Part shown: piece after piece, positions 1 to 64,000 of the stretch
Numbering within the stretch: the first letter of the stretch is position 1
Layout: each line of letters begins with the position of its first letter
Source: Pseudomonas sp. MH9.2
GTDB lineage: Bacteria > Pseudomonadota > Gammaproteobacteria > Pseudomonadales > Pseudomonadaceae
Reading direction: 5' to 3'
Length of the DNA: 64,000 bases
Assembly: GCF_034353875.1 (NCBI RefSeq)
Contig: NZ_CP133784.1
Span: 3,128,501 to 3,192,500, forward strand
Translations under genes and position numbers: made by a program
Notes under the pieces: model-generated
What the model saw: only the letters and a program-made list of their open reading frames with translations
What the model was told of the DNA's origin: nothing
Database searches by the model: none

Positions 1-756
1 TAAGGCACGAAGGTCGGTGGCTTTCTGGCGTAGCCACCAGGCGCACAAAGGCCGTGCATTTTCCTGCTGCACACGCAGGGCTTTTTGCGCGTCCTTTTCA
101 TTGTCGATGGGCGAACCCGGGGTGAAGAGTTGAGTGGCCGCCTGTTTCACCTGGGCGAGCGCCGCGCCCATCGCCCCTGGCTCAGGCTGGTTACTCGCTG
201 CGCGCTGCACCATGGCTGCCAGTCGTCGCCGGATTGGCAACAACAACGGGGCGTCATTGCCCAACTGCAGCGTCAGCAGGGCATCCAGGCCCTCAAAGTG
301 TTCAACCAGACGCCTGAACAGGGACAACTGCTCTTTAATCGGCACGCTCTCTGCCAACACCTGCTCAAGACGCGGCAACAACCAATTGAAGGCGGCTACG
401 CGGGTACGCGATTTGAGCGGGTGCAAGCACTCCCAGTGGTCTTTGCAAAGGTGATGAAGCAGGCCGAACCCCGCCAATAAGCCTGCAAACGAATTTTTTT
501 GGTACAGTGCCCACGCCAGCCAAACCGCCACACGCAGGTCTTTGGAGTGATCACGCAAGATCAACTCGCTGTCATCAAGGATTTTTTGCCAGTCGATTCG
601 GCTGTTCTCATGCAGCGAATGGGCCTTGCCCAGCTCACTTTCCACCGCCTCGTATTCGTTGGAAAAACGAATATCATCCCCGGCGAAGTGCTCCTTGGAG
701 ATGGGGGTCCTGGCAAGATCCAGGTAACGGGCAGACAACTCAAGCGAGTAAGTCAT
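1..756 (-). CDS. tssA: Type VI secretion protein TssA, N-terminal part (runs off window)
   Basis: The minus-strand frame is open from an ATG at 756 to base 1, giving 252 residues with no stop. The start is MTYSLELSARYLDLA. The segment from about residue 20 to 125, with DDIRFSNEYEAVE, IDWQKILDDSELIL and SKDLRVAVWLAWAL, then W..CLHPLKSRTR, matches the ImpA_N domain of TssA/VasJ-type proteins. TssA caps the T6SS baseplate and sheath during tail assembly in the cytoplasm. The rest of the gene, and any T6SS operon, would lie left of the window. It sits outside the Tn7-like element and beyond a second transposon end, so it is either host chromosome or cargo of an older element. The family assignment is from recognised residues, not a search. 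Confidence 0.8.
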   Translation of the reverse strand, partial: MTYSLELSARYLDLARTPISKEHFAGDDIRFSNEYEAVESELGKAHSLHENSRIDWQKILDDSELILRDHSKDLRVAVWLAWALYQKNSFAGLLAGFGLLHHLCKDHWECLHPLKSRTRVAAFNWLLPRLEQVLAESVPIKEQLSLFRRLVEHFEGLDALLTLQLGNDAPLLLPIRRRLAAMVQRAASNQPEPGAMGAALAQVKQAATQLFTPGSPIDNEKDAQKALRVQQENARPLCAWWLRQKATDLRAL

Positions 757-1390
757 CCGAGGCACGCACTGTCTGCACAATACGGAACGCACATCAATGC
801 ATGAGTACCTAATGCAGGTGCGCTAAACCAACTCCATGCGGGCGTGCAGAGCACAATCCTTTTATCGCACACCATAATCAGCTACCTCGGACAATGGCGG
901 CGATCTTAAGAGGAGACAGTCTCTGCGTATGTAGGAAAACGCCACCGCGCCTTACAGAAACGTCTGAGAGAATAGTGGCCGGTTTCTTACCTCAAACTTC
1001 GCACATTTAAGCTCGCAAAAGTTTGTAGGAAGTTTCCCTCATGTAAGTCGGAAACTAGAGATTATTAAATGGCCTAAATAACGTTTAATATTATATTCAG
1101 GCACTGTTTGTTCTAGCCGTAACAATGACTTTTATCACTAATACAACGTGATGCTATTAAACTGATCGATATTACGATGCACTTTCGTCTGGTACTTTTC
1201 TTTGTGCCGGTGGCATCGTGCACGTTTGGGTATGAGATGAGTGCTCGCGCTCAGTCCAGCCGCCCGCGCCCGAATGAAAATTCGGGCTATTGGGGCCAAA
1301 TCTTGGCAAAGATGTGCGGGGAAGGCGTACTGCCCCCAAGGGAGCAACATCCGGAAGATGAGCGCTGATCAGAACAAGATCAGCGTTCTG
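757..1390. other. Non-coding stretch upstream of tssA
   Basis: No convincing gene is seen. The segment 1038-1140 is AT-rich and could hold the tssA promoter, which would read leftward. Short open frames at 1177-1368 and 1138-1350 lie on opposite strands of the same bases and resemble nothing known. Confidence 0.4.
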
Positions 1391-1509
1391 CGACAGTCTT
1401 TCAATTGCAAACTAAGAGGTTGCTGTGAGCGCCAGGAGGGACGCCCGCGCGTCATTCCTCCTAGTGCGACAGTTTTTTACTCAGCGACAGTTTTTATTGT
1501 CTATAACCA
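1391..1509. repeat. Right end of a second, diverged Tn7-like element (solo or outer end)
   Basis: Three CGACAG-type sites in the same orientation start at 1391 (CGACAGTCTTTCAATT), 1467 (CGACAGTTTTTTAC) and 1485 (CGACAGTTTTTATTG), followed by TATAACCA ending at 1509. The last two are 18 bp apart, as the two sites of the glmS-proximal end of the intact element are 20 bp apart. Read inward on the minus strand, the tip TGGTTATAGACAATAAAAAC aligns base for base with the tips of the intact element. The site cores differ (AAAACTGTCG against AAGTCTGTCG), so this belongs to another element. Its partner end and any tns genes would be left of the window. Confidence 0.7.
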
Positions 1510-1513
1510 CGGT

Positions 1514-1650
1514 TGATCCTACTGAATAAAGTCTGTCGGATCGAGCCCAGCAATTACAGGGGCTAGCCTGCGGGCTGATCAGAAATAAAGTCTGTCGCAA
1601 CACCAATTTTGTGAGCTGTTGCCGTTCGACCTACTAAATAAAGTCTGTCG
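1514..1650. repeat. Left end of the Tn7-like element: three TnsB-type sites
   Basis: Copies of AATAAAGTCTGTCG lie at 1525-1538, 1584-1597 and 1637-1650, all in plus orientation. The first and third are both preceded by CCTACT. Three widely spaced sites at the left end is the Tn7 arrangement, and Tn7 itself has the core ACAATAAAGTCT. Function is inferred from this arrangement. Confidence 0.85.
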
Positions 1651-1860
1651 TAAACTTACAACGTATTGATTTTAAATATTTTTTCCATCTAAAAACAGCT
1701 AATGCGCCGAGCGCAAGCACAATGGAGCTACCACGGTCGAGAATCCCTCAGGCCGTCGGGTGCCCGATGGAGAGGCCACTCCTTTTGAAAGCAACGCACC
1801 TCTTATATTGCACTGCCATAACGGGCCGGGGATGAGTACCTTTCAGGTGATATTAGAGAT

Positions 1861-2236
1861 ACGTCAATTCTGGGTTGTGTCTGGGCCTACAGCAGCACGC
1901 AATTCTCGGCACTCAAGGCCGTGGTCTACGACTTCAGCTCGAGCTGTGCCGGCGAATATGCGCGTAACTTCCTAGGCACGTGGAACGGCAAGCTGGTCTG
2001 CGATGACTTCGCGGGTTACAAGGCCGGTTTCGAGCTGGGCATTACTGAAATAGGCTGCATGGCGCATGCCCGTCGCAATTTCTCTGATCTGCACATGGCC
2101 ATGCGGAGCAGGCGCTTCATTCGATTGGCGGTCTCTACGACGTCGAGCAACATGCCAAAGAAATGAGCGAATAAGACAGTTGGCGACTACGCCATGTACC
2201 GAAGCTGCGAGCAAGTGAGATCGAGCATTGCTGCCG
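1861..2236 (+). pseudogene. IS66-family transposase fragment
   Basis: The plus frame gives VWAYSSTQFSALKAVVYDF, then the run VCDDFAGYKAGFELGIT and GCMAHARRNF, which is the core of the IS66 TnpC transposase (part of the DDE domain). After about 2110 the reading moves to another frame, giving QALHSIGGLYDVEQHAKEMSE and a stop. Both ends of the protein and the accessory IS66 genes are missing. It is an old relic next to the transposon's left end. Confidence 0.75.
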
Positions 2237-2574
2237 CATCGGTTGACGCCTAATCCCGCGTAATTGTCCGCTTTTGGCCAACTTCTGCCGGTCACGGCCA
2301 CCCAGTTTGCTAGTCAAATCCAGTGAAAACGAGTGGTCAAGTCGAATGCAAATGAATGGGCAAGTGGAGTGCGATTACCCAGCTAGCGTCTAGTCGGTTC
2401 AATGCTGCCCCTTGCCTTGATGCTTCCTCTGAAAACCCAAACACATTCCGATACCGTTGGCCTTGCTGCCGATCCATACGCCAGTAGGAGAAACCCATAT
2501 CGAGGCGGGCTCTTACTTGGGGCCAGAAGTAAACGTCATCCAAAGCGAAAATGGAAATGAACAAGGAAGGGCTT
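2237..2574. other. Non-coding stretch with transposon-end scraps
   Basis: No gene is supported. The piece around 2266-2300 (cttttggccaacttctgccg) resembles the decayed IS1182/MITE end sequences found further right in the element. The piece at 2323-2376 is the first copy of the repeat listed separately. Confidence 0.4.
2323..2376. repeat. Iterated repeat, copy 1 (second copy at 4100-4180)
   Basis: About 50 bases, with units AACGAGTGGTCAAGTCGAAT and AAATGAATGGGCAAGTG, recur in the same orientation at 4100-4180. The second copy has one further unit, CGCGTGGTCAGGTTGGGTG. Units of about 25 bp iterated in tandem resemble the multiply repeated ends of IS21-family elements. No IS21 gene is present, so identity is not proven. 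The two copies bracket the nuclease-like gene and the GNAT scrap. Confidence 0.5.
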
Positions 2575-3771
2575 TCAATCAAAATCAAATCTTGGTGGCG
2601 GTATGTTCACCCTGACCTTGCGGATCTGACTTGCAATGAAACGTGCATCTTGCAATAGCCGCTGCCCTGGAATGTACCAAGGCGGTGTTTCCGTGTTGCT
2701 GTCGGAAAAATTGTAGTATCGGGTACTCTCGTCCGTATCCCAGACGGACATTTCCTCATAGTGGAATTCTTTCTGCCCGTATGAAAAAAAATGCTCATGA
2801 TCGAGATTACGGACCAGGCGTTCGATCATGCCCTCGAGTCGGTTCAGGTATTTGTACGCTTCAATTCGCGCCTGAAAAGTTACGATGTGGTTGAGCGCTT
2901 TAAGTCCGTTGCGCTTGCTGACACCATCCAAACTCTCGCACTGTGCTAACGAGGGTCTGACCGCTCGCGCCATGTCCCGCGTTTGACCCATGAGTTCGAG
3001 AAACTCCCTCATTCCAAAGATTGTTGAGGAAGCAACTTTCTCTGTTTCGCCCAGCGAGGCAATAGCGATGGCATCCAACGATTGAGTAAGAACATTGATC
3101 GCATCCAGGACTCTGGGAGATTTTCCGCCCCCACCCGGGGGCAACGAACACCCTAAGGTGCTGGCGGCGCCGATCACGGTCTTGAGATCTACACCGTTTA
3201 AGTTGTGGTATTGCGGGTGGGCCAAGTGAAAACCCCACTTCCATGCCAAGAATAAATCGGTACACAGAATCGCTCTGATCTCCGGCCAGTTCAGCAAATA
3301 CAGCTTTGGGAGTCGTACCGCGGGCAGCATGGGAGGCACCTGTCCGGGATGTTTATCATCCTCTAAGGCAGAATTGTGCTGTGTCACGAATTTGCTCACC
3401 TGTTGGTTTGTTTCCTCGAGTGACGTGACTATGAAATGCGCACTTAGAGGCGCGTGGTAGCCTTCCAAGGCTCGAAGCTCTTTTTGAAGATGTGCTAGAT
3501 TGAATTTTTCGACCCGCTTGCATTGCATTGTCGCGGGTGAAAAATGGTCGAAAATATCCACGCCGTTCTGGGTGTCACCGTTTTTTCCGTATCCCGACGA
3601 CACCCAGTAATTGACAGTCGGGCGACGACCTATGCTGTATTTGTGTTGCACTAACGGAAAAGCGTCCACGCAGAAACTCTGGAATTCTTGCCATGTGCTT
3701 GGTGGCGTAATACCACGGGTTTGGTCCGAAGCTGCTGTGAGCAGTGTATTCATGGCTATGTTTCCATCCAT
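2575..3771 (-). CDS. Putative PD-(D/E)xK nuclease-like defence protein of unknown family
   Basis: I do not recognise a named family. The frame stays open up to a GTG at 3828. I prefer the ATG at 3771, or the one at 3753, giving about 398 residues. In the N-terminal third, NGVDIFDHFSPATMQCKR has the spacing of a restriction-endonuclease core (D...QxK), as in Mrr-like and other phage-defence nuclease domains. An acidic residue in DIFDH and the lysine of QCKR would be catalytic. The remainder is helical-looking and ends with the basic tail RKVRVNIPPPRFDFD. There are no membrane segments. It is a single gene at the edge of a defence island, flanked by direct repeats, so it may be a separate one-gene module. 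The nuclease role is inference. Confidence 0.6.
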   Translation of the reverse strand: MDGNIAMNTLLTAASDQTRGITPPSTWQEFQSFCVDAFPLVQHKYSIGRRPTVNYWVSSGYGKNGDTQNGVDIFDHFSPATMQCKRVEKFNLAHLQKELRALEGYHAPLSAHFIVTSLEETNQQVSKFVTQHNSALEDDKHPGQVPPMLPAVRLPKLYLLNWPEIRAILCTDLFLAWKWGFHLAHPQYHNLNGVDLKTVIGAASTLGCSLPPGGGGKSPRVLDAINVLTQSLDAIAIASLGETEKVASSTIFGMREFLELMGQTRDMARAVRPSLAQCESLDGVSKRNGLKALNHIVTFQARIEAYKYLNRLEGMIERLVRNLDHEHFFSYGQKEFHYEEMSVWDTDESTRYYNFSDSNTETPPWYIPGQRLLQDARFIASQIRKVRVNIPPPRFDFD

Positions 3772-3839
3772 GGTGTGAGAACGTTGGCCCAATAATGGCC
3801 CAATAGTGGCGCTGTAGGTTATCAGCACTTTGTCTGACT

Positions 3840-3960
3840 AAGAGCCCAGTGCATGACTTCTTTCTATAGCTGCCTGAATGAGCGCTTTGCCGACCCCCTG
3901 CCCCCGGGCAACCGCGTGAGCGCGGACGGTCATTGCGTGCGGCATCACGACTGAAAACAC
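3840..3960 (-). pseudogene. C-terminal scrap of a GNAT acetyltransferase
   Basis: The minus strand reads MTVRAHAVARGQGVGKALIQ then AAIERSHALGS and a stop at 3840-3842. The run RGQGVGKALIQAA is the acetyl-CoA-binding motif A of GNAT N-acetyltransferases. No N-terminal part is found upstream, so this is a remnant. Confidence 0.5.
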
Positions 3961-4323
3961 TCATTCGGCATGTCGAACATGGGCAGTCGCAACGACTTGA
4001 TTGAGGCCGTAAAGCCGTTTGGTTAAGACCAGGTGGCAACGCTAAAGCAGCGACCGCACAGAGTGGTTACCTTGGCGTGCGGCGGGCTGGAGTCCGATGC
4101 AAACGACTGATCAAGTCGAATTCAAATGAGTGGGCAAGTGCATTGCCAACGCGTGGTCAGGTTGGGTGCAATTAACCATCCCGTACTGATAATCGTCTTA
4201 CCCTGCTCGAATCGAGAACCGCTCCGGACTATTTAGTACGTTACGCTACCATTCCACCCCTCGGTCAAAAGCCGAAAATAGCTTACATCAACTGGGTTTT
4301 TCGTTGCCGTCGGGGGATTGCGG
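3961..4323. other. Non-coding stretch between the GNAT scrap and the cysteine hydrolase gene
   Basis: It holds the second copy of the iterated repeat (4100-4180) and otherwise no gene I can support. As the 3' side of the Gabija-linked operon it may hold that operon's end, but no clear terminator hairpin was seen. Confidence 0.4.
4100..4180. repeat. Iterated repeat, copy 2
   Basis: Same-orientation copy of the repeat at 2323-2376, with an extra third unit. See that entry. Confidence 0.5.
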
Positions 4324-5676
4324 CTAGAAAGGCTTCATTGGTTCGTCAACGGAGCGGATATGAAAGCAGTCATCGCAAAGTCGACACGTCCCAGGTCCAG
4401 CCGGTGGGAGACTCAAGAGGACATAATCGCAGACGGGTTCGTCTGCACAGATAGTGCACACATCCAAACTTCCCGCTACCCGGATGGCCGCTTCCGTCAT
4501 CGCAGCCTGCTTTGGGTCCCACTCGCGCAGCGAAGCGAACCATTCTGGCGTGTGCGGACGAAGCAGAGTGCGAGGCTCCGGCTCAAGCAGCCCCTTACGC
4601 TCAAGCCAAGTAGTTGCCGCCCTAATGCGACGAGCATGTAGCTGTGTCAAAAGCTCGTACAGCTCTATCTTCAGAGCGAAATATTGGCGCGGATGCAATG
4701 CGTTCACGGTCACGTAGCCCGCATGGTTCAGGACAAAACGGTTTTGCCCTAACTTCTCGCTTGCCAGCAGCTCTTCACAGTATCTCTGCTTGTACTCCGC
4801 ACAGCTTTCGGATCCCTCCATGAAGGAGACGTGATACTGCCAAGCATTCCTTTCAAACTCATCCTTCCACAGTTCCAGATACCTTGAAGTTCTCAGAGCT
4901 TGTACTAGGTGATCATCTGCCTCCTGATGGTCCACTAGGTATGCATCAATGTCGTTGAGTGATTCAATCTCAGAGGACAGCTTTCGGGCTTCCCGAAGCA
5001 AGGCATTGGTTGAATCCCGCATAGCCTGAACGTGGTCAATATCTTCACGCCAGCGAGCCTCTTCTTCCGCATTGAGATCTCTCAGCACATTAGGAACCTC
5101 AAAAAGCGCGGCGCTATTCAGTAACTCCCCTGGATGGCAAAAGTCAGCATCCGGCACTAGGTTTGCACCGGCCCTATGATAAGCCTGCGCGACCAATCGC
5201 GAGCAGAACTGCCTCCGACCGGCCACAAAACCAGCCAACACGCTCTTGGCGGCGCCGATCTTGGTGTATCGAGTACCAACCGCAGCTCTGGCGAAGGTGA
5301 TAACAGAGTGCAGTTGGTCAGTAGTCAGGGGCACAATCGGTCGAAGAACGTGCCCAGCGCAGCCTGGCTCAAGTATCATCCGCTCGAGATTGCGTGCATG
5401 AACACCGTCACCAGTAGAATCGATCACACTCGACTTCCCCACACAAATCATAGCGTGAGAGATGTCCGCGCCGATGGCCTTACGGATCGTTTTGCTCATG
5501 GGTTCGGGCGTGGTTGTCAGTACAATATCGCCGAGCTGGATGAGGTCGGAGGCGAACACCCGAGGCCTCAGTTCCAATTCATTCATCTCGCCTTCCATAT
5601 TGAATATTGCTCCTGTGCAAGTACTGAACGATGGATATTGGTGACCGATCCGAGATGTCCAAAACTGAATAGGCAT
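4324..5676 (-). CDS. NlpC/P60 (YiiX/YebB)-like cysteine hydrolase with C-terminal zinc-finger-like tail, coupled to Gabija
   Basis: A frame of 450 residues. Residues about 45-180 look like a permuted papain-like NlpC/P60 domain: GDIVLTTT at the start, a histidine in DISHAMICVG and a cysteine in RRQFCSRLVAQAYHRAG, the usual catalytic pair. A helical middle follows. The last 60 residues carry CTIC...C and CRLCDDC, which could bind zinc. The ATG at 5676 directly follows the gajB stop (TGAATG), suggesting translational coupling. Internal starts (MEGEMNELEL, near 5598) are possible. Such hydrolases cut peptide, amide or lipid ester bonds. The substrate here is unknown. Gabija is normally two genes, so this looks like an accessory third gene of the operon, which is inference from spacing. 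Confidence 0.7.
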   Translation of the reverse strand: MPIQFWTSRIGHQYPSFSTCTGAIFNMEGEMNELELRPRVFASDLIQLGDIVLTTTPEPMSKTIRKAIGADISHAMICVGKSSVIDSTGDGVHARNLERMILEPGCAGHVLRPIVPLTTDQLHSVITFARAAVGTRYTKIGAAKSVLAGFVAGRRQFCSRLVAQAYHRAGANLVPDADFCHPGELLNSAALFEVPNVLRDLNAEEEARWREDIDHVQAMRDSTNALLREARKLSSEIESLNDIDAYLVDHQEADDHLVQALRTSRYLELWKDEFERNAWQYHVSFMEGSESCAEYKQRYCEELLASEKLGQNRFVLNHAGYVTVNALHPRQYFALKIELYELLTQLHARRIRAATTWLERKGLLEPEPRTLLRPHTPEWFASLREWDPKQAAMTEAAIRVAGSLDVCTICADEPVCDYVLLSLPPAGPGTCRLCDDCFHIRSVDEPMKPF

Positions 5677-7107
5677 TCAAGCAGGTAGATGCCGAGCTGT
5701 CCCGATGATGGTGAGAGATTTCGCTCCTCGGGTCATTGCGACGTACAAATCCTTCGCATCAAGCGAGTCGGCATCAAGAATGACGGCGTGGTCATACTCA
5801 AGGCCCTTGACCAGCAATGTGGTTCCAATCAGCTTACGATGGCTGATCGGCCGCCCCGAATGCCTCATCTCGCGCTGGTAAAGAATACCGGCCTCCACGA
5901 GCGTCGCGGCTTGGCCATCAACATGAATCTTGAGCACGCTCAAGAAACGATAGAGTAAGTCACGGCGATAGGCTGAAGTTTCAGGGTTGCTCTTCAAGGT
6001 TTGAAAGAATGCCTTGAGATAGCTGCTCGACGGGTCAGACAAATAGTCATTCGCCGCCTGGAGTACCAGCGGATATTTGGTAGTTTGGCGAAGCTTGGTC
6101 ACCTCGCCTCGTCTTGTGCCTGCCGTTAGCGTGCCAGGTACGCCTGTGAAGCATTTCATCGCAAACGTTACGGCGAGCAGAAAGCCATCCTGAGCGCTTT
6201 TTACAGCCCCAAGCTTTTTGAGGAATAAGTGCAGATCTTTCCCTTCGATTTCCTCGATTGACGAAAAGCGTCCGGCCATGGATTTCGCCAAGAGATGCGT
6301 TTTGTTCTTGGACTGCTGATCGCCACCGTGCAGGGCGATGACGCTCTCATTATGGTTCAACAGCCCACAGAGAGCTGAGTACTGTTTAGCGGCTAGATAC
6401 TCGGGCTGAGAGTGAACACTAATTACGCTCGGTGGCAGTTTGGCCAGAAGGTCAATCTTTTGGCCGAGCTCAATCTTTCGCCTTGCCTCTTTTAGCCACT
6501 CGCCAAGGGCTGGACTCTTCGCGTTGATCCACCGCCAAGGGACCTCCAGCTGTCCCAAGCAAACAAATTCGGGGTAGATGCTGGCTTCCCAATCAACGGG
6601 CTTGCCGTCGTCAAAATCGAATATGGCTTGCAGGGGATCGCCCAAGAGTCGACTTGGAAGAAATTCTGCCAGGCTGCAGACCAAGTCATGCTGCAAGTCC
6701 GAGCAGTCCTGGTACTCGTCGACGTAAAGACCTATATAGCTGGACGACACGGCATCGCGAATAAACCTTTTCTCCAGCAAACGGGAGCAGCACTCGTACA
6801 ATTTATTCCACTGTTTGCTGGTCGGGTTTTCAATTTTCCACCCTGATGCCTTCGGGTATGCCAGACAGATTCGAAGTGCCCAACTAGCGATCGTATCGAC
6901 CTGGTACTGGGAAGCACGAACGCCCAAGTACGCCATTTTGGTTTTAATCGAGTTCACGCCGGCAAAAGTGTGCGTCAGGATAAGCTGTCGGCCACTGGAC
7001 GCTCGCACCGCCATCGCAATGAGATGGGTCTTTCCAAACCCAGCAGGCGCGATCACATAGCCTTTGGTGATGCAGTCGTTGAGCTTGATTGCGAGATCGT
7101 CAGACAC
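5677..7107 (-). CDS. gajB: Gabija protein GajB, UvrD-like helicase
   Basis: A superfamily-1 helicase of 476 residues if it starts at the GTG at 7107. That GTG overlaps the gajA stop (GTGTCTGA), which favours it over the longer open frame reaching 7263. Visible motifs are Walker A APAGFGKTHLI near the N-terminus, Walker B LYVDEYQDCS, a motif around GLEYDHAVILDADSL and motif VI LYVAMTRGAKSLTIIG. In Gabija, GajB senses or processes DNA ends and works in complex with GajA to cut phage DNA. It is the middle gene of gajA-gajB-hydrolase. About 90 bp of this gene recur as a relic near 14.7 kb. Confidence 0.9.
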   Translation of the reverse strand: MSDDLAIKLNDCITKGYVIAPAGFGKTHLIAMAVRASSGRQLILTHTFAGVNSIKTKMAYLGVRASQYQVDTIASWALRICLAYPKASGWKIENPTSKQWNKLYECCSRLLEKRFIRDAVSSSYIGLYVDEYQDCSDLQHDLVCSLAEFLPSRLLGDPLQAIFDFDDGKPVDWEASIYPEFVCLGQLEVPWRWINAKSPALGEWLKEARRKIELGQKIDLLAKLPPSVISVHSQPEYLAAKQYSALCGLLNHNESVIALHGGDQQSKNKTHLLAKSMAGRFSSIEEIEGKDLHLFLKKLGAVKSAQDGFLLAVTFAMKCFTGVPGTLTAGTRRGEVTKLRQTTKYPLVLQAANDYLSDPSSSYLKAFFQTLKSNPETSAYRRDLLYRFLSVLKIHVDGQAATLVEAGILYQREMRHSGRPISHRKLIGTTLLVKGLEYDHAVILDADSLDAKDLYVAMTRGAKSLTIIGTARHLPA

Positions 7108-8836
7108 GCTCTGCCCACTCCCAAAGTTTTCCCAACTCCAAGGCGAGATTCGTTTTTCCAAACACCGGATCCTTGAACGCCGGGGACACTGTCTTAAACC
7201 ACAAGTCGCCTCTGGTCGTGTCCTTAAACCAACCCGCGTTTTTGTTCTTGGCTGCAGCACCAATGGCAGCCCTCAGCTTAAGGCTATCTGGCCACGCGCC
7301 CAGGTCTTCGGGAAGCGCTTCCTGATACTGGGTCCTCACTTGGTCGTACACAGGGTAGGAGAGTTCATTTTGGGCAAGCCTCAAACTGGCTAGAACATAT
7401 ACCCAAGGTAGATCCTGAAACGCCCGCTCTTCGAGGGAAAGTTGGTCGCTCCATAGGTACGTTGGAACTCCGATAGCCGCAAGATTAGCCGCATCGGCAG
7501 GTGAAAAAAGCTTTTCCGCATCGCCGTCAGCAAGTACCGACACGTCGTAGCACAGCGACTGAAAAGCCTTTGCGATACCCTTTAGATTTCCGGCACCTCT
7601 AGCATCCAGGAGCGCCACACCGTGGTATGAAAATGGGTCTCGCGCATTCTCAACTTGATGATCGTCAAACCCTCTGAGGAAGCCGACCTCGGTCGCACCC
7701 TCACACACGATGACCTTCTTCGACAAGAATGCTTCAGCGTTTGAGCGGATCTTCCCCTGAATCTCATGCTCCTCTAGACCCTTTTTGGCAGCGGAAATAA
7801 TCGTCACAACACCGCCCTTGCTGTGGACGACATGAAGGTCCTGCACTGTAAGTTCGCGAAGCACCATGGGCGAGTGAGTGGTCAGAAAATACTGCCCACG
7901 CTTGTCCTCTCTGATGTGCTTGATGAGACGTGTAATTCGATGAGGCTCCAGGCCAAACTCCAACTCATCGAACAAGGTAATGTGGCCTTCCTCCAGCCCT
8001 GCTTTCTGGATTCCGCACTGAAGCATGCGGCGAGACCCGAGACCTAACTGCCGCAACGGGATTTCGCCGTCATGCAGGGACAGGCCGCCGATTTTCAGAT
8101 TGATGGAAGCTAGGTCGAGATGTGCCTTGTATCCGTCAAGAACCGGGACACCCAACAGCTTCGCAATCTCTTGCGATTTGGTTGCTGCGGTGTCGAAATT
8201 TGTCAGGGTGACAGCCCGGTCGACATCGAGCGAACTCCTCGCGGTCCTCGATGCATTGGCCAATAGCTCGCTCAAGCTCTGCGCCGCGGTAAGCTTGGCA
8301 AGAGCAGTTCCGTTTGCCCAGGAAAGCTCTCGTTCGCTAAATACTCCGATGAGGCCCACGCCGACCTTGTTTCTGTCTACCTGTTTGAACGGCACTCCGT
8401 CAGGATTGCGATCGCACACGACTGTCCACTTCGGCTCCAGGTCCTTTTCGACGGTAAGCCGGGCGGTCAATACGCTTTCAAAATGATCATCTGGCTCGTC
8501 ATGAAGCTTCTGAGCTGCCGCGTCCCAGCCCCGTAGGTGAAGCCCGTACTTATTGAGTGCACAGAAATCCGCTGCCAAATGCCCGATTGTGATCTCAATG
8601 ACGATGGGGTCAGCGATCTTGCATTGGTAAAAATCTGAGTCGCTGAGAGCCAGATTCCACTGGGGATGGAACGTGTACCGGATGGCTTCCAGGATTGTGG
8701 ATTTTGAGGAGTCGCCCTTGCCTATGAGGCAAAAAATGTCGGCTGTTGGCACGTTCCAATCAAGCGCTTTCACCCCTCGAAAGTTCTTGATCACGATCTT
8801 TCTAATTTTCACCGACCGGTATCCTCTGAACGTCAT
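7100..8836 (-). CDS. gajA: Gabija protein GajA, OLD-family ATPase/TOPRIM nuclease
   Basis: 578 residues, the usual size for GajA. The N-terminal ABC-type ATPase shows VIKNFRGVKAL, a Walker A LIGKGDSSKSTILEAI and a Walker B-like ITLFDELEFGLEPHR followed by FLTTHSPMVL. The C-terminal TOPRIM domain shows VIVCEGATEVGFL (catalytic glutamate) and VSVLADGDAE (DxD). OLD nucleases of this kind nick DNA, and in Gabija activity is relieved when phage consumes nucleotides. First gene of the operon. The start could also be at the GTG at 8812. The stop overlaps the gajB start by 8 bases. Confidence 0.92.
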   Translation of the reverse strand: MTFRGYRSVKIRKIVIKNFRGVKALDWNVPTADIFCLIGKGDSSKSTILEAIRYTFHPQWNLALSDSDFYQCKIADPIVIEITIGHLAADFCALNKYGLHLRGWDAAAQKLHDEPDDHFESVLTARLTVEKDLEPKWTVVCDRNPDGVPFKQVDRNKVGVGLIGVFSERELSWANGTALAKLTAAQSLSELLANASRTARSSLDVDRAVTLTNFDTAATKSQEIAKLLGVPVLDGYKAHLDLASINLKIGGLSLHDGEIPLRQLGLGSRRMLQCGIQKAGLEEGHITLFDELEFGLEPHRITRLIKHIREDKRGQYFLTTHSPMVLRELTVQDLHVVHSKGGVVTIISAAKKGLEEHEIQGKIRSNAEAFLSKKVIVCEGATEVGFLRGFDDHQVENARDPFSYHGVALLDARGAGNLKGIAKAFQSLCYDVSVLADGDAEKLFSPADAANLAAIGVPTYLWSDQLSLEERAFQDLPWVYVLASLRLAQNELSYPVYDQVRTQYQEALPEDLGAWPDSLKLRAAIGAAAKNKNAGWFKDTTRGDLWFKTVSPAFKDPVFGKTNLALELGKLWEWAERV

Positions 8837-9029
8837 CTATGAGTAAGGCGAAATTCGTTTGTAGCGCCTCACCTGGCTCTCAAGGAGCGCAGCGGGAGTG
8901 GCCATTCGCCTTACCCATCATAGATACATCCAGCAAGCCCGGGGAACTGGCCGTACGAATCCGTCGGAGATCGCATTATCCCGCAGGCTTAGGGGATACC
9001 TACTGGAGAGGAATCACATCGAATGCTGA

Positions 9030-11462
9030 TCACCCCCGATTCTGTAATCGAACAGCAGTCATCTTGGCCCTTTGCTGCTCCCTGACCACAGCCTGCTGAT
9101 CTATTCGCGTCTGGATTTGGGTGTAGAGCTGAGCCCGCTCGTTGTCTCGGTCGGCCACCGTAACCACCAGCGAGTACTGTTCCTTTTCTGCGGCCGAGGG
9201 ATTCCAGTCACGATCCTGCCTGACTACGACCACAAACCACTTCTCGCCAGGTTTTCCTTGTTTGAACGTCCAGCGAGAAGACTGAACCGTACCGTGGTTT
9301 CTCATCTGGGCGGGAATGTCGCGATTTGTGTCCCTGGCCTCTTTGAGTACCTCCGTCGTCTTTTTCATCTCCTGGCTAAAGTGTTTCTGTACCTCCTCCA
9401 GCGAGGTGCCTGTGACCAAGCGGTAATAAATCTGGGTAGCCAGATACTCAATCCGGGTAGTCCGGACTACTGGCGAGTAAGCCAGTGTTATTGAAAGCTC
9501 TCGCGTCCCTCGAGCGGAGCGCAAATAGTCCTCCGGCAACGGCAGTTCAAAGAACTGGCATCCGTCGTTCTCGATAGTTTCCTCCGACATCAACACCACG
9601 ACGTTATCGGAAGACCTGAAAAGATCAGCCTCACTCACCACTCCATAGCCGGCTACATCCCTTTCTACGTCACGGTTCCAGGTGGCCTTCGCCTTCTTGT
9701 AGCTCTTTCGAAACTCCTCAGAAAACGTCGAGGTGACCGCATCCGGCAGATAAGCCTGATTGACCAGCATTGCGCGAAGCATGTTCGCTGACGCCGTTGG
9801 GTACGCGTTCAGCAGGCGCCCGGCTAGGTGAGTGATGTACGGCGCCGCCAAGCTAGTTCCGCTGATCTCCTTGAAGACGGTATTCCCCGTCCACTGGTGG
9901 TTGAGCGTTAACACACCCAACCCCCGCATGTGTGGCGCCCATTGCGCGTTTGCTTGCCTCATAGGACTGGCGAGATTGCCGCCGGCCGCAACGAGCTCGG
10001 GCTTGATCGCGCCTTTTACCGACGGACCGTGCCGCGTGAAGGGAGATGGCTGGTTTTCCGAAGCAGGTGAGAGTTGGTAAATCTCCGGATACTTCTGACT
10101 ATCAATCGTGGCGTTGTGCCGGGAGATGCTTCCCACAGTCAACACCATCATTGCAGGTGCGGGGTCAATGATTGCGCTCTGGGCAGCGATTAGGTACTCC
10201 GGGTACTCGTCGCGCCAACTATTGATTGGGACCGGCGGGTTTTCGGAGCCACAGAAATTGCCCGTAGAGACTACGAACAAGATGTTGTACCTCCGGGAAA
10301 GAACATCCAGGATGTAGGCTAGTCCTCTGACGTGCGCACCATCGTAGGGAGCATTATTGTTGCCCAGCGAGAGGTTGAAGATCCGGCAGCCGAGTTCGAC
10401 GAAATGCTCTACAGCCTTCGTCAGCGATACCTCGAGTGTGAGTTCGTCGTAGACCGCATTACCTGTATGCGGACATTTCTTCATGACTTTTCCATTGAAA
10501 AGCCAGAACTCCGGCTTCCAGAAATTGGAGTTGTTACAGCCCTCCACGTCGCCATACAGGGCAACGCCGGCCACAGCGGTGCCGTGACCCGCTTCATCTG
10601 CATCCCCCTCTTCATCGACGAACGAGGCGCTCTCAGCCATTGCAGGCTTCAGGAGGGGATGATTCCCGTTGATGCCGCTGTCTAGAATGCAGACGCGGGC
10701 TGCGTCATTGGGTGGCGCCGGGATGTTGAGAGGCAACTCATTGATGTCTCGGTTCAGCTGTTGAATGCTAATCCCGGTGGCTGGAATGAGGTCCACTAGG
10801 CGAACATCGCGCTGGTTCAGCAGCAACTGTGCTTGCACAGGAGTCACCTCGACCCGGTACATGAGGAGGCTGTCCAGATTGATCCTGTCGAGCTTCTTGA
10901 TGTGCTCGGAGGCAAGCCAGGTCTCGAAAGAAGTGGTGAGCAGAACACGACTCGGGTGATGCGCAACCTGAATAGGCCACAGTTCGACATCGAGCTTGAA
11001 GGTGGGGGTGTCCGGTAACCCTATGTTCTTAAGAGCCCAGCTCTTCCGATCTTCTGCGGACCAAGCATCTACACCTGCAATAGCCTCCAGAATCTGGCGA
11101 TGGGTCAACCCCGAGTCCATAACACCCAGCTTTTGCAGATGAGCAGTAAATTTGGCTAGACCTTCCTCACTCGCGAACACTACACAAAGTTGCTTGCCTT
11201 CTTGGCTAACAAATTCCAACCCATGTGTATTCAGGTTGGCGAAGGTAAGTGCGCCCTCGTACTCCAGCTTTAGAACGTAAGGGGATTTGTCTGACGAGCC
11301 GATCTGCTTCTTGGCTAACCCTTCCGCTTTGGCGAAATATGCGTTGAGCTTTTGACCGTGACCGCGCCTATCTTCCCGGGTGACGAAGTGAGGGGGACTC
11401 TTGGTCCGGCGCGAGTTATCCAGAACTTCCCGTGTAATGCTCAGATGCTTGTAGGTTGCCAC
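9030..11462 (-). CDS. ietS: IetS-like subtilisin-family serine protease
   Basis: 810 residues with an S8 catalytic triad: aspartate in VCILDSGING, histidine in GHGTAVAGV and serine in ISGTSLAAPYITHLAG. Asparagine for the oxyanion hole is in VVSTGNFCGS. There is no signal peptide, so it should act in the cytoplasm. About 240 residues precede the protease domain. The C-terminal 250 residues are of unknown fold. It lies 25 bp downstream of an AAA-ATPase gene. That pairing is the IetAS system, first described as a plasmid stability/incompatibility toxin-antitoxin on an Agrobacterium Ti plasmid and later as an anti-phage system. The protease is the presumed effector. Confidence 0.85.
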   Translation of the reverse strand: MATYKHLSITREVLDNSRRTKSPPHFVTREDRRGHGQKLNAYFAKAEGLAKKQIGSSDKSPYVLKLEYEGALTFANLNTHGLEFVSQEGKQLCVVFASEEGLAKFTAHLQKLGVMDSGLTHRQILEAIAGVDAWSAEDRKSWALKNIGLPDTPTFKLDVELWPIQVAHHPSRVLLTTSFETWLASEHIKKLDRINLDSLLMYRVEVTPVQAQLLLNQRDVRLVDLIPATGISIQQLNRDINELPLNIPAPPNDAARVCILDSGINGNHPLLKPAMAESASFVDEEGDADEAGHGTAVAGVALYGDVEGCNNSNFWKPEFWLFNGKVMKKCPHTGNAVYDELTLEVSLTKAVEHFVELGCRIFNLSLGNNNAPYDGAHVRGLAYILDVLSRRYNILFVVSTGNFCGSENPPVPINSWRDEYPEYLIAAQSAIIDPAPAMMVLTVGSISRHNATIDSQKYPEIYQLSPASENQPSPFTRHGPSVKGAIKPELVAAGGNLASPMRQANAQWAPHMRGLGVLTLNHQWTGNTVFKEISGTSLAAPYITHLAGRLLNAYPTASANMLRAMLVNQAYLPDAVTSTFSEEFRKSYKKAKATWNRDVERDVAGYGVVSEADLFRSSDNVVVLMSEETIENDGCQFFELPLPEDYLRSARGTRELSITLAYSPVVRTTRIEYLATQIYYRLVTGTSLEEVQKHFSQEMKKTTEVLKEARDTNRDIPAQMRNHGTVQSSRWTFKQGKPGEKWFVVVVRQDRDWNPSAAEKEQYSLVVTVADRDNERAQLYTQIQTRIDQQAVVREQQRAKMTAVRLQNRG

Positions 11463-11487
11463 CGCTTCTTCCTTGAAAATTTATGTT

Positions 11488-12483
11488 TTAGGACTTTCTG
11501 AGGTCCTCCCGCACAAGAGCGCTTCTAAGCTCCTTGATGGTCAGAAACTCTTGCTCTCGCAGGATCATCCGCTTGGCGGCGCGGCGAATAACCCGCTCGA
11601 TATCCGCGCCGCTCTTACCTTTAAACTCCTTCAATACTTCTTTGTCGTCAATCTCGAATTGACGACGGATCCCTCGCAGTTTCAGCAACAAGATTTCCTT
11701 CAACTGCTTTTCATCCGGAAGCGGAAACTCGATCGACTCATCGAATCGTCGCCAAATGGCAGAGTCCAAAATCTTCTCATGGTTGGTAGCCGCCAGGATC
11801 AAACTAAGACCTTCGTATGAGTCCATCATCTGAAGGACCGCGTTTACAACACGTCTTAGTTCGCCATGGTCGCCACTATCACCACGTTCTTTACCGATTG
11901 CATCGAACTCATCGAAGAGAACAACAAACGGATGTTGGGCAATAAAATCGAAGACCTTGCGTAGGTTGGCCGCCGTTTCGCCCAGGAAAGAGGACATCAA
12001 TGCATCCAAGCGGACGATAGCTAAAGGGCGATCAAGCTCGAAGGCTACGACCTCTGCGGCTAGCGTCTTTCCGCAGCCGGGTGGGCCGAAGAAAATCACC
12101 TTGCCTGCGGGCTTCATGCCGTAGCTGCGCAGCACATCAGCACGCCGGTTCTCCTCGAGGATTTCCTCCAATGCAGCGGAACTGCTGGGGGGAAGTATCA
12201 CTTCATCAAGAGAGCGCTTTGGAGTTCTTATATCAAGCAGCGGTAAACCACGCTCCTTGTCTACGGGAACGTCGTAGTGAGCTCGCGGCGTATTACTGGA
12301 TGCCTTGAGATTTAAATCGCTGCCGTAAAGGATCTGCTCCAGATCGTTAGCCAGAAGATGATGCTGCTTCTGCCGCTCCTCCTCGATAACCGCTTTAGAG
12401 GCAAGACGAAACGCATCGGCATCGCCAGCGGTACCTGCTCGGAACAGCTGGCGGAGAATTTTTCCATTTGCCATAATCACCAC
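11488..12483 (-). CDS. ietA: IetA-like AAA+ ATPase
   Basis: 331 residues with one AAA+ domain: Walker A FFGPPGCGKTLAAE, Walker B FVVLFDEFDAIG, sensor-1 ILAATNHEKI, and arginine fingers in WRRFDESIEFPLPDE. The C-terminal lid carries GKSGADIERVIRRAAKR. It is closest to the FtsH/ATAD1-like clade that remodels or feeds proteins. It precedes the ietS protease and probably controls or supplies it. The frame also allows the ATG at 12474, three codons in (MVIMANGK). An AT-rich stretch upstream (12490-12560) is a likely promoter for the ietAS operon. Confidence 0.87.
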   Translation of the reverse strand: MVIMANGKILRQLFRAGTAGDADAFRLASKAVIEEERQKQHHLLANDLEQILYGSDLNLKASSNTPRAHYDVPVDKERGLPLLDIRTPKRSLDEVILPPSSSAALEEILEENRRADVLRSYGMKPAGKVIFFGPPGCGKTLAAEVVAFELDRPLAIVRLDALMSSFLGETAANLRKVFDFIAQHPFVVLFDEFDAIGKERGDSGDHGELRRVVNAVLQMMDSYEGLSLILAATNHEKILDSAIWRRFDESIEFPLPDEKQLKEILLLKLRGIRRQFEIDDKEVLKEFKGKSGADIERVIRRAAKRMILREQEFLTIKELRSALVREDLRKS

Positions 12484-12724
12484 CTTCTAAGTTATTGATT
12501 TATAAACTTATATAGACTTCGACAAACCCTGTCGCGACTACATAATTTCCAATAACTTGTCTCGCATTTTGATTTTCATAATCAGGCACTCCATTCCCAA
12601 TTCAACATCTGTATACACACGTGCTAACACTTAGGAGCCGGGCAGCTGGCATGGCGGCGTAGCCTAGTTCATGTTGGAGTGGTCTTAAATGGCCCCTCCC
12701 GAAATTCCGCCGAGCTGCAACCTG

Positions 12725-13315
12725 TCACCCCACCTCTCGACCGATTGCCAGAGCCATCCAAGATGGCAGTAGCGACCGCACCGAGCTCAACGCCTGCCAG
12801 TCGATGGGAGTCAGCTGTATACGCAGCGTTTCCATTACCTCACCTATACGCCGCTCTCCCAACCAAGCCAAGGCTCGAATTACAGCACCGGCGGTCGTGG
12901 AACCAAGCGCTAGCATCCAGCGGGGGGCGTGCTTGATCTCAGCCGTTACTTCTCCCACTTGAAGCGTCCGAGCGCGCCCACTGGTGAGAAACGCGTCCCC
13001 ACTCGGCACTTGCACCGACAGGCCCAGCATCTTTGCGGAACGCGCCCCATCAAGGACGATGTCTTCCTGATTCTTCGAGGCTAGAGCACTGACAACCTTT
13101 TCCATCGCCGGCGTTACATACCTACCTTGATCGGTGATGGCCGCTAGGTAAAGCCCACGAGACGCACGGATTAGCTTCCCAGCCTTCGCCAATCGTGACA
13201 GCGCCTGGTCTACGGCGGCCCGGCTTCCCAAGTGCAGAAACTCCTTGGCGCTCAGCAAGCCACCCTCAGGCAGACGTCGGCTGTGCTCGAGGATCGATTC
13301 GGGGAGGGTCTTCAT
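12725..13315 (-). CDS. AbiEi-type antitoxin / transcriptional repressor, without a toxin partner
   Basis: 196 residues. The N-terminal winged-helix part (LLSAKEFLHLGSRAAVDQAL, then LIRASRGLYLA) matches AbiEi-type antitoxins (DUF6088-like), which repress their own operon and counter the nucleotidyltransferase toxin AbiEii. The AbiEii gene would normally overlap the 3' end. The sequence below 12725 encodes no such protein, and the ietA promoter region begins about 180 bp on. So the toxin has been lost, or the gene acts as a solitary regulator. A perfect inverted repeat lies just upstream. Confidence 0.8.
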   Translation of the reverse strand: MKTLPESILEHSRRLPEGGLLSAKEFLHLGSRAAVDQALSRLAKAGKLIRASRGLYLAAITDQGRYVTPAMEKVVSALASKNQEDIVLDGARSAKMLGLSVQVPSGDAFLTSGRARTLQVGEVTAEIKHAPRWMLALGSTTAGAVIRALAWLGERRIGEVMETLRIQLTPIDWQALSSVRSLLPSWMALAIGREVG

Positions 13316-13341
13316 AGGGCTTAAGCAACTCTCGCGAATTT

Positions 13342-13373
13342 AATGTCAGAAGTTTGTATTTATTTCTGACATT
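13342..13373. promoter_or_regulatory. Inverted repeat, likely operator of the AbiEi-like gene
   Basis: AATGTCAGAA at 13342-13351 and TTCTGACATT at 13364-13373 are perfect 10-base arms with a 12-base AT-rich spacer. They lie 27 bases upstream of the start codon. AbiEi proteins bind inverted repeats at their own promoter. The match to this protein is inferred from position. Confidence 0.6.
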
Positions 13374-13682
13374 GGTCAAGTAATGATCATTCCCAACCAT
13401 AAATCGGCTCAACGCCTCTGGAGCCGGCCTGCCGCCACATGTTGTCGCTGACGCGGAATTGCCCTAAGGCCGAGATGTCACTGACCTAGCGTGACTCTCG
13501 AAACATTGCAGTTGCGGGAGTTGCGCCAATTTGGAGATGGGGCAGTCTTGAGCCGGTAAGCCGCTAAGTAGATCAATTCGGCATAAACCTCAACAAGAGG
13601 GCGGCGGATGCAAACCCGCCTCTTACTCAATCTGCTATCTGGCCTTAGCAAGGTAATGATCAAGTCGCAACAGGTAGCGCTT
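13374..13682. other. Non-coding stretch between divergent regulator genes
   Basis: No gene is supported. The minus frame at 13478-13753 lies over the next operator and resembles nothing. Both flanking genes start outward from here, so it holds their promoters. Confidence 0.35.
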
Positions 13683-13740
13683 GCTGTCATTTTGTCGCTA
13701 TTATGCCGCCACGACAGCAAAATGCCCTCAAAATGACAGC
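13683..13740. promoter_or_regulatory. Inverted repeat, likely operator of the RHH/HTH gene
   Basis: GCTGTCATTTTG at 13683-13694 and CAAAATGACAGC at 13729-13740 are perfect 12-base arms. A further direct piece, CGACAGCAAAATG, sits at 13712-13724. The repeat ends 11 bases before the ATG at 13752, so binding would block transcription or translation. An autoregulatory role is inferred. Confidence 0.55.
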
Positions 13741-13751
13741 GAGTATCGTCC

Positions 13752-14648
13752 ATGGCCAGATTAAGCGTTCGCGACTTTCCTGATAATTTGCACCAGCTGC
13801 TGCTCCAGTCAGCTGCCAGGCATGAACGATCGCTAGAGGGGGAAACCCGGTTTGGCCTGGCGCGCTACCTTGAATCTCTCAACGCGCCCAAGCCTGAGGC
13901 GGCGTCCTTGTGTGAATCCTGGCAGCGCTCTACAGGCCAGCGCTTGCAAAAGCTATTTGCGCGCTTGCGCGAAGACAACGTTTTTTCCTGGGGCGAGCGC
14001 AGCGATTTCCCTCACTTGGCCTTGGCCTTGGGGGAACCGTCGCCGGCAACGCTGATGAACTGCATCGACGGTCGTGAAGCGCTGCCCTTTGATCTGGCCA
14101 AACGTATTGCTGACCGCTACGGGTGCAGTCTGGAGTGGCTTATCAACGGCTCTAGCTCTATGTTTCCATACCCAGAAATTGGCGGGGACTATCGCGAGTT
14201 TTTCGAGCCAGCTATCAGGGGCACCGGTATCAATATCAAGCTGGTCCGGCTCTGCACCTCTGAGGATGCCGAAGGCAATCCAGGCCGGCATGACGGTACC
14301 TTGCTGATATTCAGATGCAAGGACGACAAACTAAGCATTGCCGCGGGGTATAGCGGTCGCTTTTATCTAAATGGTCATATGGGTGGTGGTGGCCATAGCT
14401 GCCTGGAAGGTTTCGTCAACTTTCTCAATCAGAATCAAAACGTGCAATTCAGCGAATACAACTGTACGGCGCCGATTGACGAATCTGCGATGTGGGACCA
14501 CCACCCCAACTACTACCTTGATCTCAAGCATTGCAGTCAAGCGTCCTGGCTATACCCACTCCGCGCTGGTAGGTCGCCTTCCAGCATTGACTGGACGCAG
14601 CAGCACGCCTATATGAGCCCAAAGCAAAGCGATCAGCTACTTTCATAA
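13752..14648 (+). CDS. Regulator with FitA/Arc-like ribbon-helix-helix and HTH-like segments, unknown C-terminus
   Basis: 298 residues. The first 45 (MARLSVRDFPDNLHQLLLQS...RSLEGETRFGLARYLE) match FitA/Arc-type ribbon-helix-helix DNA-binding antitoxins. Residues about 60-135 look like a phage-repressor-type HTH (LALALGEPSPATLMNCIDG, DLAKRIADRYGCSLEWLING). The last 150 residues, rich in glycine, histidine and asparagine, match nothing I know. Two DNA-binding modules in one chain are unusual. No toxin gene follows directly. The palindrome just upstream suggests autoregulation. It could be a repressor or an antitoxin fused to an effector or sensor domain. Confidence 0.65.
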   Translation: MARLSVRDFPDNLHQLLLQSAARHERSLEGETRFGLARYLESLNAPKPEAASLCESWQRSTGQRLQKLFARLREDNVFSWGERSDFPHLALALGEPSPATLMNCIDGREALPFDLAKRIADRYGCSLEWLINGSSSMFPYPEIGGDYREFFEPAIRGTGINIKLVRLCTSEDAEGNPGRHDGTLLIFRCKDDKLSIAAGYSGRFYLNGHMGGGGHSCLEGFVNFLNQNQNVQFSEYNCTAPIDESAMWDHHPNYYLDLKHCSQASWLYPLRAGRSPSSIDWTQQHAYMSPKQSDQLLS

Positions 14649-14964
14649 GCAAGGCTCATCTGCTGGGCACTGGCATAGCCTTTGAACTAGATTGAGCGAA
14701 ACCTTCTCTTGTAGGACAGGTACTCGTCGACCTAGAGGCCTATGTAGCTGGACGACACGGCCTCACGAATGAACCTCTTCTCCAGCAAACGGGAGCAGCA
14801 CTCGTACAATGTCGTCTTTCCATCGAAGGAGAAACATCGAGAGCCACGGAGCAAGATGCAGATCGGCCTGTTTTGCCTTTAGGCCAGCCCGTGAGAGCTA
14901 AACTGAAGACCTGCGGAGCATGAGTGGCCAAGCACTGCTGCGCGATGTTTCTGAGGGCCTCAAT
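14649..14964. other. Non-coding stretch holding a gajB scrap
   Basis: Apart from the gajB relic at 14718-14810 no coding feature is supported. The plus-strand frame from 14920 is open and in frame with the next gene, but the better start is at 14965. Confidence 0.4.
14718..14810 (-). pseudogene. Relic fragment of a second gajB
   Basis: The sequence matches 6710-6802 of gajB at roughly 87 percent by eye, ending together at GGGAGCAGCACTCGTACAAT. It covers the part encoding LLEKRFIRDAVSS and the Walker B start. Sequence on both sides is unrelated to gajB. The divergence shows it came from a different gajB allele, not from a recent copy of the neighbour. Confidence 0.75.
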
Positions 14965-15240
14965 ATGACCATGCCGAATGAACGCACCCGGGCAGTCATC
15001 CAAACGGGAGAGTTTCTGCTCGAGCTATCTCGAGATTCCTCGCTGCCAGAGCGGATACGCCGTGACGCCAAATTTCTCCTGCGTCACTACCCAGACCAGT
15101 TCCAGATGCTCCTTGCTGGACGGATTGAAGAAGCATCAGATTCTGACGTATCCCCATCGGGTCCAGTCTTCAGCTCCTCAATCGAAAGCAGCTATCACTC
15201 CCCGATCGTTTACGCTGCAGACGCGAAAATCCCCAGATGA
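14965..15240 (+). CDS. BPSL0761-family small protein
   Basis: 91 residues from the ATG at 14965 ([20 protein letters not shown]), which has GAGG eight bases upstream. [16 protein letters not shown] is typical of the small BPSL0761 family, found in proteobacteria and of unknown function. The open frame extends upstream to 14920, without a better start. Its stop overlaps the start of the sir2 remnant (ATGA at 15237-15240), so the two formed a coupled pair. The C-terminal 40 residues ([15 protein letters not shown]...) look disordered. Confidence 0.75.
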
Positions 15241-16000
15241 ACGGTTGGGATAGAGCCGTCGGAGCCTTGGCCGCCGCTCGAAAAGTCGTTTTTTTCACCG
15301 GTGCCGGCATCTGTGCTGCAAGTGGAATTCCAACATTTCGCGAAAAGCTCACAGGCCTCTGGGAGAAACACGCCCCTGAAAGATTGTAAACGGCACGGGC
15401 TTTTTCGAGAGACCCCTCAACTGGTTTAGGGGGTGGTATCTGTGGCGGCGCTCCCAAGCTGGCCAGGCCCAACCAAACGCCGCTCATCTTTCGATTAGCC
15501 GACTGGCGACCACCGGCAAATAGGTTTCGGTCATCACTCAGAATATCGATGACCTGCACGAGCGCGCGGGGTCTCAGAACGTCGTGCATTTGCACGGCAG
15601 CTTGATCAATCCGATCTGCGTTGCCTGCAGGCGTCCGGCGGTAATCACGACTGATCAATTTCAGGTTTCTGCAGCAGGAGAATGGGTAGAGCCGCCCCGG
15701 TGCACACGGTGCAATGGGAAACTCCGGCCTGGAGTTGTGTGGTTTGGAGAGGATCTGCCTGCTGGAGCCTGGAAAGCAGCAATGGCCGACGTCAGAAATT
15801 GCGACGCCCTGATCTCCGTGGGGACTTCAGGAGTCGTCAGGCCTGCGGCGGATATTCCTGAAATCGCATTGGCATCTGGCGCGACAGTTATACACGTCAA
15901 CATCGCAGACGTTTGCTTGAGGTCCCCAAACGAATTGATGCTGTTGGGCTCGGCCGCGCAGGTGTTGCCTGCGCGATTGCAGGCGACACCCTCGAGATAA
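15237..16000 (+). pseudogene. Sir2-family NAD-dependent deacylase, broken
   Basis: The start reads [20 protein letters not shown] and [16 protein letters not shown], the NAD-binding motif of sirtuins, then stops at 15387-15389. The frame then shifts to GTGFFERPLNWFRGWYLWRR and LATTGK, meets a TAG at 15521-15523, and continues as VSVITQNIDDLHERAGS, VVHLHGSL, the zinc cysteines CVAC and CTRC, and LRPGVVWFGEDLP to a stop at 15998-16000. One frameshift plus one nonsense change inactivate it. With two errors across otherwise conserved motifs it is a recent loss. Sirtuins act in deacylation and also in NAD-depleting phage defence. Which applied here is unknown. Confidence 0.85.
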
Positions 16001-16026
16001 AGCTGGCAGCAATGCTTTCATAGCGC

Positions 16027-17379
16027 TTACTTTGCAGGCCCTCGCGGCTTAGGCGACCCTTTGGATTCGAATAGCAGTCGGCTGTATGCATCCTCCAAGC
16101 CCTCCCGAGTTTGCTTGGGTAAGGCTGGTTTCTTCTCACGCTTTGGCTTCGAAGATGGATTGGAAGGTGAACCCGGTGGATGGAGCTGCTCGAAAGTCTT
16201 GCGCTCCTCGGCTGTAAGGGATGAAACAAAAACCTTCTCGCTCACCCGTGAAGCACGATCGTCCCTGGCAAAGCTCAAGACGTTTGATGGCATCGGCACC
16301 GGGAACGGGCAACGAAGGTCAGGCCTGCCCCCGGTTTTGCTCTTATGAACGCTGAGGCGAATTAGCTCCTCGACGTCGTCCCTACTGCTGGAGTACGAGG
16401 CTGAAAGGTATGCATTGTTGACGTCCTCCAGAGTAATCGTATGGCGACGGGCCGCACGGGCTTCGAGATACGCCACCTTGATCAGTTGAACCGCCAGACG
16501 CTTTATACCGAACGTCCAGCGATACAGCTCATGTACAAGGGCGGCTGGATCTGCGGATACGCGTCGTCCACTCACCCGGATGCATTCTCGAACATATTCC
16601 TCCCAAGCTTTCGAGTCAGGATGGTCCGGCAGCATGACGCGGAGGTCGGATAGAAGCCGTTGCTTGTCCTCACTGTTTCTTGTCAGCAGTTTGTGGCCCA
16701 AGCTGTAGTTCGCCACATAGATCATCGGAATCCCCAGCCCGGCCACGGTGAGGAGAATATCCGTGACCCGGGCTATGCCTTGACCAGTGCTCTGATGCTG
16801 CATCTCTTCGAGCATCATTAGTGATACACCGTCACGATTGACCCTACGCCGGCACTCCGTCAGCAGCTTTGATGTGTTCGCTCTAACTCCTGCCGCGTCG
16901 CCGCCGAGGAAGTCTTCCAACAACTGCCTGCCGCCAGCCTTCCCCCTTGCGCTGGCGTACCAGTACGAGATTAAGGTATGCGGTTCATGGTAATGAGCCG
17001 ATGCATAAGGAGCAGGTCCAGGCATTACCTTCATCAGCGCTCTAATAGTTTGGCTCTTCCCAATGCCAGCAAGGCCGGTAAGGCAAGTAGGGAACGCCTC
17101 CTCCTCAGGGGGGTGATACAGCCGCCGCTGATATTGCTGGTCAGTGGAAAAGCTCTCGGCCGAAAAGCTGCGCGCACGGTCAACGCTGTCTTTGATGAAG
17201 TCCAAAGAAAACTGGTTGGGAAGGAAAATCGTCTTCAGGGCCTCCGACAAACGCTCAGCGGCCAATGCGGGACTCAACTCCTCAAGACCGGTCACCGGAT
17301 CAGGATGCACTGTAACCAACCGCCGGATATCAGCCGGCGTGTCCGGTCCGTCAAAGCGCGTGGAAAAGATGTTAGTCAT
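16027..17379 (-). CDS. tnsC: Transposition regulator TnsC (AAA+ ATPase)
   Basis: 450 residues. Walker A GLAGIGKSQTIRAL, Walker B SLMMLEEMQH and a following LTVAGLGIPMIYVANY sensor region mark the TnsC/TniB ATPase. The lysine- and proline-rich C-terminus (SKPKREKKPALPKQ) probably contacts TnsA-TnsB, as in Tn7. TnsC polymerises on DNA next to the TnsD-marked target and activates the transposase. Its ATG lies 2 bases before the tnsB stop is reached, so tnsABC is one overlapping operon. A good ribosome site GGGGAAAGG precedes the ATG. Confidence 0.9.
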   Translation of the reverse strand: MTNIFSTRFDGPDTPADIRRLVTVHPDPVTGLEELSPALAAERLSEALKTIFLPNQFSLDFIKDSVDRARSFSAESFSTDQQYQRRLYHPPEEEAFPTCLTGLAGIGKSQTIRALMKVMPGPAPYASAHYHEPHTLISYWYASARGKAGGRQLLEDFLGGDAAGVRANTSKLLTECRRRVNRDGVSLMMLEEMQHQSTGQGIARVTDILLTVAGLGIPMIYVANYSLGHKLLTRNSEDKQRLLSDLRVMLPDHPDSKAWEEYVRECIRVSGRRVSADPAALVHELYRWTFGIKRLAVQLIKVAYLEARAARRHTITLEDVNNAYLSASYSSSRDDVEELIRLSVHKSKTGGRPDLRCPFPVPMPSNVLSFARDDRASRVSEKVFVSSLTAEERKTFEQLHPPGSPSNPSSKPKREKKPALPKQTREGLEDAYSRLLFESKGSPKPRGPAK

Positions 17380-19405
17380 GGCCTTTCCCCATCAACCGCT
17401 TCTGGTCGGCGGCATCACGCTCGGCCGCTCCGCCCTTTGCAGGACGCCCCAGCTTGCGAGTACCACTGTCCCAGGCTTTGCTTGTTGCGTGAAGAAACTG
17501 GGCATTGCGATCCTGGAGGATCGCGGGCTGTTCTTCACGAAGCTTCGCCTTGCCGCTCAGCCGATTCTCATTGAGCACTTGAAGATCCGAGAGCGAAATG
17601 TCGACACTGCTGGGATGGACGCTCGCTGGCTTTACAAAATCGAGTTCGTACAAGACACCCTCTAACTCGATCCAGATATGTCTGACACACATGGTCATCA
17701 CATAAGCTGAGACCCGTATCTGGCCATTGAGCGCAATCCTGTCAAAAACTTCGGTATCTATCAGCTTTGAAGAGTTGTACTTACGGCCATAAAAATAAAC
17801 CCCACTTCTTTTAATGTGTGCCGGATGAGGAGTCAGGAACTCTCGCACGGCGTAGTCGAAAGTAACCTCCGTTCCCGCATCGTAACCAAGATCACTGTAG
17901 AACTTGTAAATATTATGTGGGGTTGGACTGAAGCCCACTTCCAGCATTTCAGGTGTCATTCTCCCCTCAGCATCAGAAGCGTTATTATCATAAATAGCTT
18001 GCAAAATATGCCGCTTGCACATCTCCACAAAGTTGAGCGAGCTATGAAAATGTGTTTGCTGATCATTGTCAGACTTGGTCCGAGGATGTGACGATTCGAC
18101 CGTCGCTTTCGACTGACCCGAGTGGGTCGGAGTGAGCTCGAGCCTGGATAGCCAACTCATCATCTCGCCACGAGCGACTGCTTCTGAACGATTTGGTACG
18201 CCCATGGTGGAGCCAGGTCCACGATCGAAGACGATGTTTTGTGGCAGACCATAAGTGGGCCAGTCCTCTTCTCTAATCGTCAATCCAAATAACGAGGCAT
18301 ATTTGACCTTACCTATGGCCGTCGAAAACAGGGCCATCCGGTAAGCTTCCATATTCTCTTTGTTTTCGGAGAATCCCAAGGCGACGACGGCACCAGACTG
18401 GCCACACACCCCTCGAACTATACAAGCCGAATCCATAGCGGATCCTTCCAGCAAACCAGATATTTTTCCTTTGGGGTTATAACCATCGAACTCAACAAGT
18501 TGGTTAACATTGACGAGATCGTGAGCGAAGCTTCCAACAATTCCAGACTTTGCTCGAGCACCGCTGGGACCTCTGCGTGCTTTCCTATACGCCTTGGTGC
18601 TTATCACCTGACCAAGATAGTAGTCGTACTGTCCTTTTGTGGGAAATGGCTTCCCTTCAGGATGATAGAACTTCTTACTTCCCTCTGAAGTTGTTAGAGG
18701 AATACAACCGAACTCACCTACTAGCACGGCACCAAAAATCTCAGCGTCAGATTTTGTTTTATCATTGTAATTGATGAACCCATTAATAATAGAAGCCTGC
18801 ATTTCGGGCGTGGCGGGGAATCGGGATTTGCGTCCCGACCTAGGCGGACGTCCCAACATTTGCCCGTCTGCGGCCTGTTCCCTCTTGCCTGTTCCACAAC
18901 GGTCGAACTTAGGCATAAGCGCCCACTTCGAGCGGCCGAATACCAGATAGGTAAAAAACCAAAACCTCAACCGGGCGGCGTTCTGAGAGGGGGACTGGTT
19001 GGCGGCATAGGCATTGATGATCGACTCGGGATTGTCGCTGGAGAGGATCTCCTCAGCATCGTCTACCAAATCCGCTATGGCGAGGTAACGCTTGTTTACC
19101 ATTTCATCGTAGCTTTTCGTTGGCCTTACCCGATCCATTTCCAATTGATCCACTGAAATACCCCTGATGGCCTGCAACCAGGGAGGTGTGGCGTCACTGC
19201 CACATTCCAAAAGATCACCATTGGTCAATGCCAGATCAAATTCAGGCCGGGAAAACGTTAGCAAACTCGCAGTGGTGCCTTTTTCATCAAAAAATACAAG
19301 GCGCGCCCTATTCGCCTTGCCGGCACTTGCAAGAAAATAGTATTCGACATCCTTCGTCAGCCCTCTGAATCCCTCAGGTGCTTTCAGCTTGGAGCCAGTT
19401 ATCAT
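17372..19405 (-). CDS. tnsB: Transposase TnsB (DDE integrase fold)
   Basis: 677 residues, the size of Tn7 TnsB. The DDE residues appear as LVEFDGYNPKG (about 310), IVFDRGPGS (about 395) and KATVESSHPRTK (about 440). N-terminal helical DNA-binding domains and a C-terminal beta domain are expected. The C-terminal tail is charged (AERDAADQKRLMGKG). TnsB binds the repeated sites at both ends and cuts and joins the 3' ends. The start codon overlaps the tnsA stop (ATGA). Confidence 0.9.
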   Translation of the reverse strand: MITGSKLKAPEGFRGLTKDVEYYFLASAGKANRARLVFFDEKGTTASLLTFSRPEFDLALTNGDLLECGSDATPPWLQAIRGISVDQLEMDRVRPTKSYDEMVNKRYLAIADLVDDAEEILSSDNPESIINAYAANQSPSQNAARLRFWFFTYLVFGRSKWALMPKFDRCGTGKREQAADGQMLGRPPRSGRKSRFPATPEMQASIINGFINYNDKTKSDAEIFGAVLVGEFGCIPLTTSEGSKKFYHPEGKPFPTKGQYDYYLGQVISTKAYRKARRGPSGARAKSGIVGSFAHDLVNVNQLVEFDGYNPKGKISGLLEGSAMDSACIVRGVCGQSGAVVALGFSENKENMEAYRMALFSTAIGKVKYASLFGLTIREEDWPTYGLPQNIVFDRGPGSTMGVPNRSEAVARGEMMSWLSRLELTPTHSGQSKATVESSHPRTKSDNDQQTHFHSSLNFVEMCKRHILQAIYDNNASDAEGRMTPEMLEVGFSPTPHNIYKFYSDLGYDAGTEVTFDYAVREFLTPHPAHIKRSGVYFYGRKYNSSKLIDTEVFDRIALNGQIRVSAYVMTMCVRHIWIELEGVLYELDFVKPASVHPSSVDISLSDLQVLNENRLSGKAKLREEQPAILQDRNAQFLHATSKAWDSGTRKLGRPAKGGAAERDAADQKRLMGKGHD

Positions 19406-20388
19406 TCGGGCAGTCCGGCAAAAAGTGAGCCATAGACTTGCAGAACATCCGGCGCATCCGTCACCAATGGATGATCGATAAGAATAGGGTCAAACAAACT
19501 GACCTGGAGCTTGCGCTCCCATATGTCTTTGTAGATCTTCGTAAGAAACAGATCACGCCGTCCCCACTGTTTTCCGTACATTAAGGCAACGGACGCTACT
19601 GGTCTCCCATGAGTGACACAGTCTCTGACGTCATGTGAGAAGTCCTCGAGAAGATTTGATTCGAGGCAGATTTCGCGATCATGATAGCTATATAGAAGAT
19701 CCAAGTTGGCCACCAAGACTGGGTCCAACAGGTCCCTAGAAACCCTCACAGTCCTGATACCTGCACTATGGTAGTACGCCTCTTCCAAGGCATGCCGCAA
19801 GCGAGCTTTCTCGCGGTCTTCTTTTTGTTTCGCAAGGCTCTTCAAGCTTCCCCGAGCAACCTCGTCAAAATCCATCGCACTCAACTTCACTGTCCAGTTC
19901 ACAGCGTAGGGGACTGAGCCTTGCGGCTGGATATAGAGAAGAAGATCGCCAAGATAGGGGTGGGGAACCCTCTGGCGTTCACCATCACCGTAGGTCACGA
20001 CTACGGTCGCGTGTTTAAGCCCGATTTCCTCTGCCACCAATGATGTTCCCTTCACCGGCAGAAGTTCCAGTCCAGCAGTTAAGGGGTGCCCTTGAAGTGG
20101 ATGAACGTGTGGAATTGGACTGAGCATTTTCTGCTCATGCAACTCAAATACATCGGTATTATAAAGAGCCAGTTGGGCGAAGATCCTTTCAGGTGTAGAA
20201 AGAAGATGCAGTGCTCGGCCAAGCTTCCTGCTATTAAGGCGGCAAATACGAGAGCCCTTGGGAGCCTCACCAGGGACTGAGTAAATTCCGGCTAAGTAGT
20301 TATCTCCCCACTTGAAGCGGCCTTGTCGACCTATAATGCGAAGTAACGATTTTTTAAGATCCACTAATTTAATCCATCGTCCATTCAT
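19402..20388 (-). CDS. tnsA: Transposon endonuclease TnsA
   Basis: About 328 residues from the ATG at 20388 (MNGRWIKLVDLKK). A longer frame begins with TTG at 20442. TnsA cuts the 5' strands, giving cut-and-paste transposition. The nuclease core is suggested by a glutamate in TPERIFAQLALY, an aspartate in PYLGDLLLYIQP and VNWTVK, where the lysine matches the QxK of Tn7 TnsA but the glutamine position is not conserved. First gene of tnsABC. The N-terminal start is uncertain because no well-placed ribosome site is visible. Confidence 0.8.
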   Translation of the reverse strand: MNGRWIKLVDLKKSLLRIIGRQGRFKWGDNYLAGIYSVPGEAPKGSRICRLNSRKLGRALHLLSTPERIFAQLALYNTDVFELHEQKMLSPIPHVHPLQGHPLTAGLELLPVKGTSLVAEEIGLKHATVVVTYGDGERQRVPHPYLGDLLLYIQPQGSVPYAVNWTVKLSAMDFDEVARGSLKSLAKQKEDREKARLRHALEEAYYHSAGIRTVRVSRDLLDPVLVANLDLLYSYHDREICLESNLLEDFSHDVRDCVTHGRPVASVALMYGKQWGRRDLFLTKIYKDIWERKLQVSLFDPILIDHPLVTDAPDVLQVYGSLFAGLPE

Positions 20389-20442
20389 CCTTAGCAGGCA
20401 ACGTATAACAGCCCACCTGAATCGGATGAATAAGTAGTCCAA

Positions 20443-21080
20443 TAGCGCGCTGGCACGCCGATGGCCGCATTACGCGCAATTTACTTTTCTCGGGATGAGC
20501 GGAGCCGTGCAGGGCTTGACGCCCTACGCTAGTGAATGGACAATGGATTCGTCAGGAGTCGAAAGCTGACTTATCCTCAAAGGCCCAAGGTCACACTTGG
20601 GCCTTTGTCTATCTGGCTCCTGGGTCTTCTATCCAGTTTCCATTTTGTTTTCCTCAGGCCTGATTAATAGGCAGGCAACTATCTAATTTTAGCTGTCTGC
20701 ACTTTGGCAGCTGCCTCTCCGTTAATTAGGCAGAGTTTTCATCGCTTGCTTGTCGTGCACTTTCAGTTCCAGTCATGCCTTTAGTAACCGTTACTTAACG
20801 CCGCATGGTAACGCCGAAAAATGGCAATTGACAACCGGAATAAATCAGCTAAGTTCCGCCTCCGACGGCGGATTTATGCTGAATTTCCAGTATTTTCGGT
20901 GCTTGGACGGCTAAAAACTGGCACACCTAGATGATAAAGAAATTAAAAACTAGCGGTAGATGCCTACGGTTATGAGACCTCAGATTCGTGAATAACCATC
21001 CGCTGTTTAGGTGGAATGGATACGAAGCGCGAGGTGCCGGCCGCTATACTAATCTCCTCTGACCCCGACTAGGAGGCCGC
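20443..21080. promoter_or_regulatory. Divergent regulatory region between tnsABC and tnsD, with a hairpin
   Basis: 638 bases without a gene. At 20578-20606 AAAGGCCCAAG and CTTGGGCCTTT form an 11-bp stem, like a terminator but with a poor T-tract. CCGCC/GGCGG forms a smaller stem near 20857. A strong ribosome site (AGGAGG, 21070-21075) precedes tnsD. Both operons must be driven from here, so it is the likely control point for transposition. Confidence 0.5.
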
Positions 21081-22697
21081 ATGAGCGCCGCTTCAGGTCA
21101 GGAATGGGTGGCAAGGCCATTCCCTCGGCTGGACTGGCTACCCGACGAGACACTGTTCAGTTTGTGCAGTCGACAGCATCTGGTAATGGGTAACTTAAAC
21201 CCTGGGACGACATCTACCTCGGTGTTGGGACTACGTCAACAATTTATAAAACATGATATCCCCTGCGGAATTTCAGCGTTAGAACGAACTGGGTTCGAAT
21301 ACTGGGGCAGTGCAGAATCTATTCTTCTTAATCACACAATATTCCCACTATTTGTTCCATTTCAAAATAAAGTTAAAATTGAAGACGCGATAAGAACTGT
21401 AAAAAGCGAACGCCTTGATTCAATTAAATATCGACTTGGCCTGGTATCAAGCGGCTTTGGCGCTGAACACCCGTTGAAAGCATGTCCGTACTGTATGCGC
21501 GAGGATGTGCACGCCCATGGCATAGCTTACTGGCACCTCACACACCAATATCCAGGTGTGTTGATCTGTCCACGCCATGAAGCTTGGCTCATGGCATCCA
21601 CCAAAAGTAGACGGTGGTCTGGTCGGTTTGAATGGTCGCTACCTGCCAAGGAATTCTTGATCGAACAGACCTCATCTCAGAAACTCTGGTCACGTCCAGT
21701 TTTTTTGGCCTTGGCGGACAATGTCATCGACCTTGCGTCCATCGGCCGAGCGAGGTCCTTCGAACCTTGCGCCGTCGCCACGGCCTATCGAACAGCTTTA
21801 CTCCACGGGAGCAGATCTGCATCACTGCTCGACCGCACCGAGCCGCTTCGCCGCTTTCATCTTTTTGAATCATTGCCGACAGACAAAAAAAGCTCAGAGT
21901 CATTTGTGAACCAGTTTGTCCGTACCCCCCGCGGAAGCATTCATCCTCTGAAACATCTGATTCTGATTGATTGGCTATTTGATGACCTGCACTCGTTTCT
22001 AGAGGCCTACAAAGCCGAAGTGGCCAGATCAGCCCAGCAAGTGGCACGCACTCCATCGCGGTTACCTGATAAGCGAGTCTCGCTATCAAGCTCTGGGGCT
22101 CCAGCCAAAAACGCTCCCAGGCCCAAACGACTAAAAGGCCAGCTCAAGGAGGATCTGCTTTCAAGACTGGCTGAGGGCGTGTCGAAACAGGTGCTTTGTG
22201 ACGAGTTTCAAATCACTGTCTCCACGATCAATAAGCTACTACGTGCCCATCCAGCGACCTACGCCATAGCACTTAAAGCTAGGCACCGCCGCGAGATTGA
22301 TGAGCACAGGAGTCAGTGGCAACACTTGCACAGTTTGTATCCTGAATTGGGAGTTCAGGCTTTGAGGAACACAATGCCTCCTCTCTACGCCTGGCTTTAT
22401 CGAAACGACAAAGCCTGGCTGATAGCCGAAGAGCAAACCTTCGCCAAACCTGCGCACGTGAACAAACACCATGTTGACTGGGAGGCCCGGGATTATCGGC
22501 TACTGAGCATGTTGCATAACGCGTGCGAGTCGATCGCTTTACCGCAGCGCGGTCCGGTCACAATGGCCCAGCTGTACGCCATGATCCCCATGCTCTCGAC
22601 TTGCCTAGAAAATCGGGGCCAATACCCCGAGTCCAGAGCATACCTGTCTACGGTGCTGGGTCGCTTCAAGCCGCAAGATCTCCTCGACCACGGATAG
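21081..22697 (+). CDS. tnsD: Target selector TnsD (TniQ family), probably recognises glmS
   Basis: 538 residues, similar in length to Tn7 TnsD. The N-terminal TniQ domain shows WLPDETLFSLCSR, the zinc ligands CPYC and CPRH with WHLTHQYPGVLICPRH, and YWHL. The C-terminal half has a helix-turn-helix segment (LSRLAEGVSKQVLCDEFQI, then STINKLL) and PPLYAWLYRNDKAWL, as in TnsD proteins. TnsD binds the end of glmS and recruits TnsC, which agrees with where this element sits. It is transcribed divergently from tnsABC instead of following tnsC as in Tn7. Confidence 0.88.
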   Translation: MSAASGQEWVARPFPRLDWLPDETLFSLCSRQHLVMGNLNPGTTSTSVLGLRQQFIKHDIPCGISALERTGFEYWGSAESILLNHTIFPLFVPFQNKVKIEDAIRTVKSERLDSIKYRLGLVSSGFGAEHPLKACPYCMREDVHAHGIAYWHLTHQYPGVLICPRHEAWLMASTKSRRWSGRFEWSLPAKEFLIEQTSSQKLWSRPVFLALADNVIDLASIGRARSFEPCAVATAYRTALLHGSRSASLLDRTEPLRRFHLFESLPTDKKSSESFVNQFVRTPRGSIHPLKHLILIDWLFDDLHSFLEAYKAEVARSAQQVARTPSRLPDKRVSLSSSGAPAKNAPRPKRLKGQLKEDLLSRLAEGVSKQVLCDEFQITVSTINKLLRAHPATYAIALKARHRREIDEHRSQWQHLHSLYPELGVQALRNTMPPLYAWLYRNDKAWLIAEEQTFAKPAHVNKHHVDWEARDYRLLSMLHNACESIALPQRGPVTMAQLYAMIPMLSTCLENRGQYPESRAYLSTVLGRFKPQDLLDHG

Positions 22698-22789
22698 GGT
22701 ATTAATGCATCCGAGCGTAGCTAGCTAAAGGTCGAACAAGATCGACGACTACGACCTCTGCCCGCCAAGACCAAAGTGTGAGTAACGTC
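22698..22789. other. Short gap after tnsD
   Basis: No feature seen. The minus-strand frame 22702-22917 is only the complement of the antitoxin remnant that follows. Confidence 0.3.
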
Positions 22790-22978
22790 ATGACCGAAGC
22801 CCAACGCTGGACAGTGAAATGACAAGATCCTGCGGATGGAAGTGGCGACGTCATCATTGACTTGCGGCCGGACCTTCTCGCCAGTTTAGGACTGAGCATC
22901 GGCGACGTACTGACCATTGAAGTGATCGGCGGCGCGATAGTTCTGACGCCGAAGTCGAGCGACTCAGCTACACCCTGA
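22790..22978 (+). pseudogene. AbrB/MazE-type antitoxin with an early stop
   Basis: The frame reads MTEAQRWTVK, a TGA at 22820-22822, then QDPADGSGDVIIDLRPDLLA, LGLSIGDVLTIEVIGGAIVL and TPKSSDSATP. The second part is a SpoVT-AbrB beta-barrel DNA-binding domain. The TGA at codon 11 breaks it. Re-initiation would lose the first strand. No toxin gene follows. Confidence 0.7.
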
Positions 22979-23099
22979 ATGGCGCCGGCGCGCTTTACCT
23001 AATCGTCAAACAGGCGAACGGCACATCTGAGTGGCGGCGTTTGGGCATTGATTGCCGGCGTATGGGATGTAGATTCAACCGTTCGCGAGGGCAGCAATC

Positions 23100-23284
23100 G
23101 GCCGATTGTGTTGAAAAAGTCGGTTTTCTTAAACTGCCGAAAAATTGATCGGTGAAAGCGCCTTTTAGCACGCTGCTACGTGAAATCTCAGTCCGAATGC
23201 CTCTGCGAAAATTCTGGATTTCTATCTCAGGCGCTTACTTTTTTGCCATGGAAACTAAGGCCGACTTTTTCAACAGAATCGGCC
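23100..23284. mobile_element. MITE with IS1182-type inverted ends
   Basis: GGCCGATTGTGTTGAAAAAG at 23100 and its near-perfect inverse ending at 23284 form 24-base ends with one mismatch around about 137 bases with no gene. The same ends (CGATTCTGTTGAAAAAGT) flank the IS1182-family transposase at 24.7-26.3 kb. Similarity extends outside: GCGAGGGCAGCAATCG at the left of the MITE resembles GCGAAGGGCAGCAGTCG at the left of the IS, so the true tips may lie 15-20 bp further out. It is a non-autonomous relative. Confidence 0.75.
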
Positions 23285-23390
23285 AAAAGCAGACGTTCGG
23301 CAGTAGGGTCTTTTCCCTTGTTTCTCCATCCTGTACGCGCTAGCCTCAATGCTGTTTTAACCTCCACGAACAGGAAGAGTCAGTCACCCT

Positions 23391-23729
23391 ATGAATTTGG
23401 ATCGTGCAAAGCAGCTGATTCATGGAGAGTTAAATCATGACTTCCCTATTGAAAGTCTCATCCATGTACTTGAAGCTGCCATTGAGCTGATTTCTCTTCC
23501 GGACAATGACTTCTGCTGGTCAAGTTGGGAGGGCGAAGAACAGGCAAAGAGAGAATTGCTAGGTTTGGTCAGCACGCTGAAATCTGGCGTGTTACCCGAA
23601 AGGATAAAATTTGCTGTTCTGTTTGCTCCAACCGGTCCACTGCAAGAAGTCAGTCTGAGCAGTGGTTGGGCGGCCCCCTTCCTTAAAGTGGCTGAGAAAT
23701 ATGATGAAGTTGAAGCATTGCTGTGGTGA
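23391..23729 (+). CDS. Hypothetical small protein
   Basis: 112 residues (MNLDRAKQLIHGELNHD...). Acidic and helical at the start, with FAVLFAPTGPLQEVSLSSGW in the second half. No motif I recognise. It could be an immunity-type protein, since small acidic orphan genes of this sort are often scattered next to transposon ends, but this is a guess. It stands alone between the MITE and the next gene. Confidence 0.5.
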   Translation: MNLDRAKQLIHGELNHDFPIESLIHVLEAAIELISLPDNDFCWSSWEGEEQAKRELLGLVSTLKSGVLPERIKFAVLFAPTGPLQEVSLSSGWAAPFLKVAEKYDEVEALLW

Positions 23730-23930
23730 GCGGGCCAACAACGCACTCAATCTCGTCCACTAAACCGCATTTACGCGTTTTGTAACTGAGCCTTCGTGTA
23801 TGGCCGCTTTGGGTTGTGGATTGCTGCCCGTCGCAAATAACCGCAATCGGCCAAGAGCGGCCTTTTGGCTACCACGAGGCGAAGAAATGACGTCTACCAC
23901 TAAAGGCTTCAACTGATCTAAAGTACTGCC

Positions 23931-24638
23931 ATGAGCACACTCATCGAATTGACTACATCTCTGCACTTAACTGATATTGCTATTAATGCCGTCGGCGGAT
24001 TCCTCGGCAGCGCTTTACTGCTGTGGCTTGCAATGGGAAGGCAAGGTATTAAAACCTTGAGATCCAGAATCGCACGACCGACCGTCCTATTACAGCCCCG
24101 AAAAACGCCTGAAAATATCTTCACGGGCATCGAATTGGGAGCACCTGCAGAATGGATCAAGGAGCAACTAGGGCCCCCGAATAGGATCGCTGAGAATTGG
24201 TGGGGCTACCGATTTTCCGACTCCCTGGTTTCTCTTACATTCGACGCAAGCCATTCTCTATTGACGCTCGCTGTAGCACTCACAGATGAAACTACGATCT
24301 TTGAGTTTCCAGCAATGCATTTCGATTGCCCGCCACTAGGGAAAATAGCCCTGTCTGACCTTGAGGTGGATCATCTCTCATTAGAGTTCAATGAATCGAC
24401 CCGGCACAGTGAACTACTCATCAGCGGCCGCGAGGGTCCGCGAGGGGCCTGGCATTACATCGCTTTCGGAGCGCTAAGTCCGCACATCCCGGGACCTCTG
24501 TCGGAAAGTGATTTTCGCTGGGACAAGGACGAAGCCGCGCTTATAGGTCCCGCCGATCAGGTGAAGATCAACTGGGCTGCGGTGTCGGCAACTTCAGAAA
24601 TTGGCACGTTCCCATGGGATTTTGGTCTGAGGTTGTAA
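23931..24638 (+). CDS. Membrane-anchored protein, possibly ETEC_3214-domain family
   Basis: 235 residues. One membrane segment at about 15-37 (INAVGGFLGSALLLWLAMG) precedes a soluble domain. ELGAPAEWIKEQLGPPNRIA and NWWGYRFSDSLVSLTFD then SGREGPRGAWHYIAFGAL resemble, from memory, proteins annotated as ETEC_3214-domain, of unknown function and often on islands. The topology would put the domain in the cytoplasm. The gene is alone on its transcript, and the IS1182 element begins about 60 bp after its stop. Confidence 0.55.
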   Translation: MSTLIELTTSLHLTDIAINAVGGFLGSALLLWLAMGRQGIKTLRSRIARPTVLLQPRKTPENIFTGIELGAPAEWIKEQLGPPNRIAENWWGYRFSDSLVSLTFDASHSLLTLAVALTDETTIFEFPAMHFDCPPLGKIALSDLEVDHLSLEFNESTRHSELLISGREGPRGAWHYIAFGALSPHIPGPLSESDFRWDKDEAALIGPADQVKINWAAVSATSEIGTFPWDFGLRL

Positions 24639-24694
24639 GGTTTGCCAAGTCCTCTATAGACACTAATGTCCGCAACGGGTCGATTGATGACTGT

Positions 24695-26345
24695 CGCGAA
24701 GGGCAGCAGTCGACCGATTCTGTTGAAAAAGTAGATCTCCTGCTTGGCCTTTGGCAAAATATGGACATCGGCCGGCGGGAGGGTTCGCAGCATGATGGGA
24801 CAATTGTCGAGTGGACAGGAACGGCTGTTTTACTCGTTCAACATTGAAGATCACATCCCAGCAAATCACCTCCTGCGCAGCATTGATCGATGTCTCGATC
24901 TGAGCGACCTGCGCCATTACCTCGCCGATTTCTACAGCCCGATTGGGCGTCCTTCGATTGATCCTGAGCTGATGATTCGCATGTTGGTTGTGGGCTATTG
25001 CTACGGCATTCGTTCAGAGCGCCGGTTGTGCGAAGAGGCCCATTTGAACTTGGCGTACCGCTGGTTCTGTCGGTTGAGCCTTGAAGATGAAGTCCCCAAT
25101 CACTCTACTTTTTCCAAGAATCGCCATGGCCGTTTCCGGGACAGCGATCTGTTTCGTTGGCTGTTTAATGAGGTGCTGCGCCGCTGCATGGACGCAGGTC
25201 TGGTCAAGGGTGAAGGCTTTGCCGTGGACGCTAGCATCATCAAAGCGGATGCCAATCGGCAGCGTGGCGTTCCGGGAGATGAAGACGTCAACTGGAGCGA
25301 TCCTTCGCTAAGTACTCGTGCCGTACGTGAGTACCTTGAAGCGCTGGATGAAGAGGCTTTGGCTGAAACACTGCCTAAGCGCCTGTCGCTGACCGATCCT
25401 CTCGCTCGTTGGACAGCAGCTCCAGGAGGCCCGGCGTTCTTCGCTTACTCGACGAACTATCTGATTGATGTCGAGCATGGCGTGATCATGGATGTGGAGC
25501 CGACACCGGCTCATCGAACAGCCGAGGTCGAGAGCACCAAAATCATGATTGAGCGGGTCGAAGAACACTTCGATATCAAGCCGGATCGGCTCATCGGCGA
25601 TACCGCTTATGGAACCGCACCGATGTTGGCCTGGATGGTTGACGAAAAAGAGATCGAGCCACATGTGCCGGTTTGGGACAAAACCGAGCGCAAGAACGAC
25701 AGTCTCTCGAGTAGCGATTTTCAATGGAATGAAGAAGCGCAGGAGTATCGCTGCCCCACCGGTCATGCCCTGCGCAGCGAGTGGCGAGCCTTCAAGAACC
25801 AGCGCTCACATGTCACGAAAGCCGACACCATCATCTTTCGATCACGACAAACCGACTGCGCGAAATGCTCGATGAAAGAGCGCTGCTGCCCGAGCATTCC
25901 GGTTCGGAAAATCGCCCGTAGCATCCATGAAGCCGCGCGTGATGTTGCTCGGCGGATCGCCGCGACGCCTCAATATGTATGCTCCCGCCACGAACGGAAG
26001 AAGGTCGAAATGTTGTTTGCTCACCTCAAGCGAATCTTGAAACTGGATCGCTTGCGATTGCGAGGTATGAGCGGTGCGAGCGATGAGTTCACATTGGCGG
26101 CAGCGGTACAGAATCTGCGGAGACTGGCCAAACTGACTTCCCAAGGGCCACCAACCACGGGATAGGTGCGCCCGGAGTAAGCAAAAAACCTCAAATTAAT
26201 CCACTGACAAAGCTGCAACGGTCAACGCAAAACCGAAAAACCACCCAACGTGGTGAATAGGTTCTGAAGTGACGGCCAACCTCGATGTCTTCCAGTCTGA
26301 AATTCCGACTTTTTCAACACAATCGACCCAAAGCAGTCGTTGAGC
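24695..26345. mobile_element. IS1182-family insertion sequence
   Basis: Inverted ends ACCGATTCTGTTGAAAAAGT (24713-24732) and, inverted, GTCGATTGTGTTGAAAAAGT (26308-26327) flank a full transposase gene. 17 of the 20 bases match. Comparison with the MITE suggests that the tips extend outward to about 24695 and 26345. The exact limits and target duplication could not be fixed by eye. Confidence 0.75.
24792..26165 (+). CDS. IS1182-family transposase
   Basis: 457 residues from the ATG at 24792 (MMGQLSSGQERLFYSFNIED). The frame is open back to 24744, but the family starts here. DUF772-type N-terminus (HLLRSIDRCLDLSDLR, FYSPIGRPSIDPELMIRML, YGIRSERRLCEEA), then the DDE domain: FAVDASIIKADA, LIGDTAYGTAPML and near the end HERKKVEMLFAHLKRIL. 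A cysteine cluster (CAKCSMKERCC) is typical of the group. It appears full-length and could also move the MITE. Confidence 0.9.
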   Translation: MMGQLSSGQERLFYSFNIEDHIPANHLLRSIDRCLDLSDLRHYLADFYSPIGRPSIDPELMIRMLVVGYCYGIRSERRLCEEAHLNLAYRWFCRLSLEDEVPNHSTFSKNRHGRFRDSDLFRWLFNEVLRRCMDAGLVKGEGFAVDASIIKADANRQRGVPGDEDVNWSDPSLSTRAVREYLEALDEEALAETLPKRLSLTDPLARWTAAPGGPAFFAYSTNYLIDVEHGVIMDVEPTPAHRTAEVESTKIMIERVEEHFDIKPDRLIGDTAYGTAPMLAWMVDEKEIEPHVPVWDKTERKNDSLSSSDFQWNEEAQEYRCPTGHALRSEWRAFKNQRSHVTKADTIIFRSRQTDCAKCSMKERCCPSIPVRKIARSIHEAARDVARRIAATPQYVCSRHERKKVEMLFAHLKRILKLDRLRLRGMSGASDEFTLAAAVQNLRRLAKLTSQGPPTTG

Positions 26346-26358
26346 CGCGAAACATCCG

Positions 26359-27255
26359 CTAGCGGGCAAACTTTCTCGCGCCGGCGACACACAGGATCAC
26401 CGCAACGGTGACGCCGAGCATGCCAAGGCTGACCTGTTCGTGCAGCAGTGCGGCGGCCAGCGCCAAGCCAAAAAAGGGTTGTAGCAGTTGAAGCTGCCCG
26501 ACAGCAGCGATGCCGCCCTGCACCAGGCCGCGGTACCAGAACACGAAGCCGATCAGCATGCTGAATAGCGACACGTAAGCCAGGCTCAACCACGCCGGTG
26601 TGCTGATGCCCGAAAACGAAGCGGGTGCCAACCACGCTGTCAAAGGCATCACGACCGGCAGCGACAACACCAGTGCCCAGCAGATCACCTGCCAACCGCC
26701 CAAAGTTTTGGAAAGTTTTGCCCCTTCGGCATAGCCGAGGCCGCATGCAACAATCGCCAAGAGCATCAGAATGTCGCCGGTCCGTGAGGCTGTCAGTCCC
26801 TGAGTGACGGCAAACCCGACGACCAGCAGGCTGCCTAAGACCGAGAAAAACCAGAACACCGGTCGGGGGCGCTCGCCACCCCGCACTACGCCGAACGCGG
26901 CAGTCGCCAGCGGCAGCAGGCCGACGAACACAATGGAATGGGCCGACGTCACGTATTGCAACGCCAGTGCCGTCAGCAGCGGAAAACCGATCACAACGCC
27001 CATCGCCACGATGATCAAGGACAGTAACTGCTGGCGTGCCGGGCGCTGTTCTTTGAACAGCAAGAGCAGGCACAGCGCGAGCACGCCGGCGATGGCGGCC
27101 CGCACCACGGTCAGAAATACCGGGTCAAATTCCAGCACGGCGACGCGAGTGGCGGGCAGAGAACCGCTGAAGATCGCGACACCGATGAGGCCATTGATTA
27201 CACCGCTCGCTGGTTTTTCTGTCGCTGGGTTAAGCAGGTTAGAGGCGCGTTCCAT
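26359..27255 (-). CDS. EamA/DMT-family transporter
   Basis: 298 residues from the ATG at 27255 (MERASNLLNPATEKP). The frame is open back to 27315, where it overlaps the regulator's promoter. Ten hydrophobic segments in two repeats, e.g. VFLTVVRAAIAGVLALCLLL, GVVIGFPLLTALALQYVTSA and ILCVAGARKFAR at the end, match drug/metabolite exporters such as RhtA- and YdcZ-type efflux pumps. The gene is divergent from a MocR regulator, a common pairing where the regulator senses an amine or amino acid and controls the exporter. The substrate is unknown. Confidence 0.85.
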   Translation of the reverse strand: MERASNLLNPATEKPASGVINGLIGVAIFSGSLPATRVAVLEFDPVFLTVVRAAIAGVLALCLLLLFKEQRPARQQLLSLIIVAMGVVIGFPLLTALALQYVTSAHSIVFVGLLPLATAAFGVVRGGERPRPVFWFFSVLGSLLVVGFAVTQGLTASRTGDILMLLAIVACGLGYAEGAKLSKTLGGWQVICWALVLSLPVVMPLTAWLAPASFSGISTPAWLSLAYVSLFSMLIGFVFWYRGLVQGGIAAVGQLQLLQPFFGLALAAALLHEQVSLGMLGVTVAVILCVAGARKFAR

Positions 27256-27323
27256 TGAGTGTCCACTCCGTGTTGGGTTGCATAAAGCGCATCGTATGAC
27301 CGAATATCCAGACAATCAAAAAA

Positions 27324-28676
27324 TTGTCATGGATACATCTCGATATGCCCCGCTCCCGGTACAAGTCGTTGGTAGACACCTTTGCAGCCGATATCCGCGC
27401 TGGGCGATTGTCTCCCGGTACCCGTTTGCCGACACACCGCCAGCTCGCGGCCACCCATGGATTGGCCTTGGTCACCGCCAGCCGGGTGTATGCAGAACTG
27501 GAGGCCATGGGGCTGGTCAGCGGGGAAACCGGACGCGGGACGTTCGTGCGGGAAACGTCATTGCCGCCCGGCCAAGGTATCGACCAGCCGGACGTCGCGG
27601 CGGGGGTGATTGACCTCAATTTCAACTATCCAGCGGTGCCGGGGCAGGCCGACCTGTTGCGCAATGCCTTGCGGCAACTGGCGTTGTCCGGTGACCTGGA
27701 AGCGCATCTACGCTACCAGCCACATGCGGGCCGCCTGCATGAACGGGCTTCAATTGCGCGTCATCTGATCCACCGTGGCGTCACGGTCGATGCCGAGCAG
27801 ATTCTGATTGTCAGTGGCGCCCAACACGGTTTAGCGGTGAGCCTGATGGCGTTACTGCAACCCGGTGACTTGATCGCGGCAGATGCATTGACCTATCCGG
27901 GGTTCAAGTTGCTGGCCAAGGCATTGCACCTTGAAGTGGCGCCCATTCCTGCCACTGCTCAGGGGCCGAATCTCGATGCCCTCGCCACGCTCTGCCGCCG
28001 TCGTTCGGTGCGCGCTGTGTACACCATGCCCACGCTGCACAATCCGTTGGGTTGGGTGATGCCTGCCGATCAGCGCGAGCGCTTGGTGGCAATCGCCCGC
28101 GCGCATGACCTGATGATCATTGAAGACGCTGCGTACGCGTTTCTGGCGCAGGATCCGCCGCCACCCATCATTGAGTTGGCCCCTGAAAGAACGCTCTATG
28201 TGTCGGGGTTTTCCAAGAACATCGCCACCGGGTTACGCGTCGGCTTTGTCGCAGCCCCTGTGCACCGGGTGGACGCATTGAAGCGCACGGTCAAGGCCAC
28301 CACGTGGAACACACCCGGCGTCATGACTGCCATCACCTGCGCCTGGCTCGACGATGGCACGGTCGACATGCTGGAAGCGCAAAAGCGCGCGGACGCCCGA
28401 GCCCGGCAGGCGCTGGCCGACACGTTGCTATCAGGGTTGCCAGTGGTGCGTCATCCATCTTCGTACTTCCTGTGGCTGCCGTTGGCGGAGGACGCGAGGG
28501 CGGATCAGGTCGCCCTGGAATTAATGCGCGAGCACGTGTCGGTGTCGACGGCCGAGCCGTTTTCCACCTCGGTTCACATCCCTCATGCAATCCGGCTGGC
28601 GCTCGGCTCGGTGAGCATGGACACCCTGCGTGAGGCGCTGATCACCGTGAAGCGGGTGGTGGGGGCCTATACCTGA
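27324..28676 (+). CDS. MocR/PdxR-type GntR regulator with aminotransferase domain
   Basis: 450 residues. Residues 10-75 are a GntR winged helix (YKSLVDTFAADIRAG, LPTHRQLAATHGLALVTASR, GLVSGETGRGTFV). The rest is a fold-type I aminotransferase: YQPHAGRLHERASIARHL, TLHNPLGWVMP, MIIEDAAYAFL and the PLP lysine in VSGFSKNIATGLRVGF. Such proteins use PLP as co-effector and usually act on a neighbouring gene, here the divergent EamA transporter. The start shown is TTG at 27324 (SWIHLDMPRS). The ATG at 27348 is the alternative. Confidence 0.87.
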   Translation: MSWIHLDMPRSRYKSLVDTFAADIRAGRLSPGTRLPTHRQLAATHGLALVTASRVYAELEAMGLVSGETGRGTFVRETSLPPGQGIDQPDVAAGVIDLNFNYPAVPGQADLLRNALRQLALSGDLEAHLRYQPHAGRLHERASIARHLIHRGVTVDAEQILIVSGAQHGLAVSLMALLQPGDLIAADALTYPGFKLLAKALHLEVAPIPATAQGPNLDALATLCRRRSVRAVYTMPTLHNPLGWVMPADQRERLVAIARAHDLMIIEDAAYAFLAQDPPPPIIELAPERTLYVSGFSKNIATGLRVGFVAAPVHRVDALKRTVKATTWNTPGVMTAITCAWLDDGTVDMLEAQKRADARARQALADTLLSGLPVVRHPSSYFLWLPLAEDARADQVALELMREHVSVSTAEPFSTSVHIPHAIRLALGSVSMDTLREALITVKRVVGAYT

Positions 28677-28989
28677 TGCTGGCCGCTGCTCATGGATACA
28701 AAAGTGACGTCTGTTTTTGACTGGCAGTACGCAGAGCATTTCGAATGGCTGCAACTGGCCGATTTCTGCCGGTCACGAACGGAAGTAACCGTACAGAAGC
28801 TGTCATTCACTGCCCATGTAAAGCCTTGCATGGCCTAGCCGATGATCATCACAAGGCAGTTCATTCATGTCGCCGTGGTCTGGGGAGTCAGCAGAAGCGG
28901 CGAGTAGATGAATGTTCTTTTCCTACGCTGTCTAGAATTCCTGACGTAAAGTGCTTTTTGGCCAGTTAATGTCTAGGAAAATAGATGCT
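28677..28989. other. Non-coding stretch
   Basis: No gene is supported. The piece around 28752-28780 (ctggccgatttctgccggtc) resembles the decayed IS1182/MITE end repeats seen elsewhere in the element. Confidence 0.35.
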
Positions 28990-29253
28990 ATGCGACTCTC
29001 CATTCAATCGGATCAAGTGCTCGCCGCCACAGTAGGGGCACACCTTCAAATGCTGCAGTTGAAGAGGAACATCAGCCTTGAGACAGTAGCGGAGAACGCG
29101 GCGATCAGCCGGCAGACCCTGCACCTAATGCTCAATCAAGGCAAAGGCACCTTGATCAATCTGATCGCCGTTTTGCGCGCCCTCGGCGAGTTGGAGTGCC
29201 TGAGTTCGTTGTTGGAGGCTGATCAGTTGAGCCTCGGTAGAGCATCCCGCTAA
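28990..29253 (+). CDS. Small HTH (XRE/HipB-like) regulator without partner
   Basis: 87 residues from the ATG at 28990 (MRLSIQSDQVLAATVGAHLQ). Earlier in-frame starts exist at 28969 and, as GTG, at 28951. The HTH is QLKRNISLETVAENAAISRQ then TLHLMLNQGKGTLINLIAVL, close to HipB-type antitoxins. HipB is normally followed by the kinase HipA. The next 80 bases hold no such gene, so it is an orphan or its toxin was lost when the right end formed. Confidence 0.7.
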   Translation: MRLSIQSDQVLAATVGAHLQMLQLKRNISLETVAENAAISRQTLHLMLNQGKGTLINLIAVLRALGELECLSSLLEADQLSLGRASR

Positions 29254-29332
29254 CTGGTCATTTTGTGAAGTCGTACGTTTAGCTTACTGGGTCGTGCATC
29301 TTGCCAAGATCAACGTGGTTGATCTCGTAGAC

Positions 29333-30436
29333 CTATTGCCGCCTGTAGATACCCGGCGGTGCATTCTTAACGAGTTCAGGTTGAGGTTGAGGACCTTTTC
29401 TTTTTGGTCGCTCAAAATTACAGCAGGGATAATACACCGGCCGCCAATCCCACATCCCCCAAACTTTTTTTGCCGGGAAAGGGCAACTCCAATACCCCAC
29501 ACCATGTTTATAGTTCTCTTCAACGAAATGTGTTGATTCCTGGTGGCCTGCGATATAAGTCGACAACAGAGACTCGATCGGCCGAATTTCGTCCCCGTAA
29601 GCTTTCACATCACAAACGAAGTCAGCAAAACTTTCATAGGTTTCGACTATAGCTTGAATAATAAAATCAGTGGGTTCATCAGATGGAAGCCTGTTTACAG
29701 ACCTCGCGTTCTTGACAATTCCCAGCCGCCTTTCAATTTTATCTCCCAAACACCTGTCGGATTCAGAATTCCAGATTTTTTGCTCGAAGACTCCTTCTTG
29801 ATGGATTTTTTCATTTAAGACCGCGAGAACCGCCTCCTCCGAAAGGTGATGAGTGAATGACAGAATGTCCGTAAAAATCTGAGCTTTCTTCAACTCAAAT
29901 GGATCTGTGTTCAACGTCACAGGGCAGTTTTTTAGATGTCGTCCCTCACAAGCCTTCCACATCACCCCCAGATCATGACCTCCATGGGAAAACTGCTTGT
30001 CACAATGCGGGCAACGTTTGACTAGCTCTACATTGTGCTCCGCACAGACTTTCAGCTTAAAACAGTGAGCACGCCGCCAGAAAGAAAATCCTAAGCGCTC
30101 AATATCCTCTGCAACACAAACCGGGCAAAAACCTGATGGATTTCTATTTGAATCATAGAAACTTGAATAACTTATATACTCGTTCCTAGAGTAAGAAATA
30201 TCTTGAATATTCTTAAAAACTGCCGTGAAAGGATAGTTAGTATGCCTATGCAGCATCTTGTTCAAGCCGTAACAGCCAAACCATCCCAGTGCTTCAGCAA
30301 TTATCGAAACATCTGCTCGTGAGGGGCTTTTTGGAAACTTCCGAAACACTTCCGTGGAAGAGTGTTTTCCTTTAATAAAAAGAGTTCTCTCCACAAAGGA
30401 ACGCATAGTCTCCTCTGGCTGAATCGCTAGGATCAT
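29333..30436 (-). CDS. tniQ: Second TniQ-family protein at the right end of the element
   Basis: 367 residues. TniQ-type zinc motifs are clear: GFCPVCVAEDIERLGFSFWR with RAHCFKLKVCAEHNVELVKR then CPHC, and a third pair in KACEGRHLKNCPV. It is much shorter than TnsD and has no long C-terminal DNA-binding half. GGY-rich segments (VGYWSCPFPAKKVWG) end the protein. The gene is AT-richer than its neighbours. It stops short of the right-end sites by about 90 bp and is separated from tnsABCD by 6 kb. Other Tn7-like elements use a second TniQ for a second target choice. Its target is unknown and there are no cas genes here. Confidence 0.85.
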   Translation of the reverse strand: MILAIQPEETMRSFVERTLFIKGKHSSTEVFRKFPKSPSRADVSIIAEALGWFGCYGLNKMLHRHTNYPFTAVFKNIQDISYSRNEYISYSSFYDSNRNPSGFCPVCVAEDIERLGFSFWRRAHCFKLKVCAEHNVELVKRCPHCDKQFSHGGHDLGVMWKACEGRHLKNCPVTLNTDPFELKKAQIFTDILSFTHHLSEEAVLAVLNEKIHQEGVFEQKIWNSESDRCLGDKIERRLGIVKNARSVNRLPSDEPTDFIIQAIVETYESFADFVCDVKAYGDEIRPIESLLSTYIAGHQESTHFVEENYKHGVGYWSCPFPAKKVWGMWDWRPVYYPCCNFERPKRKGPQPQPELVKNAPPGIYRRQ

Positions 30437-30528
30437 TTTGGGCTTTCAAACCTTGAGCTACGCCCAGAGCGGGGAGGAGCGGAGGAAAGCGTCGCTAGCT
30501 ACCGAATCGGAGGGGGCGTAGGCGCCAG

Positions 30529-30573
30529 CGACAGACTTTATTTAGTTCCGACAGACTTTATTTCGTAGTTTCA
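30529..30573. repeat. Right end of the Tn7-like element: two TnsB-type sites
   Basis: CGACAGACTTTATTT at 30529-30543 and 30549-30563, inverted relative to the left-end sites, then CGTAGTTTCA to the tip at 30573. Tn7 right ends have more, overlapping sites. A further degenerate site inside could not be seen. Confidence 0.85.
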
Positions 30574-30596
30574 CGGTTTATCCACCTGTGGATAAC
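30574..30596. other. attTn7 insertion point and glmS 3' flank
   Basis: The 23 bases between the transposon tip and the glmS stop codon match the spacing of classical attTn7. They hold TTATCCAC/GTGGATAA (30578-30595), an 8-base inverted repeat with a 2-base loop that contains a perfect DnaA-box sequence (TGTGGATAA). CGGT or CGGTT next to the tip is the likely duplicated target. Confidence 0.8.
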
Positions 30597-32432
30597 TTAT
30601 TCCACAGTCACTGATTTAGCGAGGTTGCGCGGCTGGTCGACGTCTGTGCCTTTGAGTACGGCCACGTAGTAGGACAGCAGTTGCAGCGGGATGGTGTAGA
30701 GAATCGGCGCCAGGGTGTCGACGATATGCGGCATGGCGATGACGTGGGTGCCTACGCCATTGCTCATACCGGCGTGCTCATCAGCGAAGACGATCAATTC
30801 ACCGCCGCGTGCACGGACTTCTTGCAGGTTGGATTTGAGTTTTTCCAGCAACTCGTTGTTGGGTGCGACGGTCACGACCGGCATGTCGCTGTCGACCAGT
30901 GCCAACGGGCCGTGTTTGAGTTCGCCGGCAGGATAAGCTTCCGCGTGAATGTAAGAGATCTCTTTGAGCTTGAGCGCACCTTCCATGGCCACCGGGAACT
31001 GCGCGCCACGGCCAAGGAACAAGGTGTGGTGCTTCTCAGCAAACAGCTCTGCGACTTTTTCGACGGTGCTGTCCATGGCCAACGCTTCGCCCAGACGGGT
31101 CGGCAGGCGGCGCAGCTCTTCAACCAGTTCAGCTTCAACGCCGTCCTCAAGAGTACCTTTGACCTGTCCAAGCGCCAGGGTCAGCAGCAGCAGGGCAACC
31201 AATTGCGTGGTGAAGGCTTTGGTGGAGGCAACGCCGATTTCCGGACCGGCCTGGGTCAGCAGGGTCAGGTCGGACTCACGCACCAGTGAGCTGATGCTCA
31301 CGTTGCAAATGGCGAGGCTGCCAAGGAAGCCCAGTTCTTTCGCGTTACGCAAGGCCGCGAGGGTGTCCGCGGTTTCGCCCGACTGCGAGATCGACACGAA
31401 CAGCGTGTCAGGCTGCACCACTACTTTGCGGTAGCGGAATTCGCTGGCCACTTCGACCTGGCACGGGATACCAGCCAAACCTTCTAACCAATAACGCGCC
31501 ACCATACCGGCGTGGTAGCTGGTGCCGCAGGCGACGATTTGCACATTACGTACTTTGGCGAACAATTCAGCAGCTTGCGGACCGAACGCCTGCACCAACA
31601 CTTGCTGTTGACCGAGTCGGCCTTCCAGGGTGCGCTGCACGACTTTAGGTTGTTCGTGGATTTCCTTGAGCATGAAGTGACGGAACTTGCCCTTATCCGC
31701 GGCTTCGGCGTCTTCACGATATTGCACGACTTCACGCTCGACTGGCAGACCATCCAGGGTCCAGATCTGCACGCTGTCACGATGGATTTCGGCGATATCG
31801 CCTTCCTCCAGGTACATGAAACGGTCAGTCACCTGCCGTAAAGCAAGCTGATCGGATGCCAGGAAGTTCTCGCCCAGACCCAGACCAATCACCAACGGGC
31901 TACCACTGCGGGCGGCGAGTAAGCGGTCAGGCTGTTTGGCACTGATCACGGCCAGACCGTAAGCACCGTGCAATTCCTTGACAGCGGCTTTCAGCGCGAC
32001 GGTCAGGTCGCCACAGTCTTTGAGCTTGTGGTGCAGGAGGTGGACGATGACTTCGGTGTCGGTGTCCGACGTGAAGACGTAACCCAGCCCTTTCAAGCGC
32101 TCGCGCAGCTCTTCGTGGTTCTCGATAATGCCGTTGTGCACGACCGCCACCTCATCAGCGGAGAAATGCGGGTGGGCATTACGCTCGCACGGGGCGCCAT
32201 GGGTTGCCCAGCGGGTGTGAGCGATACCCAAACGGCCAACCAACGGCTCGCCAGCAAGGGCTTGCTCCAACTCAACAACCTTGCCCGAACGACGGCAACG
32301 TTCCAGCTTCCCGGCATTGCTGAAAATAGCGACGCCTGCGCTGTCGTAGCCACGGTACTCAAGGCGTTTCAGGCCTTCGAGCAAAATGGCAGTAATATTG
32401 CGCTCAGCAACGGCGCCGACGATTCCACACAT
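30597..32432 (-). CDS. glmS: Glutamine-fructose-6-phosphate aminotransferase
   Basis: 611 residues, full length. The N-terminal glutaminase domain begins [12 protein letters not shown], with the nucleophile Cys2 and AHTRWATHG. Two SIS sugar-isomerase domains follow, with [22 protein letters not shown] and [18 protein letters not shown]. It makes glucosamine-6-phosphate, the first step to UDP-GlcNAc for peptidoglycan and LPS. The 3' end, conserved in all bacteria (LAKSVTVE), is what TnsD recognises, so the gene stays intact after insertion. It lies 9 bases downstream of glmR. Confidence 0.98.
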
Positions 32433-32441
32433 GGTTCTCTC

Positions 32442-33209
32442 CTAGCAAACGGCGGCGCAAATCAAGGTTATGCCCCGGGCTTGAATCTGTTCGCGTACCT
32501 CGGTGGGTAAACGATCATCGGTAATAAGGGTATGGATGCTGCTCCAGGGCAGCTCCAGGTTAGGAATTTTGCGACCTATTTTATCGGCTTCGACCATCAC
32601 GACGACTTCGCGCGCGACCTCCGCCATGACTCTGCTCAAACCCAACAGCTCGTTGAACGTCGTAGTCCCGCGGCTCAAATCAATACCATCGGCACCAATG
32701 AACAACTGATCAAAATCGTATGAGCGCAACACCTGCTCAGCGACCTGTCCCTGGAAGGATTCGGAATGAGGATCCCATGTGCCACCCGTCATGAGTAACA
32801 CCGGTTCATGTTCAAGTTCGCTCAGGGCTATCGCAACGTGCAGCGAGTTAGTCATCACCACCAGGCCAGGTTGTCGGCCCAACTCAGGAATCAACGCGGC
32901 GGCGGTACTGCCACTGTCGACGATGATGCGCGCATGCTCGCTAATGCATGATGCCGCAGCGCGAGCGATGGCTTGCTTGTACTTCGACACGGGCTGGCAA
33001 CTATCGCCTATCAGCTCCTGCGGCATGGTGACGGCACCGCCATAACGACGCAACAGCAAACCATTGTTTTCAAGCGCGCCAAGATCCTTTCGAATCGTCA
33101 CCTCCGAGATCTCGAAGCGTTTCGCCAATTCGTCGACACTGACTTCGCCCTGCTCGTTGAGCAAGGCCAGAATATTGTGACGACGCTGGGGGGTATTACG
33201 TTTCGACAT
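32442..33209 (-). CDS. glmR: DeoR-family regulator of glmS
   Basis: 255 residues. N-terminal DeoR helix-turn-helix (RRHNILALLNEQGEVSVDEL, EISEVTIRKDLGALE) and a sugar-phosphate-sensing domain (IIVDSGSTAAALIPEL, TGGTWDPHSESFQG, IGADGIDLSRG). The equivalent gene next to glmS in P. aeruginosa is called glmR and affects cell-wall precursor supply and antibiotic resistance. It is the first gene of a glmR-glmS unit. Perfect DnaA-box sequences (TGTGGATAA) lie upstream, at 33306-33314. Confidence 0.88.
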   Translation of the reverse strand: MSKRNTPQRRHNILALLNEQGEVSVDELAKRFEISEVTIRKDLGALENNGLLLRRYGGAVTMPQELIGDSCQPVSKYKQAIARAAASCISEHARIIVDSGSTAAALIPELGRQPGLVVMTNSLHVAIALSELEHEPVLLMTGGTWDPHSESFQGQVAEQVLRSYDFDQLFIGADGIDLSRGTTTFNELLGLSRVMAEVAREVVVMVEADKIGRKIPNLELPWSSIHTLITDDRLPTEVREQIQARGITLICAAVC

Positions 33210-33405
33210 GACAGCTTAAGTTTCGATTCGAAAGAAAACGAAAGCAATCAAAACCTATTAGCGTATTTCCGTCAAGCTGAAAAATACAGTGGATAACATT
33301 TCACCTGTGGATAACTGTAAGCGCTGGCTTATCTGCGAACCAGGCAAGGTGGTCCTTCAGGCACACCGAGTTGCGGCCTTAGCAAACAAGCCAGCTCCTA
33401 CAGGG

Positions 33406-34767
33406 TTATTTGATTTTTACCGGTCGCTTCCACCCATCAATATTGCGCTGACGTGCACGGCCGATTGCCAACTGTTTTTCAGCAACGTCTTGAGTGATGG
33501 TGGAGCCCGCCGCCGTGGTGGCGCCGGATGAGATATCCACAGGTGCAACCAAGGAGTTATTGGAACCTATGAATACGTCCTCCCCCAACACGGTCCTGTG
33601 TTTGTTCGCGCCGTCGTAGTTGCAGGTAATGGTGCCAGCGCCGATGTTGGTTCGCGCCCCGACTTCGGCATCGCCAAGGTAAGTCAAATGCCCGACCTTC
33701 GCGGCTTCACCCAAATGCGCGTTCTTCAGCTCGACAAAGTTACCCACATGCGCGCGCGCATCCAGCACGCTGCCTGGGCGAAGACGAGCAAACGGACCGA
33801 CATCGCTGTCCTCCCCCAAGACTGCCCCATCGATATGGCTGTTGGCTTTGATGATCGAGCCTTTGCGCAGGGTGCTGTTTTTGATCACACAATTCGGGCC
33901 AATGACCACATCGTCTTCGATGACGACACGCCCTTCGAGGATCACATTGATATCAATCAGAACGTCGCGACCCACGCTGACGTCGCCTCGCACGTCGAAA
34001 CGTGCGGGATCGCGCAAGGTCACCCCCAGAGACATGAGCCGCCGAGCCTCCCGTTGCTGGTAATGACGCTCCAGCTCGGCCAGTTGCTTGCGATCATTAG
34101 CACCCTGGACTTCCATGGCATCCAGAGGCTGCTCAGTGGCAACCACCAGGCCATCGTTCACGGCCATGGCAATGACGTCGGTCAGGTAATACTCGCCCTG
34201 CGCATTGTTATTCGACAGGCGACCCAGCCAGTCTGCCAGTCGCTTGCCAGGCACCGCGAGAATACCGGTATTGCCTTCAGTGATGGCTTTCTGCGCCTCG
34301 GTCGCATCCTTATGCTCGATGATGGCACTGACTCGCTGTTGTTCATCACGCACGATGCGACCATAGCCAGTGGGATCGGCAAGATTGACCGTCAGCAAGC
34401 CCAACTGCTCGGCGCTGACCTTTTTCAGCAGGCGTTGCAAGGTTTCTACTTCGATCAACGGTACGTCGCCATACAGGATCAGAACGTTCTCGGCAGTCAA
34501 CTCAGGCAGCGCCTGAGCAACGGCGTGGCCGGTGCCCAGCTGCTTATCCTGCAAAATAAAGTTCAAGTCATCTGCGGCCAAACGTTCACGAACGATATCG
34601 GCGCCGTGACCGATCACCACATGGATGCTCTGTGGATTAAGTTGACGGGCGCTGTGGATAACATGGCCGAGCATGGAATCCCCGGCCACCGGATGAAGCA
34701 CCTTGGGCAGCGCGGAACGCATGCGAGTGCCCTGGCCTGCGGCGAGAATAACGATATCGAGTGACAT
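33406..34767 (-). CDS. glmU: Bifunctional UDP-GlcNAc pyrophosphorylase / glucosamine-1-P acetyltransferase
   Basis: 453 residues. The N-terminal uridyltransferase shows [19 protein letters not shown] and LYGDVPLI. The C-terminal left-handed beta-helix shows hexapeptide repeats and [20 protein letters not shown], and [18 protein letters not shown]. It makes UDP-GlcNAc from glucosamine-1-phosphate, two steps after GlmS. It is placed next to the atp operon, as in other pseudomonads, and has its own terminator region from atpC. Confidence 0.97.
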
Positions 34768-34827
34768 GACTGGCTACCAATCCTGGGTGGTCAGCGGCTG
34801 TGACCAGGGGTGATTTTCAAAAAAAGA

Positions 34828-34853
34828 AAAAGGGTAGCCGAGGCTACCCTTTT
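34828..34853 (-). terminator. Intrinsic terminator of the atp operon
   Basis: AAAAGGGTAGCC (34828-34839) pairs with GGCTACCCTTTT (34842-34853). On the minus strand the stem is followed by a T-rich run. It lies just after the atpC stop codon. Confidence 0.85.
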
Positions 34854-34880
34854 TCTCAATCGCGCAGAAAGCAGACGGGA

Positions 34881-35306
34881 TTAACCGCCAAACTTTTTGC
34901 GAATTTGCTGAATCGTGCGCAGCTGAGCTGCAGCCTCGGCCAGACGTGCGGCCGCAGAGCCATAATCGAAATCTGCGCCTCTTTCATGCAGCGCCTTCTC
35001 AGCAGCCTTAACAGCCAGCTGAGCGGAGGCTTCGTCCAGGTCGGCAGCACGTTGCACGGTGTCGGCAAGTACCTTGACCATGTTCGGCTGAACCTCGAGG
35101 AAACCGCCTGAGATGTAGTACACCTCAGCTTCCCCGCCCTGTTTGATCAAGCGGATCGGACCTGGCTTCAGATCAGTGATCAGCGGCGCGTGGCCTGGAG
35201 CGATACCAATATCACCCAGGTTGCCGTGCGCAATCACCATCTCGACCAGACCGGAGAAAATTTCTCCTTCCGCGCTAACGATATCGCAATGGACTGTCAT
35301 AGCCAT
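34881..35306 (-). CDS. atpC: ATP synthase F1 epsilon subunit
   Basis: 141 residues ([19 protein letters not shown]). The beta-sandwich part ([19 protein letters not shown]) and the C-terminal helical hairpin ([17 protein letters not shown]) are complete. Central stalk subunit that couples rotation and inhibits ATP hydrolysis. Last gene of the atpIBEFHAGDC operon. Confidence 0.97.
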
Positions 35307-35350
35307 TTGCTTGCCTCAACCTGATTAGCGCCCGTTGCCGGGCGCCGGGA

Positions 35351-37619
<2,269 letters not shown>

Positions 37620-37669
37620 GTAACACCTATCAGGTTAGCAAGCGGGAGCCTCTCGGCCCCCGCTGCGGC

Positions 37670-39214
<1,545 letters not shown>

Positions 39215-39235
39215 TGCTCTGCTGCCCCTTCAAAC

Positions 39236-39772
39236 TCAAGATTTCAATGCTTCGGCCAGTTGCGCGAGTTTGCCACGAACTGAGCCATCGATAACCAGGT
39301 CGCCGGCGCGGATGATGACACCACCTATAAGGGTGGCATCCTCCGCAGCGTGCAGGCGCACTTCCCGGCCGAGCCGTGCACTGAGAACCTTGGCGAGTTT
39401 GTCTTGCTGTTCTTCGTTCAATGCAAAAGCACTGGTGACGTCCACATCAACCGATTTTTCCTGCTCAGCCTTGTACAGGTCGAACAGTGCGGCGATCTCC
39501 GGCAATAGCGGGAGACGGTCGTTTTCGGCAACGATATGAATGAAGTTCTGTACTTTTACATCAAACTTGTCGCCACACACTTCGATAAAAGTGGTGGCCT
39601 TATCTGCGCTCGTCAGTCGCGGGGCCTTGAGTACGCGCTGCATTGTGTCGTTTTGCGACACAGCTGCAGCCAAGCCGAGCATGGCTGACCAATTGGCCAG
39701 TTGCTGGTGGGCCTGGGCGTGCTCAAAGGCTGCCTTAGCGTAAGGTCGGGCCAACGTGGTCAGTTCTGCCAT
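39236..39772 (-). CDS. atpH: ATP synthase F1 delta subunit
   Basis: 178 residues beginning [20 protein letters not shown]. The C-terminal half ([20 protein letters not shown]) is typical. It joins the F1 head to the peripheral stalk. Confidence 0.97.
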
Positions 39773-39784
39773 GATCGCCCTCGC

Positions 39785-40255
39785 TTAAATTTCAGCAGCC
39801 AGTTTATTAACCAGCTCCGCGTGCGCGTTTTGATCGATTGTGGCACCCAGGATCTTCTCGGCACCGTTGACTGCCAGGCTGCCCAATTGGGCGCGTAGCG
39901 CGTCTTTGACGCCGTTCAGTTCCTGCTCGATCTCGGTCCGAGCCTGAGCCTTCACACGGTCAGCTTCGACAACAGCCTGTTCACGGGCTTCATCGATAAT
40001 CTGATTACCGCGTTTCTTTGCTTGCTCAATGATTTCAGCTGCCTGAGCTTTAGCATCGCGCAGTTGCTGACCCACTTTATCTTGGGCCAACTCCAGGTCA
40101 CGAGTTGCTCGGCTAGCAGCGTCCAATCCATCCGCGATCTTCTTCTGACGTTCGTGCAAAGCCGCGATGACCGGAGGCCATACGAACTTCATGCAGAACA
40201 GTACAAAAATGAAGAACGCAACGGACTGGCCAATCAGGGTTGCATTAATGTTCAC
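39785..40255 (-). CDS. atpF: ATP synthase F0 b subunit
   Basis: 156 residues beginning [20 protein letters not shown], one membrane helix followed by a long charged coiled coil. Peripheral stalk of F0. Confidence 0.97.
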
Positions 40256-40313
40256 GCCAACACCTCGCTCGTTCGTTGTCCATCACACTTGCTCAACTCG
40301 AAAAACCGAGTAA

Positions 40314-40586
<273 letters not shown>

Positions 40587-40704
40587 TTACGTCGTATTGG
40601 TTAGGTTTTTAGATTAAAGCGGTAAAGCAAAATCGTTTTTACAGCAGCCCTTCCGGGCACCCTCTCACCAACGCAAGAGGGTCATCAGACACGCCAGGCG
40701 AGTC

Positions 40705-42034
<1,330 letters not shown>

Positions 42035-42144
42035 TAACTTGGCATCATTTGTGCCGACAAAATGCGCGCAGAGTATAGGGGCGCTTTACCCCCTATTCAA
42101 CTGTTAGGTAGTGATTTCCGACTACACGCTACAAAGCAATTGTT

Positions 42145-43026
42145 TCAGCGAATGTGAGCAAGGACACCCTGCAACTCATCCAGTGAATTATAGCGAATCA
42201 CTAACTGTCCTTTTCCCTTCTGACCGTGGCGAATCTGCACCGCAGAGCCTAGGCGCTCGGCCAGGCGCTGTTCCAGGCGACTAATATCGGGGTCGGATTT
42301 GACCGGTTCAGAGGACCCGGCAGAGGCTGGTTTGCCACTCAACCACTGGCGAACCAATGCTTCAGTCTGGCGCACAGTAAGGCCGCGTGCGACAACATGT
42401 CGCGCCCCTTCAACCTGCTGTTCTTCGGGCAAACCGAGCAATGCACGCGCATGGCCCATTTCCAGGTCGCCGTGGGACAGCATGGTTTTGATGACTTCAG
42501 GCAAAGAAATCAAACGCAGCAGGTTGGCCACAGTAACGCGCGACTTACCCACCGCATCCGCGACTTGCTGCTGAGTTAGTTGGAATTCCTGCTGGAGACG
42601 CTGTAAAGCGACCGCCTCCTCGACAGGATTGAGGTCTTCGCGCTGAATGTTCTCGATCAATGCCATGGCGATAGCCGTTTCATCGGGCACATCGCGGACC
42701 ATGGCTGGAATAGTTTCCAGCCCTGCCTGCTGGGCGGCACGCCAGCGACGTTCACCTGCAATGATTTCAAAGCGCTTGTCGGCAATCGGACGCACCACGA
42801 TTGGCTGCATGACGCCTTGGGCTTTGATCGACAGAGCAAGCTCTTCAAGCGCCTGGGGGTCCATGTCGCGGCGTGGCTGGTATTTACCGCGCTGGATCAG
42901 GTCCAGTGGCAAATGCTGCAGTTCACGTTGATCGGCCTGAACAGCCTGTTCTTCCAGCGCACTGACGGTCGGACTGCTTAGGAGCGCGTCCAGCCCACGT
43001 CCGAGACCTCGTTTCTTAACGGCCAT
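42145..43026 (-). CDS. parB: Chromosome partitioning protein ParB
   Basis: 293 residues: MAVKKRGLGRGLDALL at the start (interaction with ParA), the CTPase/ParB N-domain with GERRWRAAQQAGLETIPAMV and ENIQREDLNPVEEA, the HTH LTQQQVADAVGKSRVTVANL, and a C-terminal dimer domain. It loads at parS and spreads. Perfect parS sites are in recF, 11.5-13 kb away, on the other side of oriC. Confidence 0.97.
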   Translation of the reverse strand: MAVKKRGLGRGLDALLSSPTVSALEEQAVQADQRELQHLPLDLIQRGKYQPRRDMDPQALEELALSIKAQGVMQPIVVRPIADKRFEIIAGERRWRAAQQAGLETIPAMVRDVPDETAIAMALIENIQREDLNPVEEAVALQRLQQEFQLTQQQVADAVGKSRVTVANLLRLISLPEVIKTMLSHGDLEMGHARALLGLPEEQQVEGARHVVARGLTVRQTEALVRQWLSGKPASAGSSEPVKSDPDISRLEQRLAERLGSAVQIRHGQKGKGQLVIRYNSLDELQGVLAHIR

Positions 43027-43035
43027 GCGGATTCC

Positions 43036-43827
43036 TTAATTTGCCTGAGCGGTGCGCGAGTTGCGACGTTGACGGCGAACCATCTCACCAGCCAAGGCAA
43101 GGTAGGCCAAGGCGCCACGCGATGTTTTGTCATACGTCAGCGCCGGCATGCCAAAACTCGGTGCTTCAGCCAGACGGATATTACGTGGGATGACCGTGTC
43201 GTAGAGCTGTTCCCCGAAATGCTCTTTGAGCTGATCGGAAACATCGTTGATCAAACTCAGTCGCGGGTCGTACATGGTGCGCAGCAAGCCTTCGATCTTT
43301 AGCTGCGGGTTGAGCAGCTCGGCGATGCGCTTGATGTTATCCACAAGGTCGCTCAGCCCTTCGAGCGCAAAGTACTCACACTGCATGGGGATAATGACCC
43401 CGTCAGCGGCAACCAGAGCGTTCAAGGTAAGCATCGACAACGACGGAGGACAGTCGATGAGGATGTAATCGTAATTCTCGCGAATAGGCGCCAGAGCGTT
43501 GCGCAGACGACTTTCCTTCAACTGCATGTCCAGCAGAACCACTTCGGCCGCCGTCAGATCACGGTTGGCTGGCAGCAACTGATACCCGCCGTGTTCGGAG
43601 AACTGCATGGCCTGGGCCAGATCGCATTCGCCGATCAGTAGGTCATAAACCGAATACTCAAGCGCGTGTTTATCCACACCGCTGCCCATCGTGGCGTTGC
43701 CCTGCGGGTCGAGATCGATCAACAACACACGGCGCTTGGTCGCGACCAGTGACGCTGCGAGGTTGATACAGGTGGTGGTTTTACCCACACCACCTTTTTG
43801 GTTCGCTATCGCGAATACCTTAGCCAT
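43036..43827 (-). CDS. parA: Chromosome partitioning ATPase ParA (Soj)
   Basis: 263 residues from the ATG at 43827 (MAKVFAIANQKGGVGKTTTC), deviant Walker A KGGVGKTT, then LLIDLDPQGNATMG and YILIDCPPSLSML. The open frame reaches 43845, but the conserved start is here. It moves ParB-parS complexes and places origins. parB follows by 9 bases. Confidence 0.97.
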   Translation of the reverse strand: MAKVFAIANQKGGVGKTTTCINLAASLVATKRRVLLIDLDPQGNATMGSGVDKHALEYSVYDLLIGECDLAQAMQFSEHGGYQLLPANRDLTAAEVVLLDMQLKESRLRNALAPIRENYDYILIDCPPSLSMLTLNALVAADGVIIPMQCEYFALEGLSDLVDNIKRIAELLNPQLKIEGLLRTMYDPRLSLINDVSDQLKEHFGEQLYDTVIPRNIRLAEAPSFGMPALTYDKTSRGALAYLALAGEMVRRQRRNSRTAQAN

Positions 43828-43845
43828 TCTTGCTTGTGTTCCCAA

Positions 43846-44490
43846 TCATGCCGTGCGGCGCAGTATCAGCAGATGACGTTGGCCCTGGCAACCTGGAACG
43901 GTCAAGGCTTGTGCGCTATCGAGGTGAAAATCTGTCGGCAATGCTACCAGCTCATCGGCGGGATGCAGCCCTTTCATCGCCAACCATCGCGTATCCGTGT
44001 CGCCCAGGTGCCGGGTCCACTCAGTAAAGTCTTCCAGACTGCTGAACGCTCGGGAAACGATTCCGGTGAAGGGTAGCTCAGGTTTGAACGCTTCCACACG
44101 GCTGTGGATAACTTCCAGGTTATCCAGCTTCAGCTCGAGTTTCACTTGAGTCAAAAAACGGGTTTTTTTGCCGTTGCTGTCGAGCACTGTGACTTTCATT
44201 TCAGGAAATAGGATCGCCAACGGAATACCGGGCATTCCGCCACCGCTGCCTACATCAAGCCAGCGATCGCCGGCGATGAAGGGCACTACGCTGAGGCTGT
44301 CGAGCAAATGCCGCGAGACCATTTCATCCGGGTCGCGTACAGCCGTGAGGTTGTAAGCCTTGTTCCACTTGATCAACAGCGCCAGATAAGCCAGTAACTG
44401 GCTGTGTTGGCTGTCGCTCAAGTCGACACCGAGTTGCTGGGTACCTCGGGATAACTCTTCGGCATGTTGCGGGGTGACCATAGAACTCAA
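43846..44490 (-). CDS. rsmG: 16S rRNA (guanine527-N7)-methyltransferase RsmG
   Basis: 214 residues from a TTG at 44490, which overlaps the mnmG stop (TTGA). The ATG at 44481 is the alternative. SAM-binding motif [20 protein letters not shown], and [20 protein letters not shown] upstream. Formerly gidB. It methylates G527 of 16S rRNA. Confidence 0.96.
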
Positions 44491-46379
44491 GCGCTTTGCT
44501 CCAACTGACGGCCCGCGCCGCGTTTTTTCAAATGGATCATCAACAGCGAGATCGCCGCCGGGGTGACGCCAGGAATCCGCGAGGCCTGCCCGAGGGTCTC
44601 CGGACGAGTTATCCCCAGCTTGCTCTGGATTTCCTTCGACAGGCCGGAAATACCAACGTAGTCGATGTCTTCTGGCAATTTGGTGTCTTCGCTGGCGCGC
44701 AGCCGGGCGATTTCGTCCTGCTGACGGTCGATATAACCGGCGTATTTGGTCTTGATTTCAACCTGCTCGGCGACCTGTGGATCGCTACACCCATCACCGG
44801 TAATCGCTACCAGACTGGCGTAATCGATTTCCGGACGTGTCAGCAGGTTGAGCAAATTGTATTCGTGGGTCAGCGGCGTGCCGAAATGCGCGGAGATAGC
44901 ATCTCCCTGCTCAGTGCCGGGACGTACCCACGTGCTTTTCAGGCGCTGTTCTTCCAGCTCGATGCTTTCACGTTTGGTGCAGAAAGCCGCCCAACGCGCA
45001 TCGTCGACCAGTCCCAGCTCACGGCCTTTCTCGGTCAGGCGCAAGTCAGCGTTGTCTTCACGCAGGATCAACCGGTATTCGGCTCGAGACGTGAACATCC
45101 GATAGGGTTCTTGCGTTCCCAAGGTAATCAGGTCGTCGACCAGTACACCGATGTACGCCTCGTCGCGCCGCGGGCACCAGCTGTCTTTGCCTTGGGCGCG
45201 GAGTGCGGCATTGGCACCCGCAAGCAAACCTTGGGCAGCGGCTTCTTCGTAGCCTGTCGTACCGTTGATCTGCCCTGCGAAAAACAGGCCGCCAATTACT
45301 TTCGTTTCCAGACTGTATTTCAAATCACGAGGATCGAAATAATCGTATTCGATGGCGTAGCCAGGACGAACGATATGGGCGTTTTCCATCCCGCGAATAG
45401 ACCGCACGATCTGCAACTGAACATCGAAAGGCAGTGAAGTGGAGATGCCGTTCGGATAGAGCTCGTGGGTGGTCAGTCCTTCGGGTTCGATGAAGACCTG
45501 ATGACTTTCCTTGTCGGCAAAGCGGTGAATCTTATCTTCAATCGATGGGCAATAACGTGGACCAATACCCTCGATCACCCCGGAATACATGGGCGAGCGA
45601 TCAAGGTTGGCCGCGATGATTTCATGCGTCCGGGCGTTGGTATGGGTGATCCAGCAGCTGACTTGCGCAGGATGCTGCTCTTTGGACCCCATGAACGACA
45701 TGACGGGAATAGGCGTATCGCCTGGTTGCTCGGTCATCACCGAGAAATCCACCGAACGGCCATCGATGCGTGGCGGCGTACCGGTTTTCAAGCGACCTAC
45801 CCGTAACGGTAACTCACGTAACCGTTGAGCCAAGGCAATTGATGGCGGATCGCCCGCACGCCCACCGGAATAGTTCTGCATCCCGATGTGGATAAGTCCA
45901 CCGAGAAAGGTCCCTGTCGTCAAAACAACCGAGTCGGCCAGGAAACGCAGACCCATCTGTGTCACTACACCGTGAACTTGATCTTGTTCAACGATCAGGT
46001 CATCGCAGGCTTGCTGAAATATCCACAGGTTGGGCTGATTCTCGAGGATTTCGCGAACAGCCGCCTTGTACAGCACGCGGTCGGCTTGAGCGCGAGTAGC
46101 GCGAACGGCTGGACCTTTACGGCTGTTCAACACACGGAACTGGATGCCGCCTTTGTCGGTGGCAATCGCCATGGCGCCGCCAAGGGCATCGATTTCCTTG
46201 ACCAAGTGGCTTTTGCCGATGCCGCCAATTGCGGGGTTGCAGCTCATCTGGCCGAGGGTTTCCACGTTGTGCGTGAGCAGCAGGGTTTTGGCACCCATGC
46301 GTGCCGACGCCAGTGCGGCCTCGGTACCGGCATGACCGCCGCCGATGACGATCACTTCAAAACGGGAAGGGAATTGCAC
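44487..46379 (-). CDS. mnmG: tRNA uridine 5-carboxymethylaminomethyl synthesis protein MnmG
   Basis: About 630 residues starting from GTG at 46379 or 46382 ([20 protein letters not shown]), preceded by GAGG. The open frame to 46475 is not expected to be coding. FAD-binding motif [14 protein letters not shown] and [20 protein letters not shown]. With MnmE it modifies the wobble uridine of several tRNAs. Formerly gidA, transcribed toward rsmG. Confidence 0.96.
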
Positions 46380-46479
46380 CACGCACCTCGTGCCTGCTCT
46401 TGAGAAATAGGAATGGGAAATCAGGGCAGTCGGCAAGTATAGGGACTTCCCCCCCACGAAGGAACCTTCGTGCACAAAA

Positions 46480-46800
46480 TTTAACCAGCTGTGGATGACT
46501 GGCAGATATAGAAATTAAAAAGAAAGAAATTTATAAATCTTTGTTTTTATGTTTATTTCTACTGAGCTACATTTCTGTGGATAAAATCTTACAGGCCTTT
46601 ATATTCAATATGTACAGCGATTCAAAAGTCTGTGGTCATGTGCCTGTGAGGCCCTTGGATAAGTGGTTTAAGCCTGTGGATTAAACAGGTACTTGTCCAC
46701 AGGGCGCTTTATCCTCTGTTTTTAGGCCTACTTATCAACCGAGCTGAGGGGCAGTTATTCACAGGGCTTAATCCACAAAAAAGCAGGCTGCTTGTTAAAA
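46480..46800. other. Second origin-like region between mnmG and mnmE
   Basis: A non-coding stretch with an AT-rich block (46506-46560) and DnaA-box-like sequences: TGTGGATAA at 46576-46584 (perfect), TGTGGATGA 46490, TGTGGATTA 46675, TTGTCCACA 46693, TTATTCACA 46755 and TAATCCACA 46769. The block 46506-46617 parallels oriC 51069-51181 at the same spacing: ATATAGAAAT, CTGTGGATAA, then TATTCAATATGTACAG against AAATCAATGTGTACAG. It looks like a copy of part of the origin. Confidence 0.65.
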
Positions 46801-46959
46801 AAAAGGTACAGGTAGGCAACCGAGGCCAGAGTATTTCTGTTCAGTTGGATAAATGAGCGGCGGGGTTGGTTGTTGGAACGGGCTTGCCAGCGATCCTTTG
46901 ATGCGTGGTGTCAGTACACAGCTATCGCGGGCAAGCGCATTCCTGTGAAGCAGGGAGTG
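46801..46959. other. Remaining gap before the mnmE stop
   Basis: No gene or clear signal seen. Confidence 0.3.
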
Positions 46960-48330
46960 TTATTTACCGATACAGAAACTGGAAAAAATTCGCCCCAGCA
47001 GGTCGTCTGAGCTGAAAGCGCCAGTAATCTCGCCCAGGGCCTGTTGTGCCTGACGCAAATCTTCAGCGAGGAGCTCACCGGCACCGGCAAGGGTCAATTG
47101 AGCACGGCCGTGCTCAAGCGACGTGCTGGCATGACGTAATGCTTCCAGATGTCGCCTGCGAGCGCTGAAGCTGCTTTCAGAGGTTTGCTCGTAGCCCATG
47201 CACTCTTTTAAATGGTTGCGCAGCAGTTCCAGACCTTCACCAGCGGCCATTGCGCTCAGGCTGATCGTCACGTGGCCATCGATGTTGCGCTCCAGGATGA
47301 CGGGATCACCGCTCAAGTCAGCTTTGTTACGAATCAGCGTGACCTTCGCCGGATCTGGCCGCTGTTCAAGAAACTCAGGCCATAAGGCAAACGGGTCATT
47401 CGCTTCAGGTGCAGTCGCATCCACGACCAGCAAGACCCTATCAGCCTCACCAATCGCCTTTAACGCCCGTTCCACGCCAATTTTCTCGACCTTGTCGTCG
47501 GTATCACGCAACCCGGCTGTATCGACCACATGCAACGGCATGCCATCGATGTGGATATGTTCGCGCAAGATATCCCGGGTAGTTCCCGCTATCTCGGTAA
47601 CAATGGCTGCTTCTCTGCCGGCCAACGCGTTCAACAAGCTCGATTTGCCAGCGTTGGGTCTGCCCGCAATAACGACCGTCATGCCGTCACGCAGCAGCGC
47701 ACCTTGCCCGGCCTCACGCAAGACTGTGGATAACTCTTCGCGCACCGAATCGAGCATGCTCAACACATGGCCATCGGCAAGAAAGTCGATTTCCTCTTCG
47801 GGGAAGTCGATAGCAGCCTCGACATAGATCCGCAGATTGATCAGTTTTTCCGTCAAGTTATCCACACGCCGGGAAAAGGCGCCTTGCAAAGAACGCAGCG
47901 CATTACGTGCCGCTTGAGCGGAACTGGCTTCGATCAAGTCTGCTATCGCTTCAGCCTGCGCCAGATCGAGCTTGTCATTGAGAAACGCGCGTTCGCTGAA
48001 TTCCCCAGGTCGAGCTAGCCGGCTGCCCAATTGCAGGCAGCGCTGCAGCAACATATCCAGCACGATGGGACCGCCGTGTCCCTGAAGTTCGAGCACGTCT
48101 TCGCCAGTGAATGAGTTCGGACCAGGAAAATACAGAGCAATGCCTTCATCGATCACCTGCCCCGTCTCATCGCTGAACGGGCCGTAATGGGCATAACGCG
48201 GTGTTGGCTCACGACCGATGATTGCTTGCGCTGCACTGCTTGCCAATGGGCCCGATATGCGCACGATGCCCACACCACCTCGGCCTTGGGCGGTTGCAAT
48301 CGCAGCTATGGTTTCACGAGGGACGTTCAT
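46960..48330 (-). CDS. mnmE: tRNA modification GTPase MnmE
   Basis: 456 residues from the ATG at 48330 ([20 protein letters not shown]). N-terminal folate-binding domain, then the G domain inserted in a helical domain: [32 protein letters not shown] and RNKADLSG. The last residues CIGK include the catalytic-type cysteine. Partner of MnmG. The frame is open to 48390, where it overlaps a terminator, so the longer start is unlikely. Confidence 0.97.
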
Positions 48331-48362
48331 GGCCAGGCTCTCTAGGCAAATAGCGGATAGCA

Positions 48363-48383
48363 AAACGCCCCACGAGGGGGCGC
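48363..48383 (-). terminator. Intrinsic terminator between yidC and mnmE
   Basis: On the minus strand CGCCCC and GGGGCG pair around a 5-base loop, followed by TTTT. It would end the rpmH-rnpA-yidD-yidC transcript before mnmE. Confidence 0.7.
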
Positions 48384-48409
48384 TTTGCATGACTTACTAA
48401 CAGGTTAGA

Positions 48410-50092
48410 TCAAGCTTCCGCTTTCTTGGTAGCGGCTTCGATCTTACGTGTGATGTACCACTGCTGCGAGATCGACAGGCAGTTGTTGACTACCCAGTAC
48501 AGCACTAGACCTGCAGGGAACCAGAGGAAGAAGAAGGTGAAGATGATTGGCATCAGCTTCATTACTTTTGCTTGCATCGGGTCCGGCGGAGTCGGGTTCA
48601 GACGCTGCTGGATAAACATCGTCGCGCCCATGACGATAGGCAGGATGAAGAATGGATCCTTGATCGAAAGGTCAGTGATCCAAAGCATGAATGGAGCCTG
48701 ACGCATTTCCACGCTTTCCAGGAGAACCCAGTACAGCGAGAGGAAGACCGGCATTTGCACAAGAATCGGCAAGCAACCACCCAACGGGTTGATCTTCTCT
48801 TTCTTGTACAGCTCCATCATAGCTTGCGACATTTTCTGCCGGTCATCGCCATGCTGTTCTTTCAACGCCGCGAGTTTCGGTGCGACGGCACGCATGCGGG
48901 CCATGGATTTGTAGCTGGCTGCCGACAGAGGGAAGAAAATCCCTTTGATCAGCATGGTCAGCAGGATAATTGAGAAACCCCAGTTACTGACCAGGCTGTG
49001 GATATGTTGCAGCAGCCAGAAGATCGGTTGGGCAATGAACCAGAGAATGCCGTAATCGACAGTCAGTTCCAGACCTGGGGATAACTCTTTGAGCACCGCT
49101 TGGCTTTTTGGACCCGCGTACAGAGTGGCACTGGTTTGAGCGGTTGCACCGCTAGCAACGGTCAAAACAGGGCCAGTGAAGCCGATGATGTAGTTGCCTT
49201 GGCTGTCTTTACGCGTCTGCATGACATTGCTGTCGTTCTTGTTCGGAATCCAGGCAGTCACGAAGTAGTGCTGCAACCAGGCTACCCAGCCACCTTGAAC
49301 GGTTTCTTTTAGCGCGGCTTTGTCGATGTCTTTCATCGACACTTTTTTGTAGGGTTCAGCAGGTGTACCCAATGCGGCGCCCAAATAAGTCGCCGTACCG
49401 GTCGCGGTGGTCGAAGACGGATCGCCACTCGAGTCACGCTTGAGTTGTGCAAACAGATTACCAGCCCATGGCTGACCGCTCTGGTTGTCGATCAGGTAGG
49501 TGACACCCAGATCGTACAGGCCGCGCTTGAAGGTAAAGCGCTTGATGTAATTGACGCCGGCATCTGTGAACTTCAGGTCAACGACCAGTTCATTCTGACC
49601 ATCGGCCAGTTGATAAGTCTTTTGTACGCTGGTGTAAACAGGCCGACCTGATGCACGAGCATCCGGACCGTTGGTACCTGTCAGCCCGCTTTGTGCCAGA
49701 TAAGTCCGCTCGCCGCCGTTATCGAACAGCTGGAACGCAATCTCCGGATGGTCTTGGCGTCGTGGATAAAGGGGCAACCGCAACTGTGCGACATCACCAC
49801 CTACCGGGTCGATCTCCAGATTGAGCACATCCGTTTTTACCTGGATGAGATCTTTACTGATGGCGACTTGTGTTTCAGTCGGAGCAGCGGCGTCAGTGTT
49901 GGCGCTCGGAACATCGGCACTTGCAGAAGCATTCGAACCAGTCGCCGTATCCGGTATACCCGAAGCGGTGGTACTGGCAGCAACACTCTGAGTCGGCAGG
50001 GCAGCCTGACCATAGTCCTGGTTCCATTTCAGGACCCCGGCATAAGTCACGATTGCCAGGGCGACGATCAGGATCGTGCGTTTTATATCCAT
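48410..50092 (-). CDS. yidC: Membrane protein insertase YidC
   Basis: 560 residues beginning MDIKRTILIVALAIVTYAGV. A large periplasmic domain follows the first helix, then the conserved membrane core (WGFSIILLTMLIKGIFFPLS, MARMRAVAPKLAALKEQHGD, GGCLPILVQMPVFLSLYWVL). It inserts membrane proteins such as AtpE, with or without SecYEG. Confidence 0.97.
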   Translation of the reverse strand: MDIKRTILIVALAIVTYAGVLKWNQDYGQAALPTQSVAASTTASGIPDTATGSNASASADVPSANTDAAAPTETQVAISKDLIQVKTDVLNLEIDPVGGDVAQLRLPLYPRRQDHPEIAFQLFDNGGERTYLAQSGLTGTNGPDARASGRPVYTSVQKTYQLADGQNELVVDLKFTDAGVNYIKRFTFKRGLYDLGVTYLIDNQSGQPWAGNLFAQLKRDSSGDPSSTTATGTATYLGAALGTPAEPYKKVSMKDIDKAALKETVQGGWVAWLQHYFVTAWIPNKNDSNVMQTRKDSQGNYIIGFTGPVLTVASGATAQTSATLYAGPKSQAVLKELSPGLELTVDYGILWFIAQPIFWLLQHIHSLVSNWGFSIILLTMLIKGIFFPLSAASYKSMARMRAVAPKLAALKEQHGDDRQKMSQAMMELYKKEKINPLGGCLPILVQMPVFLSLYWVLLESVEMRQAPFMLWITDLSIKDPFFILPIVMGATMFIQQRLNPTPPDPMQAKVMKLMPIIFTFFFLWFPAGLVLYWVVNNCLSISQQWYITRKIEAATKKAEA

Positions 50093-50094
50093 GA

Positions 50095-50340
50095 TTACTC
50101 GGCCATCGAAGAGGAACGGGAGGTAGGAACGGGTGGAACCGGGTCAAAACCACCGGCATTCCACGGATGACAGCGACCTAAACGACGAAAGGCCAGCCAG
50201 CCACCGCGTAGAAGGCCATGATTTTCGATGGCTTCATACGCGTAGCAGGAACAACTGGGGTAGAAACGACAGTGGCTGGCCATTAGCGGGCTAATGGCAT
50301 AGCGATAGAACTGGATCGGAACGAGTGCCAGTTTACGCAT
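50095..50340 (-). CDS. yidD: Membrane protein insertion efficiency factor YidD
   Basis: 81 residues ([20 protein letters not shown]). [19 protein letters not shown] contains the conserved cysteines of the family. A small protein with an amphipathic helix, between rnpA and yidC, overlapping rnpA by 8 bases. Confidence 0.95.
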
Positions 50341-50737
50341 CTGGACTGTCTACCCCTACAGTTTCGGTTTTAACTTCTGGAGCTGGTCGGCTGCGTGCCA
50401 AACGTTTCCAGAGTTTGCCGAAATGCTGAATCAATTCGGGGTTTTCTATCTCACCCAAACCTTTGCGCGCGACGATTACGATATCCCAGCCGACCAAATC
50501 ATCTTGGTGCAGGCGAAAGGACTCGCGCATTAGGCGTTTCAAGCGATTGCGCTCAACGGAGAGCTTTACGCTCTTCTTACCGATCACTAACCCCAAACGG
50601 GGGTGATCCAAGTCGTTGTTGCGCGCAAGGAGCAAGAGATTTTTCCCCGGAACCTTGCCGGTGGGGGAGTCAAAGACTGCCTTGAAGTGTCGGGGTGTCA
50701 GAAGACGCTTTTCCCGACTGAAGTCTCGACTCACCAC
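50333..50737 (-). CDS. rnpA: Ribonuclease P protein component
   Basis: 134 residues from the GTG at 50737 ([20 protein letters not shown]). The frame is open back to 50830, across rpmH, which is a shadow. The RNR motif [17 protein letters not shown] is clear. It helps RNase P RNA process tRNA 5' ends. The gene begins 14 bases downstream of the rpmH stop. Confidence 0.95.
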
Positions 50738-50750
50738 CTGTGCCGAGTTA

Positions 50751-50885
50751 TCAAACTGCCAAACGCTTACGGCCCTTGGCGCGACGACGCGACAGGACTG
50801 CACGACCGTTTTTGGTGGCCATGCGAGCACGGAAACCGTGAGTGCGAGCGCGCTTGATGGTGCTGGGTTGGAAAGTACGTTTCAT
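50751..50885 (-). CDS. rpmH: 50S ribosomal protein L34
   Basis: 44 residues: [20 protein letters not shown] then [20 protein letters not shown] and RLAV, with the stop at 50751-50753. It starts at 50885 and is the first gene of the leftward origin operon. Confidence 0.97.
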
Positions 50886-51053
50886 GGCGTGTTACCTGGT
50901 TCGTCCACAACGGGCCGGAATGGCCCCCGTTTTAAGAGACCGGGGATTCTAGAGAAAGCAAGCCTCTAGGTCAATTTCCAACCAGCGTTTCCTTCATTTA
51001 CTTCTCAACAGCCTTTTTCTCAGGCGTGCCGTTTTTGTCTGAGAAACCAGGAC

Positions 51054-51420
51054 CTACCCTGTGATCAAATATAGAAATAAAGAAGGAAAGTATTTAAAGC
51101 TCTTTTGTAATGCTTATAAAAGCTAGGGAAGGCATCTTCTGTGGATAACCGCCTCTAGCCCTTTAAAATCAATGTGTACAGAGGATGATAATACGGTTGA
51201 GAAACGGTGCTCTACCTGTGCTGCACTGTCGGATAAGCTGTGCATGGAATGGCCTCTTATCCACAGGCAGGTTATCCACAGAGTTCAGACCTGACTTATG
51301 CAATGGGCTGAAGCACGCTTATCCACAGAGCTTATGCGCACGCCGTTGGTCGCGTAATTTCTGGATAAGGCCTTGATTCATCGTGATCTCAGAGCAACCT
51401 ACATGTGGATAAGTCGGGCG
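51054..51420. other. oriC: Chromosomal replication origin oriC
   Basis: The interval between rpmH and dnaA has five perfect DnaA boxes (TTATCCACA or inverse): 51140-51148, 51257-51265, 51272-51280, 51319-51327 and 51404-51412. An AT-rich unwinding-type block at 51060-51120 precedes the first box. This is the usual position of Pseudomonas oriC. Confidence 0.92.
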
Positions 51421-51478
51421 CTGATCGTTACAATGGCGGCTGTTTTTGCCTCACCGGCTTTCAACTTAGGGGATATCC

Positions 51479-52987
51479 GTGTCAGTGGAACTTTGGCAGC
51501 AGTGCGTGGAGCTTTTGCGCGATGAGCTGCCTGCCCAGCAATTCAACACTTGGATCCGTCCGCTACAGGTCGAAGCCGAAGGCGACGAGTTGCGTGTCTA
51601 TGCACCGAACCGTTTCGTTCTCGATTGGGTCAACGAAAAATACCTGGGGCGCTTGCTTGAACTGCTCGGTGAGCATGGGCAAGGACTCGCGCCTGCGCTT
51701 TCCTTATTAATAGGCAGCAAACGCAGCTCTGCTCCGCGTGCAGCTCCCAATGCACCATTGGCTGCTGCGGCGTCCCATGCTGTTACGGTCAATCAGGTTG
51801 CCGCGTTGCCGGTTCAGCAGACCTCTTCGCCAGCGCCTAGCCAAACGATTGCGGTCAGCGATGAGCCTTCGCGTGCGAGCTTTGACCCCATGGCTGGCGC
51901 TAGCTCTCAGCTGGCGCCGGCGCGTGCCGAGCAGCGTACCGTTCAGGTCGAGGGCGCACTCAAGCACACCAGCTACTTGAACCGGACCTTTACCTTCGAG
52001 AATTTCGTCGAGGGTAAATCCAACCAGCTGGCCCGCGCGGCGGCCTGGCAGGTTGCGGATAACCCTAAGCATGGTTACAACCCATTGTTCCTTTATGGTG
52101 GGGTGGGTCTGGGTAAAACCCACTTGATGCATGCTGTGGGTAACCATCTATTAAAGAAGAACCCGAATGCCAAGGTTGTGTACCTGCATTCGGAGCGCTT
52201 TGTGGCTGACATGGTGAAAGCGCTGCAGCTCAATGCCATCAACGAGTTCAAGCGTTTTTATCGTTCAGTTGATGCGTTGCTGATCGATGACATTCAATTT
52301 TTCGCCCGCAAAGAGCGTTCCCAGGAAGAGTTTTTCCATACGTTCAACGCCTTGCTTGAAGGTGGTCAGCAGGTCATCTTGACCAGCGACCGTTACCCGA
52401 AAGAAATTGAAGGCCTTGAAGAACGGTTGAAATCTCGGTTTGGCTGGGGGTTGACGGTGGCCGTTGAGCCACCGGAGCTTGAGACCCGCGTGGCAATCTT
52501 GATGAAAAAAGCGGATCAGGCGAAAGTTGAACTGCCCCATGACGCTGCCTTTTTCATTGCGCAACGTATTCGTTCCAACGTACGAGAGCTCGAAGGTGCC
52601 CTGAAGCGGGTGATCGCTCACTCGCACTTTATGGGACGCGATATCACGATCGAATTGATTCGTGAATCGCTGAAAGATTTGTTGGCGTTGCAAGACAAAT
52701 TGGTCAGTGTGGATAACATTCAGCGCACCGTGGCTGAGTACTACAAGATCAAAATTTCTGACCTGCTTTCCAAACGACGCTCACGTTCGGTTGCACGTCC
52801 TCGACAAGTCGCGATGGCGTTGTCCAAAGAATTGACCAACCACAGCTTGCCTGAGATTGGCGATGTGTTTGGCGGACGCGACCATACGACCGTTTTGCAT
52901 GCATGCCGAAAAATCAACGAGCTTAAGGAATCCGACGCGGATATTCGCGAGGACTACAAGAACCTGCTGCGGACACTCACGACCTGA
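51479..52987 (+). CDS. dnaA: Replication initiator DnaA
   Basis: 502 residues from a GTG start (GTGTCAGTG). N-terminal domain [20 protein letters not shown], variable linker rich in A, P and S, AAA+ domain with [20 protein letters not shown] and [14 protein letters not shown], and the DnaA-box-binding helix ([20 protein letters not shown], then [15 protein letters not shown]). Initiates replication at the adjacent oriC. First gene of dnaA-dnaN-recF-gyrB. Confidence 0.98.
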
Positions 52988-53025
52988 TGACACCAGCGCA
53001 GCTTATTAAGGCAAGGGACTAGACC

Positions 53026-54129
53026 ATGCACTTCACCATTCAACGCGAAGCCTTGTTGAAACCTCTGCAACTGGTCGCCGGCGTCGTTGAACGCCGACAG
53101 ACCTTGCCAGTGTTATCCAACGTGCTATTGGTTGTAGAAGGCCAGCAGTTATCGCTGACGGGTACCGACTTGGAAGTCGAGCTGGTAGGCCGTGTTCAGT
53201 TGGAAGAGCCCGCCGAGCCAGGCGAGATCACTGTTCCTGCGCGCAAACTCATGGATATTTGCAAAAGTCTGCCCAATGATGCGTTGATCGATATCAAAGT
53301 CGATGAGCAGAAATTGGTGGTAAAAGCGGGACGCAGCCGTTTTACTTTGTCCACATTGCCTGCCAATGACTTCCCAACAGTGGAAGAAGGTCCTGGGTCG
53401 CTGACGTTCAATCTGGTGCAGAGCAAGTTGCGCCGTTTGATCGAGCGCACCAGCTTCGCCATGGCGCAGCAGGACGTTCGTTATTACCTCAACGGTATGT
53501 TGCTCGAAGTGCACGCTGGCGTGCTACGTGCCGTCGCAACTGATGGTCACCGTCTGGCAATGTGCTCCATGACGGCCGAGATCGAGCAAGTTGATCGTCA
53601 TCAAGTGATCGTGCCGCGTAAGGGCATCCTTGAACTGGCGCGACTGCTGACTGAGCAGGATGGGATTGTGAGCATCGTCCTGGGCCAGCATCATATCCGT
53701 GCTACCACAGGCGAGTTCACCTTCACCTCGAAACTGGTCGATGGCAAGTTCCCTGATTACGAACGCGTTCTGCCTAAAGGTGGCGATAAGTTGGTATTGG
53801 GTGATCGTCAGGCATTGCGTGAAGCGTTCAGCCGCACGGCGATTCTGTCCAACGAAAAGTATCGTGGTATCCGTTTGCAGTTGGCCAATGGTCAATTGAA
53901 GATTCAGGCGAACAACCCTGAGCAGGAAGAGGCAGAAGAAGAAGTCGGCGTCGATTACAACGGCGGCCCACTGGAAATTGGTTTCAACGTGAGTTATCTG
54001 CTCGACGTGTTGGGCGTGATGACAACTGAGCAAGTGCGTCTGATTTTGTCTGACTCCAACAGCAGCGCGCTGGTGCAGGAATCGGATAACGATGATTCCG
54101 CTTACGTCGTTATGCCGATGCGTCTGTAA
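53026..54129 (+). CDS. dnaN: DNA polymerase III beta clamp
   Basis: 367 residues (MHFTIQREALLKPLQLVAGV), three clamp domains, ending SNSSALVQESDNDDSAYVVM then PMRL. The sliding clamp for polymerase III and many repair enzymes. 38 bases after dnaA. Confidence 0.98.
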   Translation: MHFTIQREALLKPLQLVAGVVERRQTLPVLSNVLLVVEGQQLSLTGTDLEVELVGRVQLEEPAEPGEITVPARKLMDICKSLPNDALIDIKVDEQKLVVKAGRSRFTLSTLPANDFPTVEEGPGSLTFNLVQSKLRRLIERTSFAMAQQDVRYYLNGMLLEVHAGVLRAVATDGHRLAMCSMTAEIEQVDRHQVIVPRKGILELARLLTEQDGIVSIVLGQHHIRATTGEFTFTSKLVDGKFPDYERVLPKGGDKLVLGDRQALREAFSRTAILSNEKYRGIRLQLANGQLKIQANNPEQEEAEEEVGVDYNGGPLEIGFNVSYLLDVLGVMTTEQVRLILSDSNSSALVQESDNDDSAYVVMPMRL

Positions 54130-54153
54130 CTCCCAATGTCCAGCAGAGCCTAG

Positions 54154-57679
<3,526 letters not shown>

Positions 57680-57737
57680 GGGGCTGTAGGTTCTCAAAAT
57701 AAATGAGAATTCTCACAAATAGTTGAATCACGCTACA

Positions 57738-57774
57738 CAAAAAAGCCAACGCTTATTCAGCGTTGGCTTTTTTG
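57738..57774 (+). terminator. Intrinsic terminator after gyrB
   Basis: AAAAAAGCCAACGC and GCGTTGGCTTTTTT form a 14-bp stem with a 7-base loop, ending in a T-run. A piece of the same sequence (GCGTTGGCTTTTTT) recurs at about 63055. Confidence 0.9.
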
Positions 57775-57916
57775 TATCTGCGCGTTTGATAGATTTTGGA
57801 TAAGCGATTCAGCTTTATAACGTCGATGATTTTTATAAGAAAAGACAGAGAGGAATCCCTATCCAAAACGTTATTCGTTAACTCGACTGTCGGCGCTGAT
57901 TGACAACTGACTCACC

Positions 57917-59522
57917 GGGGATGCGGACAAAAACTTGGACTGGTTATGCCGCGAAGCCCAGGCTTTCACGATACTCAATGGGACTGAGCGCGCCGAGGGA
58001 AATCTTTATACGTTTTTCGTTGTACCAGCGAATGTATGAATCCAAGGCCTGAATGAACTGCTCGATGCTCGTTGACTGCCAGTTGCGAGGATAGAACAGT
58101 TCCGTTTTCAGTCGGCCGAAGAAACCTTCACAAGCCGCGTTGTCTGGTGAGCAGCCTTTGCGCGACATCGAACGAATCAGCTTCGCATCAGCGATGCGCG
58201 ATAACCAGCCGGGCCAGCGGTAGTGAGCGCCACGATCGGAGTGAACAACAGGCCGTTTATCGTTGCTGGCCACCGTTTCGATAGCGGCATCCAGCATCGT
58301 GTTCACAAGCTCGGCGTCGGGACGCGTGCCGATCGACCAACTGATGACCTTTCCATCGAAGCAGTCGATCATGGGGGACAGGTACACCTTACCGGCCGGG
58401 ATCTGGAACTCCGAGATGTCGGTCAGCCATTTCTCATTCGGAGCTAGAGCCGTGAAGTCGCGGTTGAGGAGGTTTTCCGGCGCCGGACTGATCTCCCCGA
58501 GGTAGGAAGCATATCGACGCCGTTTCGGCTTGGCGACGACTAGGCACTCCTGCTTCATCAAGCGCTGCACCACCTTCTCTGAAAGGCGCACACGCTGCCT
58601 GCTTAACGAAGCTCGCATCCGACGGTAGCCATAGCAACGATGATTGCGCTCGAATATGTCCGCCATGGCACGACGCACTTCGGTGTACTTTTCCGCGACC
58701 TGCATTCGGGCTCGATGATAGAAATAGGAGCTTCGGGCCAAGCCCAGTGCTTCAAGCAGCTCTGACAAGGAGTATGTCTGCCTCAGGGCATCAGCCAGCA
58801 ATGTCTTCTCCCGATTGGTCAGGACTTGCCGGTTGATGCCCGTCTCTTTTTTTATGAGTTCATTCGCCCTCATCAACAGGTCATGTTCAAGCTGCAAACG
58901 GCGAACATCGAGCTGGAGAGATTCGAGTTGCCGCTGCAACTCCTCTCGTTCCGGTGACGATGAGGGTTCAAGTCGACACTTCATGGATGGGGATACCTCT
59001 GGGCCGAGTAGCTGGTTTTTCCAGTTGTACAAGGTCGGCCTGCACACGCCCAGCTTTTGAGCCAGGGCTTTCGCACTTTCTTTTCGCGTGCACAGCGCGA
59101 TGACCGCTGCCTGCTTCACCGCTGGCGGCCGGGCTAACCCGTCTGATCGACCGACAACACGCGTATGCAACTCGGGGTGCATTTCGTAAATCCAGGCACG
59201 CAACGAATCCCGCGCGGGGTAGCCTAACGCCTTGATGGTAGCGGCGATGTTGCGACCGTATTCGAGATAGTGCCCGACAGCCTTTTCCCTTTGGGCCAGT
59301 GAGTACTTCGACTTCGAGTTCTCGTAGCCACGCGGCAGGTCGAGGCATCGCTCATACTCTGCGTGCCAGCTCTTCAAAGAGTTCTTCGTCGGGTAGCCCA
59401 ACTGACGAATAGTTGCCCCGGTTCGCTTGCCCAGTTTGATGTAGAGCTTGACCGCTCGGATACGGTCTTCGTATGAATACATGAACTACCTCCAGGTAGT
59501 CCAAGATTTCCGCCGCATCCCC
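57917..59522. mobile_element. IS3-family insertion sequence, intact
   Basis: 1606 bp. The ends, GGGGATGCGG...TTGGACT at 57917-57941 and inverted at 59498-59522, match over 25 bases with 5 differences. ACC flanks both sides (57914-57916 and 59523-59525), giving a 3-bp target duplication. One transposase gene fills it. It lies between gyrB and the remnants downstream. Confidence 0.9.
57944..59482 (-). CDS. IS3-family transposase, single frame
   Basis: 512 residues. The N-terminus has two similar HTH copies (IRQLGYPTKNSLKSWHAEYE and IKALGYPARDSLRAWIYEMH), then a third HTH (AKALAQKLGVCRPTLYNWKN) and a coiled coil. The rve-type integrase core has EKWLTDISEFQIP, VVHSDRGAHYR and DNAACEGFFGRLKTELFYPR as DDE. 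The usual IS3 orfA/orfB with programmed frameshift is here one continuous frame. Full length. Confidence 0.9.
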   Translation of the reverse strand: MYSYEDRIRAVKLYIKLGKRTGATIRQLGYPTKNSLKSWHAEYERCLDLPRGYENSKSKYSLAQREKAVGHYLEYGRNIAATIKALGYPARDSLRAWIYEMHPELHTRVVGRSDGLARPPAVKQAAVIALCTRKESAKALAQKLGVCRPTLYNWKNQLLGPEVSPSMKCRLEPSSSPEREELQRQLESLQLDVRRLQLEHDLLMRANELIKKETGINRQVLTNREKTLLADALRQTYSLSELLEALGLARSSYFYHRARMQVAEKYTEVRRAMADIFERNHRCYGYRRMRASLSRQRVRLSEKVVQRLMKQECLVVAKPKRRRYASYLGEISPAPENLLNRDFTALAPNEKWLTDISEFQIPAGKVYLSPMIDCFDGKVISWSIGTRPDAELVNTMLDAAIETVASNDKRPVVHSDRGAHYRWPGWLSRIADAKLIRSMSRKGCSPDNAACEGFFGRLKTELFYPRNWQSTSIEQFIQALDSYIRWYNEKRIKISLGALSPIEYRESLGFAA

Positions 59523-59670
59523 ACCCTGCCGATTGCAATTTAATCTAGGGCGGGCTGCTGATTCCACATTTTATGACCCATGTGCTCTTGCTCGAAAGCT
59601 GAGTGGGAGCAGCTGAACACTTGGGGCTGTTTTCAGCCGGCAGGACAGCTGTTACTAGATCAATTCACGG
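59523..59670. other. Short gap after the IS
   Basis: No feature seen. Confidence 0.3.
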
Positions 59671-59970
59671 TCAGCGGCAACAGTGTGGTGCCAGATCGGC
59701 CAGCACCTGGCTGACAGAGCGACGGCCCTCGGGCTGACTGGAGAAGGGCAAGTGCAAGCGTTCCTGCAGCAGTGCCTGCATTGGCAAGGCATAGGCCGCG
59801 TCATCGTCGCTCCTGGCGAAATAGTGCAGGTGGGCGCTTCGATTCAATGATGTCAGGTTTTGAAATGCGCGCCCGCTTCCAGCGCCGCGCACCCCGGTGC
59901 TATCGGGCTGACGGTGATTTCTTTGATAGAGGCTGAGAGCATTCGGCAATCAGTGATTGTGTAGTTCATA
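59671..59970 (-). pseudogene. Remnant of a PDR/VanB-type ferredoxin-dependent oxidoreductase
   Basis: On the minus strand an ATG at 59970 starts MNYTITDCRMLSASIKEITV and SPIAPGCAALEAGAHF, which resembles the FAD-domain start of VanB-type reductases. In another frame the later part reads LHYFARSDDDAAYALPMQAL and LQERLHLPFSSQPEGRRS. The middle is missing and a frame change joins the parts. It is a heavily deleted remnant. Family assignment is tentative. Confidence 0.45.
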
Positions 59971-59976
59971 CGAGAA

Positions 59977-60387
59977 TCAGCTTTCCTGGCTTAGCGGCGT
60001 TTCATGCAGGTAGATCCATTGGGCGTTGCGGTGATGCAGGCCAATGATCGCCACCGAAACCCTTGAGCTTTCGCGCTGGTCGAGGCGATGGGTTTCCTTG
60101 TAGCGGATCGCCACGCTGTGGCCTTCCTGCCAGACCGTCTGCAGATCGCTGATGACGATCTCCAGGCCTGGCTTGGCGCCGACTGCACCCCTGAACATCT
60201 GTTCGATCGTCGCCCGGCTGACGATGGCAGCCGAGGTGGTGACCATGGTGAAGTGCTCGGCGAATGCCGACATCAGCGGCTCGAGCGCGGCCTGCCCGTT
60301 ACCGTTTGCGTCGGTGAACAGGGTGTGGATCAACTCGTGCACGTGATGAATGCTGTGGTGTGCCTGTTCAACTATTTTGTTGTGCAT
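59977..60387 (-). CDS. SnoaL/NTF2-like protein
   Basis: 136 residues. The pattern FAEHFTMVTTSAAIVSRATI, then DLQTVWQEGHSVAIRYKETH and SVAIIGLHHRNAQWIYLHET, fits the cone-shaped NTF2-like fold (DUF4440/SnoaL). The reaction is unknown. Its ATG overlaps the end of the MFS gene by 20 bases, so both are one transcript. Confidence 0.75.
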   Translation of the reverse strand: MHNKIVEQAHHSIHHVHELIHTLFTDANGNGQAALEPLMSAFAEHFTMVTTSAAIVSRATIEQMFRGAVGAKPGLEIVISDLQTVWQEGHSVAIRYKETHRLDQRESSRVSVAIIGLHHRNAQWIYLHETPLSQES

Positions 60388-61735
60388 GACAGTCCTTTTG
60401 AGTGTTCAACTGACTCAGTTGAAAGAGTGGAAACAGGCCCACCAGTGCGGCGATGGCGAAAGTCGCGTGGTAGGCCTGGGTGGTATCGAAATGCTTCAAG
60501 AGCAGGTTGAAAACCATCAGGAAGAGGGCGGCGCCGATGCTGAATGACATCTGTCGGTTGATGTTCCAGATGACACTGGCCTTGTGGGTATCGCGGCCCT
60601 CAAAGTCTATCAATGACGTGGTTTGTGCGGTGTTGGCACCGATGCCGCCGCCGACCCCCATCAAGCTGTAGGCGATGACAATCACCAAAAGGTCTGAGGG
60701 ATCGTTCACCAGTAACAAGGTGGCGATGCCGGCGCTGTGCAACAGCATGCCGAGGGCAAACAGCCGCTTGGCGCTCATCCGGTTATAGACCCGGCCACAG
60801 ATCAGCATCGCGATGAATGCGCCGATGGCGTACAGGATCATGAACATCCCTGTCAGTCGGGCGCTGAAGTGCAGGGTGTTTTGCAGGAAGAAGATGCTCA
60901 TCAAGTTGACCCCCGTGAACACACCGGGAATCGCGTAATAGATAAAGATGGAGGTGCTGAGTTTTTTGCTTTTGAGCAGGCTCAGTTCAATGATCGGATT
61001 TTTGCAGGTGCGGTAGTGCAGCCCGTACAGCACGACGAACGTAACGCCGGCCATGACGAAGAAGGCAGCCACCAGTGCCGGAGAGTCGCCGCCATACAAC
61101 GACATACCCATCAGCAGGCTGCCGAGTGCGGCGCTGACCAGCAGCAAGCCCTTGATGTCCGGACTAGGCAAACTCGTCGGTCGCGCTTCGTTGATCCAGA
61201 ACCAGGACAGCAACGCCGCGATCAGCGAGAACGGAATGTTGCTGTAGAACACCCAGCGCCAGGAGCTGCTGTCGACGATGACGCCGCCGATCGTCGGTGA
61301 AATGGCTGGCGCTATCAGGGCAACGGCCATGACCAACGTGGATATTTTCGCGCGCTGCTCACCCTTGAACAGGTTGAACGTCAACGCCTGGCCGACAGGA
61401 ATCAACAGGCCGCCGCCAATCCCCTGGACGAAGCGCCAGATCACCAGCTCGTTGAAACTGTTGGCCAGCCCACACATCCACACGGAGGCTGTGAACACGA
61501 TCATCGAGGCGGTGAGGATTTCCCGATTGCCAAAACGACCGGCCAGCCAGGTGCTGACCGGGATGATCAGTGTCAGCCCCAGAATATAAGCGTTAGCCAC
61601 CCAGGCAACGTCTGAAGTACTTACGTGCAGCGCCGCCGATATACTCGGTAATGCGACCGCCGACATAAAGATGTTAATGCAGTCTATAAAAAAGCCGATC
61701 AGGAATATTAGTGCAACTTTGTAGCGATAGGTCAT
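60368..61735 (-). CDS. DHA2-type MFS efflux transporter
   Basis: 455 residues from the ATG at 61735 (MTYRYKVALIFLIGFFIDCI), which has GGGGAA upstream. The longer frame to 61756 lacks one. About 14 hydrophobic segments. Motifs WLAGRFGNREIL (motif A), WRFVQGIGGGLLIPVGQALT and SPTIGGVIVD (motif C). Related to EmrB/QacA-type drug or acid exporters. Divergent from a LysR gene that probably controls it. Confidence 0.88.
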   Translation of the reverse strand: MTYRYKVALIFLIGFFIDCINIFMSAVALPSISAALHVSTSDVAWVANAYILGLTLIIPVSTWLAGRFGNREILTASMIVFTASVWMCGLANSFNELVIWRFVQGIGGGLLIPVGQALTFNLFKGEQRAKISTLVMAVALIAPAISPTIGGVIVDSSSWRWVFYSNIPFSLIAALLSWFWINEARPTSLPSPDIKGLLLVSAALGSLLMGMSLYGGDSPALVAAFFVMAGVTFVVLYGLHYRTCKNPIIELSLLKSKKLSTSIFIYYAIPGVFTGVNLMSIFFLQNTLHFSARLTGMFMILYAIGAFIAMLICGRVYNRMSAKRLFALGMLLHSAGIATLLLVNDPSDLLVIVIAYSLMGVGGGIGANTAQTTSLIDFEGRDTHKASVIWNINRQMSFSIGAALFLMVFNLLLKHFDTTQAYHATFAIAALVGLFPLFQLSQLNTQKDCHAQQNS

Positions 61736-61825
61736 GTTGTTTCCCCTTTGCCGCAAAGCATAGGGGCGGTCGACTTGAACTGTCGATACGACTATCCTTG
61801 AAACAATGTTTGACGGGATTTAACA

Positions 61826-62728
61826 GTGAGCCCTATTGCTATGCACACTCATCTTAATCGGGTCCAGACATTCCTGGCCGTGGTCGATTTTGGTTCTTAC
61901 ACCAAGGCTGCCAATTACCTGAGCATCAGCAAAGCCATGGCCAGCCTGCATGTCAAGGCGCTGGAGGACGTGCTGTCAGCGACGTTGTTGATTAGAAATA
62001 CCCGAAATCTATCCCTCACCGAAATCGGTCAGGACTTTTATGAAGCATTCAAAGGTATTGTCGCGGACATCGATAACGCCTTCGATAATGTATTAAAAGG
62101 GCATAATCGGGTGTCCGGCAAGTTGCGCTTCAGTTCCACCAGTGAATACGGCGAGGCTTATATTCTTCCGTTGATACCGCAATTTATAGAGCGCTATCCG
62201 GAAATAAAACTCTGTTATAACTTTAACGCGTCACTCAATGATCTGGTGGCGGAAAAGTTAGACCTCGTTATCCGTTTAGGCAGTTTGGCGGACTCGGCTT
62301 TCAAGAGCCGTAAACTGGCGGATTATGAAATTGTCCTAGTGGCGACCGAGACGTTTCTTGCGCGTCACCCGGTGCAAACTCCTCAGGACCTGAATTCGGT
62401 GCCGTGGATCGCCAACAGCAACCTGCAGGCACCGACCCAGTGGACGTTGCGCCATCCGCACTTGGGGACTGTCGAGATCAACGGGATCAATCAGTTTGAA
62501 TCCAATTCTTCCACGGCTATCCGCTCCATGACGTTGTCGTCGCTGGGCGTCTCGGTGCTACCCGCGTGGGTGGTCAAGGACGACATTGTCAGCGAGCGGT
62601 TGATTCGCCTGTTGCCCGATTATTCGTTGCCCTCGCAATCCGTCAACGTGGTGTTTCCCAACAGCCCGCATTTGCCCCACAAATCGAGGGCGTTCATTGA
62701 TTTCCTGTTGCTGCATCTGGCGCAGTAA
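61826..62728 (+). CDS. LysR-family regulator
   Basis: 300 residues from a GTG at 61826, with GGGA seven bases upstream. The ATG at 61841 is the alternative. Winged HTH (VQTFLAVVDFGSYTKAANYL, SISKAMASLHVKALEDVL) and an effector domain (KLRFSSTSEYGEAYILPLIP, LDLVIRLGSLADSAFKSRKL), close to the AaeR/CrgA-type subgroup. Divergent from the MFS gene, its likely target, with 90 bp between. Confidence 0.88.
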   Translation: MSPIAMHTHLNRVQTFLAVVDFGSYTKAANYLSISKAMASLHVKALEDVLSATLLIRNTRNLSLTEIGQDFYEAFKGIVADIDNAFDNVLKGHNRVSGKLRFSSTSEYGEAYILPLIPQFIERYPEIKLCYNFNASLNDLVAEKLDLVIRLGSLADSAFKSRKLADYEIVLVATETFLARHPVQTPQDLNSVPWIANSNLQAPTQWTLRHPHLGTVEINGINQFESNSSTAIRSMTLSSLGVSVLPAWVVKDDIVSERLIRLLPDYSLPSQSVNVVFPNSPHLPHKSRAFIDFLLLHLAQ

Positions 62729-62738
62729 GTACCAAATA

Positions 62739-62772
62739 AAAGCCCCTGAATGAGAGATTCAGGGGCTTTCGT
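62739..62772 (+). terminator. Intrinsic terminator after the LysR gene
   Basis: AAAGCCCCTGAAT and ATTCAGGGGCTTT form a stem followed by a short T-run. Confidence 0.8.
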
Positions 62773-63079
62773 TTAACCGGATTTCCGATCATTGTGCGAA
62801 TAAGCAAGAAAATCGCTCCGTTTTAGGACGCTGCGATTGCTCGAAAGTGTTTTCACACAACCTCGGCATGAAGCAGCCGCTTGAAAGCGTCTACGAAACT
62901 AAGGGCGATTCAAAAGCCAGGATCAGTAATGGCCACGTTGACAAATTTCGAGAAAGCACACATTTCGTTCATGACACTATTCGACTCCACTGCGTTCAAA
63001 ACACACTCAGCGCAAGCTGGGCAAAAATCGCCCGTCACACCAGCACAACGCTTAGCGTTGGCTTTTTTATAACGAAAAT
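62773..63079. other. Non-coding stretch with a second terminator-like hairpin
   Basis: At 63044-63072 CAACGC/GCGTTG with a TTA loop is followed by GCTTTTTT, read on the plus strand, where no gene ends. It echoes the gyrB terminator. The open frames 62847-63083 and 62881-63072 look like nothing known. Confidence 0.4.
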
Positions 63080-64000
63080 TTAACCGGGGATGAACATTCC
63101 AACGGCTGCCGCTCCCATGACTGCCGTTGCTATCCAGCCGAGGATGAGCAGAGGTCTGCTTGCTGTAAAAGCACCCATTACAGATTTCTTCGAAACCAGG
63201 AGGAGAATGACAACCATCAGGGGCACGGCGACCAGACCGTTGATGACAGCGCTCCAGAACAACGCCTTCATTGGACTTATTGGCGAATACTGGATGCCGA
63301 GTCCGGCAAGTACGCTGATGGAGATGATGGCGTAGAACCCACGCGCATCATTCACTTTTCGTTCGAGGCCCTTCCTCCAGCCCATGGCTTCGGAAAGAGC
63401 ATAGGCTCCAGAGCCCGCCAACACAGGCACGCCGATCATGCCGACACCGAGAATGCCAAGCGCGAAGAGCATGTAGGCAAAGTCACCGGCGAGCGGTCGC
63501 AGAGCACTTGCTGCCTGCGCTGCCGTGTTGATGTCGGTAACGCCAGACACGTGGAGCGTAACGGCGGTCGCAAGAATGATGAAGTAGGCGGTGAGATTGG
63601 AGTAGAGCATGCCGCTCCAGGTATCCCATTGGATGCGTCGGAGTTCCGGTGCGGCGGAGGGCGCATCGCGCAGGAGTGGCATGCTGCTTGAGTGTGCTTC
63701 CATGTCCTCAACTTCTTCTGAGGCCTGCCAGAAAAAAAGGTATGGACTGATGGTCGTGCCGAAAACCCCGACGACCATGGCAGCAGTGCTCGAGTCCAGG
63801 GTGATTTGGGGCCAGAACGTGTGTGTTGCGACCTGCCCCCAGGGAACATGAACCGTAAACAATACGGCGGCGTAGGCCAATAGCGAGACCGTCAGCCACT
63901 TCAAGATGAAGACGTAACGGTGATAAGGAACGAACAGCTGCAGCAGGATCGTCACGGACACAAAAAAAGCAGTCATGAGGTGCCGGTTGACGCCAGAAAC
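63080..64000 (-). CDS. Nramp-family divalent metal transporter, C-terminal part
   Basis: At least 306 residues. The frame stays open past the window edge, so the N-terminus is missing. The visible ATG at 63976 is internal. Membrane helices and FGTTISPYLFFWQASEEVED, AYMLFALGILGVGMIGVPVL and MKALFWSAVINGLVAVPLMV match the Nramp/MntH core. The metal-binding DPGN motif of helix 1 would lie outside. It moves manganese, iron or other divalent metals with protons. Confidence 0.87.
   Translation of the reverse strand, partial: VSGVNRHLMTAFFVSVTILLQLFVPYHRYVFILKWLTVSLLAYAAVLFTVHVPWGQVATHTFWPQITLDSSTAAMVVGVFGTTISPYLFFWQASEEVEDMEAHSSSMPLLRDAPSAAPELRRIQWDTWSGMLYSNLTAYFIILATAVTLHVSGVTDINTAAQAASALRPLAGDFAYMLFALGILGVGMIGVPVLAGSGAYALSEAMGWRKGLERKVNDARGFYAIISISVLAGLGIQYSPISPMKALFWSAVINGLVAVPLMVVILLLVSKKSVMGAFTASRPLLILGWIATAVMGAAAVGMFIPG

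Follow-up and report, generated by a model that had tools for sequence, protein, structure and literature searches.

The closest described systems are loci in which TnsABC is accompanied by two proteins of the TniQ family. Faure et al. (2023; PMC10293859) already describe 1,048 such dual TniQ–TnsD loci; in their account of them the authors suggest that TnsD selects the target directly and TniQ indirectly, and the same paper provides a precedent for a short TniQ that works with another selector. The type I-B1 CAST elements (AvCAST, Tn7743) and Tn7017 also have two TniQ-family proteins, one of which serves the attachment site, that is, glmS in the I-B1 CAST and parE in Tn7017 (PMC11406308). The plasmid routes which this source names for Tn7 relatives are TnsE or Cas complexes, with Tn5053 as the case that uses TniQ only, and TnsE homologues are described there as almost universal in glmS-targeting elements. 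Benler et al. (2021) report plasmid-borne Tn7-like elements without identifiable tnsE; the selector is left open in the passage concerned.

We analysed a stretch of 64,000 nucleotides from Pseudomonas sp. MH9.2 (contig NZ_CP133784.1), called the window in the following, whose positions are counted from its first letter, and the relatives of the element found therein. Like the dual loci of Faure et al. (PMC10293859), this element combines TnsABC with a long TnsD and a short TniQ. In comparison with the description of these loci, new here is a single family whose core is defined and whose ends are located, together with a tally of insertion sites, empty plasmid sites and near-identical elements at both destinations; the family is not named in the titles or abstract beginnings of the open-licence literature surveyed. 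With Tn7, which carries TnsD and TnsE, it shares the insertion at attTn7, the right end towards glmS and a second destination in plasmids. It differs from Tn7 in that no sixth shared gene could be TnsE, in the extra TniQ at the right end and in a TnsABC too divergent for matches to Pfam TnsA and TnsB. In contrast to the type I-B1 CAST and Tn7017, no cas genes or array were seen and TniQ is without a known partner.

The right end of the element (30530..30573, reverse strand) was located by a site search as two TnsB-like sites AAATAAAGTCTGTC at 30530 and 30550, 20 nt apart. Its outermost base at about 30573 is 23 nt away from the stop codon of the host gene glmS (30597..32432, reverse strand), whose 3′ end adjoins the attTn7 target. 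At the left end (1514..1649, forward strand) the same search found three TnsB-like sites at 1524, 1583 and 1636. The repeat CACGGTT was read from the sequence at 30572..30578 and in a second copy at 1508-1514, and the target duplication is located within it. Because the end sites are opposed and CACGGTT is present on both outer flanks, we regard 1514-30573 as one element of about 29.1 kb. It is inserted at attTn7 with the right end towards glmS, where the earlier note had also placed it. Directly adjoining the left end, at about 1466-1499, are two more sites which are oriented as at a right end and spaced by about 20 nt; one of them came from the site search and the other was read by eye. They are probably what is left of the right end of an older neighbour in tandem. 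A hairpin with z < -1.5 is seen just inside the second right-end site in 13 of 17 cases, with differing sequences; the window copy (30470-30530) has z -0.1, unlike most relatives.

TnsD (21081..22697, forward strand), a protein of 538 aa and the presumed attTn7 selector, was recognized by Pfam TnsD (119 bits) and also by Pfam TniQ, in agreement with the earlier reading. The other three proteins are encoded on the reverse strand, and Pfam TnsA and TnsB had no match among their ORFs in the window. TnsA (19402..20442) was assigned from operon order, size and homology within the family. TnsB (17372..19405), presumed to be a DDE-type transposase, is matched in tblastn by a gene which carries the annotation Tn7 TnsB (21%, E = 2e-9). 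The AAA ATPase TnsC (16027..17379) was assigned from order, size and sub-threshold AAA matches. We class the element as Tn7-like, as TnsABC and a TnsD/TniQ selector are found in one element (TnsA and TnsB via synteny and homology) and the ends bear multiple TnsB-type sites and are flanked by a short target duplication. Within the family, this duplication is clear over 4 bp in L144, L126, L035, L136 and L101, and the fifth base agrees in some. With a TnsD longer than 400 aa (538) and a clearly smaller TniQ (367 aa) it is also a dual TniQ–TnsD element.

In the window copy, TniQ and TnsD are separated by cargo and insertion sequences (23100..29253), among them an IS1182 transposase (24744-26165), a MocR-like gene (27324-28676) and, next to TniQ, an HTH ORF (28951-29253) which is present in some relatives only (L002, L016, L024). 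PADLOC further identified defence cargo: Gabija GajA (7100-8836) and GajB (5677-7263), the ietAS pair (IetS 9030-11462, IetA 11488-12483) and an AbiEi-like gene (12725-13315). Of these, ietAS and the AbiEi-like gene are also present in the elements of G292 and G632. The segments 12018-12057 and 22722-22761 form a 40-nt direct repeat of 88% identity, 10.7 kb apart.

TniQ (29333..30436, reverse strand) is the first gene inside the right end. Its ORF is intact, starts with ATG and codes for 367 aa; Pfam TniQ matches with 38.6 bits (cut-off 27). Between the gene and the glmS stop codon (30597-30599) are 160 nt, which include the transposon end. C104, C107, C131, H134, C142, C145 and C163 are invariant in 20 aligned homologues, a pattern that suggests zinc binding, and the GC content of 0.43-0.45 is to be compared with 0.565-0.60 in glmS. 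Thus, length, Cys/His motifs and AT-richness are as the earlier note had described them. The homologues share a part of about 300 residues, and no large extra region is common to the family. In a profile search of solved structures with TniQ, the sole credible match was TnsD of Tn7 (E = 1.7e-6); the AlphaFold model, based on 5 sequences, has a pLDDT of 38. The dN/dS ratio (Nei–Gojobori) of the window TniQ is 0.24 against G038, 0.21 against G136 and 0.35 against L002; the values against G038 and G136 are 0.29 and 0.25 for TnsD and 0.14 and 0.12 for TnsC. Judged from these ratios, TniQ is under purifying selection. Disruption in most copies, which the earlier note had named as an outcome that would speak against its proposal, is not what we find, as TniQ has no stop, frame split or short fragment at 28 of 34 loci; it is broken or fragmentary in G094, G250, G289, G296, G327 and G340.

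Relatives of the window TniQ were found in 33 of 398 Pseudomonas genomes at an E-value threshold of 1e-20. These give 34 loci when three pieces in G340 are counted as one; the fetched stretches were annotated with profiles built from the window proteins. The genes are arranged in two orders, right end-TniQ-TnsD (reverse)-TnsABC and right end-TniQ-TnsCBA (reverse)-TnsD; counted from the right end, both begin with TniQ. A pair of right-end sites, 19-21 nt apart, is present upstream of TniQ in 30 of the 31 elements whose fetched sequence covers TniQ and, at least in part, TnsC, with the outer site 40-446 nt away; the pair is missing in G085 because the contig begins there. The earlier note had TniQ apart from the tns operon. 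This applies to the window copy, whereas in several relatives TniQ, TnsD and TnsABC are grouped together. In 23 elements TniQ measures 297-471 aa and TnsD 517-600 aa (ORFs taken from the first start).

We compared all ORFs of at least 80 aa, all against all (blastp, 1e-8), in the seven elements for which both ends could be located, namely the window element, G038, G292, G632, the CIP-10 elements 1 and 2 and the element of P. koreensis p1. Five families are common to all seven: TnsA, TnsB, TnsC, TnsD and TniQ. TniQ is therefore a fixed core gene and not the odd extra gene for which it had been taken. Clusters found in five or four of the seven elements are, by their coordinates, antisense over core genes; those found in three are either of this type or cargo. 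The smallest element, CIP-10 element 2 with 17.6 kb, has beyond the core, among its listed genes, an IS3 transposase, a 63-aa ORF and a type I restriction system with an AAA ATPase.

Among the complete elements, none was found to carry this TniQ and lack TnsD. In G214, TnsABC and a TnsD of 484 aa are located about 140 kb from glmS; TniQ and the right end are absent from the stretches examined. It is the one longer stretch without TniQ and probably a remnant. Thirteen other places with TnsC were left out of the TniQ scoring on account of contig ends, fragments or distance, namely G030, G076, G077, G180 and G330 (TniQ on another contig) as well as G215, G245, G272:C82, G280, G386, G443, G490 and G577, and likewise a plasmid with TnsC only. 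In one scan of viral contigs no relative was confirmed. Beside the family studied here there is another Tn7-like one, whose end repeats resemble TGTGACAACCTTTATT. Its TnsD has about 490 aa and its TniQ about 300 aa (L036 14660-17015 with L035 1-2300; L116 2430-17059); one copy is beside glmS (G149) and another on the G038 contig with conjugation-type genes.

At 28 of the 34 TniQ loci glmS adjoins the right end. The other six comprise one reversed element at glmS (G292), two in tandem, one near conjugation-type genes (G038) and two that we could not assign (G009, G085). The tandem loci, G149 and the second copy of G192, are separated from glmS by another element, at distances of 36 and 46 kb. 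The G292 element (L117 2975-3130 and L101 5040-5170) is at attTn7 with its left end 23 nt from glmS and a GTTTT/AAAAC duplication. That the different TniQ of G292 moved the element off glmS is ruled out, since the left end shows the element to be at attTn7, reversed. The G038 element is on a contig without glmS, and attTn7 of that genome is empty. Beyond its left end follow a HerA-like/TraM-recognition gene at about 14 kb and a TraG-type gene at 21-24 kb. This element is close to the window copy (TniQ 83%, TnsD 87%, TnsC 92% identity). A further sample of the family had TnsC in 12 of 298 genomes at an E-value threshold of 1e-40; the element is beside glmS in G508, G595, G624 and G632, with a second copy behind the first in G508.

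Three elements were found on two large plasmids, two in the plasmid of Pseudomonas sp. CIP-10, which is typed conjugative, and one in P. koreensis p1, which carries MPF_I and is typed non-mobilizable. The empty sites are known from related plasmids (p1(2021b) and AR19438 for CIP-10, pRBL16 for P. koreensis p1), and the matches on either side of the insertion have 4 to 6 bp in common. CIP-10 element 1 and the attTn7 element of G057, compared over the first 20 kb of the G057 locus, are 99.96, 99.98 and 100% identical over 5271, 4074 and 2181 bp, in total 11.5 kb which include TniQ and TnsD. In CIP-10, TnsB contains an additional IS5, and 6.4 kb of G057 are missing at that place. In the P. koreensis p1 element both TniQ and TnsC are broken. 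The homologues are thus not confined to attTn7; such a confinement was the other outcome that, according to the earlier note, would have spoken against its proposal. We searched plasmids in PLSDB only (72,556 records), where complete elements are present in two records; in PLSDB the plasmid destination is therefore rare. With tblastn, TnsC hit 3 records and TniQ 8, two of them with 80% coverage. TnsB hit 223 records, of which two cover 80% at 47-48% identity; the rest among the matches listed are at about 21%. Tn5053 is comparable in that TniQ is used for reaching plasmids, and it inserts at resolvase resolution sites (PMC11406308); here, judged by gene annotation, none of the genes in the examined stretches around the three plasmid sites is a resolvase. 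An integrase is about 4 kb from the empty site of pRBL16. Two other plasmids gave partial matches: a 19.6 kb P. aeruginosa plasmid has a TnsC-like gene of this family (L127 9836-11104) near an integron and apart from the rest of an element, and a P. amygdali plasmid (L151 6001-6153) contains 153 bp with 77% identity to the right-end region of the window.

Over 23 elements, the identity of TniQ correlates only loosely with that of TnsC, with a Spearman coefficient of 0.58, the coefficient with that of TnsD being 0.08, the pairs not being independent. The G292 element has 24% identity to the window copy in TniQ, 76% in TnsD and 91% in TnsC. G327 and G624 agree in TnsC to 90% and in TniQ to 36%; both are at glmS in the usual orientation. 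In G327 the TniQ match has two in-frame stops and the ORF is 344 aa long. Further TniQ proteins of the G292 kind are distant ones only (27-33%). As read from these comparisons, the fast-changing TniQ can be swapped without the element leaving glmS, which fits TnsD as the attTn7 selector. The reversal in G292 hints that TniQ may act at attTn7.

Among 25 distinct ORFs of the window scanned by Pfam, which are part of its ORFs, there was no cas gene, and no regularly spaced repeat array was found between 9000 and 30700; within this scope the absence of cas genes and array noted earlier holds. The element is thus no CRISPR-associated transposon in the sense of Cas effector genes plus array, as far as the scanned ORFs and repeats go. 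Cas6f, the one cas family searched for genome-wide, was not found in six element-carrying genomes including that of the window; the control matched in one named genome. The seven elements with both ends located share no cas-like sixth family and no TnsE-like one, though a very divergent TnsE might escape the clustering. The Pfam search for TnsE was uninformative, as its control matched nowhere. No listed gene of CIP-10 element 2 could be TnsE; its gene table may be incomplete.

This family thus has two kinds of destination, without Cas seen and without a sixth shared gene. We suggest that a Tn7-like family of the Pseudomonadaceae with five core proteins lives by two routes. TnsD, bound to the end of glmS, would direct TnsC and the TnsAB transposase to attTn7. 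The second route, which leads the element into large plasmids and similar DNA at varied sites, would have the small TniQ as its selector or adaptor; for this, TniQ would recruit TnsC to a host-encoded partner or to some feature of the incoming replicon. Two points are what we infer here, namely that the plasmid choice is due to TniQ and not to TnsD, and what TniQ recognizes. We assign TniQ to the second route because it is the only other shared selector-type protein left and because short TniQ proteins are known adaptors. By this elimination and precedent, we consider the chances of a division of labour between TnsD at attTn7 and TniQ on the plasmid route to be about even. The earlier proposal of another target-choice route therefore stands in so far as the family reaches three plasmid sites and one near conjugation-type genes with no cas seen; TniQ as the chooser is our interpretation. 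Against it counts that most copies are at attTn7, that plasmid copies are rare, that the resolved insertions away from glmS number four, two of them in one plasmid, and that a swapped TniQ leaves the element at glmS. Furthermore, since no TniQ-only element was found, TnsD was available in every plasmid insertion as well.

Three other explanations have to be weighed. TniQ and TnsD could act jointly at attTn7, where TniQ would form a bridge to TnsC or fix the orientation, with no second route specific to TniQ. Both proteins are found in every one of the seven elements whose two ends could be located, most TniQ loci are beside glmS, and the one clearly swapped TniQ, that of G292, is in the element that is reversed at attTn7. 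G292 is, however, the only such example, the usual orientation is kept in G327 and G624 despite their different TniQ proteins, and the plasmid insertions are left unexplained. In addition, insertion at attTn7 by the TnsD of Tn7 requires, to our knowledge, no second TniQ. We therefore consider joint action unlikely, although it is the strongest of the three. Still less probable is, in our view, that the plasmid insertions are the work of TnsD at imperfect sites or of a weakly targeted TnsABC, with TniQ as a modulator of TnsC or a relic. Rare off-site insertion is known for Tn7 in general, TnsD is present in all three plasmid-borne elements, and these copies are rare. Yet the 100-bp outer flanks of the four resolved non-glmS insertions bear little likeness to the 3′ end of glmS. 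Seven of the eight flanks score like shuffled sequences (p >= 0.296) and the eighth, a left-end flank, has p = 0.044; by comparison, two flanks at attTn7 reach scores of 89 and 105, with shuffles at about 15. Moreover, these four sites are on plasmids or near conjugation-type genes (G009 and G085 are outside this count), and a TniQ kept in all seven elements under purifying selection is unlike a relic.

Finally, TniQ could be a leftover of an RNA-guided route, or could still serve one, after loss of a CAST or through a CRISPR effector of the host in trans. Three PADLOC CAST TniQ models match the window TniQ weakly (best E = 2.7e-11), and the branch around Tn7017 consists, as described by Faure et al. 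(2023; PMC10293859), of dual tniQ–tnsD elements mostly without Cascade. Two of the three models are, however, also matched by the window TnsD, Cas6f is absent from the genomes mentioned above, and the seven elements retain TniQ without a shared Cas gene. An RNA-guided origin or function thus appears very improbable to us. Returning to TniQ as the selector of a plasmid route, a more far-reaching reading is that a short TniQ, either by itself or aided by a host factor, would send a glmS-homing element into conjugating DNA and so take the place of TnsE and of RNA-guided Cas complexes; we hold this somewhat more tentatively, at a little below even chances.

In summary, this family is a small and defined case, with five core genes, located ends, and a copy at attTn7 that is near-identical to one on a plasmid, and for this reason the role of the short TniQ is directly testable. 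If this more far-reaching reading is correct, TniQ would be one of the plasmid selectors yet to be recognized for which the passage of Benler et al. (2021) leaves room, and a TniQ that works without Cas may show the role of this adaptor before CRISPR systems were recruited.
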